This document shows, piece by piece, positions 1 to 44,680 of a DNA stretch of 44,680 nucleotides; within the stretch, counting starts at the first letter, position 1; every line of letters starts with the position of its first letter. This stretch comes from Akkermansiaceae bacterium. Lineage in GTDB: Bacteria; Verrucomicrobiota; Verrucomicrobiia; Verrucomicrobiales; Akkermansiaceae. The notes under the pieces are model-generated. The model did no database searches. It was not told the DNA's origin and worked only from the letters and a program-made list of their open reading frames with translations. The DNA lies in NCBI GenBank assembly GCA_029253285.1, contig JAQWZU010000080.1, forward strand, positions 1-44,680, written 5' to 3'. A program made the position numbers and the translations under genes.

Positions 1-153
1 AATTTACCGAATTCCTGTCAATGACGCCGTTTTTTCCGACCATTTTCAGCAAAAAGCAAATTTTCCAGTCAATTTTTTGTGCTTTAGTTCTTTATTTCTA
101 CAAAGGGTTTTATTTACTGAGTGTTTCCGCAACAAATCGCGCTCATGTTTTCT

Positions 154-3100
154 ATGAAAAAGTCAAATTCCATTTCCGTTTCCCCAAAAACCAGCCGTTT
201 CATTGGGCTTTTATCGCTTCTGGGTGCGCCTCTGATTGCGCAAGTTAGTCCAGCGGGTGGCACTTTCACCGATAAAGCGATCATTACCGAAGCGACCGCT
301 GGTGAGACAATCACACGCTCGGCCACTGCTGGAGGGCTCGGCCCGGCATTGATCCATAACTTTGATGCGGCGACAGTTGATCCATCTTACACGATCACTC
401 CCGGAGCGGGTGCGACGCCAATTGGTCTTAGCTCTGGGCGCCACTTGGTGCTATACAGCACAGGCTTTAGTGACCTCGTTGAAGGTGGCGCAAATGACCG
501 CAGTGAGTATCAGACTAATCTCACTTTAAATGGGGTGGCTTTGGCCGCCGGTCGTAGCCAGGGATTCATTCGGGAGACTAACGGTGCCGACGAGTGTGTC
601 ATGTCGGGAGGTGCCATTATCACCGTGGCCGCAGACGATCATGTTTTAACGCTGGAGACACGCCGGTCTGACAATGACACCGAAACCAATCTACCCATCC
701 GCGTCGCGGGACAATCCTCGATCCAACTCCTCAAACTCGATGACAGCTGGGATTATTTGAGTGTTAGCCGCGCGGCCAACCAAGCGGGAACTGTCGGTCT
801 CTCAGCGGTTGATGTCGCCTACGATACCAATGACTCGCCGGGGACAGTGGGGACGGCATTTGGGTTCACTGCGAACAGCGGCGATGTCACTCTTAACGAG
901 TCCGGACTCTATCTGGTGTTCGCCAACACCAGCATTCAGAAGCCGACCAATGCTACTCGCACCAGCTTTCAGCAGTCGCTCACTTTGGATGGCTCTGTGA
1001 TCAGCGGATCCCGGACCCTCACGTATGTCCGAGGAAATGAAGACACCAATGAAGGTGTGACTGCGGTCGGAAGAATCATCTCCGCAACAGCGGGTCAGGT
1101 CCTGAATGTCGAAGTGATCATGGAAGGCGGATCCGCCGGGACGATTCAGGGGAACGAGACTGCACTGAGTATTGTCAAACTCCCGCTGACAGCAAAGTAC
1201 ATCGAGGTCACTGACACGACCGATCAAGACGTCGTCAACCCAGCCGCCACCGTGGTTGGGTTCAACACCTTGGTCAGCCCGTCGAACGCCACCTTCACTC
1301 ACGGCGGTGGAAGCACGGTGACGGTCAACACCACCGATGATTACTTGTTCCTCGGCAGCCTTTTCACCCAGAGTGATGCGACTAACGATAATCACGATCG
1401 CGTGACTCCAATCCATGGGTGGCAGATCGACGGCTCGGGTGGTCCGATCAACCGCGGCATTGGTGCTGCCTACAACCGAGACAATGCCAACTCCCGTCTG
1501 TCCGGAAGCTGGAATGCGACCTTGCTTGAATTAACAGCTGGCCAGACCGTCGAGATGACCAGCCAGAACGTGGGCACCGCAAGCGAAGCATTCCCGAACA
1601 CGCCGAATATGCAGGGACTCAGTATCTCCAGCCTGATCGTCAGCAACGATCCAGCGATCAGCGTCAATTTGCCGCCTACCGTGCTGCCAAATTCGACCGG
1701 GAATGTCATCACTAGCGCCTTCCTTGATACTTTTGACAATGACACTCCGGCAAGTAATCTGACTTATTCCGTTACCACGGCTCCTACTGGCGGCACGCTT
1801 CTTCTTTCCGGTGTTGCCCTCGGATTGGGAGGAACCTTTACCCAGGAGGACATTGACAACAATCTCGTTACTTTTGACGCCGGTGCAGTCGCGCCATTCG
1901 CGGGAGGCTTTGACTTTACGGTTTCCGATGGAGGAGCTACCGACAGCAGTTCTTTTGTCATCAATGTCGAATGGCCTGTCACCACAGTGACGGTGCAGGA
2001 CGATGGTGATGTCACCGAGGGTGGTGTGAGTGATTTTATTTTCACCGCTGATGTTGCGCCGGTAGGGGCAGACCTCACGGTGGCGATTGCCTACAGCGGT
2101 TCGGCGTCCGGTACGGATTTCACCGGTGCGACGACCGTCGATATCCTCGATGGAGCAACCACCGCTGCGATCAACATCACAACGCTTTCCGATGGATTGT
2201 TCGAGGGTGCCGAGTCCCTCGTCGCAACCATCACCGATGTGTCGGGTGCCACGATTACTGGTGCGATTGGGACGCCATCCAGTGCTTTCTTCCTGATCAA
2301 CGACGGGGCAAACGCCGCACCCACGGGCGCTAACCTGGGCGAAGTAGTCGCAGGCACCGGGACCTTACCGCTGGGCGACATCGTCGTCACTGATCCCGAT
2401 ACCGACTTTAGTTCCACCGTCACCGGGGGCGGTACTCCACTTTTCTTCACCAATGGTATTGCCAACAAGACCACCTTCAATGACGGTCGCCCCGAAGACG
2501 ATAACAACTTCATTATCAGCGCCACTGGTGCCGGGGTCAGTGCAGCACCGGGAATGTCGCTCGAGATCGCTTTTATCCCGCAAGCCGGAGATCTGACTGG
2601 CGTGGTCGATGTGTGGGAGATCGGCGGATCGAGCAACGGCTCCGTCCTACTCCTCCGCGATGGCATCCCGCACTTCCTGTCTAAAGCTGGCGGCAGCCCC
2701 GGGAATGTGCCGACCGATGACGGCAGTGTTGCTGGGGTGTTTACCGACCTCAACTGGGCGTCCGACAACACGATTGTCGTCCCGCTGAGTACCACTGCTC
2801 TCACGGCTGGCCAGCCAGCTCAGATTGCTTTGGTCTATAACATCGTTGGGGGGACTCTCAAGAGTTCGGTCAACGGTTCGGCCGAGGCGACCGCGACGCT
2901 CCTCAATCAGGACAACACCAATTGGCTTGGAGATCAATCGGTCTACACTGGAACCAATACCGGAACTGGCACGGGTGGGTCGAGCAGCGGCCCCGGATTG
3001 GCTGCAGATGCAACTCTGAAAAATCTCGTCAGCGGATTCGGCGGAACGAGCAGCGTTCGATTCTGGAACAACTCCACGGGAAGCGCGACCGGCACCGCCG

Positions 3101-5478
3101 GATCGCTCGACGAGGTCACTGCCACGCTGACCATCAGCGGCTGGGTCGCCGGCGCCGGCGACCTCACTGCAACCAGCGGTAACGGTGAAACTTACGCTTC
3201 CGGGATTTGGTCGGTCACCGGTGACACGGCCACGGTGAACGCTGCGCTTGCAGCAGCTGAGTTCGTCACCGACGTGGGCACCGTCGACCCGACCGTGATC
3301 AACGTTGAATTGGAAGACGGCGATGAGGATCTTGGTGGACCGACGACGGGCGCGATCGTCATCACCGCAAACGTGCCTAATCCGATCTACGTCGACAGCG
3401 ACTTCAGCGGGAGCATTGGCGACCCGATCGCAGATGCAGATGGCGGAACCCCGGTCTCGCCTGCGAATTTTGGTGTGGACGCTTTCTCTAATTTGGCCGC
3501 CGCGCTTGCAGCGGTCCCCACAACTGGAACGATTATCGTGAATGACGGTGACTATAGCACCGAGAACATTACCCTCTCTGATTCGGTGACATTACAACTC
3601 ACCGATACCACCGGACCCGTGCAGATTGGCGATATCGCCTCAGCTGCTACGAACTCCATCAACTTGGGGAGCAACACGCTCGAGATTGGTGCGACCAACG
3701 TGAGTGGTGATGGCATCAACGCCGTCATTTCTGGCACCGGTGGTGTGACTAAGGTTGGGTCGGGGCGTCTCGTCTTCCGTGGCGTGAACACCTACACCGG
3801 AACTACAGCGGTCAGCGGCGGATTTTTCCGCGTCGGGCAGGTTGGTGGAACCCTTCAGGGTGAACTCGCTGGTGATGGACCGGTCGTGGTCACGGATCCA
3901 GGTAAGTTGGAGCTGAATGTCGATGTAGACCAGACGATTAGCCAGACTGGTGCGATCAGTGGTAATGGCTCCGTTGTTTTCTTGGGCGATGGCACGGTCA
4001 TCTTCGACAATCCCGGTGCCAATACATTCTCGGGGGGCTTTGAGCTTGGAGATGGAGGGAGCAGCTTTTTCGATGGAGAGACTGGAAATAAAAATGGATT
4101 TGTAGTGGTCAACCACGATGACCATCTTGGGACTGGTATCGTTCATTCGCGCGGGGCACAGCTTCGGGCTGGCACAGCCAGCATTGTGATACCCAATGAT
4201 TTTGAAATCGATGGTGGCGGATTCCGTTGCGGCGGTTCGTTTGGCTTTGAGCTCGCCGGAAACATTACTAATATCAACAGCAGTGCCCGGGGATACAGTA
4301 ATATGGGGCTTGATGGAGTGGATCTAGTGATCAGCGGGAATATTAGTCTGCCAACAGCTGCCTCTAGTCTGAATTTCGAAGGAAGTGAAGGTAAGGACAA
4401 CGGAAGTTGGACTGTCACTGGAAATATCACCGGCCTGGCAAATGTGCAGCTCCAAAATAACTTCGATAATGGCGAGCTCACTCTCTCTGGAACAAATACT
4501 TACACTGGAACAACAAGTGTTGGGGTCAATATTAATGGAGGGACCATGTTCTTGAACGGAAGCCACACCGGAGGCGGAGCCTATCTTATCAACAATTCCA
4601 CTCTTGCAGGTGTTGGATCGACGACATCGGCTGTGACAATTAATGCGGGAGGAACCCTCAGTCCGGGAGCAGGCCCAGGCACGATTTCCACCGGAAGCCT
4701 GAACATCATCGGCACACTCGAGATTGATGCCGACAACAACACGCCGGGCACAGGCCACGATCAAGTGATCGTGACCGGCACGGCAACACTCGGAGCTTCC
4801 AGTGTTCTGGTGATTGATGCTGGAGTCGGTCTCAACCCTGCGGATTCACTGGTTGTCATCGATAACGATGATACCGGAGATGCCATTACTGGCACCTTTT
4901 CCGGGCTTGCCGAGGGAGCCGCCTTTGATGCCGGCGCTTTCGGATTCGATGCAACGGCAGCTTATGGCGCTGGTGACGGCAACGACTTTGCTATCAACTT
5001 TTCGGGCTACACGGTCATTGGACAGTGGCGCTTGGTTTACTACGGAAATCCCGCAAATGTTGGTGCCGGAGCCAACTCCGCAGCAGGAGTCAATACTCTG
5101 ACAAACCTGCAAAACTTCGCCTGGGGTCTTAATCCGCTTGTTGCGACAGGAACGCTTAATGTCAATGCGGGAACCAATTCGATCATTTCGCTCGGACCGC
5201 CAACAGCTTGGGTTGACCCTGCAACTAATCGCATCTTCATGCGCCACACGCGCCGCGCTGATTTTGCAGCCGTTTCGCTGGCGATCAATCCTCAGTTTAG
5301 TAGCCAGGAGCTGACCGCATTTGAAAACAACGACGATATTGGTAATCCTCCGACGGTGATTGCGACCGGCACTGGTGCGGGTGGCGTGGCCATTGAAGCA
5401 GTGCAGACCGAGTTCCCACTCATTCTCCCAGCCGATGGGCGCAAAGGTCGCTATGGCCGAGTCAATGTCTCCAACTAA
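154..5478 (+). CDS. Giant exported multi-domain surface protein (jelly-roll-like, cadherin-like, Calx-beta, autotransporter-type repeats)
   Basis: Predicted secreted or cell-surface protein of 1774 residues. I chose the ATG at 154 because it begins MKKSNSISV and leads into a basic N-region and hydrophobic stretch ending near LIAQ, a plausible signal peptide; in-frame GTG 121 and ATG 145 lie upstream. Three similar segments of about 135-150 residues follow (roughly 61-497), each with a YLV/YLF strand, a [L/W]x[L/I][N/D]G strand and a closing S[I/L]xxLK-type strand. Next come a cadherin-like segment (about 498-610), a Calx-beta-like segment (about 608-715), a LamG/concanavalin-like region (about 770-945) and a beta-helical region with autotransporter-associated repeats such as LTLSGTNTYTGTTSV (about 1110-1600). 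The C-terminus (GQWRLVYYGNPANVG, GLNPL, MRHTRRADF) resembles C-termini of exported Verrucomicrobia proteins. I see no beta-barrel translocator and no PEP-CTERM anchor. Domain names are from sequence impression, not a profile search. Confidence 0.85.
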   Translation: MKKSNSISVSPKTSRFIGLLSLLGAPLIAQVSPAGGTFTDKAIITEATAGETITRSATAGGLGPALIHNFDAATVDPSYTITPGAGATPIGLSSGRHLVLYSTGFSDLVEGGANDRSEYQTNLTLNGVALAAGRSQGFIRETNGADECVMSGGAIITVAADDHVLTLETRRSDNDTETNLPIRVAGQSSIQLLKLDDSWDYLSVSRAANQAGTVGLSAVDVAYDTNDSPGTVGTAFGFTANSGDVTLNESGLYLVFANTSIQKPTNATRTSFQQSLTLDGSVISGSRTLTYVRGNEDTNEGVTAVGRIISATAGQVLNVEVIMEGGSAGTIQGNETALSIVKLPLTAKYIEVTDTTDQDVVNPAATVVGFNTLVSPSNATFTHGGGSTVTVNTTDDYLFLGSLFTQSDATNDNHDRVTPIHGWQIDGSGGPINRGIGAAYNRDNANSRLSGSWNATLLELTAGQTVEMTSQNVGTASEAFPNTPNMQGLSISSLIVSNDPAISVNLPPTVLPNSTGNVITSAFLDTFDNDTPASNLTYSVTTAPTGGTLLLSGVALGLGGTFTQEDIDNNLVTFDAGAVAPFAGGFDFTVSDGGATDSSSFVINVEWPVTTVTVQDDGDVTEGGVSDFIFTADVAPVGADLTVAIAYSGSASGTDFTGATTVDILDGATTAAINITTLSDGLFEGAESLVATITDVSGATITGAIGTPSSAFFLINDGANAAPTGANLGEVVAGTGTLPLGDIVVTDPDTDFSSTVTGGGTPLFFTNGIANKTTFNDGRPEDDNNFIISATGAGVSAAPGMSLEIAFIPQAGDLTGVVDVWEIGGSSNGSVLLLRDGIPHFLSKAGGSPGNVPTDDGSVAGVFTDLNWASDNTIVVPLSTTALTAGQPAQIALVYNIVGGTLKSSVNGSAEATATLLNQDNTNWLGDQSVYTGTNTGTGTGGSSSGPGLAADATLKNLVSGFGGTSSVRFWNNSTGSATGTAGSLDEVTATLTISGWVAGAGDLTATSGNGETYASGIWSVTGDTATVNAALAAAEFVTDVGTVDPTVINVELEDGDEDLGGPTTGAIVITANVPNPIYVDSDFSGSIGDPIADADGGTPVSPANFGVDAFSNLAAALAAVPTTGTIIVNDGDYSTENITLSDSVTLQLTDTTGPVQIGDIASAATNSINLGSNTLEIGATNVSGDGINAVISGTGGVTKVGSGRLVFRGVNTYTGTTAVSGGFFRVGQVGGTLQGELAGDGPVVVTDPGKLELNVDVDQTISQTGAISGNGSVVFLGDGTVIFDNPGANTFSGGFELGDGGSSFFDGETGNKNGFVVVNHDDHLGTGIVHSRGAQLRAGTASIVIPNDFEIDGGGFRCGGSFGFELAGNITNINSSARGYSNMGLDGVDLVISGNISLPTAASSLNFEGSEGKDNGSWTVTGNITGLANVQLQNNFDNGELTLSGTNTYTGTTSVGVNINGGTMFLNGSHTGGGAYLINNSTLAGVGSTTSAVTINAGGTLSPGAGPGTISTGSLNIIGTLEIDADNNTPGTGHDQVIVTGTATLGASSVLVIDAGVGLNPADSLVVIDNDDTGDAITGTFSGLAEGAAFDAGAFGFDATAAYGAGDGNDFAINFSGYTVIGQWRLVYYGNPANVGAGANSAAGVNTLTNLQNFAWGLNPLVATGTLNVNAGTNSIISLGPPTAWVDPATNRIFMRHTRRADFAAVSLAINPQFSSQELTAFENNDDIGNPPTVIATGTGAGGVAIEAVQTEFPLILPADGRKGRYGRVNVSN

Positions 5479-5539
5479 TCGAAAGACCTGTGAAATTCTT
5501 CGAGTTCCAAAAAATTCCCACCCAACCATCCTTACCCAC

Positions 5540-6160
5540 ATGCCAACGAAATTAACAAAGCTCGCCGCCTTTGGGCTGTTCGCGGGATCCGCCTCTTCCG
5601 CGAGTGCCGCCATTGTCTCCTTTATTGACGAAGATGTTCCAATTCCGACAACCTTTCAGGGGGTATCATTGGATCTGGAGAATAATTTATGGGAAACAGA
5701 TATCGATGGTATCGTTGGAGGGGATGTGAACTTCCTATTTGGAGGAGACTGGATCACGAATGATGCTGACCAATCGGGGACCGCAGCAAGCTGGCAGCCG
5801 GTGAGAGATGGCACGGAAAATTCCAATACGATCACGAATTTGGGACTTGGGGCAGTGGTCGGACCAGCTTCGGATTATTCGACTGGCTATGGCGGTTCGA
5901 CAGACCAAATCACGCCTACGCAATTCACTTCGGGAGAGAAAGGATACATTGGTTTCTCCATGGAGGTAGCGGGGACAAGCCCGGTATACGGCTGGATGGA
6001 AGTGACTTTGCAGGATGATAATACCCCGGGTGTGATTCACAGTTGGGCTTATGAAGACAATGGCTCTTCGTTCGCTGTTGGTAGTTTGATTCCGGAGCCA
6101 TCGCATTCAATGCTGATTGCTCTGGGCCTCTTGGTGACGGCCCTGCGTCGACGCCGATAG
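5540..6160 (+). CDS. PEP-CTERM sorting domain protein
   Basis: Exported protein of 206 residues. The chosen ATG gives MPTKLTKLAAFGLFAGSASS, a signal peptide probably cleaved after ASA. The reading frame is open further upstream into the previous gene, but that part does not look like protein start sequence. The body is a compact beta-rich domain (GYIGFSMEVAG, YGWMEVTLQDDNTPGVIHSW) of a kind common in verrucomicrobial PEP-CTERM proteins. The C-terminus has the full sorting signal: IPEPS, a hydrophobic segment (MLIALGLLVTAL) and a terminal RRRR. In known systems this signal is processed by exosortase EpsH/XrtA-type enzymes and is linked to exopolysaccharide-associated surface display; no exosortase is visible in this window. 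It lies 61 bp after the giant surface protein and before a terminator, so the two may share a transcript. The function of the mature domain is unknown. Confidence 0.88.
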   Translation: MPTKLTKLAAFGLFAGSASSASAAIVSFIDEDVPIPTTFQGVSLDLENNLWETDIDGIVGGDVNFLFGGDWITNDADQSGTAASWQPVRDGTENSNTITNLGLGAVVGPASDYSTGYGGSTDQITPTQFTSGEKGYIGFSMEVAGTSPVYGWMEVTLQDDNTPGVIHSWAYEDNGSSFAVGSLIPEPSHSMLIALGLLVTALRRRR

Positions 6161-6189
6161 AGAAAAATTGCTCAAAGATTAAAATTGTT

Positions 6190-6222
6190 GGGAGTTCAGG
6201 TCACTGGACTCCCTCATTTTTT
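6190..6222 (+). terminator. Rho-independent terminator after the PEP-CTERM gene
   Basis: A 10-bp stem (GGGAGTTCAG pairing with CTGGACTCCC, with one T-G wobble) closes a GTCA loop at 6190-6213. It is followed by TCA and a run of seven T. It lies 30 bp after the PEP-CTERM stop and between two convergent genes, so it probably ends the plus-strand transcript; the minus-strand flank has only a weak T run. Confidence 0.8.
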
Positions 6223-6267
6223 TAAGTAATCTTCGAAGGAATCTCTATTGGATCCTCGGTGCCCCTC

Positions 6268-7191
6268 TCAATTGGCCGGAATCTGCGTTCGAAGAATTTT
6301 GGCATCGGAAGAGGCTGAGAGCGAGCTTCCTTCGCGGGGATGGAGGAGGAAGTCTCCGGCGGAGAAGATACGGCCACCCGGTGAGGTGAGGGTGCCGCGG
6401 ACGACAGTGAGGATGGAAAAGTGATCACCGCTGTCGATGCTCGTTTTTCCTTCAAGTTGGTCGATGCTAAAGTAGCTGCAGCTGGCGATGGTCTCACCGT
6501 CGGGAATATCCATGCCGGGTTCGCGGTCGTCGAAGTCGATGGACTTCATTGACTGTTCGACGTGGAGGTCGCGCGGGGTGCCGTCGAGGCCAAGGCGGTT
6601 CCAGTCGAAGACGCGATAGGTGGTGTCGGAATTTTGCTGGATCTCGTAGATGAGAAATCCGGCTCCGATGGCGTGGAGGCGTCCGGAGGGGATGAAAATT
6701 GATTGATCTTTCTCTGGCTCGATGGCGTGAACCTTATCGGCGACGCTGCCGTCTAGCAGCGAGGCTGCAAAGTCCTCTTTGGTCACGCCATCTTTGAAGC
6801 CGACGTAGAGTTTGGCCCCGGGTTCGCAGTCGGCGATGTACCACATTTCTGTCTTAGCGTCGCCGCCGAGCTCTTCGGCCATTTCGATAGGCGGATGGAC
6901 TTGAATCGAGAGGTCATCACGGGCATCGAGGATTTTGATGAGGAGGGGAAAGCGCTCGCCGGTGAGTCCGGACCCGAAGATCTCCTCGCGGTGGTTGATC
7001 CAGAGATCGTGGAGGGGTTTTCCGGCGAAGGGCCCGTGGTTGACGATGGATTGTTCGTCTTCCCGGTCGCTCATTTCCCATGACTCGCCGTAGGGTTGCT
7101 CATCGGGAAGTTGGCGTTGATAAACGCTTTCCATGGAGCGGCCTCCCCAGACCCGGGTCATGTAGAGAGGAGAAAAGGTAATTGGTTCCAT
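6268..7191 (-). CDS. manA: Mannose-6-phosphate isomerase, class I
   Basis: Zinc-dependent cupin isomerase interconverting mannose-6-phosphate and fructose-6-phosphate, feeding GDP-mannose and polysaccharide precursors. The product is 307 residues, the length of the short ManA/YdhS-type class rather than the longer E. coli type. Family signatures are present: N-terminal PITFSPLYMTRVWGG, ESWEMSDREDEQS, the metal-binding region IQVHP with KTEMWYI downstream, and IPSGRLHAIGAGFLIYEIQQ containing the second metal histidine. I chose the ATG at 7191 (MEPITFSP) because family members begin there; an upstream in-frame start at 7233 adds 14 residues unlike the family. It lies 48 bp downstream of the L,D-transpeptidase on the same strand, so the two may be cotranscribed. 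A role in making mannose for envelope polysaccharide is an inference. Confidence 0.93.
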   Translation of the reverse strand: MEPITFSPLYMTRVWGGRSMESVYQRQLPDEQPYGESWEMSDREDEQSIVNHGPFAGKPLHDLWINHREEIFGSGLTGERFPLLIKILDARDDLSIQVHPPIEMAEELGGDAKTEMWYIADCEPGAKLYVGFKDGVTKEDFAASLLDGSVADKVHAIEPEKDQSIFIPSGRLHAIGAGFLIYEIQQNSDTTYRVFDWNRLGLDGTPRDLHVEQSMKSIDFDDREPGMDIPDGETIASCSYFSIDQLEGKTSIDSGDHFSILTVVRGTLTSPGGRIFSAGDFLLHPREGSSLSASSDAKILRTQIPAN

Positions 7192-7239
7192 TGATGTCAG
7201 AAGCTGGTCAGTCGTGTGGGGAGAGGCAAGCAAAAGTCA

Positions 7240-8037
7240 TTATTCGAATGAGTAACGCTTTTCTTTGACGGTGACGTTGGGCGGAATTTTTTTCTCTTCA
7301 AACCAGCGGTAGCCGGTTTGGAGGTTTTTCCAGAAAGTGAACCACTTGTCCTCAGTGGCCTGGGCGAGTCGTTCATCCGTCATCTCGAAGGGGAAGATGT
7401 GGATGCGGAAGAATTGCTGGCCCTTTGAGAGGGCGGCATCGCAGAGGGTGTAGATTTCCTCGATAAAGGGATCGGTCATGGCGAGGCATCCAATTGAGAT
7501 ATCCGAGCCGTGAACCATGATCGAGCTTCCAGTTCGCTTGTGCGCGGCGTCGTAGGAGTTGGGGAAGCCGATGTTGAAAGAGAGGTGAAAGGTGCTGCGG
7601 GGATTGAGCTGTCGTTTGGCAACGTAGTAGAATCCTTCCGGAACCTGGTGATCACCTTCCCGGAGTTTGGGCCCGAGATCGCCGGAGGCTCCGGCGATGG
7701 GGTAGGATTTGAAGAGGACGAATTTCTCTTCGTCTGTTTTGACCCAAAGTTCGAGGATGGCTTCTTCCTTGAAGGCGCGAATGAAGACGGGGGAGCCCCA
7801 GGTGAGCTTATTTTCCTTGAAGCTGGCTTTGAGGCCGGGAGTGACTTTTTTGGCGACGGCCGCGGCGCGTTTGGTGCCGTTGGCGTATTCCCGTGGAGAT
7901 AGGCCGAGATTCTCAGCCTTCGCTTGATGACTCATGCTGTTAAGAACTATCCAGATTCCGGTTCCGCAGGCGAGCAGGAAGATGAGAGAGAGGAGGATCT
8001 TGAAGGTGCGGGACACGAATGGGTAAAGCTTTCTCAC
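7240..8037 (-). CDS. L,D-transpeptidase family (YkuD/YafK-like) envelope protein
   Basis: Predicted membrane-anchored or periplasmic enzyme of 265 residues. Residues 12-33 form an N-terminal hydrophobic segment (ILLSLIFLLACGTGIWIVL) that is a signal anchor or signal peptide. The YkuD catalytic motif is complete: H176, then S181-I-G-C184 (HGSDISIGCLAMTD), with Cys184 the expected nucleophile. The upstream part (VFIRAFKEEAILELWVK, DHQVPEGFYYVA) matches the beta core of YafK/ErfK-type proteins. Known family members cross-link peptidoglycan (3-3 bonds), tether lipoproteins to it, or cleave such tethers; the exact activity here cannot be told. The start is GTG, giving MRKLYPF. It is the first gene of a two-gene minus-strand unit with manA and diverges from the ABC exporter. 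Confidence 0.88.
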   Translation of the reverse strand: MRKLYPFVSRTFKILLSLIFLLACGTGIWIVLNSMSHQAKAENLGLSPREYANGTKRAAAVAKKVTPGLKASFKENKLTWGSPVFIRAFKEEAILELWVKTDEEKFVLFKSYPIAGASGDLGPKLREGDHQVPEGFYYVAKRQLNPRSTFHLSFNIGFPNSYDAAHKRTGSSIMVHGSDISIGCLAMTDPFIEEIYTLCDAALSKGQQFFRIHIFPFEMTDERLAQATEDKWFTFWKNLQTGYRWFEEKKIPPNVTVKEKRYSFE

Positions 8038-8326
8038 TGAGCGGCGAAACTCTCAAATTATGCCTTTGAAATCAATGAGAGCTTGTTGAGAGAAGGGGAA
8101 TTACTTCATTTAATTGGAGTGAAACCCTTGCTTCTTGAATCGGGATTTTTGCTGCTGATGGTTGGTGGTGCCGGTCGGGTGATTTCTTCAGGCGACGGAA
8201 GTGGAAATCACCGAAATGGTTCCTGAGCCCAGATCCTGAGCCTTATTGGTGCCCGGGAGCTGTCTTTTTGCCCTCCGGCGGCGGTCCTGATTTGACGGGA
8301 GCGGCGGGTAAGGTTTCACTCAGCCC
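8038..8326. other. Divergent intergenic region, no gene seen
   Basis: These 289 bp separate the divergent L,D-transpeptidase and ABC exporter genes and should hold both promoters. I see no convincing -35/-10 pair, operator or structured RNA. The long minus-strand frame that enters it from the right is a shadow of the exporter gene. Confidence 0.5.
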
Positions 8327-10105
8327 GTGTCCGAGGAACAGAAGAAGAAACGTGGGATCGATTGGAAGAAGACCTTTGGGCTCTACAGCTATCTGGGAGC
8401 CTACCGGAAGATTTTCATTCCGTCCCTGATTGCGCTGTTTGTCACGGCGGGGCTTTCGCTGGCATTTCCCTATTTTCTGGGAAGTCTGATTGGCTCGCCG
8501 CAGGAGGCATTGCAGGCCGGGGTTGATCCAGGCAAGGTGCGGGACAATATCAATCGGGTGGTATTGACCTTGCTGTCCGTATTGGCGGTGCAGGCTTTTA
8601 TTTCCTATTGGAGGGTTCGAGGCTTTATTAAGTCGGGGGAAAGTGCGCTGCGGGATTTGCGTAGGGACGTCTTTGCGCGCCTGGTGAGATTGCCGATGCC
8701 GTGGTTTATGGAGCGTCGGAGTGGTGAGGTGAGTGCCATTCTTGCGGCGGATCTGGGGATTCTCCAGCATACCTTGCTCAATACCGTGCCGCAGATCGCC
8801 CGACAGACGGTGATCTTTCTGGGAGGTTTGGTTTTTATCTTTATTGCCTCGCCGAAGCTCTCGCTCTTCATGCTGGCGTCGATTCCGGTGGTGGTTCTGG
8901 CGGTGGCGATTGTAGGGCGAAAGATTCGCAAGTATTCGCGTGATGCGCAGGATCGTTTGGCAGAGAGCAATGTCGTCGCTGAGGAAGCCGTGCAGGGCAT
9001 TGCCGATGTGAAGGCGTTTTCCAACGAGGGATTTGAAGATGCCCGCTATGGTGATTCGCTCGATCGTTTTCTGGAGTCGACAATGAAGGGCGCAAAAGCG
9101 CGCGCGGCTTTCATTAGTTTCATCATTCTTATTTTGTTTGGAACAATTTCCGTGGTGGTTTGGTTCGGAGCAGGAATGTTGGCAGAGGGAACTCTGACGA
9201 GTCAGGAATTCGCCCACTTTATCCTCTTCAGTATTTTCGTGGGGGCCTCGCTGGGAGCTTTCCCGGAGATTATGAGCCAACTTCAGAAAACCCAGGGTGC
9301 AACCGAGCGGATTCGCGAAATTTTAGGGCATGAAGTTGAGGATGATCGTGAGATGGGCAAGGTGTCGGTGGTGGGAGCTTTGAAAGCAGAAGGGATGAAG
9401 TTTTCCTATTCTTCACGGGAGGATGTTGAGGTGCTCGGCGGGGTGGATTTCAATATCGATGCAGGACAGCGGGTCGCTATTGTGGGACCGAGTGGAGCCG
9501 GGAAATCGACCCTCTTTTCGCTCTTGTTGGGATACTACGACAAGACCGGCGGGGAGTTGTTTTTTGATGGGGTGAAGGCGGGGGATCTTCCGGTAGCGGC
9601 ACGTCGGGCTGCAATGGCAGTAGTTCCTCAGGAAGTGTTACTCTTCGGAGGGACGATTTTAGAGAATATCGAATATGGGCGTCCGGGTGCTACCAGGGAG
9701 GAGATCGAAGAGGCTGCCAGAAAGGCTAATGCGTATGATTTTATCAGTGAGTTTCCCGAGGCATATGAAACCAAGGTGGGTCCACGCGGAGTAAAGCTGA
9801 GTGGCGGGCAGCGTCAGCGCATTGCGATTGCGCGGGCCGTTCTGGCTGATCCCAAGATTCTCTTGCTGGACGAAGCAACGAGCGCCTTGGACTCGGAAAG
9901 CGAGCGATTGGTGCAGGAGGCGCTCGATGGATTGATGAAAGGGCGGACCAGTTTAATTATTGCTCATCGTCTCGCCACGGTGAAGAGCGCGGATCGCATT
10001 CTGGTCTTAAAAGACGGTGTCATCTGCGAAAGTGGCAGTCATGAAGAATTGATGGGGAACGATGGGACTTACCGATTACTGGCTGAGACCCAGCTTTTGA
10101 TGTGA
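8327..10105 (+). CDS. ABC exporter, fused membrane and ATPase domains (MsbA/BmrA-like)
   Basis: Homodimer-type ABC exporter half-transporter of 592 residues, the usual length. The N-terminal membrane domain (about 20-320) has hydrophobic helices at IFIPSLIALFVTAGLSLAF, VVLTLLSVLAVQAFISYW, VIFLGGLVFIFIASPKLSLF and FISFIILILFGTISVVVWFG. The nucleotide-binding domain is complete: Walker A GPSGAGKST near 387, Q-loop VVPQEVLLFGG, signature LSGGQRQRIAIARAVL near 490, Walker B ILLLDEATSALD and H-loop IIAHRLAT. Substrate cannot be read from sequence; MsbA-type lipid A export, another lipid, or drug/peptide export are all possible. The start is GTG (MSEEQKKKRGIDWKK), the first start codon in the frame, without a clear Shine-Dalgarno sequence. 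It is followed 101 bp later by a GNAT gene and may be monocistronic. Confidence 0.92.
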   Translation: MSEEQKKKRGIDWKKTFGLYSYLGAYRKIFIPSLIALFVTAGLSLAFPYFLGSLIGSPQEALQAGVDPGKVRDNINRVVLTLLSVLAVQAFISYWRVRGFIKSGESALRDLRRDVFARLVRLPMPWFMERRSGEVSAILAADLGILQHTLLNTVPQIARQTVIFLGGLVFIFIASPKLSLFMLASIPVVVLAVAIVGRKIRKYSRDAQDRLAESNVVAEEAVQGIADVKAFSNEGFEDARYGDSLDRFLESTMKGAKARAAFISFIILILFGTISVVVWFGAGMLAEGTLTSQEFAHFILFSIFVGASLGAFPEIMSQLQKTQGATERIREILGHEVEDDREMGKVSVVGALKAEGMKFSYSSREDVEVLGGVDFNIDAGQRVAIVGPSGAGKSTLFSLLLGYYDKTGGELFFDGVKAGDLPVAARRAAMAVVPQEVLLFGGTILENIEYGRPGATREEIEEAARKANAYDFISEFPEAYETKVGPRGVKLSGGQRQRIAIARAVLADPKILLLDEATSALDSESERLVQEALDGLMKGRTSLIIAHRLATVKSADRILVLKDGVICESGSHEELMGNDGTYRLLAETQLLM

Positions 10106-10206
10106 GAAGTTTTGTAATAGATTCATTGGGAGCTCGTTTTCTGAGAATGATACTTAGGACGATTCGGGTGGATTTTTAAAGGGATTGATGTGAGTCTGGC
10201 GGCGCA

Positions 10207-10686
10207 ATGATTGACATGTTGGTGCGCCTTTATGATCTGCCGGAAAGTGACGACCTTTACCGTCAAGTGGAAGAGTCCGGGGTGATCCTCCGAAGGCCCG
10301 GAGCCTACGAGAAACATCTCGTGGCGGAGTTTATCCAAGAGCATTTTTCGCCGAAGTGGGTGAGTGAATTTGAGATCGCTTGCTCGCGTCAGCCGATTTC
10401 CTGCTTTATCGCGACGAAGGACAAGAAGGTGCTTGGGTTCGCGTGTTACGAGACCTCCGGGAGGGGATACTTTGGTCCGACCGGAGTGGCGGAAGAAGCA
10501 CGTGGTCTTGGTTTGGGGAAATCGCTGCTGTTTAAAGCGCTCGAAGCGCTTTATGCAGATGGTTACGCCTATGCATTCATTGGCGGAGTGGGGCCGAAGG
10601 AGTTTTACGCCAAGGCGGTGGGTGCAATTGAAATTCCAGGTAGCGATCCGGGGATTTACGTGGATATTCTGCCTGAATCGAAATGA
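10207..10686 (+). CDS. GNAT family N-acetyltransferase
   Basis: Cytosolic acetyltransferase of 159 residues. The GNAT core is visible: an IATKDKKVLGFACYE beta strand pair followed by motif A, VAEEARGLGLGKSLL (R99-G-L-G-L-G104), which binds the acetyl-CoA pyrophosphate, and then FKALEALYADGYAYAFIGG and FYAKAVGA as the motif B region. The acceptor substrate is unknown. The first 28 residues look like an extension before the catalytic fold; the ATG at 10207 is used, with another ATG three codons in. Its stop overlaps the start of the methyltransferase by ATGA, so the two are translationally coupled; no functional link between them is obvious. Confidence 0.82.
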   Translation: MIDMLVRLYDLPESDDLYRQVEESGVILRRPGAYEKHLVAEFIQEHFSPKWVSEFEIACSRQPISCFIATKDKKVLGFACYETSGRGYFGPTGVAEEARGLGLGKSLLFKALEALYADGYAYAFIGGVGPKEFYAKAVGAIEIPGSDPGIYVDILPESK

Positions 10687-11381
10687 CAGGTCAGGACCCT
10701 AAGTTTGTAAAAGGCGCTTTTGCGAAAATCGCCGATCGTTATGTGCTGACCAATCACGTCCTCAGTGCGGGGACGGATATTCTTTGGAGGAAGAAGGTGG
10801 GACGCATTGTTCGGGAGTGGAATCCCAGAAAGGTGCTTGATGTCGCTACTGGAACGGGAGATCTGGCGCTGGAAATTCAAAAAAAATGTCCTGATGCCGA
10901 GGTGCTGGGAACGGATTTTTGTCCTGAAATGCTGGCGCATGCCGAGAATAGCGGGGTCCAAAAGACACAGGTGGCTGATGCGATGAACTTGCCCTTTGAG
11001 GATGGTGAATTTGATTTAGTAACGGTGGCCTTTGGGCTTCGCAATATGGCGGGCTGGCAAGATGCGTTGAAAGAGATGAACCGGGTGATTTCGCCGGGCG
11101 GTCACTTGCTGGTCTTGGACTTTTCGCTGCCGAAAGGAATCCTGGCCAAGCCGTATGGCTTTTATCTCAACAAGGTATTGCCAAGGATTGCCGGGGTCTT
11201 AACCGGGCAGGGTGAGGCTTATCGCTATCTCGCTGGATCGATTGGGGACTTCCCAAGCGGTGAGGCGATGCTGGAGCTCTTCCGCAAGGCCGGCTTCAGC
11301 GGGGAAGAGGCCAAACCTTTGAGCGGTGGGATTGCCTCGATCTACTGTGGGACCCGAGGGAAGGTGGAATCCGGGCTCTGA
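10683..11381 (+). CDS. ubiE: Demethylmenaquinone (ubiquinone/menaquinone) C-methyltransferase
   Basis: SAM-dependent class I methyltransferase of 232 residues that catalyses the last step of menaquinone synthesis (demethylmenaquinone to menaquinone). UbiE/MenG family features are present: N-terminal FVKGAFAKIADRYVLTNHVLSAG, SAM motif I VLDVATGTGD (51-60), the family motif DLVTVAFGLRNM and GGHLLVLDFSLPKG, and a C-terminal LSGGIASIYCGTR close. Length is typical (about 230-250). Since Verrucomicrobia use menaquinone, MenG activity is the likelier physiological role; dual ubiquinone function cannot be excluded from sequence. Its ATG lies inside the last codon of the GNAT gene (ATGA overlap). Confidence 0.95.
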   Translation: MTGQDPKFVKGAFAKIADRYVLTNHVLSAGTDILWRKKVGRIVREWNPRKVLDVATGTGDLALEIQKKCPDAEVLGTDFCPEMLAHAENSGVQKTQVADAMNLPFEDGEFDLVTVAFGLRNMAGWQDALKEMNRVISPGGHLLVLDFSLPKGILAKPYGFYLNKVLPRIAGVLTGQGEAYRYLAGSIGDFPSGEAMLELFRKAGFSGEEAKPLSGGIASIYCGTRGKVESGL

Positions 11382-11503
11382 TTTTGTAAGCCCGGGGACC
11401 GTCCCGTTCCTGCGGGGTGCGGAGAGATGAGACCAACGCAAAGTAAAGTGCGTGTGTTGAAGACGGGGCTCAATTGCGGAGATGGTGTTAAGAAGGAGGT
11501 GGG

Positions 11504-11548
11504 ATGGGGCTTGCCGAGCGGGGGAACTTGGTTAGATTCCGCCCATGA
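11504..11548 (+). CDS. Possible 14-codon leader ORF coupled to hisC
   Basis: An ATG at 11504 is preceded by AAGGAGG (11493-11499) with a 4-nt spacer, the strongest Shine-Dalgarno match I noticed in the window. The frame encodes MGLAERGNLVRFRP and stops with TGA at 11546-11548, overlapping the hisC ATG (11545-11547) as ATGA. hisC itself has no Shine-Dalgarno sequence, so ribosomes ending the leader could reinitiate on hisC. The peptide has no histidine run, so it is not a classical his attenuator. It could be chance: the frame is short. Confidence 0.35.
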   Translation: MGLAERGNLVRFRP

Positions 11549-12642
11549 GCATTACGGGTGCCGCAAATCAGTGGGTGTGTGATCTGGTTCCATACGAGCC
11601 GGGAAAGCCAATCGAGGAAACCGCGCGGGAATTGGGCCTGAAGCCGGAGGATATTATCAAACTGGCCAGTAATGAAAATCCGCTGGGTCCATCGCCAAAG
11701 GCCAAGCAGGCGATGCAGGTTGAGATTGAGAGGGCTCACCTCTATCCCGACGGTGGTGGATACAAGTTGCGAAAAGCCCTCGCGGAGAAGCATGGTGTGG
11801 CTTTTGAAAATGTCGTTTTGGGCAACGGTTCAAATGAAATCATCGAATTGCTTTGTCATTCATTTCTCAAGCCTGGCGCCGCCTTGATTGCGGCAGAGCA
11901 CGCTTTTGTAGTCTACAAATTGATGGCCACGCTTTTTGGAGCGGATTACATCGAAGTGCCCGACCCGGGCTTTGTGCATGATCTCAATGCGATGGCGGCG
12001 GCGATCACTCCGGAGACGCGTTTGGTCTTCATCGCCAATCCGAATAATCCCACGGGGACTTTGGTCGGGCAGGAGGAGATCGATCGTTTTGTTGAGGCAT
12101 TGCCTGACCATGTTGTCGCGGTGTTTGATGAAGCCTATTACGAATTTTTGCCCGATCCGCCGGATACCATTAAGCACGTGCAGGCTGGAAAGAATGTCGT
12201 GGTGATGCGAACCTTCTCAAAGGCGCAGGGGCTTTCGGCGCTCAGGATCGGTTACGGAATGGCTCCGGCACCGATCGCGGGATTGTTGAATCGCGCTCGT
12301 CAGCCGTTCAATGCCAACGCTATTGCGCAGGCAGCGGCCCTGGCGTCGATTCAGGATGAAGAGCATATTGCCGCGACGGTTGAAAATAACGCGTGCGGGG
12401 TGAAGTTCTACGAGAGTGCCTTCGCGGAGCGTGGATGGGAATTTGTGCCGAGCTTTGCCAACTTCGTTTTAGTGAATGTCGGTGATGGTGATGAGGTCTT
12501 TCAGTCACTCTTGAAGAAGGGTGTCATTGTGCGGGCGATGCGGGGATACAAGCTGCCGGGATGGGTGCGGATTTCCATCGGAACTCCCGAGCAAAACCAG
12601 CGCTGCCTGGAGGAGCTTGATCTTCTTCTTTCTTCTTCGTGA
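11545..12642 (+). CDS. hisC: Histidinol-phosphate aminotransferase
   Basis: PLP-dependent class I/II aminotransferase of 365 residues converting imidazole-acetol phosphate and glutamate to histidinol phosphate in histidine synthesis. HisC signatures: LASNENPLGPSPKA near the N-terminus, LYPDGGGYKLRKALA, LGNGSNEIIELL, the substrate/PLP region FIANPNNPTGT and VFDEAYYEF, and the PLP lysine K226 in RTFSKAQGLSALRIGYGMA. Some HisC enzymes also act on aromatic amino acids or prephenate; this cannot be decided here. No other his genes are near, so the pathway is dispersed. The gene has no own Shine-Dalgarno sequence and starts on the stop of a possible leader ORF. Its end overlaps the mnmE start. Confidence 0.93.
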   Translation: MSITGAANQWVCDLVPYEPGKPIEETARELGLKPEDIIKLASNENPLGPSPKAKQAMQVEIERAHLYPDGGGYKLRKALAEKHGVAFENVVLGNGSNEIIELLCHSFLKPGAALIAAEHAFVVYKLMATLFGADYIEVPDPGFVHDLNAMAAAITPETRLVFIANPNNPTGTLVGQEEIDRFVEALPDHVVAVFDEAYYEFLPDPPDTIKHVQAGKNVVVMRTFSKAQGLSALRIGYGMAPAPIAGLLNRARQPFNANAIAQAAALASIQDEEHIAATVENNACGVKFYESAFAERGWEFVPSFANFVLVNVGDGDEVFQSLLKKGVIVRAMRGYKLPGWVRISIGTPEQNQRCLEELDLLLSSS

Positions 12643-13970
12643 TGGGCGGGACCATTGTCGCGATTGCCACGCCGGTAGGGACGGGGGCGGTTTCCTTGAT
12701 TCGTCTTTCAGGGCCGGAGGCGCAGCGCATTGCACTTGCGGCCTGTGGGAAAGTAAGCTTGCCCGATGCGCGGCAGGTGGCCTTGCGAAAAATTCGTGAT
12801 GAAAATGATCTCGTGATCGATGAAGGTGTGCTGTGTTTTTTCGCGGGGCCTCGGAGTTACACCGGAGAGGATGTGGTTGAATTTACCGGTCATGGTGGAG
12901 TGGTGGTGACCCGGAAAGTTCTGGAGCGCTTCGTTGAGTTGGGTGCGGTGCCGGCCGGACCAGGCGAGTTTACCCAGCGGGCTTTTATGAATGGTCGGCT
13001 GGATTTGACGCAAGCCGAAGCGGTGATGGATTTGATTTCCGCGCAGACCTCTTTGGCCTTGCGGTCGGCCAATGAGCAATTGGAGGGGCGTCTGGGTGCG
13101 GTGTGTCAGGACATTCGAGCGGCTTTGTTGGGCTCAACTGCGCATCTGGAAGCGTATATCGACTTCCCAGAGGAGGATATTGACCCGGATGTCGGAGAGA
13201 AATTGAAACAGGGACTGCTGGATCAGAGGAAGCGGATTTTGGATCTCCTTGCGACGGCAGATCAGGGTCGGATCTTGCGCGAAGGAGTGCGGACGGTGAT
13301 TTATGGAAAGCCCAATGTGGGGAAATCCAGTTTGCTCAATCGCCTTCTTGGTTATCAGCGAGCCATTGTCAGTGCGCAGGAAGGAACGACCCGCGATACC
13401 ATTGAAGAGGTCGTCAATATTCGAGGAATCCCATTGCGCTTGATCGATACCGCCGGAGTGCGGGAGTCGAAGGATGAAATCGAGCGGGAGGGAATTGCGA
13501 TGACACATGGGCAGGTGGCGAAGGCGGATTTAATTTTAGAAATGCGCGATTTGAGTGAGCCCTTTGAGGACGTGGAATTGCCCATTCCGGAAGGTGCGAA
13601 GCATTTGCAGATTTTGAATAAGAGGGATCAGGAAGATTCTTCTTGGTCGAGTAAAGATGGCTTGCGGATTTCGTGTGAAACGGGCGAGGGGTTCGAGGAG
13701 TTGGAAGAAAACCTCATGAGCTTATTATCGCTCGATGAAGAGCATTGGGGCGTACATTCCGTGGCGGTGAATGCGCGGCATCAGGCTTGTTTGCTACGCG
13801 GTCGGGAGGCTCTTGATCGGGCGGTCTCTTCAATGGGAGCGGGTGAGGAGCCTGAGTTCACTTCGCTCAGTTTGCGGGAGGCCTTGGGTGCGATCGGGGA
13901 GATCTCCGGGGTGGTTGACACCGAAGAGATTCTGGGCGAGATCTTTGGGAACTTTTGTATCGGGAAATGA
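12642..13970 (+). CDS. mnmE: tRNA uridine-5-carboxymethylaminomethyl(34) synthesis GTPase
   Basis: GTPase that with MnmG modifies the wobble uridine of several tRNAs. The product is 442 residues, typical for the family. The N-terminal formyl-THF-binding domain begins TIVAIATPVGTGAVSLIRLSG and contains GPRSYTGEDVVEFTGHGG and PGEFTQRAFMNGRLDL. The G domain is inserted in the helical domain: G1 GKPNVGKSS (from residue 222), G2 GTTRDTIEE, G3 DTAGVRES, G4 NKRD. The C-terminus is the invariant FCIGK with the family cysteine. Start: ATG at 12642 overlaps the hisC stop by one base (TGATG); a GTG at 12639 in the same frame is an alternative with a 4-bp overlap. It is followed by two more genes with ATGA overlaps. 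Confidence 0.96.
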   Translation: MGGTIVAIATPVGTGAVSLIRLSGPEAQRIALAACGKVSLPDARQVALRKIRDENDLVIDEGVLCFFAGPRSYTGEDVVEFTGHGGVVVTRKVLERFVELGAVPAGPGEFTQRAFMNGRLDLTQAEAVMDLISAQTSLALRSANEQLEGRLGAVCQDIRAALLGSTAHLEAYIDFPEEDIDPDVGEKLKQGLLDQRKRILDLLATADQGRILREGVRTVIYGKPNVGKSSLLNRLLGYQRAIVSAQEGTTRDTIEEVVNIRGIPLRLIDTAGVRESKDEIEREGIAMTHGQVAKADLILEMRDLSEPFEDVELPIPEGAKHLQILNKRDQEDSSWSSKDGLRISCETGEGFEELEENLMSLLSLDEEHWGVHSVAVNARHQACLLRGREALDRAVSSMGAGEEPEFTSLSLREALGAIGEISGVVDTEEILGEIFGNFCIGK

Positions 13971-14182
13971 AAAAGGCAGGGTGGTCGGTTGAATGGATGT
14001 TGGGTGCCTGTGCGGGAATTTTTTTTCTGATGGGGAAGTATTTAGCACCTTATTACGAGAATCTATCTAATGCTGCGACCGGAGAGGAGGGATCGGGGAT
14101 TTCCAACGGGGTGCTTTTGGTGAGTATTGTTTTTGCGGGTTTCCTGGTGATGAGGCTCGTGTATCGATTTAAGAGACGATGA
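13967..14182 (+). CDS. Small two-helix membrane protein, function unknown
   Basis: Predicted inner-membrane protein of 71 residues with two hydrophobic helices ([17 protein letters not shown] and [19 protein letters not shown]) separated by a short polar loop and ending in KRR. I do not recognise a family; the size and two-helix layout are like AtpZ/AtpI-type or similar small proteins but no diagnostic motif is present. The ATG at 13967 overlaps the mnmE stop (ATGA) and its own stop overlaps the next start (ATGA), so it is translationally coupled on both sides, which argues that it is a real gene. Confidence 0.65.
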
Positions 14183-14483
14183 CTTCTTCCATCGTGATTT
14201 TGACCGGTGCTGGGATTTCCGCGGAGTCGGGAATTCAGACCTTTCGCGGGGCGGGCGGGCTCTGGGAGGGGCACCAGGTGGAGGATGTCGCCACGCCGGA
14301 GGGCTTTACCCATGATCCTGAATTGGCTCAGAGATTCTATGATGAGCGTCGGCTGGGGCGCGCACGATTGAGGCGAATTTGGAGGAAACAGCTGGAAGTT
14401 CGAGCTTTGACCGTTGCGTGCGGGGAAAGGCTGGCGAGGTGCTTCTGGGCTTGGTTGACGAGCTTCTTGAGATGGGCTCTTGA
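14179..14483 (+). pseudogene. cobB: Sirtuin NAD-dependent deacylase relic with internal deletion and frameshift
   Basis: The first 57 residues are clearly the N-terminus of a CobB-type sirtuin: [38 protein letters not shown] and FYDERR. From about 14352 the family resumes in another frame with the C-terminus: [12 protein letters not shown], then [20 protein letters not shown] up to a TGA at 14481-14483. Intact CobB proteins are about 230-250 residues, so roughly 130 residues are missing, including the TQNID/catalytic histidine region and zinc cysteines, and the fusion point (about 14347-14353) shifts the frame. The original frame runs on to 14499 as unrelated sequence. A non-functional product is expected. 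It is the third gene of the mnmE unit (ATGA overlap upstream). An assembly error is the alternative. Confidence 0.85.
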
Positions 14484-14515
14484 TCCTGACGAAAAATAAG
14501 AGAGTTTAGAATACG

Positions 14516-17092
14516 ATGTTGAAGAAAGTGGTCCTTATTCTGACTTCCTTGCTTGGGTCCGGCACGCTCGTTCCCGGGCAGGGGTCTATTTCTGAAATCG
14601 AAAAAATGTTGGGATCGGACGATTTTGAGATCCGGCGGGAGGCGATGGAGACCCTGTGGAAAGAGGGCAAGATTTCCCTGGAGGTTCTTGAGAGGCTGAG
14701 TCGGGGCAGCGATCCTGAAATCAAAGCCAGGGCGTTGTCTTTACACCGAAAGCTTCTTTTGGGTCTCTCTCCCGATACCCCGCAGGAGATTATGGATCTT
14801 CTGGACAAGTATTTTTCCGCTTCGGTAAATGGTAAAGTGTCTCTCTTCAATAGCCTTCAAAGCAGCAGGGAATATGGGCTCATGCTGCGCCTTAGATCGA
14901 TCGAAAAGGATGAGAGAGTCTTGGAGAAAATGGATGAAATCGTTGCAGAAGTTCTTCCCAAGGTGCAACTAAGTTTGCTTCGAGGCGGAGATTTGGACCA
15001 AGCGAAGGAATTGCTTTTGCTCAATCATGACTACCGCTCACTGATTGCCTACGCCGGCTTGTGTGATCACCTTGGCCAGCTGGATGGGGAAATCGGAAGG
15101 CTCCGGCAGCTAGATGACGAACAAAGCAAGGCCCGTTATCTGGCGTGTTTAAGGGTGAAGGGTGACCCGGCAATCTTAAGGGCGGAGGCCGCTCGCCTGG
15201 GCGACGATCATGCCGTGATGGTGGCATCGCTCGCCATGGGGGACGTCGGTCCGCTGTTTGAGTATTTGGATGAGGAGGGGAGTCTTTCCCTCGTTGAGGG
15301 ATATTATTTGGATTGGATCCGGGCTGAGAAAATCGGGGATAAAAACCGGATGGAGAGACGCCTGGCTTCGATCAGTCATCACGTGGCCGATTCCAGTGAA
15401 TCATTCGAAGCCAGGAGCAGTCTTCTGAAGATGGGCATGCTTGACGAGGTGTTGAGGGGCTATGCCAATGACTTTGTTAATGAGTTGCGTTACTTCTTTT
15501 TGCTCGGTCAGGATCGTGACATTGAAGCCTTGAAGTTGATTGGGTTAGAGGAAGCTGTATTGAAGGATGGATGGATCAAGGGTGTTTATGCGCGGACCTT
15601 GGAGCGTTTCCGGGTGGAGGGGGATGTTGAGCCGTATTTCGAATTCTTTTATGCCGCCAGTTTCTTTGAAAGTCGGGGGATGGTTGACGAAGCTGCCAAA
15701 TGTATTGAGAGCTACTTCGATGCCGCGCGTGAGGCCAAGGACAGTCGGATGTATGACTGGTATCAGCGATCGTTTTCGTATGCGCCGCGTGCCTCCCTGG
15801 TTGCGCTGGATCGGGAAGTGAAAAAATTCGATGTGGAAGTGGAGGCCTTGCTTTCGTCAATTTATGGCGAAAGCGATGGTGTGGAATGGCTCAAGGTGAA
15901 GCTTTTGGACAAGGCTGATAATCGTTCTTCTTTAGAAGTTTTGCAGCTGGTGGCTTCCTTCTATGGCGAACCAATCGTTCCAGTTGATTTTTTTGAGGGG
16001 GTCGAGAAGAGATTTAGGGAGGAATCTCTGGCGGAGCAGGATCCCGAAGTAGGTTTGAAGCACCTTTTGGATTTCGCGAATAACCGTGGAGAAGGGTCTG
16101 ATATTTTGCTGTATTGTCGTTTGCTCAAGGAAGCTGAATTTGGCTTGAATCCGCTTTTCGAGGCTGAGCATTTTGCCAACAAGGAGAGTTATGAGGAGGC
16201 CGCCAAATTGTATGCGGCTTCGAATTATCTCCAAAGTCCCTCTGCAACTCCGTCGATGGTCTATCGGGCAGGGGTGGTATTGAATAAAACCGGAGATCCT
16301 CTTGGTGAGGCTTATTTGAAGAAAGGGATACTACTGTCCCAGGGGGCAGCTGCTAATCTGGGATATTTTGCCAAGCATCATTTCCGTGCGGGTGAGTATG
16401 AGAAGTCCCGGAAGTTCTATCGTGCCGCCTTGTTGAGAATGGAGCGAGTGGATTTAAGTGATGACAGTAACTTAAGAAGTATTATCGAGGGCGCATTGTC
16501 GGGGGCGATTCAGGAAAGGAATTGGAGTTTTGCGCTGGCTTTGAGTGAGTTGGAGTCCTGGGCGCTAAAGCAGGCAAGCGACGTCTATCTCATCAGAGGA
16601 CGATTCCAGGTCCTGTTTTGCCGTGGGATGTTGGCTGCCGAAGAAGGACAGATGGAGGAGGCTCTCAGTAATCTCAGAAAGGCACATAGCTTGATCCCAA
16701 GAGACGGAGTCTTGGCGGATGATTTTTTCCCAGCGCTCCGGGAGGCGGGATTGGTTAAGCTGCATGATGAATTATTTGAGAAGTCGGCAGAGTTGCTCCG
16801 GGAGAATGTCCGCTTTTTCTCAAGAGATCATAATGCGAAGAATACCTTTGGCTGGCTGGCTTCACGCGCAAACCGTTGTCTGGATGAGGCCGAGGGTTAT
16901 TTAAAAATGTCGCTGGAAGTCCGGCCTTTGTCGGAGGCCTATCTAGACACCATGGCCGAGATTTACTTTGCCAAGGGCGATCGGGAGAAGGCTGTGGAGT
17001 GGAGTGACCGTGCCGCGAACCAGGATTCTTCAGATTCTCAGCTCAGGCAGCAGAACCGTCGCTTTCGGAATGATCCTTTTCCGTTGAAATAA
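14516..17092 (+). CDS. Large exported helical-repeat (HEAT/TPR-like) protein
   Basis: Predicted exported protein of 858 residues, family not recognised. It starts with a signal-like segment (MLKKVVLILTSLLGSGTLV) and then a HEAT-like region (about 25-75: LGSDDFEIRREAMETLWKEG, DPEIKARALSLHRKL) of a type often seen in verrucomicrobial and planctomycetal exported proteins. The rest is helical and repetitive; the best TPR-like units are near the C-terminus (GQMEEALSNLRKAHSLIPRD, LDEAEGYLKMSLEVRPLS, AYLDTMAEIYFAKGDREKAV). Such proteins are scaffolds for protein-protein contacts; no enzymatic motif is seen. It begins 32 bp after the sirtuin relic and is closed by a strong terminator. Confidence 0.8.
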   Translation: MLKKVVLILTSLLGSGTLVPGQGSISEIEKMLGSDDFEIRREAMETLWKEGKISLEVLERLSRGSDPEIKARALSLHRKLLLGLSPDTPQEIMDLLDKYFSASVNGKVSLFNSLQSSREYGLMLRLRSIEKDERVLEKMDEIVAEVLPKVQLSLLRGGDLDQAKELLLLNHDYRSLIAYAGLCDHLGQLDGEIGRLRQLDDEQSKARYLACLRVKGDPAILRAEAARLGDDHAVMVASLAMGDVGPLFEYLDEEGSLSLVEGYYLDWIRAEKIGDKNRMERRLASISHHVADSSESFEARSSLLKMGMLDEVLRGYANDFVNELRYFFLLGQDRDIEALKLIGLEEAVLKDGWIKGVYARTLERFRVEGDVEPYFEFFYAASFFESRGMVDEAAKCIESYFDAAREAKDSRMYDWYQRSFSYAPRASLVALDREVKKFDVEVEALLSSIYGESDGVEWLKVKLLDKADNRSSLEVLQLVASFYGEPIVPVDFFEGVEKRFREESLAEQDPEVGLKHLLDFANNRGEGSDILLYCRLLKEAEFGLNPLFEAEHFANKESYEEAAKLYAASNYLQSPSATPSMVYRAGVVLNKTGDPLGEAYLKKGILLSQGAAANLGYFAKHHFRAGEYEKSRKFYRAALLRMERVDLSDDSNLRSIIEGALSGAIQERNWSFALALSELESWALKQASDVYLIRGRFQVLFCRGMLAAEEGQMEEALSNLRKAHSLIPRDGVLADDFFPALREAGLVKLHDELFEKSAELLRENVRFFSRDHNAKNTFGWLASRANRCLDEAEGYLKMSLEVRPLSEAYLDTMAEIYFAKGDREKAVEWSDRAANQDSSDSQLRQQNRRFRNDPFPLK

Positions 17093-17101
17093 GGGCACAG
17101 A

Positions 17102-17131
17102 AAAACCCGCTCCAAAATAGAGCGGGTTTTT
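17102..17131 (+). terminator. Rho-independent terminator after the TPR protein gene
   Basis: An 11-bp perfect inverted repeat (AAAACCCGCTC and GAGCGGGTTTT, loop CAAAATA) ends in a T run. It starts 10 bp after the stop of the helical-repeat protein gene. The A-rich left arm makes it usable in both directions. Confidence 0.92.
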
Positions 17132-17262
17132 AAGGTCATCCACCTCGCCGTCCGTGGCGCATGAGCCGCATTCCCGAAGCCCAATAGGTTGGGGGTTTCC
17201 ATTGGCCCGCTGTCTTCCAATAAAGGCGTGACATTAAACCTCCGGGGCAACCCCCATTTTTA
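17132..17262 (+). ncRNA. Candidate structured RNA or leader element upstream of gspE
   Basis: This stretch has no ORF but is dense in short complementary segments: CGCC/GGCG near 17147-17160, CCCAA-TAGG-TTGGG (17180-17193), ATTGG/CCAAT (17201-17205 with 17217-17221), GGGGGTT/AACCCCC (17191-17197 with 17249-17255) and GGGG-CAA-CCCC (17244-17254) before ATTTTT. The CCCAA/TTGGG hairpin and the GGGGGTT/AACCCCC stem share bases 17191-17193 and so exclude each other, as in an attenuator. It follows directly after a terminator and lies about 200 bp before the gspE start, so it may be an independent small RNA or the 5' end of the gspE transcript. I could not match it to a known riboswitch; a 6S-like RNA was considered but is not supported by a clear long rod. 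The remaining 17263-17459 shows no gene or clear promoter. Confidence 0.35.
17244..17261 (+). terminator. Possible intrinsic terminator at the end of the candidate RNA
   Basis: GGGG (17244-17247), loop CAA, CCCC (17251-17254), then CATTTTT. The stem is short but G+C only and is followed by five T; a longer alternative arm is GGGGGTT at 17191-17197. No coding gene ends here, so it would terminate a non-coding or leader transcript. Confidence 0.45.
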
Positions 17263-17459
17263 ATAATATCGGGTCGGCCAATCAACCACTTCTGGCGTAC
17301 GAGGCAGACACGAGACTCTAGTCATGCTGGCGAATTGGTGCAATTGATTTCCGAAGAAATTGGAGAATTTACGATTCTGATGGCATTCCTGAGGATTTGC
17401 AGAAAATTCAAGAGACAGAACTTCCAAGTCTGTGCGTTTTATCGATACTCACCACGAAC

Positions 17460-19166
17460 ATGACCGAGCTTCTTATTAAGCCCGCCCGCGAAACTGGTTG
17501 TTCTGATCTGCCCGCCCTTGAGGAGGCAGTTCAGGAAGCCAGTCAGCGCCAGCACTCTCCTCTTGACGATATTCTCGACACCGGATTGGTGGACGAGGAA
17601 CCCTATATGCGTGAATTGGCTTCCGGCCTTTATCTCGACTGGTTGCCTGAAATCCCAGATTTTGAGAGCGCTTTGCCGCTTCGTGCGGCTTGTGGGCCCC
17701 AGATCGCCCTGAAACATCGCGTGCTTCCCATCGAGATTGATGGAGACAATGCCCGCCTGCACATGGTGACTTATGACCCGCTGAATCTGCTGGCCAGACA
17801 GGCTGCAGCGCAGGCCATCGACCTTCCTATCGTCTGGCACATGGCCTCACGACGCCGGGTGCATGACGCCTTGCGGAAGCTCTACGGGGTGGGTGCAGAT
17901 ACCTTTGAGCAGCTTTTGGAGGGGCGGGATCTCGATTTTGATAATCTCGAAGCCAAGGATGAGGCCAGCGTCATTGACGAAGTTGAGGACGAAGAGGCCA
18001 GCGTGGTGAAGTTCGTGAACCAGATTGTTCGTGAGGCGCTGGATCAAAAAGCGACGGATATTCACGTCGAGCCTATGGTAGACAACCTCCGGATTCGCTA
18101 TCGGGTGGATGGCAGCCTCGTGGATATTGCCGTGCCCGATAATATTAAAGCTCTGCAGTCATCGGTGATTGCTCGTTTGAAAATCATGTCCAAGCTCGAT
18201 ATTGCCGAGCGCCGCCTCCCCCAGGATGGCCGGATTAACCTTCAGTTTGAGGGGTCATCCATCGACGTTCGTGTTGCGACCGTGCCGACAGTGGAGGGTG
18301 AGTCGGTCAGTTTGCGTTTGTTGAACCAGGAGAAATTCAATGTGGAATTGCTTGGGATGGAGGACTTCGTTCTCTCAAAAATCCAGAGTATTCTCAGCCT
18401 GCCCAACGGAATTATTTTGATTACCGGTCCGACTGGTTCCGGTAAGTCGACGACGCTCTATTCCTTCCTGAGCGAACTCAACACCTCCGATACCCGGATC
18501 GTGACGATTGAGGATCCGGTGGAGAATAAGCTCGAAGGGGTGATGCAGATCGCGGTGAAGAGTGAGATCGGTCTTACTTTTGCGAGTGGACTTCGTTCCA
18601 TTCTTCGAGCCGACCCGAATATCGTGATGCTGGGTGAGATTCGAGATCTTGAAACAGCGGAGATTGCCATTCGTGCATCCCTGACCGGTCACCTGGTGTT
18701 TTCGACCCTGCACACCAACAACGCAATTGGTGGTATCAGCCGATTGGTTGATATGGGCGTGGAGCCATTCCTGGTGGCCGCCTCAGTTCGGGCTTTCCTG
18801 GCCCAGCGTCTGGTGCGCCGCCTCTGCAACCATTGTAAGATTCCCATCGAGATTCCACAGAATGTGCGGGATCGCTTCAGTATTCCAGCGAGTATTGAAG
18901 GGCAGGCCTACGAGCCGAGTGGGTGTGACAAGTGTCGTAACACGGGATTCTCAGGTCGAATTGCCATTTACGAAGTGATCCTCATTGGCAGCGCCATGGA
19001 GGAAATGGTTGCCAAGAATGTCGCGGCGCCCGAGTTGATGGAACAGGCTGTCAAAGATGGTTACATTCCAATGAGGGAGTACGGCTGGCACAAGGTGATG
19101 AAAGGAATCACCACGGTGGAGGAAGTGATTTCGGTGACGGCATCCGATCTGGGAGGAGAGGAGTAA
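17460..19166 (+). CDS. gspE: GspE/PilB-family type II secretion / type IV pilus assembly ATPase
   Basis: Cytoplasmic hexameric ATPase of 568 residues that powers pilin assembly in type IV pili or type II secretion. The N-terminal GspE_N/MshEN-like domain (about 20-150) is followed by the linker EASVVKFVNQIVREALDQKA and DIHVEPM, then the motor: Walker A GPTGSGKST near 323, Asp box ITIED, Walker B region LGEIRDLETAEIAIRASLTG, His box STLHTNNA, and the zinc-binding tetracysteine (CNHC near 456, CDKC near 489) that marks assembly rather than retraction ATPases. Start: ATG 17460 is preferred; the frame is open to a TTG at 17397. No Shine-Dalgarno sequence is seen. Whether the system is T4P or T2SS cannot be said, since no pilin or secretin is in the window. 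Confidence 0.93.
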   Translation: MTELLIKPARETGCSDLPALEEAVQEASQRQHSPLDDILDTGLVDEEPYMRELASGLYLDWLPEIPDFESALPLRAACGPQIALKHRVLPIEIDGDNARLHMVTYDPLNLLARQAAAQAIDLPIVWHMASRRRVHDALRKLYGVGADTFEQLLEGRDLDFDNLEAKDEASVIDEVEDEEASVVKFVNQIVREALDQKATDIHVEPMVDNLRIRYRVDGSLVDIAVPDNIKALQSSVIARLKIMSKLDIAERRLPQDGRINLQFEGSSIDVRVATVPTVEGESVSLRLLNQEKFNVELLGMEDFVLSKIQSILSLPNGIILITGPTGSGKSTTLYSFLSELNTSDTRIVTIEDPVENKLEGVMQIAVKSEIGLTFASGLRSILRADPNIVMLGEIRDLETAEIAIRASLTGHLVFSTLHTNNAIGGISRLVDMGVEPFLVAASVRAFLAQRLVRRLCNHCKIPIEIPQNVRDRFSIPASIEGQAYEPSGCDKCRNTGFSGRIAIYEVILIGSAMEEMVAKNVAAPELMEQAVKDGYIPMREYGWHKVMKGITTVEEVISVTASDLGGEE

Positions 19167-19178
19167 TCAAAGAAGATC

Positions 19179-20474
19179 GTGGCTAGTTTTAAATACAAAG
19201 CGCTGGATTCAAGCGGGTCGATTGTTACCGGTGAGCTGACGGCTGGAGATCGCGGTGAGGCCTTACGTCAGTTGGACCGGAAGAAGTTGCAGCCGGTGTC
19301 GCTGAATATGGATAGCGGCAGCGCAGGACCCAAGGGAAAGGGGGCTGCCACGAAACCAGCTGCTCCGGGGAAGGCTGCTGCTCCAGGGAAACCTGTGGTC
19401 GCCGATGAGGAAATCCCCGATGGGCCAGTGAAGCTTAAGCGCGCTGATGTCGTGCTCTTTACCGAGGAGCTCTCGGACATGCTTTCGGCGGGACTGCAAT
19501 TGGAGCCTGCTCTTCGGGCGATGGAAAATCGTCAGGAACTCGGAGGTCTCAAGGCGGTCTCGACCAAAATTCGTCAGCTGGTGCGGGATGGTAATTCTTT
19601 TTCCTCTTCCCTGAAGCGAGTGAGTCCCAGCTTCGGCCCATTGTATTGCAGTCTGGCTGCGGCCGGAGAGGCCAGTGGTGCTCTCGATACCATTCTCGAC
19701 CGACAGGCCCACTATCTGAAGACCTTGCAGGAACTGCAGGGAAAGGTGATATTAGCGATGATTTATCCAGCCTTCCTCATTATGGCCGGGATTGGCGTGG
19801 GAATTGTTTTTGTAACGAAGTTGATTCCGCAATTGGTGGGACTTCTCGAAAGCACGCCTGGGAGTAAGATTCCCCTCGGTGCGCAGATCATGATGGGGGC
19901 CTCCAACTTTTTTGGGAAATGGTGGCTGGTCATCGCACTGGCGCTTGGTGCGGGGGCGATTTTGTTTAAAGCCTGGAAAGACAACGAAGAGAACCGTCCT
20001 ACCTGGGACCGGGTGAAGTTAAAGCTTCCGCTTTTTGGGGCTGTGATCGAACGCCGATTTTACGTTCAGTTTTTGGAGACGATGGCGAATCTGGTTGGTA
20101 ATGGACTGCCCTTGTTAAGGGCTCTGGAGTTGACCCGGGACGCGACCCAAAATCTCTTCATTCGATCTCACCTTACCGAGATGGTTGAGTGGGTGGGAGA
20201 TGGCCGTTCGCTTTCTGCATCGATGATGCGGAGCGGAGTTTTCTCGCCTCTATTGATCGATATGGTGACTGTGGGTGAGCAGACCGGAAAGATTGATATT
20301 GCGCTTCGCAAAGCGGGGGTTCGTTTTGATAAGGAGCTGAACAATGCCCTTCAGCGAATCATGGCCTTGATTATGCCGGCTGTTCTCTTGGTGATGGCTC
20401 TTTTGATTGGGTCCATGGCCTACCTCATGATCACCGCGATTTTCCAAACCATCCAAAGTATCGGCGGAAAATGA
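19179..20474 (+). CDS. gspF: GspF/PilC-family inner-membrane platform protein
   Basis: Inner-membrane platform of 431 residues that partners the assembly ATPase. It begins with the short N-domain typical of the family (FKYKALDSSGSIVTGELTA), then an unusual low-complexity linker of about 30 residues (SAGPKGKGAATKPAAPGKAA), then two GspF repeats. First repeat: FTEELSDMLSAGLQLEPALR with membrane helices MIYPAFLIMAGIGVGIVFV and WWLVIALALGAGAILF. Second repeat: FLETMANLVGNGLPLLRALE with the final helix IMPAVLLVMALLIGSMAYLM. The start is GTG, 12 bp after gspE. Its end overlaps the LolD-like gene by ATGA. The Lys/Pro/Ala linker is longer than in the usual family members and may be a flexible tether. 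Confidence 0.93.
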   Translation: MASFKYKALDSSGSIVTGELTAGDRGEALRQLDRKKLQPVSLNMDSGSAGPKGKGAATKPAAPGKAAAPGKPVVADEEIPDGPVKLKRADVVLFTEELSDMLSAGLQLEPALRAMENRQELGGLKAVSTKIRQLVRDGNSFSSSLKRVSPSFGPLYCSLAAAGEASGALDTILDRQAHYLKTLQELQGKVILAMIYPAFLIMAGIGVGIVFVTKLIPQLVGLLESTPGSKIPLGAQIMMGASNFFGKWWLVIALALGAGAILFKAWKDNEENRPTWDRVKLKLPLFGAVIERRFYVQFLETMANLVGNGLPLLRALELTRDATQNLFIRSHLTEMVEWVGDGRSLSASMMRSGVFSPLLIDMVTVGEQTGKIDIALRKAGVRFDKELNNALQRIMALIMPAVLLVMALLIGSMAYLMITAIFQTIQSIGGK

Positions 20475-21130
20475 TTCGAGCAAAACAGGTTCACCGCTCT
20501 TATCATCTCGGAAAAAAAGAGATCGAAGTCCTCAAGGGCATTGATCTTGAGATCAAGGCTGGAGAAAAGGTCTTTCTCTGTGGTCCCAGTGGAGCAGGAA
20601 AGACGACCTTGATGTATACCCTTGCCGGATTGGAATCTCCAAAAAAAGGGCAGGTCTACATAGGCGATGTCGATTTTTACAAGATGTCGTCGTCTCATCA
20701 GGCTCAGCTGCGAAATGACAAGATCGGCTATATCTTTCAAAATTACTTCCTCCTGCCTGAACTAACCGCACTCGAAAATGTCATGGTTCCCGGCTTGATC
20801 GGGGGAGCTTCCCATAAGGAACAGGCCGAGGGGGCCTTGGCGAGGGTGGGGCTGTCCAAACGAGTCGATCACCTGCCTGCGGAATTGTCCGGTGGCGAAC
20901 AGCAACGGGTGGCCATTGCGAGAGCCCTGGTGAACAGTCCCTCGATCATTTTTGCCGATGAACCCACGGGGAATTTGGATTCGGCTAATGGCAATGAAGT
21001 GATGAAAATCCTCATGGAAGTGGTTGAGGAACAGAATGCCACACTGGTGGTGGTGACCCACGATTCTTCGCTTTCGAGGCTGGGAGACCGAGTTTTCACG
21101 ATTAAGGACGGAAAAGTGGCGGCTGACTAA
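20471..21130 (+). CDS. lolD: LolD-like ABC transporter ATP-binding protein
   Basis: ATPase subunit of 219 residues of the MacB/LolD family. All motifs are present: Walker A GPSGAGKTT (38-46), Q-loop IGYIFQNYFLLPELTALENV, signature ELSGGEQQRVAIARAL, Walker B IIFADEPTGNLD and H-loop VVVTHD. LolD drives LolCE to release outer-membrane lipoproteins; other members pair with FtsX or MacB-like permeases. No permease lies beside it here, so the partner must be elsewhere, and assignment as LolD rather than another MacB-type ATPase is tentative. The ATG overlaps the gspF stop (ATGA), placing it in the same translationally coupled unit. Confidence 0.85.
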   Translation: MIRAKQVHRSYHLGKKEIEVLKGIDLEIKAGEKVFLCGPSGAGKTTLMYTLAGLESPKKGQVYIGDVDFYKMSSSHQAQLRNDKIGYIFQNYFLLPELTALENVMVPGLIGGASHKEQAEGALARVGLSKRVDHLPAELSGGEQQRVAIARALVNSPSIIFADEPTGNLDSANGNEVMKILMEVVEEQNATLVVVTHDSSLSRLGDRVFTIKDGKVAAD

Positions 21131-21172
21131 TTCCTATTGTGTCTGACAGACCGTCCTTTTTGTCTCGTATCA

Positions 21173-24100
21173 ATGAGGATGCCATCGAATCTTCCTCCTG
21201 AAATCACCTCCGGCCTGAGAACTATCAGGCGTCGGATTAGGCGAATTCAACTTGGTAGGGGCCTTTTGCGGGTCCTTTCCGTTGTTTTGGGCGGTCTCTT
21301 TATTCTGGTTGCCATGGATTATTTTTTGGCTCCCTTGTCTTCCGGCGTTCGCGCAGTGGCTTTCTTTTGTTGGTTGGCCGCCGCCGCATACGGAGTTTTC
21401 CGCTTTTTACTCAGGCCTTTGACCCGAAAAATCTCGTTGGTCCGATTGGCCCGTTGGCTTGAGGAACGCCATCCGGAAGTACAGGAGCGCATCAGTACCG
21501 CCCTGGAGCTGTCGGATTATCCCGAAGGAATCTCTCCGGACCTTCTTCGCGAACTTTCAAAGGATGCAGCCAAGGATGTTGGTGAGTTGAATCCCAACGA
21601 CGAAGTGCGCTCGGAGCGGGTCAAGAAATCCCTCTGGCCGGCTGCGGTCATGGTTGTGGCATTAATCTCGCTTTTGGTGATTTGGCCTCGGGAAATGGGA
21701 CGTCTTCTTTCACGGGCGGTGTCACCATTTTCTGATCTCGGAAACGTCGGCGCATTCCGCTTCACCATGAATCCAGGGGATTTGGAAGTTCTCGAAGGTG
21801 ACGAAGTGTTGATCGAAATGACCTATGAAGGAGAACTTAATGGCGATCTTGATTTTTTGGTGACCAAGGATGGGGAGGTGTTATCCGAGTCGCTGAGCCC
21901 GGTTTCAAGCGAAGGAAACAAGCATACCTTCCAATATCATTTGCCTTCGGCCGAAGATGGCTTCTTTTATTCAGCCAGAATTGGTAGGAGTGAAAGTGAT
22001 CAATTTGAAGTGAGGGTCTGGCCGATTCCTCTCCTGCGGGATGGCGTCGTTCGCTACCAATATCCGGAATATACTGGTTGGTCCGATCGATCCGAGGCTC
22101 TCAATGGCGGGATTAAGGCTCTTCCGGGAACACAGGTGACTGTTACCGGGACTTTCGACTCTCCGATCAAAAGCGGACAACTCCTTTTTGAAACCAAGGA
22201 GCTTGGCGATGTAGAGGTCGAGAACTCGGCCAATGGATCCAGCTTTCGCTGGACTCAAACAATTGTTCCGGAAACTCTGGGGAATGCGACTTTGATGGTG
22301 ACTCATAAATTGGGTCGTGAGTTGCAAGGAGGTAGTTTTTCGATTGAGTCGCTGATTGATGAAGCGCCTGCCGTGAAAATTCTAAGTCCGTTTCAACGGG
22401 AATTGAAAATCCGGCCGGATGATCAAATTGTTTTAAATTACGAAGTGCTCGAGAAGATTGGCCTCAGCAAAGCGGAGATTGAAATTGAAGTTGGAGGGAA
22501 GAAACTGGAGTCGTTAAACGAACTTCTTCCTGAGAAAAAGCCCGACCTACGCCCGAATCTTTGGGAGGGGGAAGCGATGATTTATTTGGGAAACCTTCTC
22601 CCTGAAATCAAGAACCCGCGTGAATTTAAGATTCGCCTCGCCATTAGCGATAACCGCCCGGCGGATTTGGAGGGGCCGGGAGTGGGATACTCCGAATGGA
22701 TCGAAATCAAGATTAACAAAGGGGCGTCTTCATTAGTGAGACAGGAATTGCACGAGAAGCATTCAGACCTCAAGAAGACCATCGAAAAGGCAATTGCTGA
22801 TGTCCATAAGGCAAAGGCCAAGATGCATCAGGCCAAAGCCCGACTAAGAAAGGAAGAGGTCCCCGAACAGGCTCTTGAAGCCATGAATGAAGCTCGCGAC
22901 AAGCTTGCTGAGGTTGAAGAAGATCTCACCGATCTTTCCGAGCGAATGAAGGACAGTGTCCAGGCCCATCGGCGGGATGAGTTGGAAGAAACGATTGATA
23001 AGCTTGCTGAGGCTCGCAAGGAAGTGGAGAGAGCTCCGCTGCAAGATACCGACGAATCCCGTAAAGAGGAGATTGATAGCGCGATAAGGAATTCCACAGA
23101 AGCAGTTGACGAACTCAGAGAGCTCTTGAATGAAGTGAACAAGGATCATCCGAAAATTGAAGACCTTGCCAAGCTTGAGGAGCTTGCTCAAAAACAAGAT
23201 CAATTGGCTCAAGAAGCTTCGGAAGCTGCCGAAAACGCGGAGAATGCCGACACTCCCCCGGAGCAGGATTGGCAGAAGCAACAAGAGCAGGTTGAGAACG
23301 AAATCAGGGAACAGGTTCGTCAGTCACCCGAAGCCAAATCTGCGGCTTTGGAAAATCAGGCCGAGAAAGCTCAGGATCTTGCCGAGAAGGCTGAAGACCT
23401 CAAAGAAGCGCAGGAAAATCTGGCGGAGTTGGCCTCGCAGGATCAGCCGACGACGGAGGAAAAAATTGCCGATGCATTAGCGCAAGCGCAGGAACAAATT
23501 AATCAGGACATCAAAGAGGAGTTGGCAGAAGCCCAGGGTAACGAAGAAGCCCAGGGCAACGAAGAGGCTCAAGGCAACGAAGAGGCTCAAGGCAACGAAG
23601 AGGCCCAAGGCAACGAGGAGGCCCAAGGCAACGAAGAGGCCCAAGGCAACGAAGAGGCCCAAGGTAATGAAGAGGCCCAGGGCAACGAAGAAGCCGAGGG
23701 TAACGAAGAAGCCCAGGGTAACGAAGAAACCCAGGGTAACGAAGAAGCCAAGGGCGATGATGAATCTCGAGCTGAAAATCTGTCGGAAGCACTCGCTCAG
23801 GGTGAAGAGGCCCTGGAAGGCGCAAAGAGTGATGAGTTTCAAGAGGCGGCCGAGGCCGCTCAAAATGCAGCTGAGGAATTAGCGCAGGGTGCGGAAGAAT
23901 CGCCCAGTCAGCAAAACCTTCAGGAGAGACAAGAAAAGGTTGCCGAAGCATTTGAAGCCCTGGCCGAAGGAAATACCGAAGAAGCGAGGGCGGCTTTGGA
24001 GGAGGCCCAGGAAAGCGCTCTTTCCGACGCGCTTGCGGAAGCCTTGGCCAAGGAGCAGGAGGCTATTGTCGAAGATGTGAAGGAAGAGTTGAGCGATGCC

Positions 24101-25090
24101 CGCAGCAATAGCGAGCCCCGTGCCAATGATCTCCCCGAAGCGGTGGCTCAGGCTGAAGCCGCTCTGGAAAGTGCGCAGGAGAATCAAGCTGCCGATGCTG
24201 CTGAAGCAGCCAATCAGGCATCCGAGGAATTGGCAAAGGGCGCCAGTGAATCAGCCAGCCAACAAGAATTGCAGGAACGTCAGGAACAAGTCGCGGAAGC
24301 ACTGGAAGCTCTTGCAGAAGGAGATACCGGGGAGGCTTTGGCAGCCCTCGAAGAAATGCAGGCGGACCGTGCGGCTGATCTCGCCCAGGAGGTGCAGGAC
24401 TTTGCGCAAGTCGATAGCGATCAATTGGCAAATGCCCGCAGTCAGACCCGACAAGCCTCAAGCCGCGCCGAACAAGCGGCGCAAGCAAATGAAGCCGGGA
24501 ATTCCCAACAGGCCTCACAGCAGAATCAGCAAGCCTCCGAACACCTGGAGCAAGCTGAGAATGCTCTCAATCAGGCTGCGGAAGACTTTGCCCAGCAAGC
24601 CGAGCAGGCTGCCCAACAAGAGCTGAGTGATCGCAAGGCTCCTGCACCCGGCGAACCATTGGCGGAGGCTTTCGAACAAAGTGCCGAGGCTGCCCAAGCC
24701 GGCGATGCCCAACAAGCCGCTGAAAGCGCCCAGGCTGCGGCTGAAGCCCTTGCGCAGGCTGCCCAGCAAGCTCGGTCGGCAATGTCCTCAAATGGTCAGC
24801 CCGGTCAGCCCGGTCAGCCGATGGATGCTCAGGCTGAAAAAGGGAAAGGAAAAGGGAAAGGAGAGCCGGGTGAGGGTGAAAGTGATGATCCCCAGGAAGG
24901 AGATCGTCAGGCGCAGGGTGATAAAGGCATCCCGCCGCACCTGGCAAAACTCGGAATCACGACCAAAGACTGGGAGAAGATTCGTGCAACTTTGAAGACT
25001 GACGTCAGTGGGGCCGCCGGGGAGGTTGTTCCGGAAGACTATCGCGGTCTCGTGAAGCAATATTTTGAACAAGTATCCAAAGAGCAATAA
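21173..25090 (+). CDS. Giant membrane-anchored coiled-coil protein, DUF4175-like
   Basis: Predicted inner-membrane protein of 1305 residues with most of its mass outside the membrane. Two helices lie near the N-terminus (LSVVLGGLFILVAMDYFL and AVAFFCWLAAAAYGVFRFLL), and a third at about 155-175 (AAVMVVALISLLVIW). A beta-rich segment (about 200-500) resembles DUF4175-type proteins of Planctomycetes and Verrucomicrobia. From about 530 to 1220 it is Glu/Ala/Gln-rich coiled coil, with an AQGNEE tandem repeat (about 787-864) and an 81-residue duplication. A Gly/Pro/Lys-rich linker leads to a C-terminal domain (WEKIRATLKTDVSG, VPEDYRGLVKQYFEQVS) common in the family. Start: ATG 21173 or 21179; the frame is open to a TTG at 21137. 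Function is unknown. Its stop shares one base with the next start (TAATG). Confidence 0.85.
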   Translation: MRMPSNLPPEITSGLRTIRRRIRRIQLGRGLLRVLSVVLGGLFILVAMDYFLAPLSSGVRAVAFFCWLAAAAYGVFRFLLRPLTRKISLVRLARWLEERHPEVQERISTALELSDYPEGISPDLLRELSKDAAKDVGELNPNDEVRSERVKKSLWPAAVMVVALISLLVIWPREMGRLLSRAVSPFSDLGNVGAFRFTMNPGDLEVLEGDEVLIEMTYEGELNGDLDFLVTKDGEVLSESLSPVSSEGNKHTFQYHLPSAEDGFFYSARIGRSESDQFEVRVWPIPLLRDGVVRYQYPEYTGWSDRSEALNGGIKALPGTQVTVTGTFDSPIKSGQLLFETKELGDVEVENSANGSSFRWTQTIVPETLGNATLMVTHKLGRELQGGSFSIESLIDEAPAVKILSPFQRELKIRPDDQIVLNYEVLEKIGLSKAEIEIEVGGKKLESLNELLPEKKPDLRPNLWEGEAMIYLGNLLPEIKNPREFKIRLAISDNRPADLEGPGVGYSEWIEIKINKGASSLVRQELHEKHSDLKKTIEKAIADVHKAKAKMHQAKARLRKEEVPEQALEAMNEARDKLAEVEEDLTDLSERMKDSVQAHRRDELEETIDKLAEARKEVERAPLQDTDESRKEEIDSAIRNSTEAVDELRELLNEVNKDHPKIEDLAKLEELAQKQDQLAQEASEAAENAENADTPPEQDWQKQQEQVENEIREQVRQSPEAKSAALENQAEKAQDLAEKAEDLKEAQENLAELASQDQPTTEEKIADALAQAQEQINQDIKEELAEAQGNEEAQGNEEAQGNEEAQGNEEAQGNEEAQGNEEAQGNEEAQGNEEAQGNEEAEGNEEAQGNEETQGNEEAKGDDESRAENLSEALAQGEEALEGAKSDEFQEAAEAAQNAAEELAQGAEESPSQQNLQERQEKVAEAFEALAEGNTEEARAALEEAQESALSDALAEALAKEQEAIVEDVKEELSDARSNSEPRANDLPEAVAQAEAALESAQENQAADAAEAANQASEELAKGASESASQQELQERQEQVAEALEALAEGDTGEALAALEEMQADRAADLAQEVQDFAQVDSDQLANARSQTRQASSRAEQAAQANEAGNSQQASQQNQQASEHLEQAENALNQAAEDFAQQAEQAAQQELSDRKAPAPGEPLAEAFEQSAEAAQAGDAQQAAESAQAAAEALAQAAQQARSAMSSNGQPGQPGQPMDAQAEKGKGKGKGEPGEGESDDPQEGDRQAQGDKGIPPHLAKLGITTKDWEKIRATLKTDVSGAAGEVVPEDYRGLVKQYFEQVSKEQ
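23531..23764 (+). repeat. 18-bp in-frame tandem repeat encoding AQGNEE
   Basis: Twelve consecutive 18-bp units with consensus GCCCAAGGCAACGAAGAG (23531-23746) plus a degenerate thirteenth unit (23747-23764, AKGDDE). Units differ mostly at third codon positions; two carry amino-acid changes (AEGNEE, TQGNEE). The internal units are nearly identical, the pattern of recent slippage expansion. The length is a multiple of three, so copy-number change keeps the frame. Confidence 0.97.
23774..24367 (+). repeat. Two 81-residue protein repeats in the coiled-coil region
   Basis: Copy A (23774-24016, from ENLSEALAQGEEALEG) and copy B (24125-24367, from NDLPEAVAQAEAALES) align over 81 residues without gaps, about 52 identical by hand count, offset by 351 bp. 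The best-conserved core is SQQxLQERQExVAEAxEALA. The segment before copy B (DVKEELSDARSNSEPRAN) matches the one before copy A (DIKEELAEAQGN), with the 18-bp array inserted in the latter, so the full repeat unit is about 117 residues. Confidence 0.85.
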
Positions 25091-26139
25091 TGCGTTTTCT
25101 TTCTCTCTTTCTCGCTTTGATTATCATTCCTGCCGGAAATGCGCAGGACGCTCCCGACGCTCTCTTTGCCAAATGGAAGGAGAAGGTTGATCCTTCGATT
25201 GAGCGGGGACTTCAGTTTCTCGCAGGAATTCAGCAGGATGACGGCAGCTTTCCGGAAAACTATGGAACCTCTTGTGGAATTCCTGCTCTCGTTGGCATGG
25301 CATTCCTCTCACGGGGACATCTTGCCACCGAGGGGCCGTATGCCGAGGCCTTGAATAAGTCGATCGACTACATCCTCAAGCACCAGAATCGCGATGGTCT
25401 TTATACTGCCGGTCATGCGGGCAGTGGTCCCATGTATGCTCACAACATCGCCACCTTGTTTTTGTCCGAGGCATCCGGAATGGTGGACCCCGAACGCCAA
25501 AAGAAAATTGGCGAAAGTCTTCCGAAAGCGGTTGCGTTGATTTTGCGGGCCCAGGCGGTAGATAAATCGGACCGTCATAAAGGCGGCTGGCGCTATCATC
25601 CCAATTCCAAGGATTCCGATACTTCATGCAGCGGATGGGCTCTTATGGCTCTTCGTTCGGCCAAACTTAATGGAGCTCCGGTTCCCGATCAGGCGATTGG
25701 GAGTGCGCTCAAGTATCTCTATGGAAATTACTCGGAGAAAGGCGGGCACTTTGGCTACTCGGACCCGAACAATCATAAGTTATCCCTCACTGGAATGGGT
25801 CTTCTTTGTCTGGAGCTTTGCGGCGAGCACGGAAAGCCGGCCACCATTAAATCGGCCGATTATATTTTGCAGAATTTCCGTGGCCTCGAAGGCCGGCAGT
25901 TCGAATTCTACGGAAACTACTATAACGCCCAGGCCATGTTTCAGATAGGCGGGAAACATTGGGAGACCTTCGCGAATTGGATGTACGAGACATACTTGTC
26001 CAAGCAGAAAGAGGACGGATCGTGGTATAGCAAGGAAGCCGGACGGATCTACGGGACCGCGATGATGACCCTTGCCTTTACCGTTCCATATCGTCAACTG
26101 CCGATCTACCAGCGGGACGAAACAGTGGACGAAGAATAG
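25090..26139 (+). CDS. Exported prenyltransferase/squalene-oxidase-repeat protein
   Basis: Predicted periplasmic protein of 349 residues. A clear signal peptide (MRFLSLFLALIIIPAGNAQ) is followed by an alpha/alpha-toroid of prenyltransferase/squalene-oxidase repeats, with QxDGSF-type QW-like motifs: GIQQDDGSFPENYGTSCGI, KHQNRDGLYTA, and KQKEDGSWYSKEAGRIYGTA. No terpene-cyclase DXDD acid motif is seen, and the family is widespread in Planctomycetes and Verrucomicrobia as exported proteins without known reaction. It overlaps the DUF4175-like gene by one base (TAATG), so the two are very likely coexpressed; the same pairing occurs in related phyla as far as I recall. A binding or scaffold role in the envelope is possible. 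Confidence 0.87.
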   Translation: MRFLSLFLALIIIPAGNAQDAPDALFAKWKEKVDPSIERGLQFLAGIQQDDGSFPENYGTSCGIPALVGMAFLSRGHLATEGPYAEALNKSIDYILKHQNRDGLYTAGHAGSGPMYAHNIATLFLSEASGMVDPERQKKIGESLPKAVALILRAQAVDKSDRHKGGWRYHPNSKDSDTSCSGWALMALRSAKLNGAPVPDQAIGSALKYLYGNYSEKGGHFGYSDPNNHKLSLTGMGLLCLELCGEHGKPATIKSADYILQNFRGLEGRQFEFYGNYYNAQAMFQIGGKHWETFANWMYETYLSKQKEDGSWYSKEAGRIYGTAMMTLAFTVPYRQLPIYQRDETVDEE

Positions 26140-26253
26140 AAAAAGTCTTCAATTAGTGGGGATTGGCGGGAATTTGGTTAAAATCGCTTAATCATTTAAC
26201 GATCCGTAAGTTCATTCTTGCCTGATCACCCTGTTTCGTGAGAAATTCCCCCT

Positions 26254-28743
26254 ATGAGAGGTGGTAAGGCCTCCTCATTAATCATGGCCAAAAGCGGAAA
26301 AAAGCCGAGAAAACAGCACGCGGTGCTGGAACGAGAGGGTGGCCAGGAAGTGGTCGGGATCGGAATCATTGCGGCAGGTTTGCTCCTGTTTGTGTCCCTG
26401 CTGAAATTTACGCCGGTTGATTTTGTCGATTGGAAAGTTGTCGGCAGCTTTGCCCCGGAAGGTGCGGAAGATGGTCCGACACAGAATTTGATCGGGCCCT
26501 TGGGCGCGCTGATTGGCTTTGTTTTTGTTTTTTTGTTTGGAGCGGCCTCATATCTGGTGGCAGTTGGTACGATTTGGCTTGGCGTCGCCGTGGCTTGGTT
26601 CAAGAGCCGTTTGGGACTGAGGACCTTGCTTGGGTTTGGAATCTTGATGTTGGCCAGTGCTTCTCTCTTTAATGTTTTAGGTTTATTCGATGGCGAGTCC
26701 CACGGGCGATGGCCCGGCGGAGCTCTTGGAGAAGGTGTGGGTCACTACGTCTTTCAAAATCTCCTCGGAACAGTAGGCTCGGCAATTTTGCTTGGGAGCA
26801 TTTATCTGGTGAGCCTGATTTTGCTCACGGGATGGCATCCAATCGCTTTCACCCGATCTTCCGTGACCGGAGCGAGGACTTGGCTCGTAGCGCGCCGTGA
26901 GGCTCGTCGGGAAGCCATGGTCGAGGATCCCGAATCCAAGGTTCCCCGCAAGCGGGCTCGCAAGAAAAAGACGGAAAAGATACCAAAGGAGAAAAAAGGA
27001 CTCCCTCCGGCGGACGAAGATGGACAGATCGCTCTGCCGCTTCGTGAGACTCCTGCACCGCAAATTATTGACGCTTCCATGCGTAAGACTCCGATCGCTG
27101 AATTGGGCGCCCGTCCTTTCGAGCGGAAGAAAAATACCCATACCGGTCTTAGTACGGAAGGTTTTGAAAATTACGAGCTGCCGGGGTTTGATCTTCTTGA
27201 TTTTGAAGAGGACGCGCCTCCACCCGAGGACTTTAGCGATGAGTTACTCGCCACGCAGAACATCATTATCGAAACATGTAAGGCTTTCGGCGTTGAGGTG
27301 ACGGCTGGTGATATTACCCGTGGACCAACGATTACCCGTTACGAAATCTATCCCAGTATCGGTTTGCGCGTGAGCCGGATTACCCAGCTTGAAGCTGACC
27401 TCGCCCGTGCCACCAAAGCTGAACGGATCAATATCCTTGCCCCGATTCCCGGGAAGGACACCGTTGGTATCGAAATCGCCAACGATGCCAAGGTGGCGGT
27501 GCCTCTTCGCGAGCTTCTGCAGGATGAGGCCTTCCGGAGTTCCAAGCGTAAGATCCCTCTCGCTCTTGGTAAGGACGTTTACGGCAATACCGTCGTCGGG
27601 GACCTAGCCGCCATGCCACACTGTCTCGTCGCCGGTGCCACGGGAGCGGGTAAATCGGTGTGTATTAACTCAATCATTACCAGTATTCTTTATCGCTTTG
27701 GACCGGATGAACTGCGCTTCATTATGGTTGATCCCAAGGTGGTGGAAATGCAGGTATACGCCAAGCTGCCACACCTCGTGGTTCCCGTTGTGACCGATCC
27801 CAAACGGGTGGTGGGTGCTCTGAAATGGTGCGTCAACGAGATGGAACGCCGCTACAAGATTTTTGCAAAGCTCGGAGTGCGTAACTTCGACAGCTTCAAC
27901 GGACGGGCACGTCCTGAACCCGAGGTCGTTCCTGAAGAAGAGCAGGCTGAGATCGACGAGATTGTGGACGAGGAAGCCATCGAATCAATGGCCAAGGCCT
28001 TCGAGGATGGTGAGTTGGGACCAATGGCTTCTCCCGAAGAAGAGGAGGAGGAAAACGAGGAGATTCCCGACCGCTTCCCATACATCGTGGTTATCATCGA
28101 CGAGCTTGCCGACCTCATGCAGACCGCTCCGGCGGAGATTGAAGGAAGCATTGCTAGGATTGCCCAGAAGGCTCGTGCCGCGGGTATTCACCTGATCGTG
28201 GCAACCCAGACTCCCCGTGCCGATGTGGTGACCGGGATGATCAAGGCGAACATCCCAAGCCGGATTGCTTTCCAGGTTTCGTCTTCGCTTGATAGCCGCG
28301 TGATTCTTGACTCCAAGGGCGCTGAGAAATTGGTTGGTAAGGGAGACATGCTCTTCCTTCCTCCGGGGTCAGCCAAGCTGGAGCGTGCCCAGGGAGCCTT
28401 TGTCTCCGATGAGGAGGTGGAATCGATCGTGAATTTCTGTGCCACTCAAAGTGAACAGAAATTCGAAGAGAGCATCCAGCGTGTCATCGAAAGCGGAGCT
28501 TCCGGTGATGATGGCGGTGAAGAGGAAGTCTCGGATGCCGATGAAGAAATTATCCAGAAGTGTGTCGAAGTTTTGATGGCCGAAGGGAAAGCAAGTACCT
28601 CGCTTCTCCAACGCCGTCTCAGGCTGGGTTACACCCGGGCTGCTCGCATGATCGATATTCTCGAAACCCGCGGCATGGTCGGCCCTGCCGATGGAGCGAG
28701 GCCTCGCGAGGTTCTCATCCCCGGAGCGGGAGGCGGTGCTTAA
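26254..28743 (+). CDS. ftsK: DNA translocase FtsK
   Basis: Septal DNA pump of 829 residues that moves chromosome ends through the division septum and activates XerCD at dif. The N-terminal membrane part has about four helices (VVGIGIIAAGLLLFVSLL, LGALIGFVFVFLFGAASYLV, LLGFGILMLASASLFNVLG, AILLGSIYLVSLILLTG). A charged linker (KRARKKKTEKIPKEKKG) leads to the motor: Walker A AGATGAGKSVCINS near 460, VDPKVVEMQVY, Walker B YIVVIIDELADLM, and QKARAAGIHLIVATQTP. An acidic insert of about 50 residues (roughly 27900-28070, with EEEEEENEE) lies between Walker A and B. The gamma winged helix is complete (LLQRRLRLGYTRAARMIDIL). Start: ATG 26254 or 26284 (MAKSGKKPRK); neither has a good Shine-Dalgarno sequence. 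Confidence 0.96.
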   Translation: MRGGKASSLIMAKSGKKPRKQHAVLEREGGQEVVGIGIIAAGLLLFVSLLKFTPVDFVDWKVVGSFAPEGAEDGPTQNLIGPLGALIGFVFVFLFGAASYLVAVGTIWLGVAVAWFKSRLGLRTLLGFGILMLASASLFNVLGLFDGESHGRWPGGALGEGVGHYVFQNLLGTVGSAILLGSIYLVSLILLTGWHPIAFTRSSVTGARTWLVARREARREAMVEDPESKVPRKRARKKKTEKIPKEKKGLPPADEDGQIALPLRETPAPQIIDASMRKTPIAELGARPFERKKNTHTGLSTEGFENYELPGFDLLDFEEDAPPPEDFSDELLATQNIIIETCKAFGVEVTAGDITRGPTITRYEIYPSIGLRVSRITQLEADLARATKAERINILAPIPGKDTVGIEIANDAKVAVPLRELLQDEAFRSSKRKIPLALGKDVYGNTVVGDLAAMPHCLVAGATGAGKSVCINSIITSILYRFGPDELRFIMVDPKVVEMQVYAKLPHLVVPVVTDPKRVVGALKWCVNEMERRYKIFAKLGVRNFDSFNGRARPEPEVVPEEEQAEIDEIVDEEAIESMAKAFEDGELGPMASPEEEEEENEEIPDRFPYIVVIIDELADLMQTAPAEIEGSIARIAQKARAAGIHLIVATQTPRADVVTGMIKANIPSRIAFQVSSSLDSRVILDSKGAEKLVGKGDMLFLPPGSAKLERAQGAFVSDEEVESIVNFCATQSEQKFEESIQRVIESGASGDDGGEEEVSDADEEIIQKCVEVLMAEGKASTSLLQRRLRLGYTRAARMIDILETRGMVGPADGARPREVLIPGAGGGA

Positions 28744-28850
28744 TATGGGTTGCAAGATTGAGGTTGCCCTTTTTGTTGGTCGGGGCCTGGTCCCTGAAAT
28801 GCCAGAGGTTGAGGTGAGCCGGCATGGCTTTTTGGGTGGTTTGGGTTTCT

Positions 28851-28876
28851 AGCGCCATTCGGCGGAGCGCTTTTTT
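28851..28876 (+). terminator. Probable intrinsic terminator after ftsK
   Basis: AGCGCC-ATTC-GGCG followed by GAGCGC and six T. The CGCC/GGCG or AGCGC/GCGCT arms can form a stem. It lies about 110 bp after ftsK and before convergent topB. A smaller hairpin with T run (AGCC-GGCAT-GGCT, 28817-28833) precedes it. Apart from these, 28744-29035 shows no gene. Confidence 0.55.
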
Positions 28877-29035
28877 GGGTCGGAGGTAGGGCTGTCGAGA
28901 GCTTAATAATAGATCTCGTCGCGCTTCCAGCTGGGTCCGGAGAATTTGAGGTCTTCGCTAAGCGCTCACGATGCACGTAGGAACAGGCTGAGGATATCGA
29001 AGGAGAGAGCAGGACCTCAGTCCCTGATAGCGATC

Positions 29036-31606
29036 TTAGGATTCCTCTTCTTTGTTCTTAGCTGCCTTTTTGGTGGCTTTCTTGGCAGCCTTCTTTGCTC
29101 TCGGGGCGAACTCGAAGCCGATTTTGGCGGTTTCGGGGTCGAGGGTGAGGTGGGCGGCGAAGGCGCGTTTGGTCTTCTTGGAAATGAAGCCGGGAAGGAG
29201 CGTGGTCTTGCCTTCGACGAGCAATTTTTCGACGTCGGCTGCGGTAAGCTCTTTTTGAAGGATCGTTTTGCCGAGGCGGAAGCCGTCGGGGTTTTCCTTG
29301 GTGGTGAGCGCGGGAACCATGAAGGCTTTTTCCGTTTCGTAGAGTTTGGCCGACTTGCCGTTGGTGAGGGTGACCTCTTTGATCATCTGATCTTCAGTGA
29401 GGTCCTCGACGGATTCGAGGTCGGAGTCGAAGACGAAGTTGGTTTTCCACTTGCCGAGCTTGCCGGTTTTGGAAACTTGTTGCTTGAGTTCGAGGGCTGC
29501 TTCGAAAGGTCGATTGAAGCGGGAAACGAAACCGTCGCGGGTTTCGAGGAATTTTGTGGTGAAGAGCGTCTTGGCTTCTTCTTCGCTGATTGCGCGACCG
29601 GCGATGTATTTGGAAATTCTGAATCCGCAATCTGGAGTGCGGCATTCGTAAGTGGCGTCGGTTTGTTTGAGCTCGGTGGCACCGCAGTTGGGGCAGGTGC
29701 ACTTGAGGTCTGGGAAAGGACGCGAGATGATTTCGTCGTAGTGCGCGCGGGCCTTGCCGACGGCGTCTTCGGTGAAGCGCGCGATCTCACTCATGAAGGT
29801 GGCTCGGTCGAGTTCGCCTTGTTCCATCTTTCGGAGCTTGGCTTCCCAGTCTCCGGTCATGGAGGGAGAAGTGAGCGGCTTGATGTCCATTTCCTGGAGG
29901 AGATCAATGAGGCGCACGCCCTTGCCGGTGGCGATGAGCTCGCGGCCGTCACGGGTGATGTATTTCTGGCGAATGAGACCTTCGATGGTCGCAGCGCGGG
30001 TGGCGGGGGTGCCGAGTCCGCGTTCGGACATTGCTTCGCGGAGCTCGTCGTCGTCGATGAGCTTTCCGGCTCCTTCCATCGCGGAGAGGAGAGTCGATTC
30101 GGTGTAGCGGGCGGGAGGATTGGTTTCCTTTTCCTCCATCGTGATCTCGATGGCTTTGGCGTCTTCGCCTTCCTGGACGGCGCAGAGCTCGTCTTTGCCA
30201 GCGGCGACGCCGGGCTTGCGACCGTAGACAGAGAGCCAGCCGGGAGCGATGAGAATTTTACCGTCGGTGCGGAAGGTATCCTTTTCGGCACCGTGATCGA
30301 TGGTGGTGAGGCGCTTGGTGACCTCGAACTCGGCATGCGGGAAGAAGACGGCGAGGAAGCGCTTAACGATCATGTCGTAGAGCTTGGAAACGGGCTCGTC
30401 AATTCTGACAACGCGGCCGGTCGGGATGATCGCGAAGTGATCGGAGACCTTCGCATTATTAAAGATACGCTTTTGAAATTGCAGGCGGTCGTTGTCGAGG
30501 GCGTCCTGGGCCCAGTTGGCGAGATCGGAAGTGGAACCGGCGAGCTCGGTCACGATTTCCTTTACGTTGGGCATGTAGTCCTCGGGAAGGTAACGCGAAT
30601 CGGTTCGCGGATAGGTGATCATCTTGTGCCGCTCATAAAGAGTCTGGGCGAGCCCGAGGGTATTCTTGGCTGTGAAGGGAGCCTCCCGCTGGAGGGTGGT
30701 GAGGTCGTAAAGCTGGGGCGCGATTTGCCTCGTGGGCTTTTTGTCTTCGGTGACGATGCCGCTCTTGCCCTGGCAACGCTCGGTGATGACACGGGCACGT
30801 TCTTTATCCCAGATGCGCTCGGCGCGACCGTGGGGATTTGTTTCGTCCTTTTTAAAGTCGAGGTCGACCCACTTGCCGTCGTATTCGCCGGCGTCGACAC
30901 CAAAGAGTCCGTGGACTTCGGCATAAGGAGTTGCGGTGAAAGCGGCGATTTCCTTTTCGCGCTTCGCAAGGATAGCAAGGGTCGGAGTTTGGACGCGTCC
31001 GGCGGCCGTGATATTGAAGCCACCGTGGCGGGAGCGGAAACAGGTCAGAGCGCGGGTGGAATTGAGGCCGACGAGCCAGTCGGATTCGGAGCGGCACTTA
31101 GCGGCGTCGGAAAGGTCGGACATTTCCTGGCCGTCGCGGAGTTTGTCCCAGGCTTGCTGGATCGCGCCGGTGGTCATGGATTGCATCCAGAGGCGTTTGA
31201 CGGGCTTCTCGATCTTCCCGTAGTCCATGATGTATTGGAAGATGAGTTCTCCCTCGCGGCCGGCATCACAGGCATTCACGATTTCGGTGACGTCCTTGAG
31301 CTTGGCGAGTTTGAGGACGTGGCGGAGGCGTCCTTCGGACTGTTCGATGGGCTGGAGGGCGAAATTGCTGGGGATGGCCGGGAGGACGTCGAATTTCCAC
31401 GGAAGGTTCTTTCCGTTGGGGCCGGTGGGCATTTTGAGCTCGATAAGATGACCGACCGCGGAGGTGATCATCGCCTGATCGTTCTCGAAATACTGGGCAT
31501 CACGGGACTTTCCCTTTTTGGTAAACTTGCCGAGTTTTTTAGAGAGGGCTTTGGAGAGATCTGTAGCAACAGAGGGCTTCTCAGCGATGATCAGAGTCTT
31601 GGACAC
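29036..31606 (-). CDS. topB: DNA topoisomerase III (type IA)
   Basis: Type IA topoisomerase of 856 residues that passes single strands and decatenates recombination or replication intermediates. Motifs: Toprim start [18 protein letters not shown], acidic motif [24 protein letters not shown], and catalytic Tyr332 in [17 protein letters not shown]. The order and wording of the motifs fit TopB rather than TopA. The C-terminus carries a zinc-finger-like C4 unit ([23 protein letters not shown]), topoisomerase C-terminal repeat segments ([17 protein letters not shown]) and a basic Ala/Lys tail. The start is GTG ([10 protein letters not shown]). It lies 290 bp downstream of dprA on the same strand and converges on ftsK. 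A long open frame on the opposite strand is a codon-bias shadow. Confidence 0.95.
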
Positions 31607-31896
31607 GGGCCGGACTTAGGGGTGAAAGGGGGGGGATGGGAAGAAATTTCTTTCCGATGACCTTCTTTCCGTAGGAAAAAAATAGAACGGAAGCGAGTTA
31701 TTCACACTACTCTCTCGAGAGAAATTCAGGTATTTATTAGGAATCAGACCTTTTTTAGGAGTTCTTGGTCCCTGCAATTGGAATTGAGTTTCAGCCCTGA
31801 GATGGCTTCGAGAAGTTCTAGGCGCGAGTTGTTTGTTGATTTTTTGAACATGGATGGGCTTGGCTGAGGGGTAAGCGGCCAAGATGGTCGCTCTCC

Positions 31897-33003
31897 TTAT
31901 TTCTTCTTGTAGCGTTGGCCGGGGAGGGTGAGGACGAGGTTTCTTAGTTCGAGCTTCATCAGGATGACGGAGATTTGATGAGATGGGAGGGAGGTGGCGG
32001 CGACCAGCTCGTCGATGAGGCGCTCGTCGTGACCGAGGGCTTTAAGGACGGCGTTTTCTTCCTCGGTGAGGTCGAGGTGGGTTTCGATGGGGCCGGGTTC
32101 GTTTTCGACGGTGAGGGAGAGGTCGAAGTTGAGGTGGCTGAAGTCGTCGAGGATTTGGGAACCGTCAGTGACGAGGGTGGCTCCGTCGCGGATGAGGTCG
32201 TGGCAGCCGCCGGAGGTGGGACGGTCGATGGGGCCCGGGACGGCGTAGACGTGGCGCCCGGCCTCGGATGCGAGATTTGCGGTGATGAGGGAGCCGGAGC
32301 GGCTGGGACATTCGACAACGAGGATGGCGCGGGACCAGTGGGCCACGATGCGGTTACGTTGCGGGAAAGTTTGTTTGTCGGGCGAAGTTTGGAGTGGGAA
32401 TTCGGAAATGATGGCCCCGTGTCCGTCGGCGATCTTCTCGGCGAGGGCGAGGTTTTCAGGCGGGTAGAGTTGCATCAAACCGGAGCCGAGAACGCCGATG
32501 GTGCGACCTTTGGCGGCGACGGCTCCCTCGTGTGCAGCGGTGTCGATTCCGCGGGCAAGGCCGGAAATAACGGTAAGTCCGGCTCCGGCGAGTTGGTAAG
32601 CGAACTTGCGCGCGGTCTCGCGCCCGTAGTGGGTGAGCTTGCGGGAGCCGACGATGCCGATGGAATGAATGTCGCGTTCTTCGAGTTTGCCCCAAACGTA
32701 GAGAATGACGGGGGCGTCGTATGAATCGCGGAGGGCCGCGGGATAGTCGGAATCTTGCTGGGTGAGGATGGTGATGTTGCGTTCTTTGGCGAGAGAGATC
32801 TCGGCGGCGGGGTCGGTGTGGTTTTCCCAGTCCGCAATGAGCTTGGCGGATTCAGGTCCGATGCCCTGCACTTGCTGGAGAGCGGTGTCGGCGGCGCGGA
32901 GGACTTTGGTGGCGGAGCCGAAGGTTTCGATCAGGCGTTTGATTTTAACCGGTCCGGTTTGCGGCAGTTGGTTGAGGGCGATGAGTGCTTCGGCTTCAGT
33001 CAT
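31897..33003 (-). CDS. dprA: DNA-processing protein DprA
   Basis: Protects incoming single-stranded DNA and loads RecA during natural transformation. The product is 368 residues, typical for the family. Features: an N-terminal SAM/HhH-like domain (LNQLPQTGPVKIKRLIETFG, VQGIGPESAKLIADW), the Rossmann DprA core (IGIVGSRKLTHYGRETARKF, VISGLARGIDTAAHEGA, GVLGSGLMQLYPPEN, ISEFPLQTSPDKQTFPQRNR, VVECPSRSGSLITANLA, VYAVPGP), and a C-terminal winged helix (DERLIDELVAATSLPSHQIS). It is the last gene of a four-gene minus-strand unit and overlaps the DUF2851 gene by 8 bp. No other competence gene is in the window apart from the possibly related GspE/GspF pair. Confidence 0.96.
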   Translation of the reverse strand: MTEAEALIALNQLPQTGPVKIKRLIETFGSATKVLRAADTALQQVQGIGPESAKLIADWENHTDPAAEISLAKERNITILTQQDSDYPAALRDSYDAPVILYVWGKLEERDIHSIGIVGSRKLTHYGRETARKFAYQLAGAGLTVISGLARGIDTAAHEGAVAAKGRTIGVLGSGLMQLYPPENLALAEKIADGHGAIISEFPLQTSPDKQTFPQRNRIVAHWSRAILVVECPSRSGSLITANLASEAGRHVYAVPGPIDRPTSGGCHDLIRDGATLVTDGSQILDDFSHLNFDLSLTVENEPGPIETHLDLTEEENAVLKALGHDERLIDELVAATSLPSHQISVILMKLELRNLVLTLPGQRYKKK

Positions 33004-34363
33004 GGGTCCAGGTGGAGAGTTGTTCGGGAAAAGGACAGTCGGAGCAGTCGCTGAGATCTTCGAGACAAAAGTCCTGGTATATTTGCAGGAGGGCTTGGTG
33101 TTGCCAGGCGAATTTAAGGTGTGGTTTGGCGAGGGTGAGTGAGCCGAAGAGGCGCTCGGAGCAGCGTTTTACTTTTTGATTGGGAGCATCGGCGCGGACT
33201 TTGGCGTAGGCGTCCCAATGTTCGATGTTGAGTGGGTAGAGCGTGTTGATGAGAAACTCGGTGAGGCGGGATTTTCCGACGAGCTTAACGGTGCTCTCGG
33301 TTTGCGCGGATTTGAGAGTGTGGTGGCGGTCCCAGAAGGGATCGTTGAGGTTACTCATTGCGGAGGTAAATTTGGTAAAAGGCGGGTCCTGCTTGGCGAG
33401 GGTGCTGAGTGACCTCCATTGCGCGGCCGCAGTGGCGAGAGCAGCGACGCGGCGGTGCGGGTGATTTCCGGGCCGGGTCGCGCGAGTGCTCCAGCCGGGG
33501 GTGCGGTTTTCGGGAAATTCGAATTGGTCGCGGCGCTTCCACCAACGAGTCCAGAGATCTTCGAGCCATTCCTGGGATTCGGGCGGGGCGGTTTCGTGGA
33601 GGGTGGGAGAAAGAAATCCGGCGGTGCCAAAAATGATGGCTTCGCGGTCTTCGGGCGAGAAAGTGTTGAGTTTTTTGGCGGGAAGGCGCTGCGCGAGGAG
33701 GCGCATGGGAAGGCGGTTGGCGGAGAAGCCCATGGCAGCAGCGAAGGATTCCCAGAGGGCTTGCGAAAAGCCATGGAGTGACGAGGTTTGTTTGAAGCGG
33801 TGGGCTTTTTGTTGGGCGCGATAGATGGCGGCTTCCTTGAGGAGAGAGGTGATGTTTTCTTCGGAAAGTTGCGCGAGGGGATTAAGGCAGCGGCCGGGTC
33901 GGGCGAGGGCCTGAGTGAGACGCGGAAGGCCGAGGGCGGTGTTGACTTCATTGGGCGCGAGAACGATGCGGGGGACGTCGCGGTCGTTACTGGTGCGGGT
34001 GAAGAAGGTGGGGCCGGATTCGGTGAGGACGATGTGGAGAATGACGTCGTCGAAGAATGGACTCTCACGATGGCCGTGGAGTTCCCAGCTGCGGGAATCG
34101 AGATCGAGTTCGATGGGGCCGGAGTGCATTTCACCATCGATCTCGACGGAGGCGGCGAGGAAATCGGGACCGGCACCGCGATTCCATTCGCCGGGAGAGA
34201 TAATGCGGATTTTTTGGCCGTGGCTGGCGGTGTGCTCACAGGAGAAATGCCCGGCAAACCAATGGGATTGGATTTCGATTTCGTCGAAATTTGGTCGCGC
34301 CAAATTCTCTGCCACCAGATTGGTGGCTGGGGCGCAATCATTGAGAAGCTGCGCGTAGGTCAT
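32996..34363 (-). CDS. DUF2851 family protein (possible PD-(D/E)XK nuclease-like)
   Basis: Cytosolic protein of 455 residues of the DUF2851 family, for which I know no assigned function. The best-conserved block is residues 57-111: PGEWNRGAGPDFLAAS, then GPIELDLDSRSWELHGH and DDVILHIVL. The spacing PD66-67 ... E85-x-D87 resembles the PD-(D/E)XK nuclease active site with a variant last residue (inference). The C-terminus has three closely spaced cysteines, C433-x6-C440-x2-C443, and there are Cys at 10 and 42; a metal or Fe-S site is conceivable. The gene overlaps dprA by 8 bp and its start overlaps the TIGR03790 stop by 4 bp (ATGA on the minus strand), so the products are made together. Confidence 0.85.
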   Translation of the reverse strand: MTYAQLLNDCAPATNLVAENLARPNFDEIEIQSHWFAGHFSCEHTASHGQKIRIISPGEWNRGAGPDFLAASVEIDGEMHSGPIELDLDSRSWELHGHRESPFFDDVILHIVLTESGPTFFTRTSNDRDVPRIVLAPNEVNTALGLPRLTQALARPGRCLNPLAQLSEENITSLLKEAAIYRAQQKAHRFKQTSSLHGFSQALWESFAAAMGFSANRLPMRLLAQRLPAKKLNTFSPEDREAIIFGTAGFLSPTLHETAPPESQEWLEDLWTRWWKRRDQFEFPENRTPGWSTRATRPGNHPHRRVAALATAAAQWRSLSTLAKQDPPFTKFTSAMSNLNDPFWDRHHTLKSAQTESTVKLVGKSRLTEFLINTLYPLNIEHWDAYAKVRADAPNQKVKRCSERLFGSLTLAKPHLKFAWQHQALLQIYQDFCLEDLSDCSDCPFPEQLSTWTHD

Positions 34364-35904
34364 TTCTTTTTGGCAGGCGGCGGAGCAGGGGGATCCAGAA
34401 TTGTAATGAGGCCATCGACTGATTTAACTTCGGGGAGGTCTTCATAGGTAGCCTTGGCTTTCTTGAGAATAATGAGTGCTTCGCCGTGTTTCTTCTGGCG
34501 GCGGTTAAGCTCGACAAGATTGAGGTCCTGCCGGAGTTTATCAGCGGGGTTTTGGTAGAGGCTTCTGGCTTTGATGAATGAATCGGTGGCGGCTTCCCAA
34601 TTTTCTTCTTCGAGTTCTTGCGTGCCGAAGTGTTCCTGAATGATGCCGCTTTTAAACTTTTTGGACGCTTGGGTGAGATTGGCCCGACGTTCTTTTGCAT
34701 CCGCCCATCGATTCTGGGCCAGGCGGATGGCTTTGAAGTCACGATCTTCTTTGAAGTCGGAGAGGGTTTCGTTGAACTTTTTGTAGGGACGATAAAGTGG
34801 GTCGCCGATAACGACACTTTGCCAGGAGATGACATTCATCGCCATGTAGGCTGACTCGATGAGAGAGTATCCTTTGAGAAGTCGGTCGTGAAAAATGCTA
34901 AAGTCGTGACTGGCCTGGAGGTAGGGTTCCCAGACGTTGCCGAGAGTGGCGGCGGCTCCCCGGTCGATGAGTGCGGCGCTCCAGTTCTGGGCGGGATTGT
35001 TGAGTTGTTTGGCGCTGAAGGAGTGAAGGTGAACGGCGATGGCGCCAGGCTTGAGTTTCATCTTGGGGTCGAGGAAGGGGCCGTTGCGATGCTGGGTATA
35101 CCAGCCGAAGTAGAGGGCGGCATCGGTCATGGGATAGTGGCTGGTGAAGGTGTTTTTTTGTCGGTCGACGACGGTTGGAATGCCGACTTCGAGGTTTTTT
35201 GTGACGATGGTGCTCATCCATTGATCGCCGATGGCAAAGCCTCCACCTTTGAGTGCGTGGTCGATATAGGCCCGACCCCAGAGTCCTTTTTCTTCAATTT
35301 CCAGTGAATCAAGAACCATGCGCTTGCAGTGATCCTGCGTGGGGCCGTCGAGGCGACCGACGAGATAGATGAGGTCGAGGTTGGATTGGATGAAAGGGAG
35401 ATCCTTTTTGAAAAACGGATTGGGGATGAGGCCAGCGATGGGATAGGGATCGACACCGAATAGGGCGAGCTCTGAATCAATCGAGGCTTCGGTGTTCTTG
35501 CCAAATTGTTTTACTTTGGCGAGTTCTTCGGCGCTTGCTTCACTTCGGCTGATGCGAAGAGGCATGCCCCGCATGAGGACGATGCTGCGGATGTGGCTTT
35601 GAGAAGGAATAGTTGTGCCACTTACGTCTTTGGAAAGAGTCCACCATTTGGATTCGGTGAACTTTTGGCGGAGGGGATCGCGGATCGTTTTATTGTAAGT
35701 GGCGCGGTCGATGGTGGCCTTCTCGGTGGTGGAAACTCCGACGATCTGCGTGGTCGGGATTTTCCGCATCAGCGAATAGAACTCGGCCAACTCTTTGGAA
35801 TCTTCCGAGTTGCTGTTGTAGACGACAAGGATGTGTCCGGGTTGGAGCGGTGCCGGGGCGGCGAGGACCGGAACGATCAGGGCAAGAAAAAGGAGGATTC
35901 GCAT
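34360..35904 (-). CDS. TIGR03790 family exported protein
   Basis: Predicted exported protein of 514 residues. It has a short signal peptide (MRILLFLALIVPVLAAPAPL) and the landmarks of the TIGR03790 family: HILVVYNSNSEDSKELAEFY, SIVLMRGMPLRIS, YLVGRLDGPT, GAIAVHLHSFSAKQL, RGAAATLGNVWEPY and SWQSVVIGDPLYRPY. The order of these resembles the caspase/gingipain-type region of large extracellular proteases, with H in HLHSF and a GDP motif, but a catalytic Cys is not evident to me. The family occurs in Planctomycetes, Verrucomicrobia and Acidobacteria and has no known function. The C-terminal 120 residues are helical and TPR-like (EALIILKKAKATYEDLPE). It shares one base with the MBL stop and four with the DUF2851 start. 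Confidence 0.87.
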   Translation of the reverse strand: MRILLFLALIVPVLAAPAPLQPGHILVVYNSNSEDSKELAEFYSLMRKIPTTQIVGVSTTEKATIDRATYNKTIRDPLRQKFTESKWWTLSKDVSGTTIPSQSHIRSIVLMRGMPLRISRSEASAEELAKVKQFGKNTEASIDSELALFGVDPYPIAGLIPNPFFKKDLPFIQSNLDLIYLVGRLDGPTQDHCKRMVLDSLEIEEKGLWGRAYIDHALKGGGFAIGDQWMSTIVTKNLEVGIPTVVDRQKNTFTSHYPMTDAALYFGWYTQHRNGPFLDPKMKLKPGAIAVHLHSFSAKQLNNPAQNWSAALIDRGAAATLGNVWEPYLQASHDFSIFHDRLLKGYSLIESAYMAMNVISWQSVVIGDPLYRPYKKFNETLSDFKEDRDFKAIRLAQNRWADAKERRANLTQASKKFKSGIIQEHFGTQELEEENWEAATDSFIKARSLYQNPADKLRQDLNLVELNRRQKKHGEALIILKKAKATYEDLPEVKSVDGLITILDPPAPPPAKKK

Positions 35905-36704
35905 TATTTGAGAAGATTAAGGCTGAGGCGGTCGTACGCCAGCGAAACATTCGGTGAGAGAGAGGCGGAGACTTCCTCGCGGTTGATTTCGTGGGAGAGA
36001 TGAGTGAAGTGGGATTGCCGGGGTTTGAGCTCCTCGATGGTGGCGAGGGCTTCGTGGATAGTCATGTGGGTGTGATGATCTTCGTGGCGAAGGGCGTCGA
36101 TGATGAGGATGTCAAGGTCCTGAAGGAGGGCGAGAGACTCGGGTGGGATCGTTTTAACGTCGGGGAGGTAGGCCAGGGAAAGGTGATCGGGGAAATCGAA
36201 GCGAAAGCCGTGGGTACGAACCCAGCCGTGTTTAACCTCGATCGGGGTGATTTTGAGGCCGTTGAATTCGAAGGCTTCTTCGAAAGGGCGTGGGTCGGGG
36301 TGGACGTAGCCACCTTGTTTGCCTTTGTTGAGAAAGGCCCAGGGGAACATGCGGTCGAGGCCGCCAAGGGTTTCGGGAGATCCGTAGAGCGGGAGGGGAT
36401 CGTCGCGATGCCAGCAGAAGGCGCGGATTTCATCGAAGCCCGCGACGTGATCGACGTGCTCGTGGGTGTAGAGGACGGCGTCGACGGCGGTGATATTCTC
36501 GCGGAGCGCTTGTTCGTGAAGGTCGGGGCCGGTGTCGATGAGGAGACGCCCCCAAGGGCCTTCGATCAAGGCGGAGCTGCGGAGACGGCGGTCATGGGGG
36601 TGATCCGAGGCGCAAGTCGGGCAGGGACAGCCGATGACCGGCACGCCGACGGAGGTGGCGGTGCCGAGAAAAAGGAAGCGGCTTTGATCCGAACACGTGC
36701 TCAT
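35904..36704 (-). CDS. MBL-fold metal-dependent hydrolase (PhnP-like)
   Basis: Metallo-beta-lactamase-fold hydrolase of 266 residues. The N-terminus has the PhnP-type signature (FLFLGTATSVGVPVIGCPCP with a further C, then RLRSSALI), and the metal site THEHVDHVAGFDEI, with D and H further on (YLPDVKTIP, DALRHEDHHTHMT, HFTHLSHEIN). Relatives include phosphoribosyl 1,2-cyclic phosphate phosphodiesterase and tRNA-processing or cyclic-nucleotide hydrolases; the substrate here is not known and no phn genes are near. Start: ATG 36704 matches the family start; the frame is open to 36773, but that region probably holds the recN promoter. It is the first gene of the MBL-TIGR03790-DUF2851-dprA unit. Confidence 0.87.
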   Translation of the reverse strand: MSTCSDQSRFLFLGTATSVGVPVIGCPCPTCASDHPHDRRLRSSALIEGPWGRLLIDTGPDLHEQALRENITAVDAVLYTHEHVDHVAGFDEIRAFCWHRDDPLPLYGSPETLGGLDRMFPWAFLNKGKQGGYVHPDPRPFEEAFEFNGLKITPIEVKHGWVRTHGFRFDFPDHLSLAYLPDVKTIPPESLALLQDLDILIIDALRHEDHHTHMTIHEALATIEELKPRQSHFTHLSHEINREEVSASLSPNVSLAYDRLSLNLLK

Positions 36705-36706
36705 GG

Positions 36707-36734
36707 TTGCAACTGGGCGAAAGCCTTGCATAAT
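36707..36734 (+). promoter_or_regulatory. Candidate sigma70-type promoter for recN
   Basis: TTGCAA (36707-36712) and CATAAT (36729-36734) are separated by 16 bp, four of six and five of six matches to the consensus. Transcription would start near 36741, about 15 bp before the recN ATG at 36757. The element sits in the 52-bp gap between the divergent MBL and recN starts. I see no LexA-type box. Confidence 0.4.
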
Positions 36735-36756
36735 CGCCTCCTCATCGCAAAACGGA

Positions 36757-38397
36757 ATGCTCACTCTTCTCAAGATTCGTAACCTCGCCCTCGTCGATCA
36801 ACTGGAATGGGAACTCGGAAGTGGATTGGTCGGGGTGACCGGGGAGACTGGTGCGGGCAAGTCGGTGATCGTAGGTGCGCTCAAACTGGTATTGGGAGAG
36901 CGGGCCGATAAAGGGTTGATTCGCACTGGTGAAGAGCAATGTAAGGTCGAGGCGATTTTTAATTTGTCCGATTCAAGTGCCATCGATGCCATTCTCGAGG
37001 AAGTCGGGCTCGATCCTTGCGATGAAAACGAGCTGATCATTCGGCGCGTGGTGGGTACGAGTTCGAACAAGCAGTTTGTGAATAACGGAGCGGCGACCCT
37101 GGGTGTGTTGCGGAAAATTGGGCAACACCTGGTGGATCTTCACGGGCCGCACGATCACCAGTCCTTGCTTTCGGCAGAGCGGCAGCTGGCGATGTTGGAT
37201 GCCTACAGCGGAGCGGTAAAAGATTTGGCGGGTTACCGTGAGCAGTGGGCGAGTTGGCGGCAAGCTGCGGATGATTACGAAACGGCGCGAGCCCAGCGCG
37301 AGATTGGTGATCAGGAAAAAGAGCTTTTGAGATTTCAGGTGGAGGAAATTGACTCGGCTGAATTGAAGCCGGGCGAAGAGGAGGAGTTGGAAGAGCGTTA
37401 TCGTCGCACGAGTAATGCGAGTCGTCTTGGTGAGTTGGCCGGGAAGGCGGTGCAGTTGCTGTCGACAACGGTGAATTCAGGACTTGAGGAACTACAGCGC
37501 ACTGTGGTGGAGCTTTCATCGATTGATCCGGCGATCAAAGACCTCTCCGATGAAGTGGAAGGCGCAAATATTCAGATGCAGGAATTGGAGCGTGGACTCG
37601 CGGATTATCTCGGTGAGTTGGAATTGGATCCGGAAGAAGTGCGCGAAGTAGAGGGTCGCTTTAATTTAGTAGAGAACCTGAAGCGGAAATACGGACCCGG
37701 CTTGGAGGATGTCATCGAGCATGCAGAGGAAGCCCGGCAACGACTAGCTGGCTCGGATAACCGGGAAGAATATCTCAAGGGCCTGAAAGAGTGTGTGGAT
37801 GGCGCGATGAAGACCCTTCGATCCAGAGCTCGCAAGATGAGCACGAAGCGTAAGAAGCATGCCACAGCTTTGGCGGATGAAGTGAGATCTCATCTCGTTG
37901 ATTTGGGGTTCAAGCAAGCTGAGTTTGAAGTGCAGCTGGAAGTCCGGGAAGAACCGGGACCGTATGGTCTTGAGAATGTCGAATATCTCTTCGGTCCGAA
38001 TCCGGGAGAGCCGCTCAAGCCGCTCCGGCAGGTCGCTTCGAGCGGGGAGATTTCACGAGTGATGTTGGCGGTGAAAAATGCGCTGGCTGATCAGGATAGC
38101 ACGCCTTTGATGGTGTTTGATGAAATCGATGCCAATGTCGGCGGGGAAATTGCTCGGGCGGTGGGCGAAAAAATGGCGAGTTTGGGTGAGCGGCATCAAG
38201 TGGTGTCGATTACGCACTTTCCGCAGGTGGCAGCCGTGGCGCATCAGCATTTTCTGGTCGAGAAGCGAGTGGAGGGAGGTCGCTCGATTTCCTCACTCGT
38301 CGAAGTCGCCGGAGAAGAGCGAGTTGATGAGTTGGTTCGGATGCTCGGAGGCGGAGGAATCGAAGTCCGCGAGATGGCAAAGTCGCTTTTGAGTTAG
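36757..38397 (+). CDS. recN: DNA repair protein RecN
   Basis: SMC-like ATPase of 546 residues acting early in double-strand-break repair. Motifs: N-terminal MLTLLKIRNLALVDQLEWEL with Walker A GVTGETGAGKSVIVGAL, VNNGAATLGVLRKIGQHLVD, DLHGPHDHQSLL, long coiled-coil arms (about 140-360), and the C-terminal ABC half with signature SSGEISRVMLAVK and Walker B PLMVFDEIDANVGGEIA, then VVSITHFPQVAAVAHQHF. Start: ATG 36757 matches the family start; an upstream in-frame ATG at 36697 would overlap the divergent MBL gene. The stop (TAG 38395-38397) overlaps the acpH stop on the other strand. Confidence 0.95.
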   Translation: MLTLLKIRNLALVDQLEWELGSGLVGVTGETGAGKSVIVGALKLVLGERADKGLIRTGEEQCKVEAIFNLSDSSAIDAILEEVGLDPCDENELIIRRVVGTSSNKQFVNNGAATLGVLRKIGQHLVDLHGPHDHQSLLSAERQLAMLDAYSGAVKDLAGYREQWASWRQAADDYETARAQREIGDQEKELLRFQVEEIDSAELKPGEEEELEERYRRTSNASRLGELAGKAVQLLSTTVNSGLEELQRTVVELSSIDPAIKDLSDEVEGANIQMQELERGLADYLGELELDPEEVREVEGRFNLVENLKRKYGPGLEDVIEHAEEARQRLAGSDNREEYLKGLKECVDGAMKTLRSRARKMSTKRKKHATALADEVRSHLVDLGFKQAEFEVQLEVREEPGPYGLENVEYLFGPNPGEPLKPLRQVASSGEISRVMLAVKNALADQDSTPLMVFDEIDANVGGEIARAVGEKMASLGERHQVVSITHFPQVAAVAHQHFLVEKRVEGGRSISSLVEVAGEERVDELVRMLGGGGIEVREMAKSLLS

Positions 38398-38981
38398 GAA
38401 TGGCGAATCTTTGCGAACTCCATGACTTGTGGATAGAAGATGTGGAAGGCTTTGCTGAAGGAGTGGTAGTGGGAAGTGAGGTCTTCTTCGGCTCCTACGA
38501 GTGGGCTCAGGAATTTTCGGCGTGAGCTAACGCGTCGGAAGGTGAGGGCGAGGCCGTCGATGGCGCCATAGGTGCCGAGCCAGTTTTCGGCTTGCATCCG
38601 CGGCGCCAGGGCTTCGAGTTCGGGGGTGAGCCAGTCGGTGCGTCGATCCAGAGTGCGATACACTTCGGAGATGAAGAGATTGAGTGGTCCGTCCGAATAC
38701 TCCTGCCAATGATGTGCGAGAAAGTGGTCGAAGAAAATGTCGATAATGATGCCGGCGAAGCGCCGTCGTTCGGGTGAGAGGAATTTTTTGGCATCGAGGA
38801 ACGAGGCATGGCTATCGGTGAATTGATCCACGGCCCGATGAAGCATGATGCCGTCAATGACCTCGTCGGGGAATTGCGTCCTGAGGCTTTCCGGAGTGCC
38901 TCGAACGAAGTCACCCAGAAGTGCGCCCACGCGGGAGGCGTCGGTATTTTTAGCGAGATGAAAGTGAGCGAGAAAGTTCAA
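38394..38981 (-). CDS. acpH: ACP phosphodiesterase (AcpH-like)
   Basis: Enzyme of 195 residues expected to remove the 4'-phosphopantetheine group from acyl carrier protein. The HD-like AcpH family is recognisable by MNFLAHFHLA at the N-terminus, VGALLGDFVRG, IMLHRAVDQFTDSH, RRFAGIIIDIFFDHFLAHHW and the C-terminal YGAIDGLALTFRRVSSRR. Length matches the family (about 190-200). The start codon is TTG: the family N-terminus MNFLAH falls exactly there and no ATG is nearby. It converges on recN with overlapping stop codons (TTAG at 38394-38397) and is divergent from the aminotransferase gene 39 bp away. Confidence 0.9.
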   Translation of the reverse strand: MNFLAHFHLAKNTDASRVGALLGDFVRGTPESLRTQFPDEVIDGIMLHRAVDQFTDSHASFLDAKKFLSPERRRFAGIIIDIFFDHFLAHHWQEYSDGPLNLFISEVYRTLDRRTDWLTPELEALAPRMQAENWLGTYGAIDGLALTFRRVSSRRKFLSPLVGAEEDLTSHYHSFSKAFHIFYPQVMEFAKIRHS

Positions 38982-39020
38982 GGCTTGCGGTTGGGATAGG
39001 GCCTGATTTATGAAGTGTCC

Positions 39021-39794
39021 ATGATCGTATGGTGGAACGAACGTTTACTTTTCGAGGGCGAGGTGAAAATTTCACCGTTTGATTCCTGTCTGCTTCGAGG
39101 GGAAGGTGTATTTGAAACCATTTTGGCGAGGGATGGACGGATCATTTCCTGGCCGCGGCATTTAAAGCGACTTCGAAATTCCGCTGATCTTCTAGGAGTG
39201 GATGTGCCGGAGGAAAGCGCGCTGGTAGAGGCAATGCGGATGCTTCTTGATGAAAATGATTTGTCCGAAGGAAAGGCGAGGATTCGAATTACGCTCGGAG
39301 ACAATCAACTGGTGACGGCGGTGCCTTTGCCGGAACGAGGTGAAACTGCGCGGATCACTCTTGTGGATCTTTGTCGCAACGAGAAGAGCCCGATGTGTCA
39401 CGCCAAGACCTGTTCCTATGCTGAAAACATGCTGTCATTGGCCAGAGCTAAGGAGGCGGGGGCAGATGAAGCGATTTTGTCGAATACCAAGGGGGAGCTT
39501 TGCGAAGGGAGTATGTCGAACGTCTTCTTTGTGAAGGATGGGAAGATTTGCACGCCGGCTCTGGAGTGTGGGTGCCTGCCGGGAACGGTGCGTGAAGCAT
39601 TTCTTGAGATTGGGGAGGTCGAAGAGGGGCGTTGGCCGATAGAGGTTCTGAACGAGGCTGAGGAAATTTGGCTGACAAGTTCGACCCGTCTGGTGAGCTG
39701 GGTGAGTCACTATGGTGAACGTGATCTGGGAGAGGCTTCAGAGCTCTTTCAGAAAAGCCGGGAGGGCTTGATAAGGCATATCGGAGCATTCTAG
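39021..39794 (+). CDS. Class IV PLP-dependent aminotransferase (aminodeoxychorismate lyase / BCAT-like)
   Basis: Fold-type IV PLP enzyme of 257 residues. Landmarks: WWNERLLFEGEVKISPFDSC, GEGVFETILARDGRI, the PLP lysine in HAKTCSYAENMLSLARAKE, DEAILSNTKGELCEGSMSNV, and CLPGTVREAFLEI followed by EIWLTSSTRLVSWVSH. These fit PabC (4-amino-4-deoxychorismate lyase, folate synthesis), branched-chain aminotransferase or D-amino-acid transaminase; the short length suits PabC. folC lies about 5 kb away but on the other strand, so no operon link is shown. Start: ATG 39021 is used; a GTG at 39015 in the same frame is possible. Confidence 0.85.
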   Translation: MIVWWNERLLFEGEVKISPFDSCLLRGEGVFETILARDGRIISWPRHLKRLRNSADLLGVDVPEESALVEAMRMLLDENDLSEGKARIRITLGDNQLVTAVPLPERGETARITLVDLCRNEKSPMCHAKTCSYAENMLSLARAKEAGADEAILSNTKGELCEGSMSNVFFVKDGKICTPALECGCLPGTVREAFLEIGEVEEGRWPIEVLNEAEEIWLTSSTRLVSWVSHYGERDLGEASELFQKSREGLIRHIGAF

Positions 39795-39831
39795 TCTTCC
39801 GGCGACTGCGGTATTTTGCTTAAACGTTTTT

Positions 39832-42800
39832 GTGAATTTCCCTCACAAATTGCTTTTTCTTATTTTGGCGTCGCAGGCGTGTGCAAAATCGGCGCTCACC
39901 TTCAATAAGGACATTCGCCCGATTCTTTCGGATAAGTGTTTTGCTTGTCATGGTTTCGACGAAGAAACCAGGGAGGCCAAGCTGCGGCTCGATACTCCGG
40001 AGGGGGCATTTAAGAAAAAGAAGCGGGGAAAACCGGCGATTTTTCCCGGGAATCCGGATGAGAGTGAGTCGTGGCTGCGCATCATCTCCAAGGACGAGGA
40101 TGATGTCATGCCTCCGCCGGATTCGCACAAGCAGCTGACTTCGGAAGAGAAGGCGGTCATCCGTCAATGGATTTCCGAAGGAGCGGAGTATCAAAGACAC
40201 TGGGCTTTTGAGGCTCCGGTGAAGGGGAAGATTCCAGGGGGAGAAGGAACAGTGATTGACCGCTTCGTAGGGGCCGGTTTGGAAAAAGAAGGAGTGGGCT
40301 TTTCCCCGGAAGCGGATCGCGCGACTTTGATTCGGAGAGTGAGTTTTGCGCTAACCGGTTTGCCGCCTTCGATTGAGGAGGTGGAGACTTACCTCGACGA
40401 TCAAACGACTAATGCTTACGAGAAAATGGTCAAGCAATACCTCGCTTCAGATCGGTATGGTGAGGAAATGGCGCGCCATTGGTTGGATGCGGCGCGTTAT
40501 GGAGACACCCATGGGATGCACCTCGATAATGAGCGTCAGATGTGGGCTTACCGGGATTGGGTGATTGAATCGTTTAACAAGAACTTGCCCTACGATAAAT
40601 TTACGATTCAGCAACTAGCCGGTGACTTGATGCCGAATCCGACCCAGGAACAAATGGTGGCTACCGGGTTCAACCGTTGTAATGTCACTACCGGTGAAGG
40701 TGGTAGTATCGCGAAGGAGTTCGTCTTTCGTTACGCCGTTGATCGGGCAAGCACCACGGCGCAGGTTTGGTTGGGTCTGACAGCGGCCTGTGCGGTGTGT
40801 CATGATCACAAATACGATCCGATTACTTCCAAGGATTTCTATTCGCTTTATGCCTTTTTTAACTCCAATGCCGATCCGGCGATGGACGGAAACAAGTTGC
40901 TCACGCAGCCGGTGGTCAAAGTGAAGAGCCCGGACTACGATGAAAAGATGAAGGCGTTCTCGGAACGGGAGAGTGTTCTCGCGAAGAAGATGACCAAGAT
41001 CGCAAAATCGCTGGTTTATAAAGATCCGGCCGAGCAAAAACCACGTCCACCCAAGGCTGTGCAGGAACAGGTTTGGTTTGACGATGCCTTTCCCAAGGGT
41101 GCGAAGGTTGGGTCGTCAGGGCATCCTCTGACACTTGTAGATTTCCCGGTAAAGAGCGGAAAGAAATCGTTGAAGCGAGGTGGCCCGGCGATGGCGCAGG
41201 ATTACTATCAGGCGGGAGCCGCTCCTCTGGTTGTACCGGCGAATGCGAAGTTTTTCCTCAATGTTTATCTCGACCCAAAAGATCCGCCGGAAGAGGTTAT
41301 GATTCAGTTCCATACCAGTGGTTGGAGTCACCGTGCCTTGTGGGGGGCTGATGTGATTGACTTTGGCAATAGAGGAACCACGGAACGGTATCGGGCAGGA
41401 GACCTGCCAAAGAAAGGGGAGTGGGTTCGTCTTGAAGTCCCGGGTGAAAAGATGGGGCTTTCGAGTGGTGCCAAGGTCGTGGGCTTTGCTTTCACCGTGC
41501 ACGGCGGAACGGCTTACTTTGATCATTTCGGAGTTGAAGGCGTCACCGATCCGGCCTCAGACCCGAATCTTTCTTTAATGGCCTGGCGAAACTCACGGAA
41601 AGGTAAGGATACTCCGGAAGCGAAAGGTAAACTAAGGGGATGGTTGAAGGCTGGTCCCGAGAAAGCCCGCAAGCCCGGGGAGTTAGCGCAGATTAGGTCA
41701 TATTACCTTGAGAATATCTGCCACTCGACACGTGATGCCTTCACCTCGGTTGATGGAGATTTGGAAAAGATTCGTAAAGAAAAAGCGGCCTTCGATGCGA
41801 GTATTCCATCGACCTTTGTCTTCAAGGATCTCGCAAAGCCCCGCGAAAGCTTCGTGATGATACGCGGGGAATACGACAAGCCCGGTGAGAAGGTGGAGCC
41901 GAATACTCCACTGGTTCTTCCTCCGCTAAAGAAAGACGGAGCGCGGGCTAATCGTCTCGACTTGGCAAATTGGTTGGTGGCTCCTGAGAATCCACTCACA
42001 GCCCGCGTGGCGGTGAATCGTTTTTGGCAGCAGGTCTTTGGCGTTGGTTTGGTTAAGACGAGTCACGATTTTGGAACGCAGGGAGAATTGCCCAGTCATC
42101 CTGAATTACTTGATTACCTCGCGTTGCGCTTTCAGGAAAAAGGATGGGATGTCAAAGCCCTGATGCAGGAGTTGGTGATGAGTAGGACCTTCCGTCAGCA
42201 AAGCCGTGCGGCCAGTCCGCGATGGGTGCAGGATCCGACCAATCGAAAACTGGCCCGTGGTCCGAGGATTCGTCTCGCTGCGGAGCAGTTGCGTGATCAG
42301 GCGCTCTTTGTGGGCGGATTGATTGATCTAAAAATGGGAGGTAAAGGCGTAAGGCCCTACCAGCCTCCGAACATCTGGGAGCCGGTGGCTTTCGGGGGAT
42401 CGAATACGAGATATTACAAACAAGGGAAGGGCTCTGATCTCTATCGGCGTTCGGTTTACACCTTTTTCAAACGAACCGCACCGCATCCAGCAATGACGAA
42501 CTTCGACGCTCCGGCGCGCGAGCAAACCTGCTTGAGTCGTGAGACTAGTAATACGCCATTGCAGGCCTTGCAGCTTTTGAATGATGTGCAGCATTACGAG
42601 GCGGCGCGAGGGTTGGCAACACGAATGATGAAAGCTTCGCCGGAGCCAGCGGCGAGGATTGATTTTGCCTTCAAAAGCGTTTTGTCTCGCGCGCCTTCTT
42701 CGGATGAGGTGGCAATCATTTCCAAGCTCTGTCAACGACAGTTGGCCCGGTATCAAAAAACTCCCGAGGATGCCAAAAAGGCCATCGGTTTTGGTGAATC

Positions 42801-42897
42801 GAAAGCTCCGGCTGACTTGGATGTTCCGCAACTGGCGGCATGGACCTTGGTCGCAAATCTTATTCTTAACATGGACGAAGCTATCGTTCGCAACTAA
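39832..42897 (+). CDS. Planctomycete-type cytochrome c / DUF1549 / DUF1553 protein
   Basis: Exported protein of 1021 residues. A short signal peptide ends near ACAKS. The PSC1-type cytochrome c domain follows, with one heme motif C36-x2-C39-H40 ([10 protein letters not shown]) and the distal region [20 protein letters not shown]1549 (about 140-345) has [49 protein letters not shown] and [16 protein letters not shown]. After a carbohydrate-binding-like insert, DUF1553 (about 700-960) has [40 protein letters not shown], and [20 protein letters not shown]. The family is greatly expanded in Planctomycetes and Verrucomicrobia and is usually paired with DUF1501; roles in polysaccharide or sulfated-glycan degradation are suspected but not proven. 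The start is GTG. Confidence 0.92.
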
Positions 42898-42904
42898 TTA
42901 CCTT

Positions 42905-44362
42905 GTGAATCCATTTTTAGAAAATCAGCTTCTTCAAACCCGTCGTCAGTTTTTTGGCGACACCGGAATTAGGTTGGGCGGAATTGCCATGGCTTCCTTG
43001 ATGGGGGCTCCGCGAATCAGTGCCGCGCCATCCGAGGTGCATCCGGCTTTGCCTGACTTGCCGCATTTTGCAAGTAAGGCGAAGGCGGTGATTTACCTCC
43101 ACATGAATGGTGGTCCGTCGCAGCTCGATACCTGGGATTACAAGCCGAACCTACTTAAAGAATATCAGAAGAGCCTTCCCAAGGAGTTTCTTGGAGATCG
43201 GATTACCACGATGACCAGTGGTCAGGCGAAGTTTCCGGTAGCGCCTTCACGATTCAAATTTTCCCAGCACGGGGAATGTGGGCGTTGGGTGAGTGAGTTA
43301 CTTCCGCATACCGCTAAGATCGTGGACGACATCGCAGTGGTGAAAACGGTGCATACCAATGCAATCAACCACGACCCGGCCTGTACCTTCGTCATGACCG
43401 GAAGCGAAGTGCCGGGCAAGCCGAGCATGGGATCGTGGATTTCTTATGGTCTGGGGGCTGAAACGAGCGATCTTCCGGCTTTTGTTGCGTTGACGCCAAA
43501 CTTCCCGAATGGCTCGAATGCGCAGGCTCTCTTTAGTCGGATGTGGGGACCGGGGTTTCTGCCCGGACGTCATAGTGGTGTGGTTTTGCGATCAGGAAAT
43601 GATCCGGTGCTTTATCTGGAGAACCCTCCGGGAGTTAATCGGGATGACCGCCGGGCGATGCTCGATTCTCTGGGCGAACTTAATCAACGCGGCTTTGAGA
43701 AATTTGGTGACCCGGATATTCAGACGAGAATTTCCCAATATGAAATGTCCTATCGGATGCAAGCGAGTGTCCCTGAATTGACAAATTTTAAGAAGGAGTC
43801 GAAAGCGACATTGGATTTATACGGCGAAGATGTTCATCGGGCGGGATCGTTTACTTCAAGTGCGCTTCTGGCCCGACGACTTGTCGAACGTGGCGTGCGC
43901 ATGGTGCAGATTATGCATCGAGGCTGGGACTCGCACGGGAATCTTCCCAAGGAGATGGGGAGTCAGTGTAAGGATACAGATCAAGCGTGTGCAGCTCTCC
44001 TCACCGACCTTAAGCAACGCGGAATGTTGGATGAAACGCTCATTATTTGGGGGGGAGAATTTGGCCGGACGGTATACTCTCAGGGGACACTCACCGAGAC
44101 TCGCTACGGAAGGGATCACCATCCACGGAATTTCTGTATGTGGATGGCGGGCGGAGGAATCAAGGGTGGCGTCACACTCGGTGAAACCGATGAGTACTCC
44201 TATAACCCGGTGAGGGACTCTGTGCACATCAACGAGATCAACGCGACTGTGATGCATTGTCTCGGGATCGACCACGAACGCTTTACCCTGAAATATCAAG
44301 GCTTGGATCAACGTCTTACCGGAGTTGAACCGATGAAGGTTCTCAAGAATATCCTGGCCTAA
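42905..44362 (+). CDS. DUF1501 family protein with Tat-type signal
   Basis: Exported protein of 485 residues, partner of the preceding DUF1549/1553 gene (7 bp apart). The N-terminus has a twin-arginine motif ([20 protein letters not shown]), expected to be exported folded. DUF1501 landmarks: [110 protein letters not shown] and [17 protein letters not shown]. The fold is related to alkaline phosphatase/sulfatase; activity is not established. The start is GTG 42905. Upstream extension in the same frame overlaps the previous gene and is not coding. Confidence 0.93.
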
Positions 44363-44503
44363 ACGCTCCACTTGAGAGTCTTATCTTGCTTCATGCGAAG
44401 ACCCTCGATAGAAGGGTGATCTGCGCTATGGCGATGCGAGTTGGCTTGCTTGTTGAATAATTGGGTTTTCCAGTCCGAGGAGGTTTTCTTAATCCGCAGC
44501 AGT
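44363..44503. other. Intergenic region between convergent genes
   Basis: These 141 bp separate DUF1501 from convergent folC. A small hairpin (ACCCT-CGATAGA-AGGGT) lies near 44400 but lacks a T run, so no terminator is claimed. A short minus-strand frame crossing the region overlaps the folC end in another frame and is not taken as a gene. Confidence 0.5.
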
Positions 44504-44680
44504 CTACTGCGAAGTCGATCTCGTTTCCAGATCGTTGATGATCCCTTTTGCTTCGCCAAGTAGGAAGAGCGAGCCGGTTAGGATCGCTGGAGAGTTCATG
44601 CGATTGACGACTTTAAGGGCGTCAGCGAGGTTTTCGTAGACGGTAGATGTCGCGTCTACTTCATAGGAATCGGGCGAAAG
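44504..44680 (-). CDS. folC: Folylpolyglutamate/dihydrofolate synthase, C-terminal end (cut by window edge)
   Basis: The minus strand from the window edge encodes 58 residues up to TAG (44504-44506). They read as a FolC C-terminus: YEVDATSTVYENLADALKVV followed by PAILTGSLFLLGEAKGII. The TGSLFLxGEA motif is the usual last conserved block of FolC, which ligates glutamate to dihydropteroate or folates. Everything upstream, including the ATP-binding P-loop, lies outside the window, so the call rests on this end alone. Confidence 0.8.
   Translation of the reverse strand, partial: LSPDSYEVDATSTVYENLADALKVVNRMNSPAILTGSLFLLGEAKGIINDLETRSTSQ

Follow-up and report, generated by a model that had tools for sequence, protein, structure and literature searches.

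Nucleases of the PD-(D/E)XK superfamily carry two acidic positions and a motif lysine, and members of the superfamily tolerate replacement of that lysine. An excerpt of PMC7343888 gives D165, E179 and K181 as the catalytic residues of Tko EndoMS, and for the EndoIII/MutY proteins an excerpt of PMC11138216 gives the cluster motif as C-X6-C-X2-C-X5-C. According to an excerpt of PMC12000561, the loop between the cluster cysteines of MUTYH contacts the DNA backbone. For the DUF2851 family (PF11013) we found no described function in the open-licence PMC literature; the name DUF2851 appears there in a single paper, PMC3861447, in a table row for a gut clone with Akkermansia-like genes, and text matches to PF11013 in malaria papers were judged, by their titles, to be gene names. 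No description of a fusion between a nuclease and an EndoIII-like Fe-S domain of the DUF2851 kind was found in the same literature, and the excerpt of PMC10140301 describes none.

We analysed the DUF2851 protein encoded in a 44,680-nucleotide stretch of an Akkermansiaceae genome (the window). Our preferred reading, to which we give a probability of roughly 0.55, is that DUF2851 proteins join a variant PD-(D/E)XK nuclease with an E-x-H/D motif to a non-catalytic EndoIII-like Fe-S domain, and that they probably act in DNA repair or recombination, as suggested by conservation patterns and structure models. The features of the locus are listed in Table 1.

Table 1. Features of the DUF2851 locus and of the encoded protein (positions in the window; residue numbers refer to the DUF2851 protein)
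Feature	Position	Strand	Basis or remark
DUF2851 protein, two predicted domains	32996..34363	-	455 aa, ATG start; PF11013; AlphaFold2 pLDDT 88.6
N-domain (residues 19-155), with a nuclease core predicted to be PD-(D/E)XK-like	33899..34309	-	AlphaFold2 and VIA-align
P66-D67, catalytic Asp candidate, directly ahead of strand 68-75	34163..34168	-	Conserved in 161/161
E85-x-D87 on strand 78-89	34103..34111	-	Conservation
H96-G-H98, both His invariant	34070..34078	-	161/161 each
H110 within strand 109-114	34034..34036	-	160/161
C-domain, residues 156-455, helical, EndoIII/HhH-GPD-like (predicted)	32999..33898	-	VIA-align and conservation
C159, candidate fourth ligand alongside the trio	33887..33889	-	Retained or lost jointly with the trio
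C433-x6-C440-x2-C443 (trio), resembling the EndoIII/MutY-type cluster loop minus its last Cys	33035..33067	-	hhalign to MutY/EndoIII profile
dprA	31897..33003	-	Its start overlaps the DUF2851 stop by 8 nt (32996-33003)
TIGR03790 family protein, upstream	34360..35904	-	Overlaps the DUF2851 start by 4 nt (34360-34363)
MBL-fold hydrolase	35904-36773		Same compact run
topB-type topoisomerase	29036-31606		After dprA in the run
recN	36697-38397		Divergent

The window protein belongs to PF11013 with an E-value of 1.2e-56 (192.8 bits, against a curated Pfam cut-off of 25 bits). The open reading frame and all the motifs that an earlier note on this DNA had listed (GPDF at 65-68, E85-x-D87, HGH at 96-98, DDVILHIV, and cysteines 10, 42, 433, 440 and 443) are present in the translation. 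The protein has no NCBIfam match, and as a whole no match to the Pfam HMMs for HhH-GPD or the EndoIII loop. A PDB sequence search with the window protein alone returned nothing up to E 10, and a search with a 79-row DUF2851 profile returned no relative (two chance-like matches, E 1.1 and 4.2). When 79 N-domains were searched by hmmscan at E up to 10, 14 families were named, none of them PD-(D/E)XK, HhH-GPD or EndoIII-loop; for 79 C-domains at the same threshold, no HhH-GPD, EndoIII-loop or PD-(D/E)XK family was seen among 25 of the 30 families listed. With neither an HMM link nor a relative among PDB sequences, both domain assignments therefore draw on the predicted fold, the placement of motifs and one profile match.

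The family is widespread. In the window's phylum, 225 of 288 Verrucomicrobiota genomes contain DUF2851, mostly with one match per genome; it is also found in 149 of 198 genomes around the Barnesiella centre (Bacteroidota) and in 44/59 around the Calditrichota centre, and Thermomicrobium has one member as well. Bacteroides ihuae is the only one of 14 control genomes with a DUF2851 gene. From the genome scan for relatives, the best 80 of 558 confirmed relatives were kept. The tblastn matches included five records of a plasmid collection (two of these 0.9 and 1.8 Mb long) and two short unannotated phage-labelled contigs from human faeces; DUF2851 was not taken to be a phage or plasmid gene in general. 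A role as a defence gene was set aside too, a PADLOC search having returned nothing at thresholds up to E 1.

Residue conservation was measured in 161 distinct homologues, obtained from 184 proteins (one incomplete protein, L213, having been left out beforehand) by removing duplicates with the same residues 60-300 and sequences shorter than 360 aa; two broken-frame rows (L051 and L064) were left out of the 114-row homologue set. P66, H96 and H98 are invariant in these homologues, as are D67 and E85, whose invariance the earlier note had proposed to check by alignment. N61 and W93 are conserved in 160 homologues each, like H110, and E28 in 158, with gaps in the other three. Position 87, the place of the lysine in the (D/E)XK motif, is His in 138 homologues and Asp in 23. 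Judged from the alignment, the residue pattern of the N-domain is more than chance.

AlphaFold2 modelled the window protein with 78 homologues at a pLDDT of 88.6 and a pTM of 0.71, and the N-domain (residues 19-155) alone at 90.3 and 0.84. The N-domain model contains a helix (28-36), four strands (51-56, 68-75, 78-89 and 109-114) and a short second helix (92-95), with D67 ahead of the second strand, E85 and D87 on the third and H110 on the fourth. In the model, an Asp ahead of one strand and E-x-H/D in the next is the placement found in the PD-(D/E)XK core. All VIA-align Z-scores in this work are below 8, a range in which, by the tool's own account, a match can reflect no more than a shared arrangement, especially with helical models; within it, ranks one and two for the N-domain are both EndoMS (5gke_A with Z 5.4, rmsd 5.0 over 102 aa, and 5gkj_B with Z 5.0, rmsd 3.3 over 94 aa), and further matches include Can1 (Z 3.9), SfsA (3.5), Bax1 (3.5), BsmI (3.4), AgeI (3.2) and BspD6I (3.1). 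We take 26 of the 44 rows to be PD-(D/E)XK nucleases, with SfsA and 3dnx counted among these. Foldseek gave nothing significant against the PDB (best E 0.27 for the whole model and 0.22 for the N-domain) or against the BFVD viral library (best E 0.37), and hhalign of the N-domain against Cas4 and PDDEXK_1 profiles (the latter with at most 6 sequences) gave a probability of about 0.3. The PD-(D/E)XK fold put forward in the earlier note thus holds up in that the N-domain model aligns best with such nucleases, EndoMS first, but it finds no significant match in Foldseek; going by the models, the idea was probably right.

Alternatively, the N-domain could be a metal enzyme built on another fold, e.g. 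an SH3/Sm-like barrel with an Asp/Glu/His site, so that the protein would be no nuclease and the C-domain would only bind nucleic acid. The missing motif lysine and the several invariant histidines would suit such an enzyme, and the Foldseek list for the N-domain has many Sm and Hfq barrels in its top rows, with FeoA barrels also frequent. In VIA-align, 18 of the 44 N-domain rows are not PD-(D/E)XK proteins, the best being ybgI (Z 3.5) and HcgD (Z 3.2), and DUF1653 (Z 2.2) and VapX (Z 2.0) also appear; however, the remaining barrels reach at most 2.2, as compared with 5.4 for EndoMS and 3.1-3.9 for the six further PD-(D/E)XK entries above, and the Asp and Glu stand at the canonical PD-(D/E)XK places. 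We consider this alternative unlikely.

For the whole protein, the VIA-align ranking is dominated by HhH-GPD glycosylases, which make up 25 of the first 26 rows (Z 4.2-6.9), a count that is partly our own assignment in that 1xg7, titled conserved hypothetical protein, was counted among them. Rank 9 is the queuine-salvage enzyme DUF2419, and the row after the first 26 is Fanzor (Z 4.0). AGOG (7olb) aligns with Z 6.8 and rmsd 5.0 over 201 aa, and EndoIII (2abk) with Z 6.2 and rmsd 5.0 over 182 aa. Residues 1..202 of 2abk span 164..453 of the model, which would place the cysteine trio near the cysteine loop of EndoIII itself; C159 lies five residues ahead of the pairing with EndoIII residue 1. 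The near-invariant residues of the C-domain are R305 and N216 (160 of 161 each), R297 (156) and R182 (148), together with K186 (Lys in 149, Arg in 12), and by analogy such Arg, Lys and Asn residues would suit contact with DNA. No acidic residue in 156-455 is nearly invariant: only four columns are at least 60% acidic, and no single residue exceeds 103/161. Since the catalytic Asp or Lys of a glycosylase has no conserved counterpart, base excision by the C-domain is unlikely, and glycosylase activity was disfavoured as a candidate function. Residues 361-377 (LVGKSRLTEFLINTLYP) look by eye like a helix-hairpin-helix similar to the EndoIII hairpin; this stays a guess because G363 (122/161) and R366 (80/161) are only partly conserved and hhalign does not align the segment.

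C159 and the trio are both present in 146 of the 161 homologues and both absent from 11, and the other 4 have C159 without the trio by the pattern used. These 4 comprise L159, which stops early, L066, whose trio is a C-x6-C-x-C variant, and L019 and L143, in which only the Cys near C159 is present. At neither the C10 nor the C42 column does Cys rank among the five most frequent states, and either residue as a ligand was rejected, neither being conserved in the family. The earlier proposal of one N-terminal and three C-terminal cysteines therefore survives as a four-cysteine site with the trio 433/440/443, but its fourth member would be C159 and not C10 or C42. C159, which the earlier cysteine list did not include, is located between the nuclease core and the helical domain, and the adjoining residues 149-158 have a pLDDT below 50 in the AlphaFold2 model. 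On a tree built without the cysteine columns (with L159 left out and L066 set by hand as a trio carrier), at least 5 changes were counted for the trio and 7 for C159; in independent pairs that differ in the trio, C159 differed the same way in an average of 4.5 of 5 and never the opposite way (sign test p 0.0625), the test being non-significant because there are too few events. In one alignment of homologues, the eight rows with an incomplete cysteine set all keep GPDF, E85, H96, H98 and H110; some lineages can thus do without the cysteine site, but not without the N-domain site.

Resemblance of the trio to the EndoIII/MutY cluster loop was seen when residues 340-455 were compared by hhalign with a MutY+EndoIII profile (made from proteins of the window's phylum, using only ORFs with the hairpin pattern and shorter than 360 aa), with a probability of 51 and an E-value of 1.5e-4, which is that of a one-template search, over 22 columns covering the trio. 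The aligned loop reads QALLQIYQDFC-x6-C-x2-CP in the window protein and NSALMELGQTYC-x6-C-x2-CP in the genome's own MutY-type protein. Its gap-trimmed score of 30.5 compares with a maximum of 18.0 in 60 decoys keeping the most conserved Cys columns and of 18.2 in 60 fully shuffled decoys (column shuffling). Using the whole C-domain lowers the probability to 30, using global mode to 0.4-4.3, and using an EndoIII-only profile, against which the alignment still lies over the trio, to 4-7; for residues 340-455 against PDDEXK_1 it is 0.9.

From the sequence pattern, the four-cysteine site is most likely a [4Fe-4S] cluster. The four cysteines would suit zinc equally, in which case the site would have a structural role only and its likeness to the EndoIII loop would be convergent. 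The lack of the last Cys of the EndoIII loop would agree with zinc, as would the C-x4-C-x2-C spacing of the trio in the Bacteroidota rows examined, the lineages that keep the N-domain residues without the cysteine set, and the weak match to the EndoIII-only profile. Two points argue for a cluster instead: the C-domain fold and the loop match the same protein family, and the loop alignment reaches past the cysteines themselves. We regard zinc as a somewhat improbable ligand.

The earlier note had likened the cysteines to the Fe-S clamp of Cas4 and AddB nucleases. DUF2851 shares with these one upstream and three C-terminal cysteines and a predicted PD-(D/E)XK-like fold, and an AddA nuclease domain (4cei_A) is weakly matched in VIA-align (Z 2.2). 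However, the first clamp cysteine of Cas4 and AddB precedes the nuclease core, whereas C159 follows it, and the trio lies a further 274 residues on, behind the helical domain. The spacing also differs, being C-x2-C-x5-C in our Cas4 set and C-x6-C-x2-C in DUF2851. In hhalign, where Cas4 was the only clamp family compared, the N- and C-parts reach probabilities of 0.2-0.3 against its profile (0.3 for residues 340-455, as compared with 51 for the MutY+EndoIII profile). The trio thus fits the EndoIII/MutY loop; the comparison with the clamp leads to the wrong relatives and a wrong ligand, and that DUF2851 is a Cas4/AddB-type nuclease with such a clamp is highly improbable.

The genomic neighborhood is variable. 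Coupling to dprA, also raised in the earlier note, holds for the window itself but is confined to certain lineages: dprA is found in 13 of 144 loci, and in 12 it lies downstream of DUF2851 on the same strand, namely in 6 of the 10 loci fetched from the window's family, one Verrucomicrobiales locus and 5 Prevotella/Alloprevotella loci, where a gap of 465-650 bases separates the two genes. In Bacteroides/Parabacteroides the upstream neighbor is dapB on the opposite strand. The largest cluster of neighbors among the 144 loci occurs in 17 of them, so no neighbor is constant across the set. We note that dprA, the topB-type topoisomerase and divergent recN in the window were counted in favor of a DNA enzyme, and the widely differing neighbor genes and the lack of nearby dprA in most of the 144 loci against it. 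DUF2851 might be a nuclease of DNA uptake or recombination that acts with DprA, e.g. by trimming or nicking incoming or branched DNA. The directly downstream, overlapping dprA of the window and the same-strand loci just listed agree with this; against it, dprA is absent within about 5 kb from all 50 loci fetched from the phylum outside the window's family, the downstream arrangement is confined to those 12 loci, and the DUF2851 gene is far more widespread than the linkage. Such a partnership seems doubtful to us, and the dprA linkage hints at DNA work and does not carry the case.

Under the preferred reading of a variant nuclease with an EndoIII-like Fe-S domain, the N-domain would have a PD-(D/E)XK-type core in which D67 and E85 may be the metal ligands and the usual lysine would give way to His or Asp at 87 together with H96, H98 and H110. 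For the C-domain, we envisage an EndoIII/HhH-GPD-like fold that is stabilised by a cluster bound to four cysteines, C159 and those of C433-x6-C440-x2-C443; the domain would probably grip DNA, perhaps at a lesion, a mismatch or a branched structure, and present it to the nuclease for cleavage. A bolder version, which we put forward only tentatively, is that DUF2851 founds a new class of repair nucleases, in which a non-catalytic Fe-S module of the EndoIII type locates DNA that is damaged, mismatched or branched and hands it over to a PD-(D/E)XH nuclease within one polypeptide. If true, this would be a stand-alone incision enzyme in most sampled Bacteroidota and Verrucomicrobiota. A widespread family in which a predicted nuclease is joined to an EndoIII-like Fe-S module is more interesting than what the earlier note proposed; if the prediction is right, this conserved protein would fill a gap in our picture of how common bacteria of the gut and the environment repair their DNA, and the residues listed above allow the reading to be tested directly.

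As compared with known systems, DUF2851 matches the two acidic positions of the PD-(D/E)XK superfamily with D67 and E85 but lacks its motif lysine, having His or Asp at position 87 instead. The best structural match of the N-domain is the C-terminal PD-(D/E)XK domain of EndoMS/NucS (5gke, 5gkj), which has catalytic Asp and Glu residues, as D67 and E85 would be in DUF2851. DUF2851 differs from EndoMS in that the lysine is replaced, no HMM match links the two, the nuclease domain comes first, and an Fe-S-type helical domain is added. The helical fold of the C-domain model aligns best with HhH-GPD glycosylases such as EndoIII and AGOG, at Z-scores below the level that the tool trusts for helical models, whereas their catalytic Asp after the hairpin and their catalytic Lys have no nearly invariant counterpart. 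With the EndoIII/MutY Fe-S loop DUF2851 has C-x6-C-x2-C in common, and in place of the last cysteine of that loop C159 is conserved.

The gene order MBL-fold hydrolase, TIGR03790 family protein, DUF2851 and dprA was seen again in loci L039 (Verrucomicrobiales), L146, L158 and L159 from other genomes. The hydrolase scores below the cut-offs of the GPMC-system and PhnP-like models, although these are the models nearest to it. Since recN is transcribed divergently from this operon and dprA is followed downstream by a topB-type topoisomerase gene, genes for DNA repair and recombination are abundant in this region.

Among the genomes around the Bacteroidota centre (a Barnesiella genome), we found shorter DUF2851 proteins of 381–410 aa (L206–L212, L214, L215 and L217), in which the Pfam match often ends near profile position 200; all four cysteines are retained in these proteins, as are the motifs of the N-domain.

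Features around the operon and elsewhere in the window
Feature	Coordinates	Strand	Remark
1785-aa protein	121-5478	+	cadherin-like domain, passenger-associated-transport repeat
1317-aa ORF	21137-25090	+	
topB-type topoisomerase	29036-31606	-	
TIGR03790 family protein	34360-35904	-	directly upstream of DUF2851, 4-nt overlap
MBL-fold hydrolase	35904-36773	-	
recN	36697-38397	+	
PSD1/PSCyt ORF, then DUF1501 ORF	39832-44362	+	ORFs overlap

As for the other large ORFs, the cadherin-like 1785-aa protein is probably surface-exposed, and the 1317-aa ORF has no Pfam matches at E 0.001. As a side observation, the window also carries a PSD1/PSCyt and DUF1501 gene pair, an arrangement familiar from planctomycete-type genomes.
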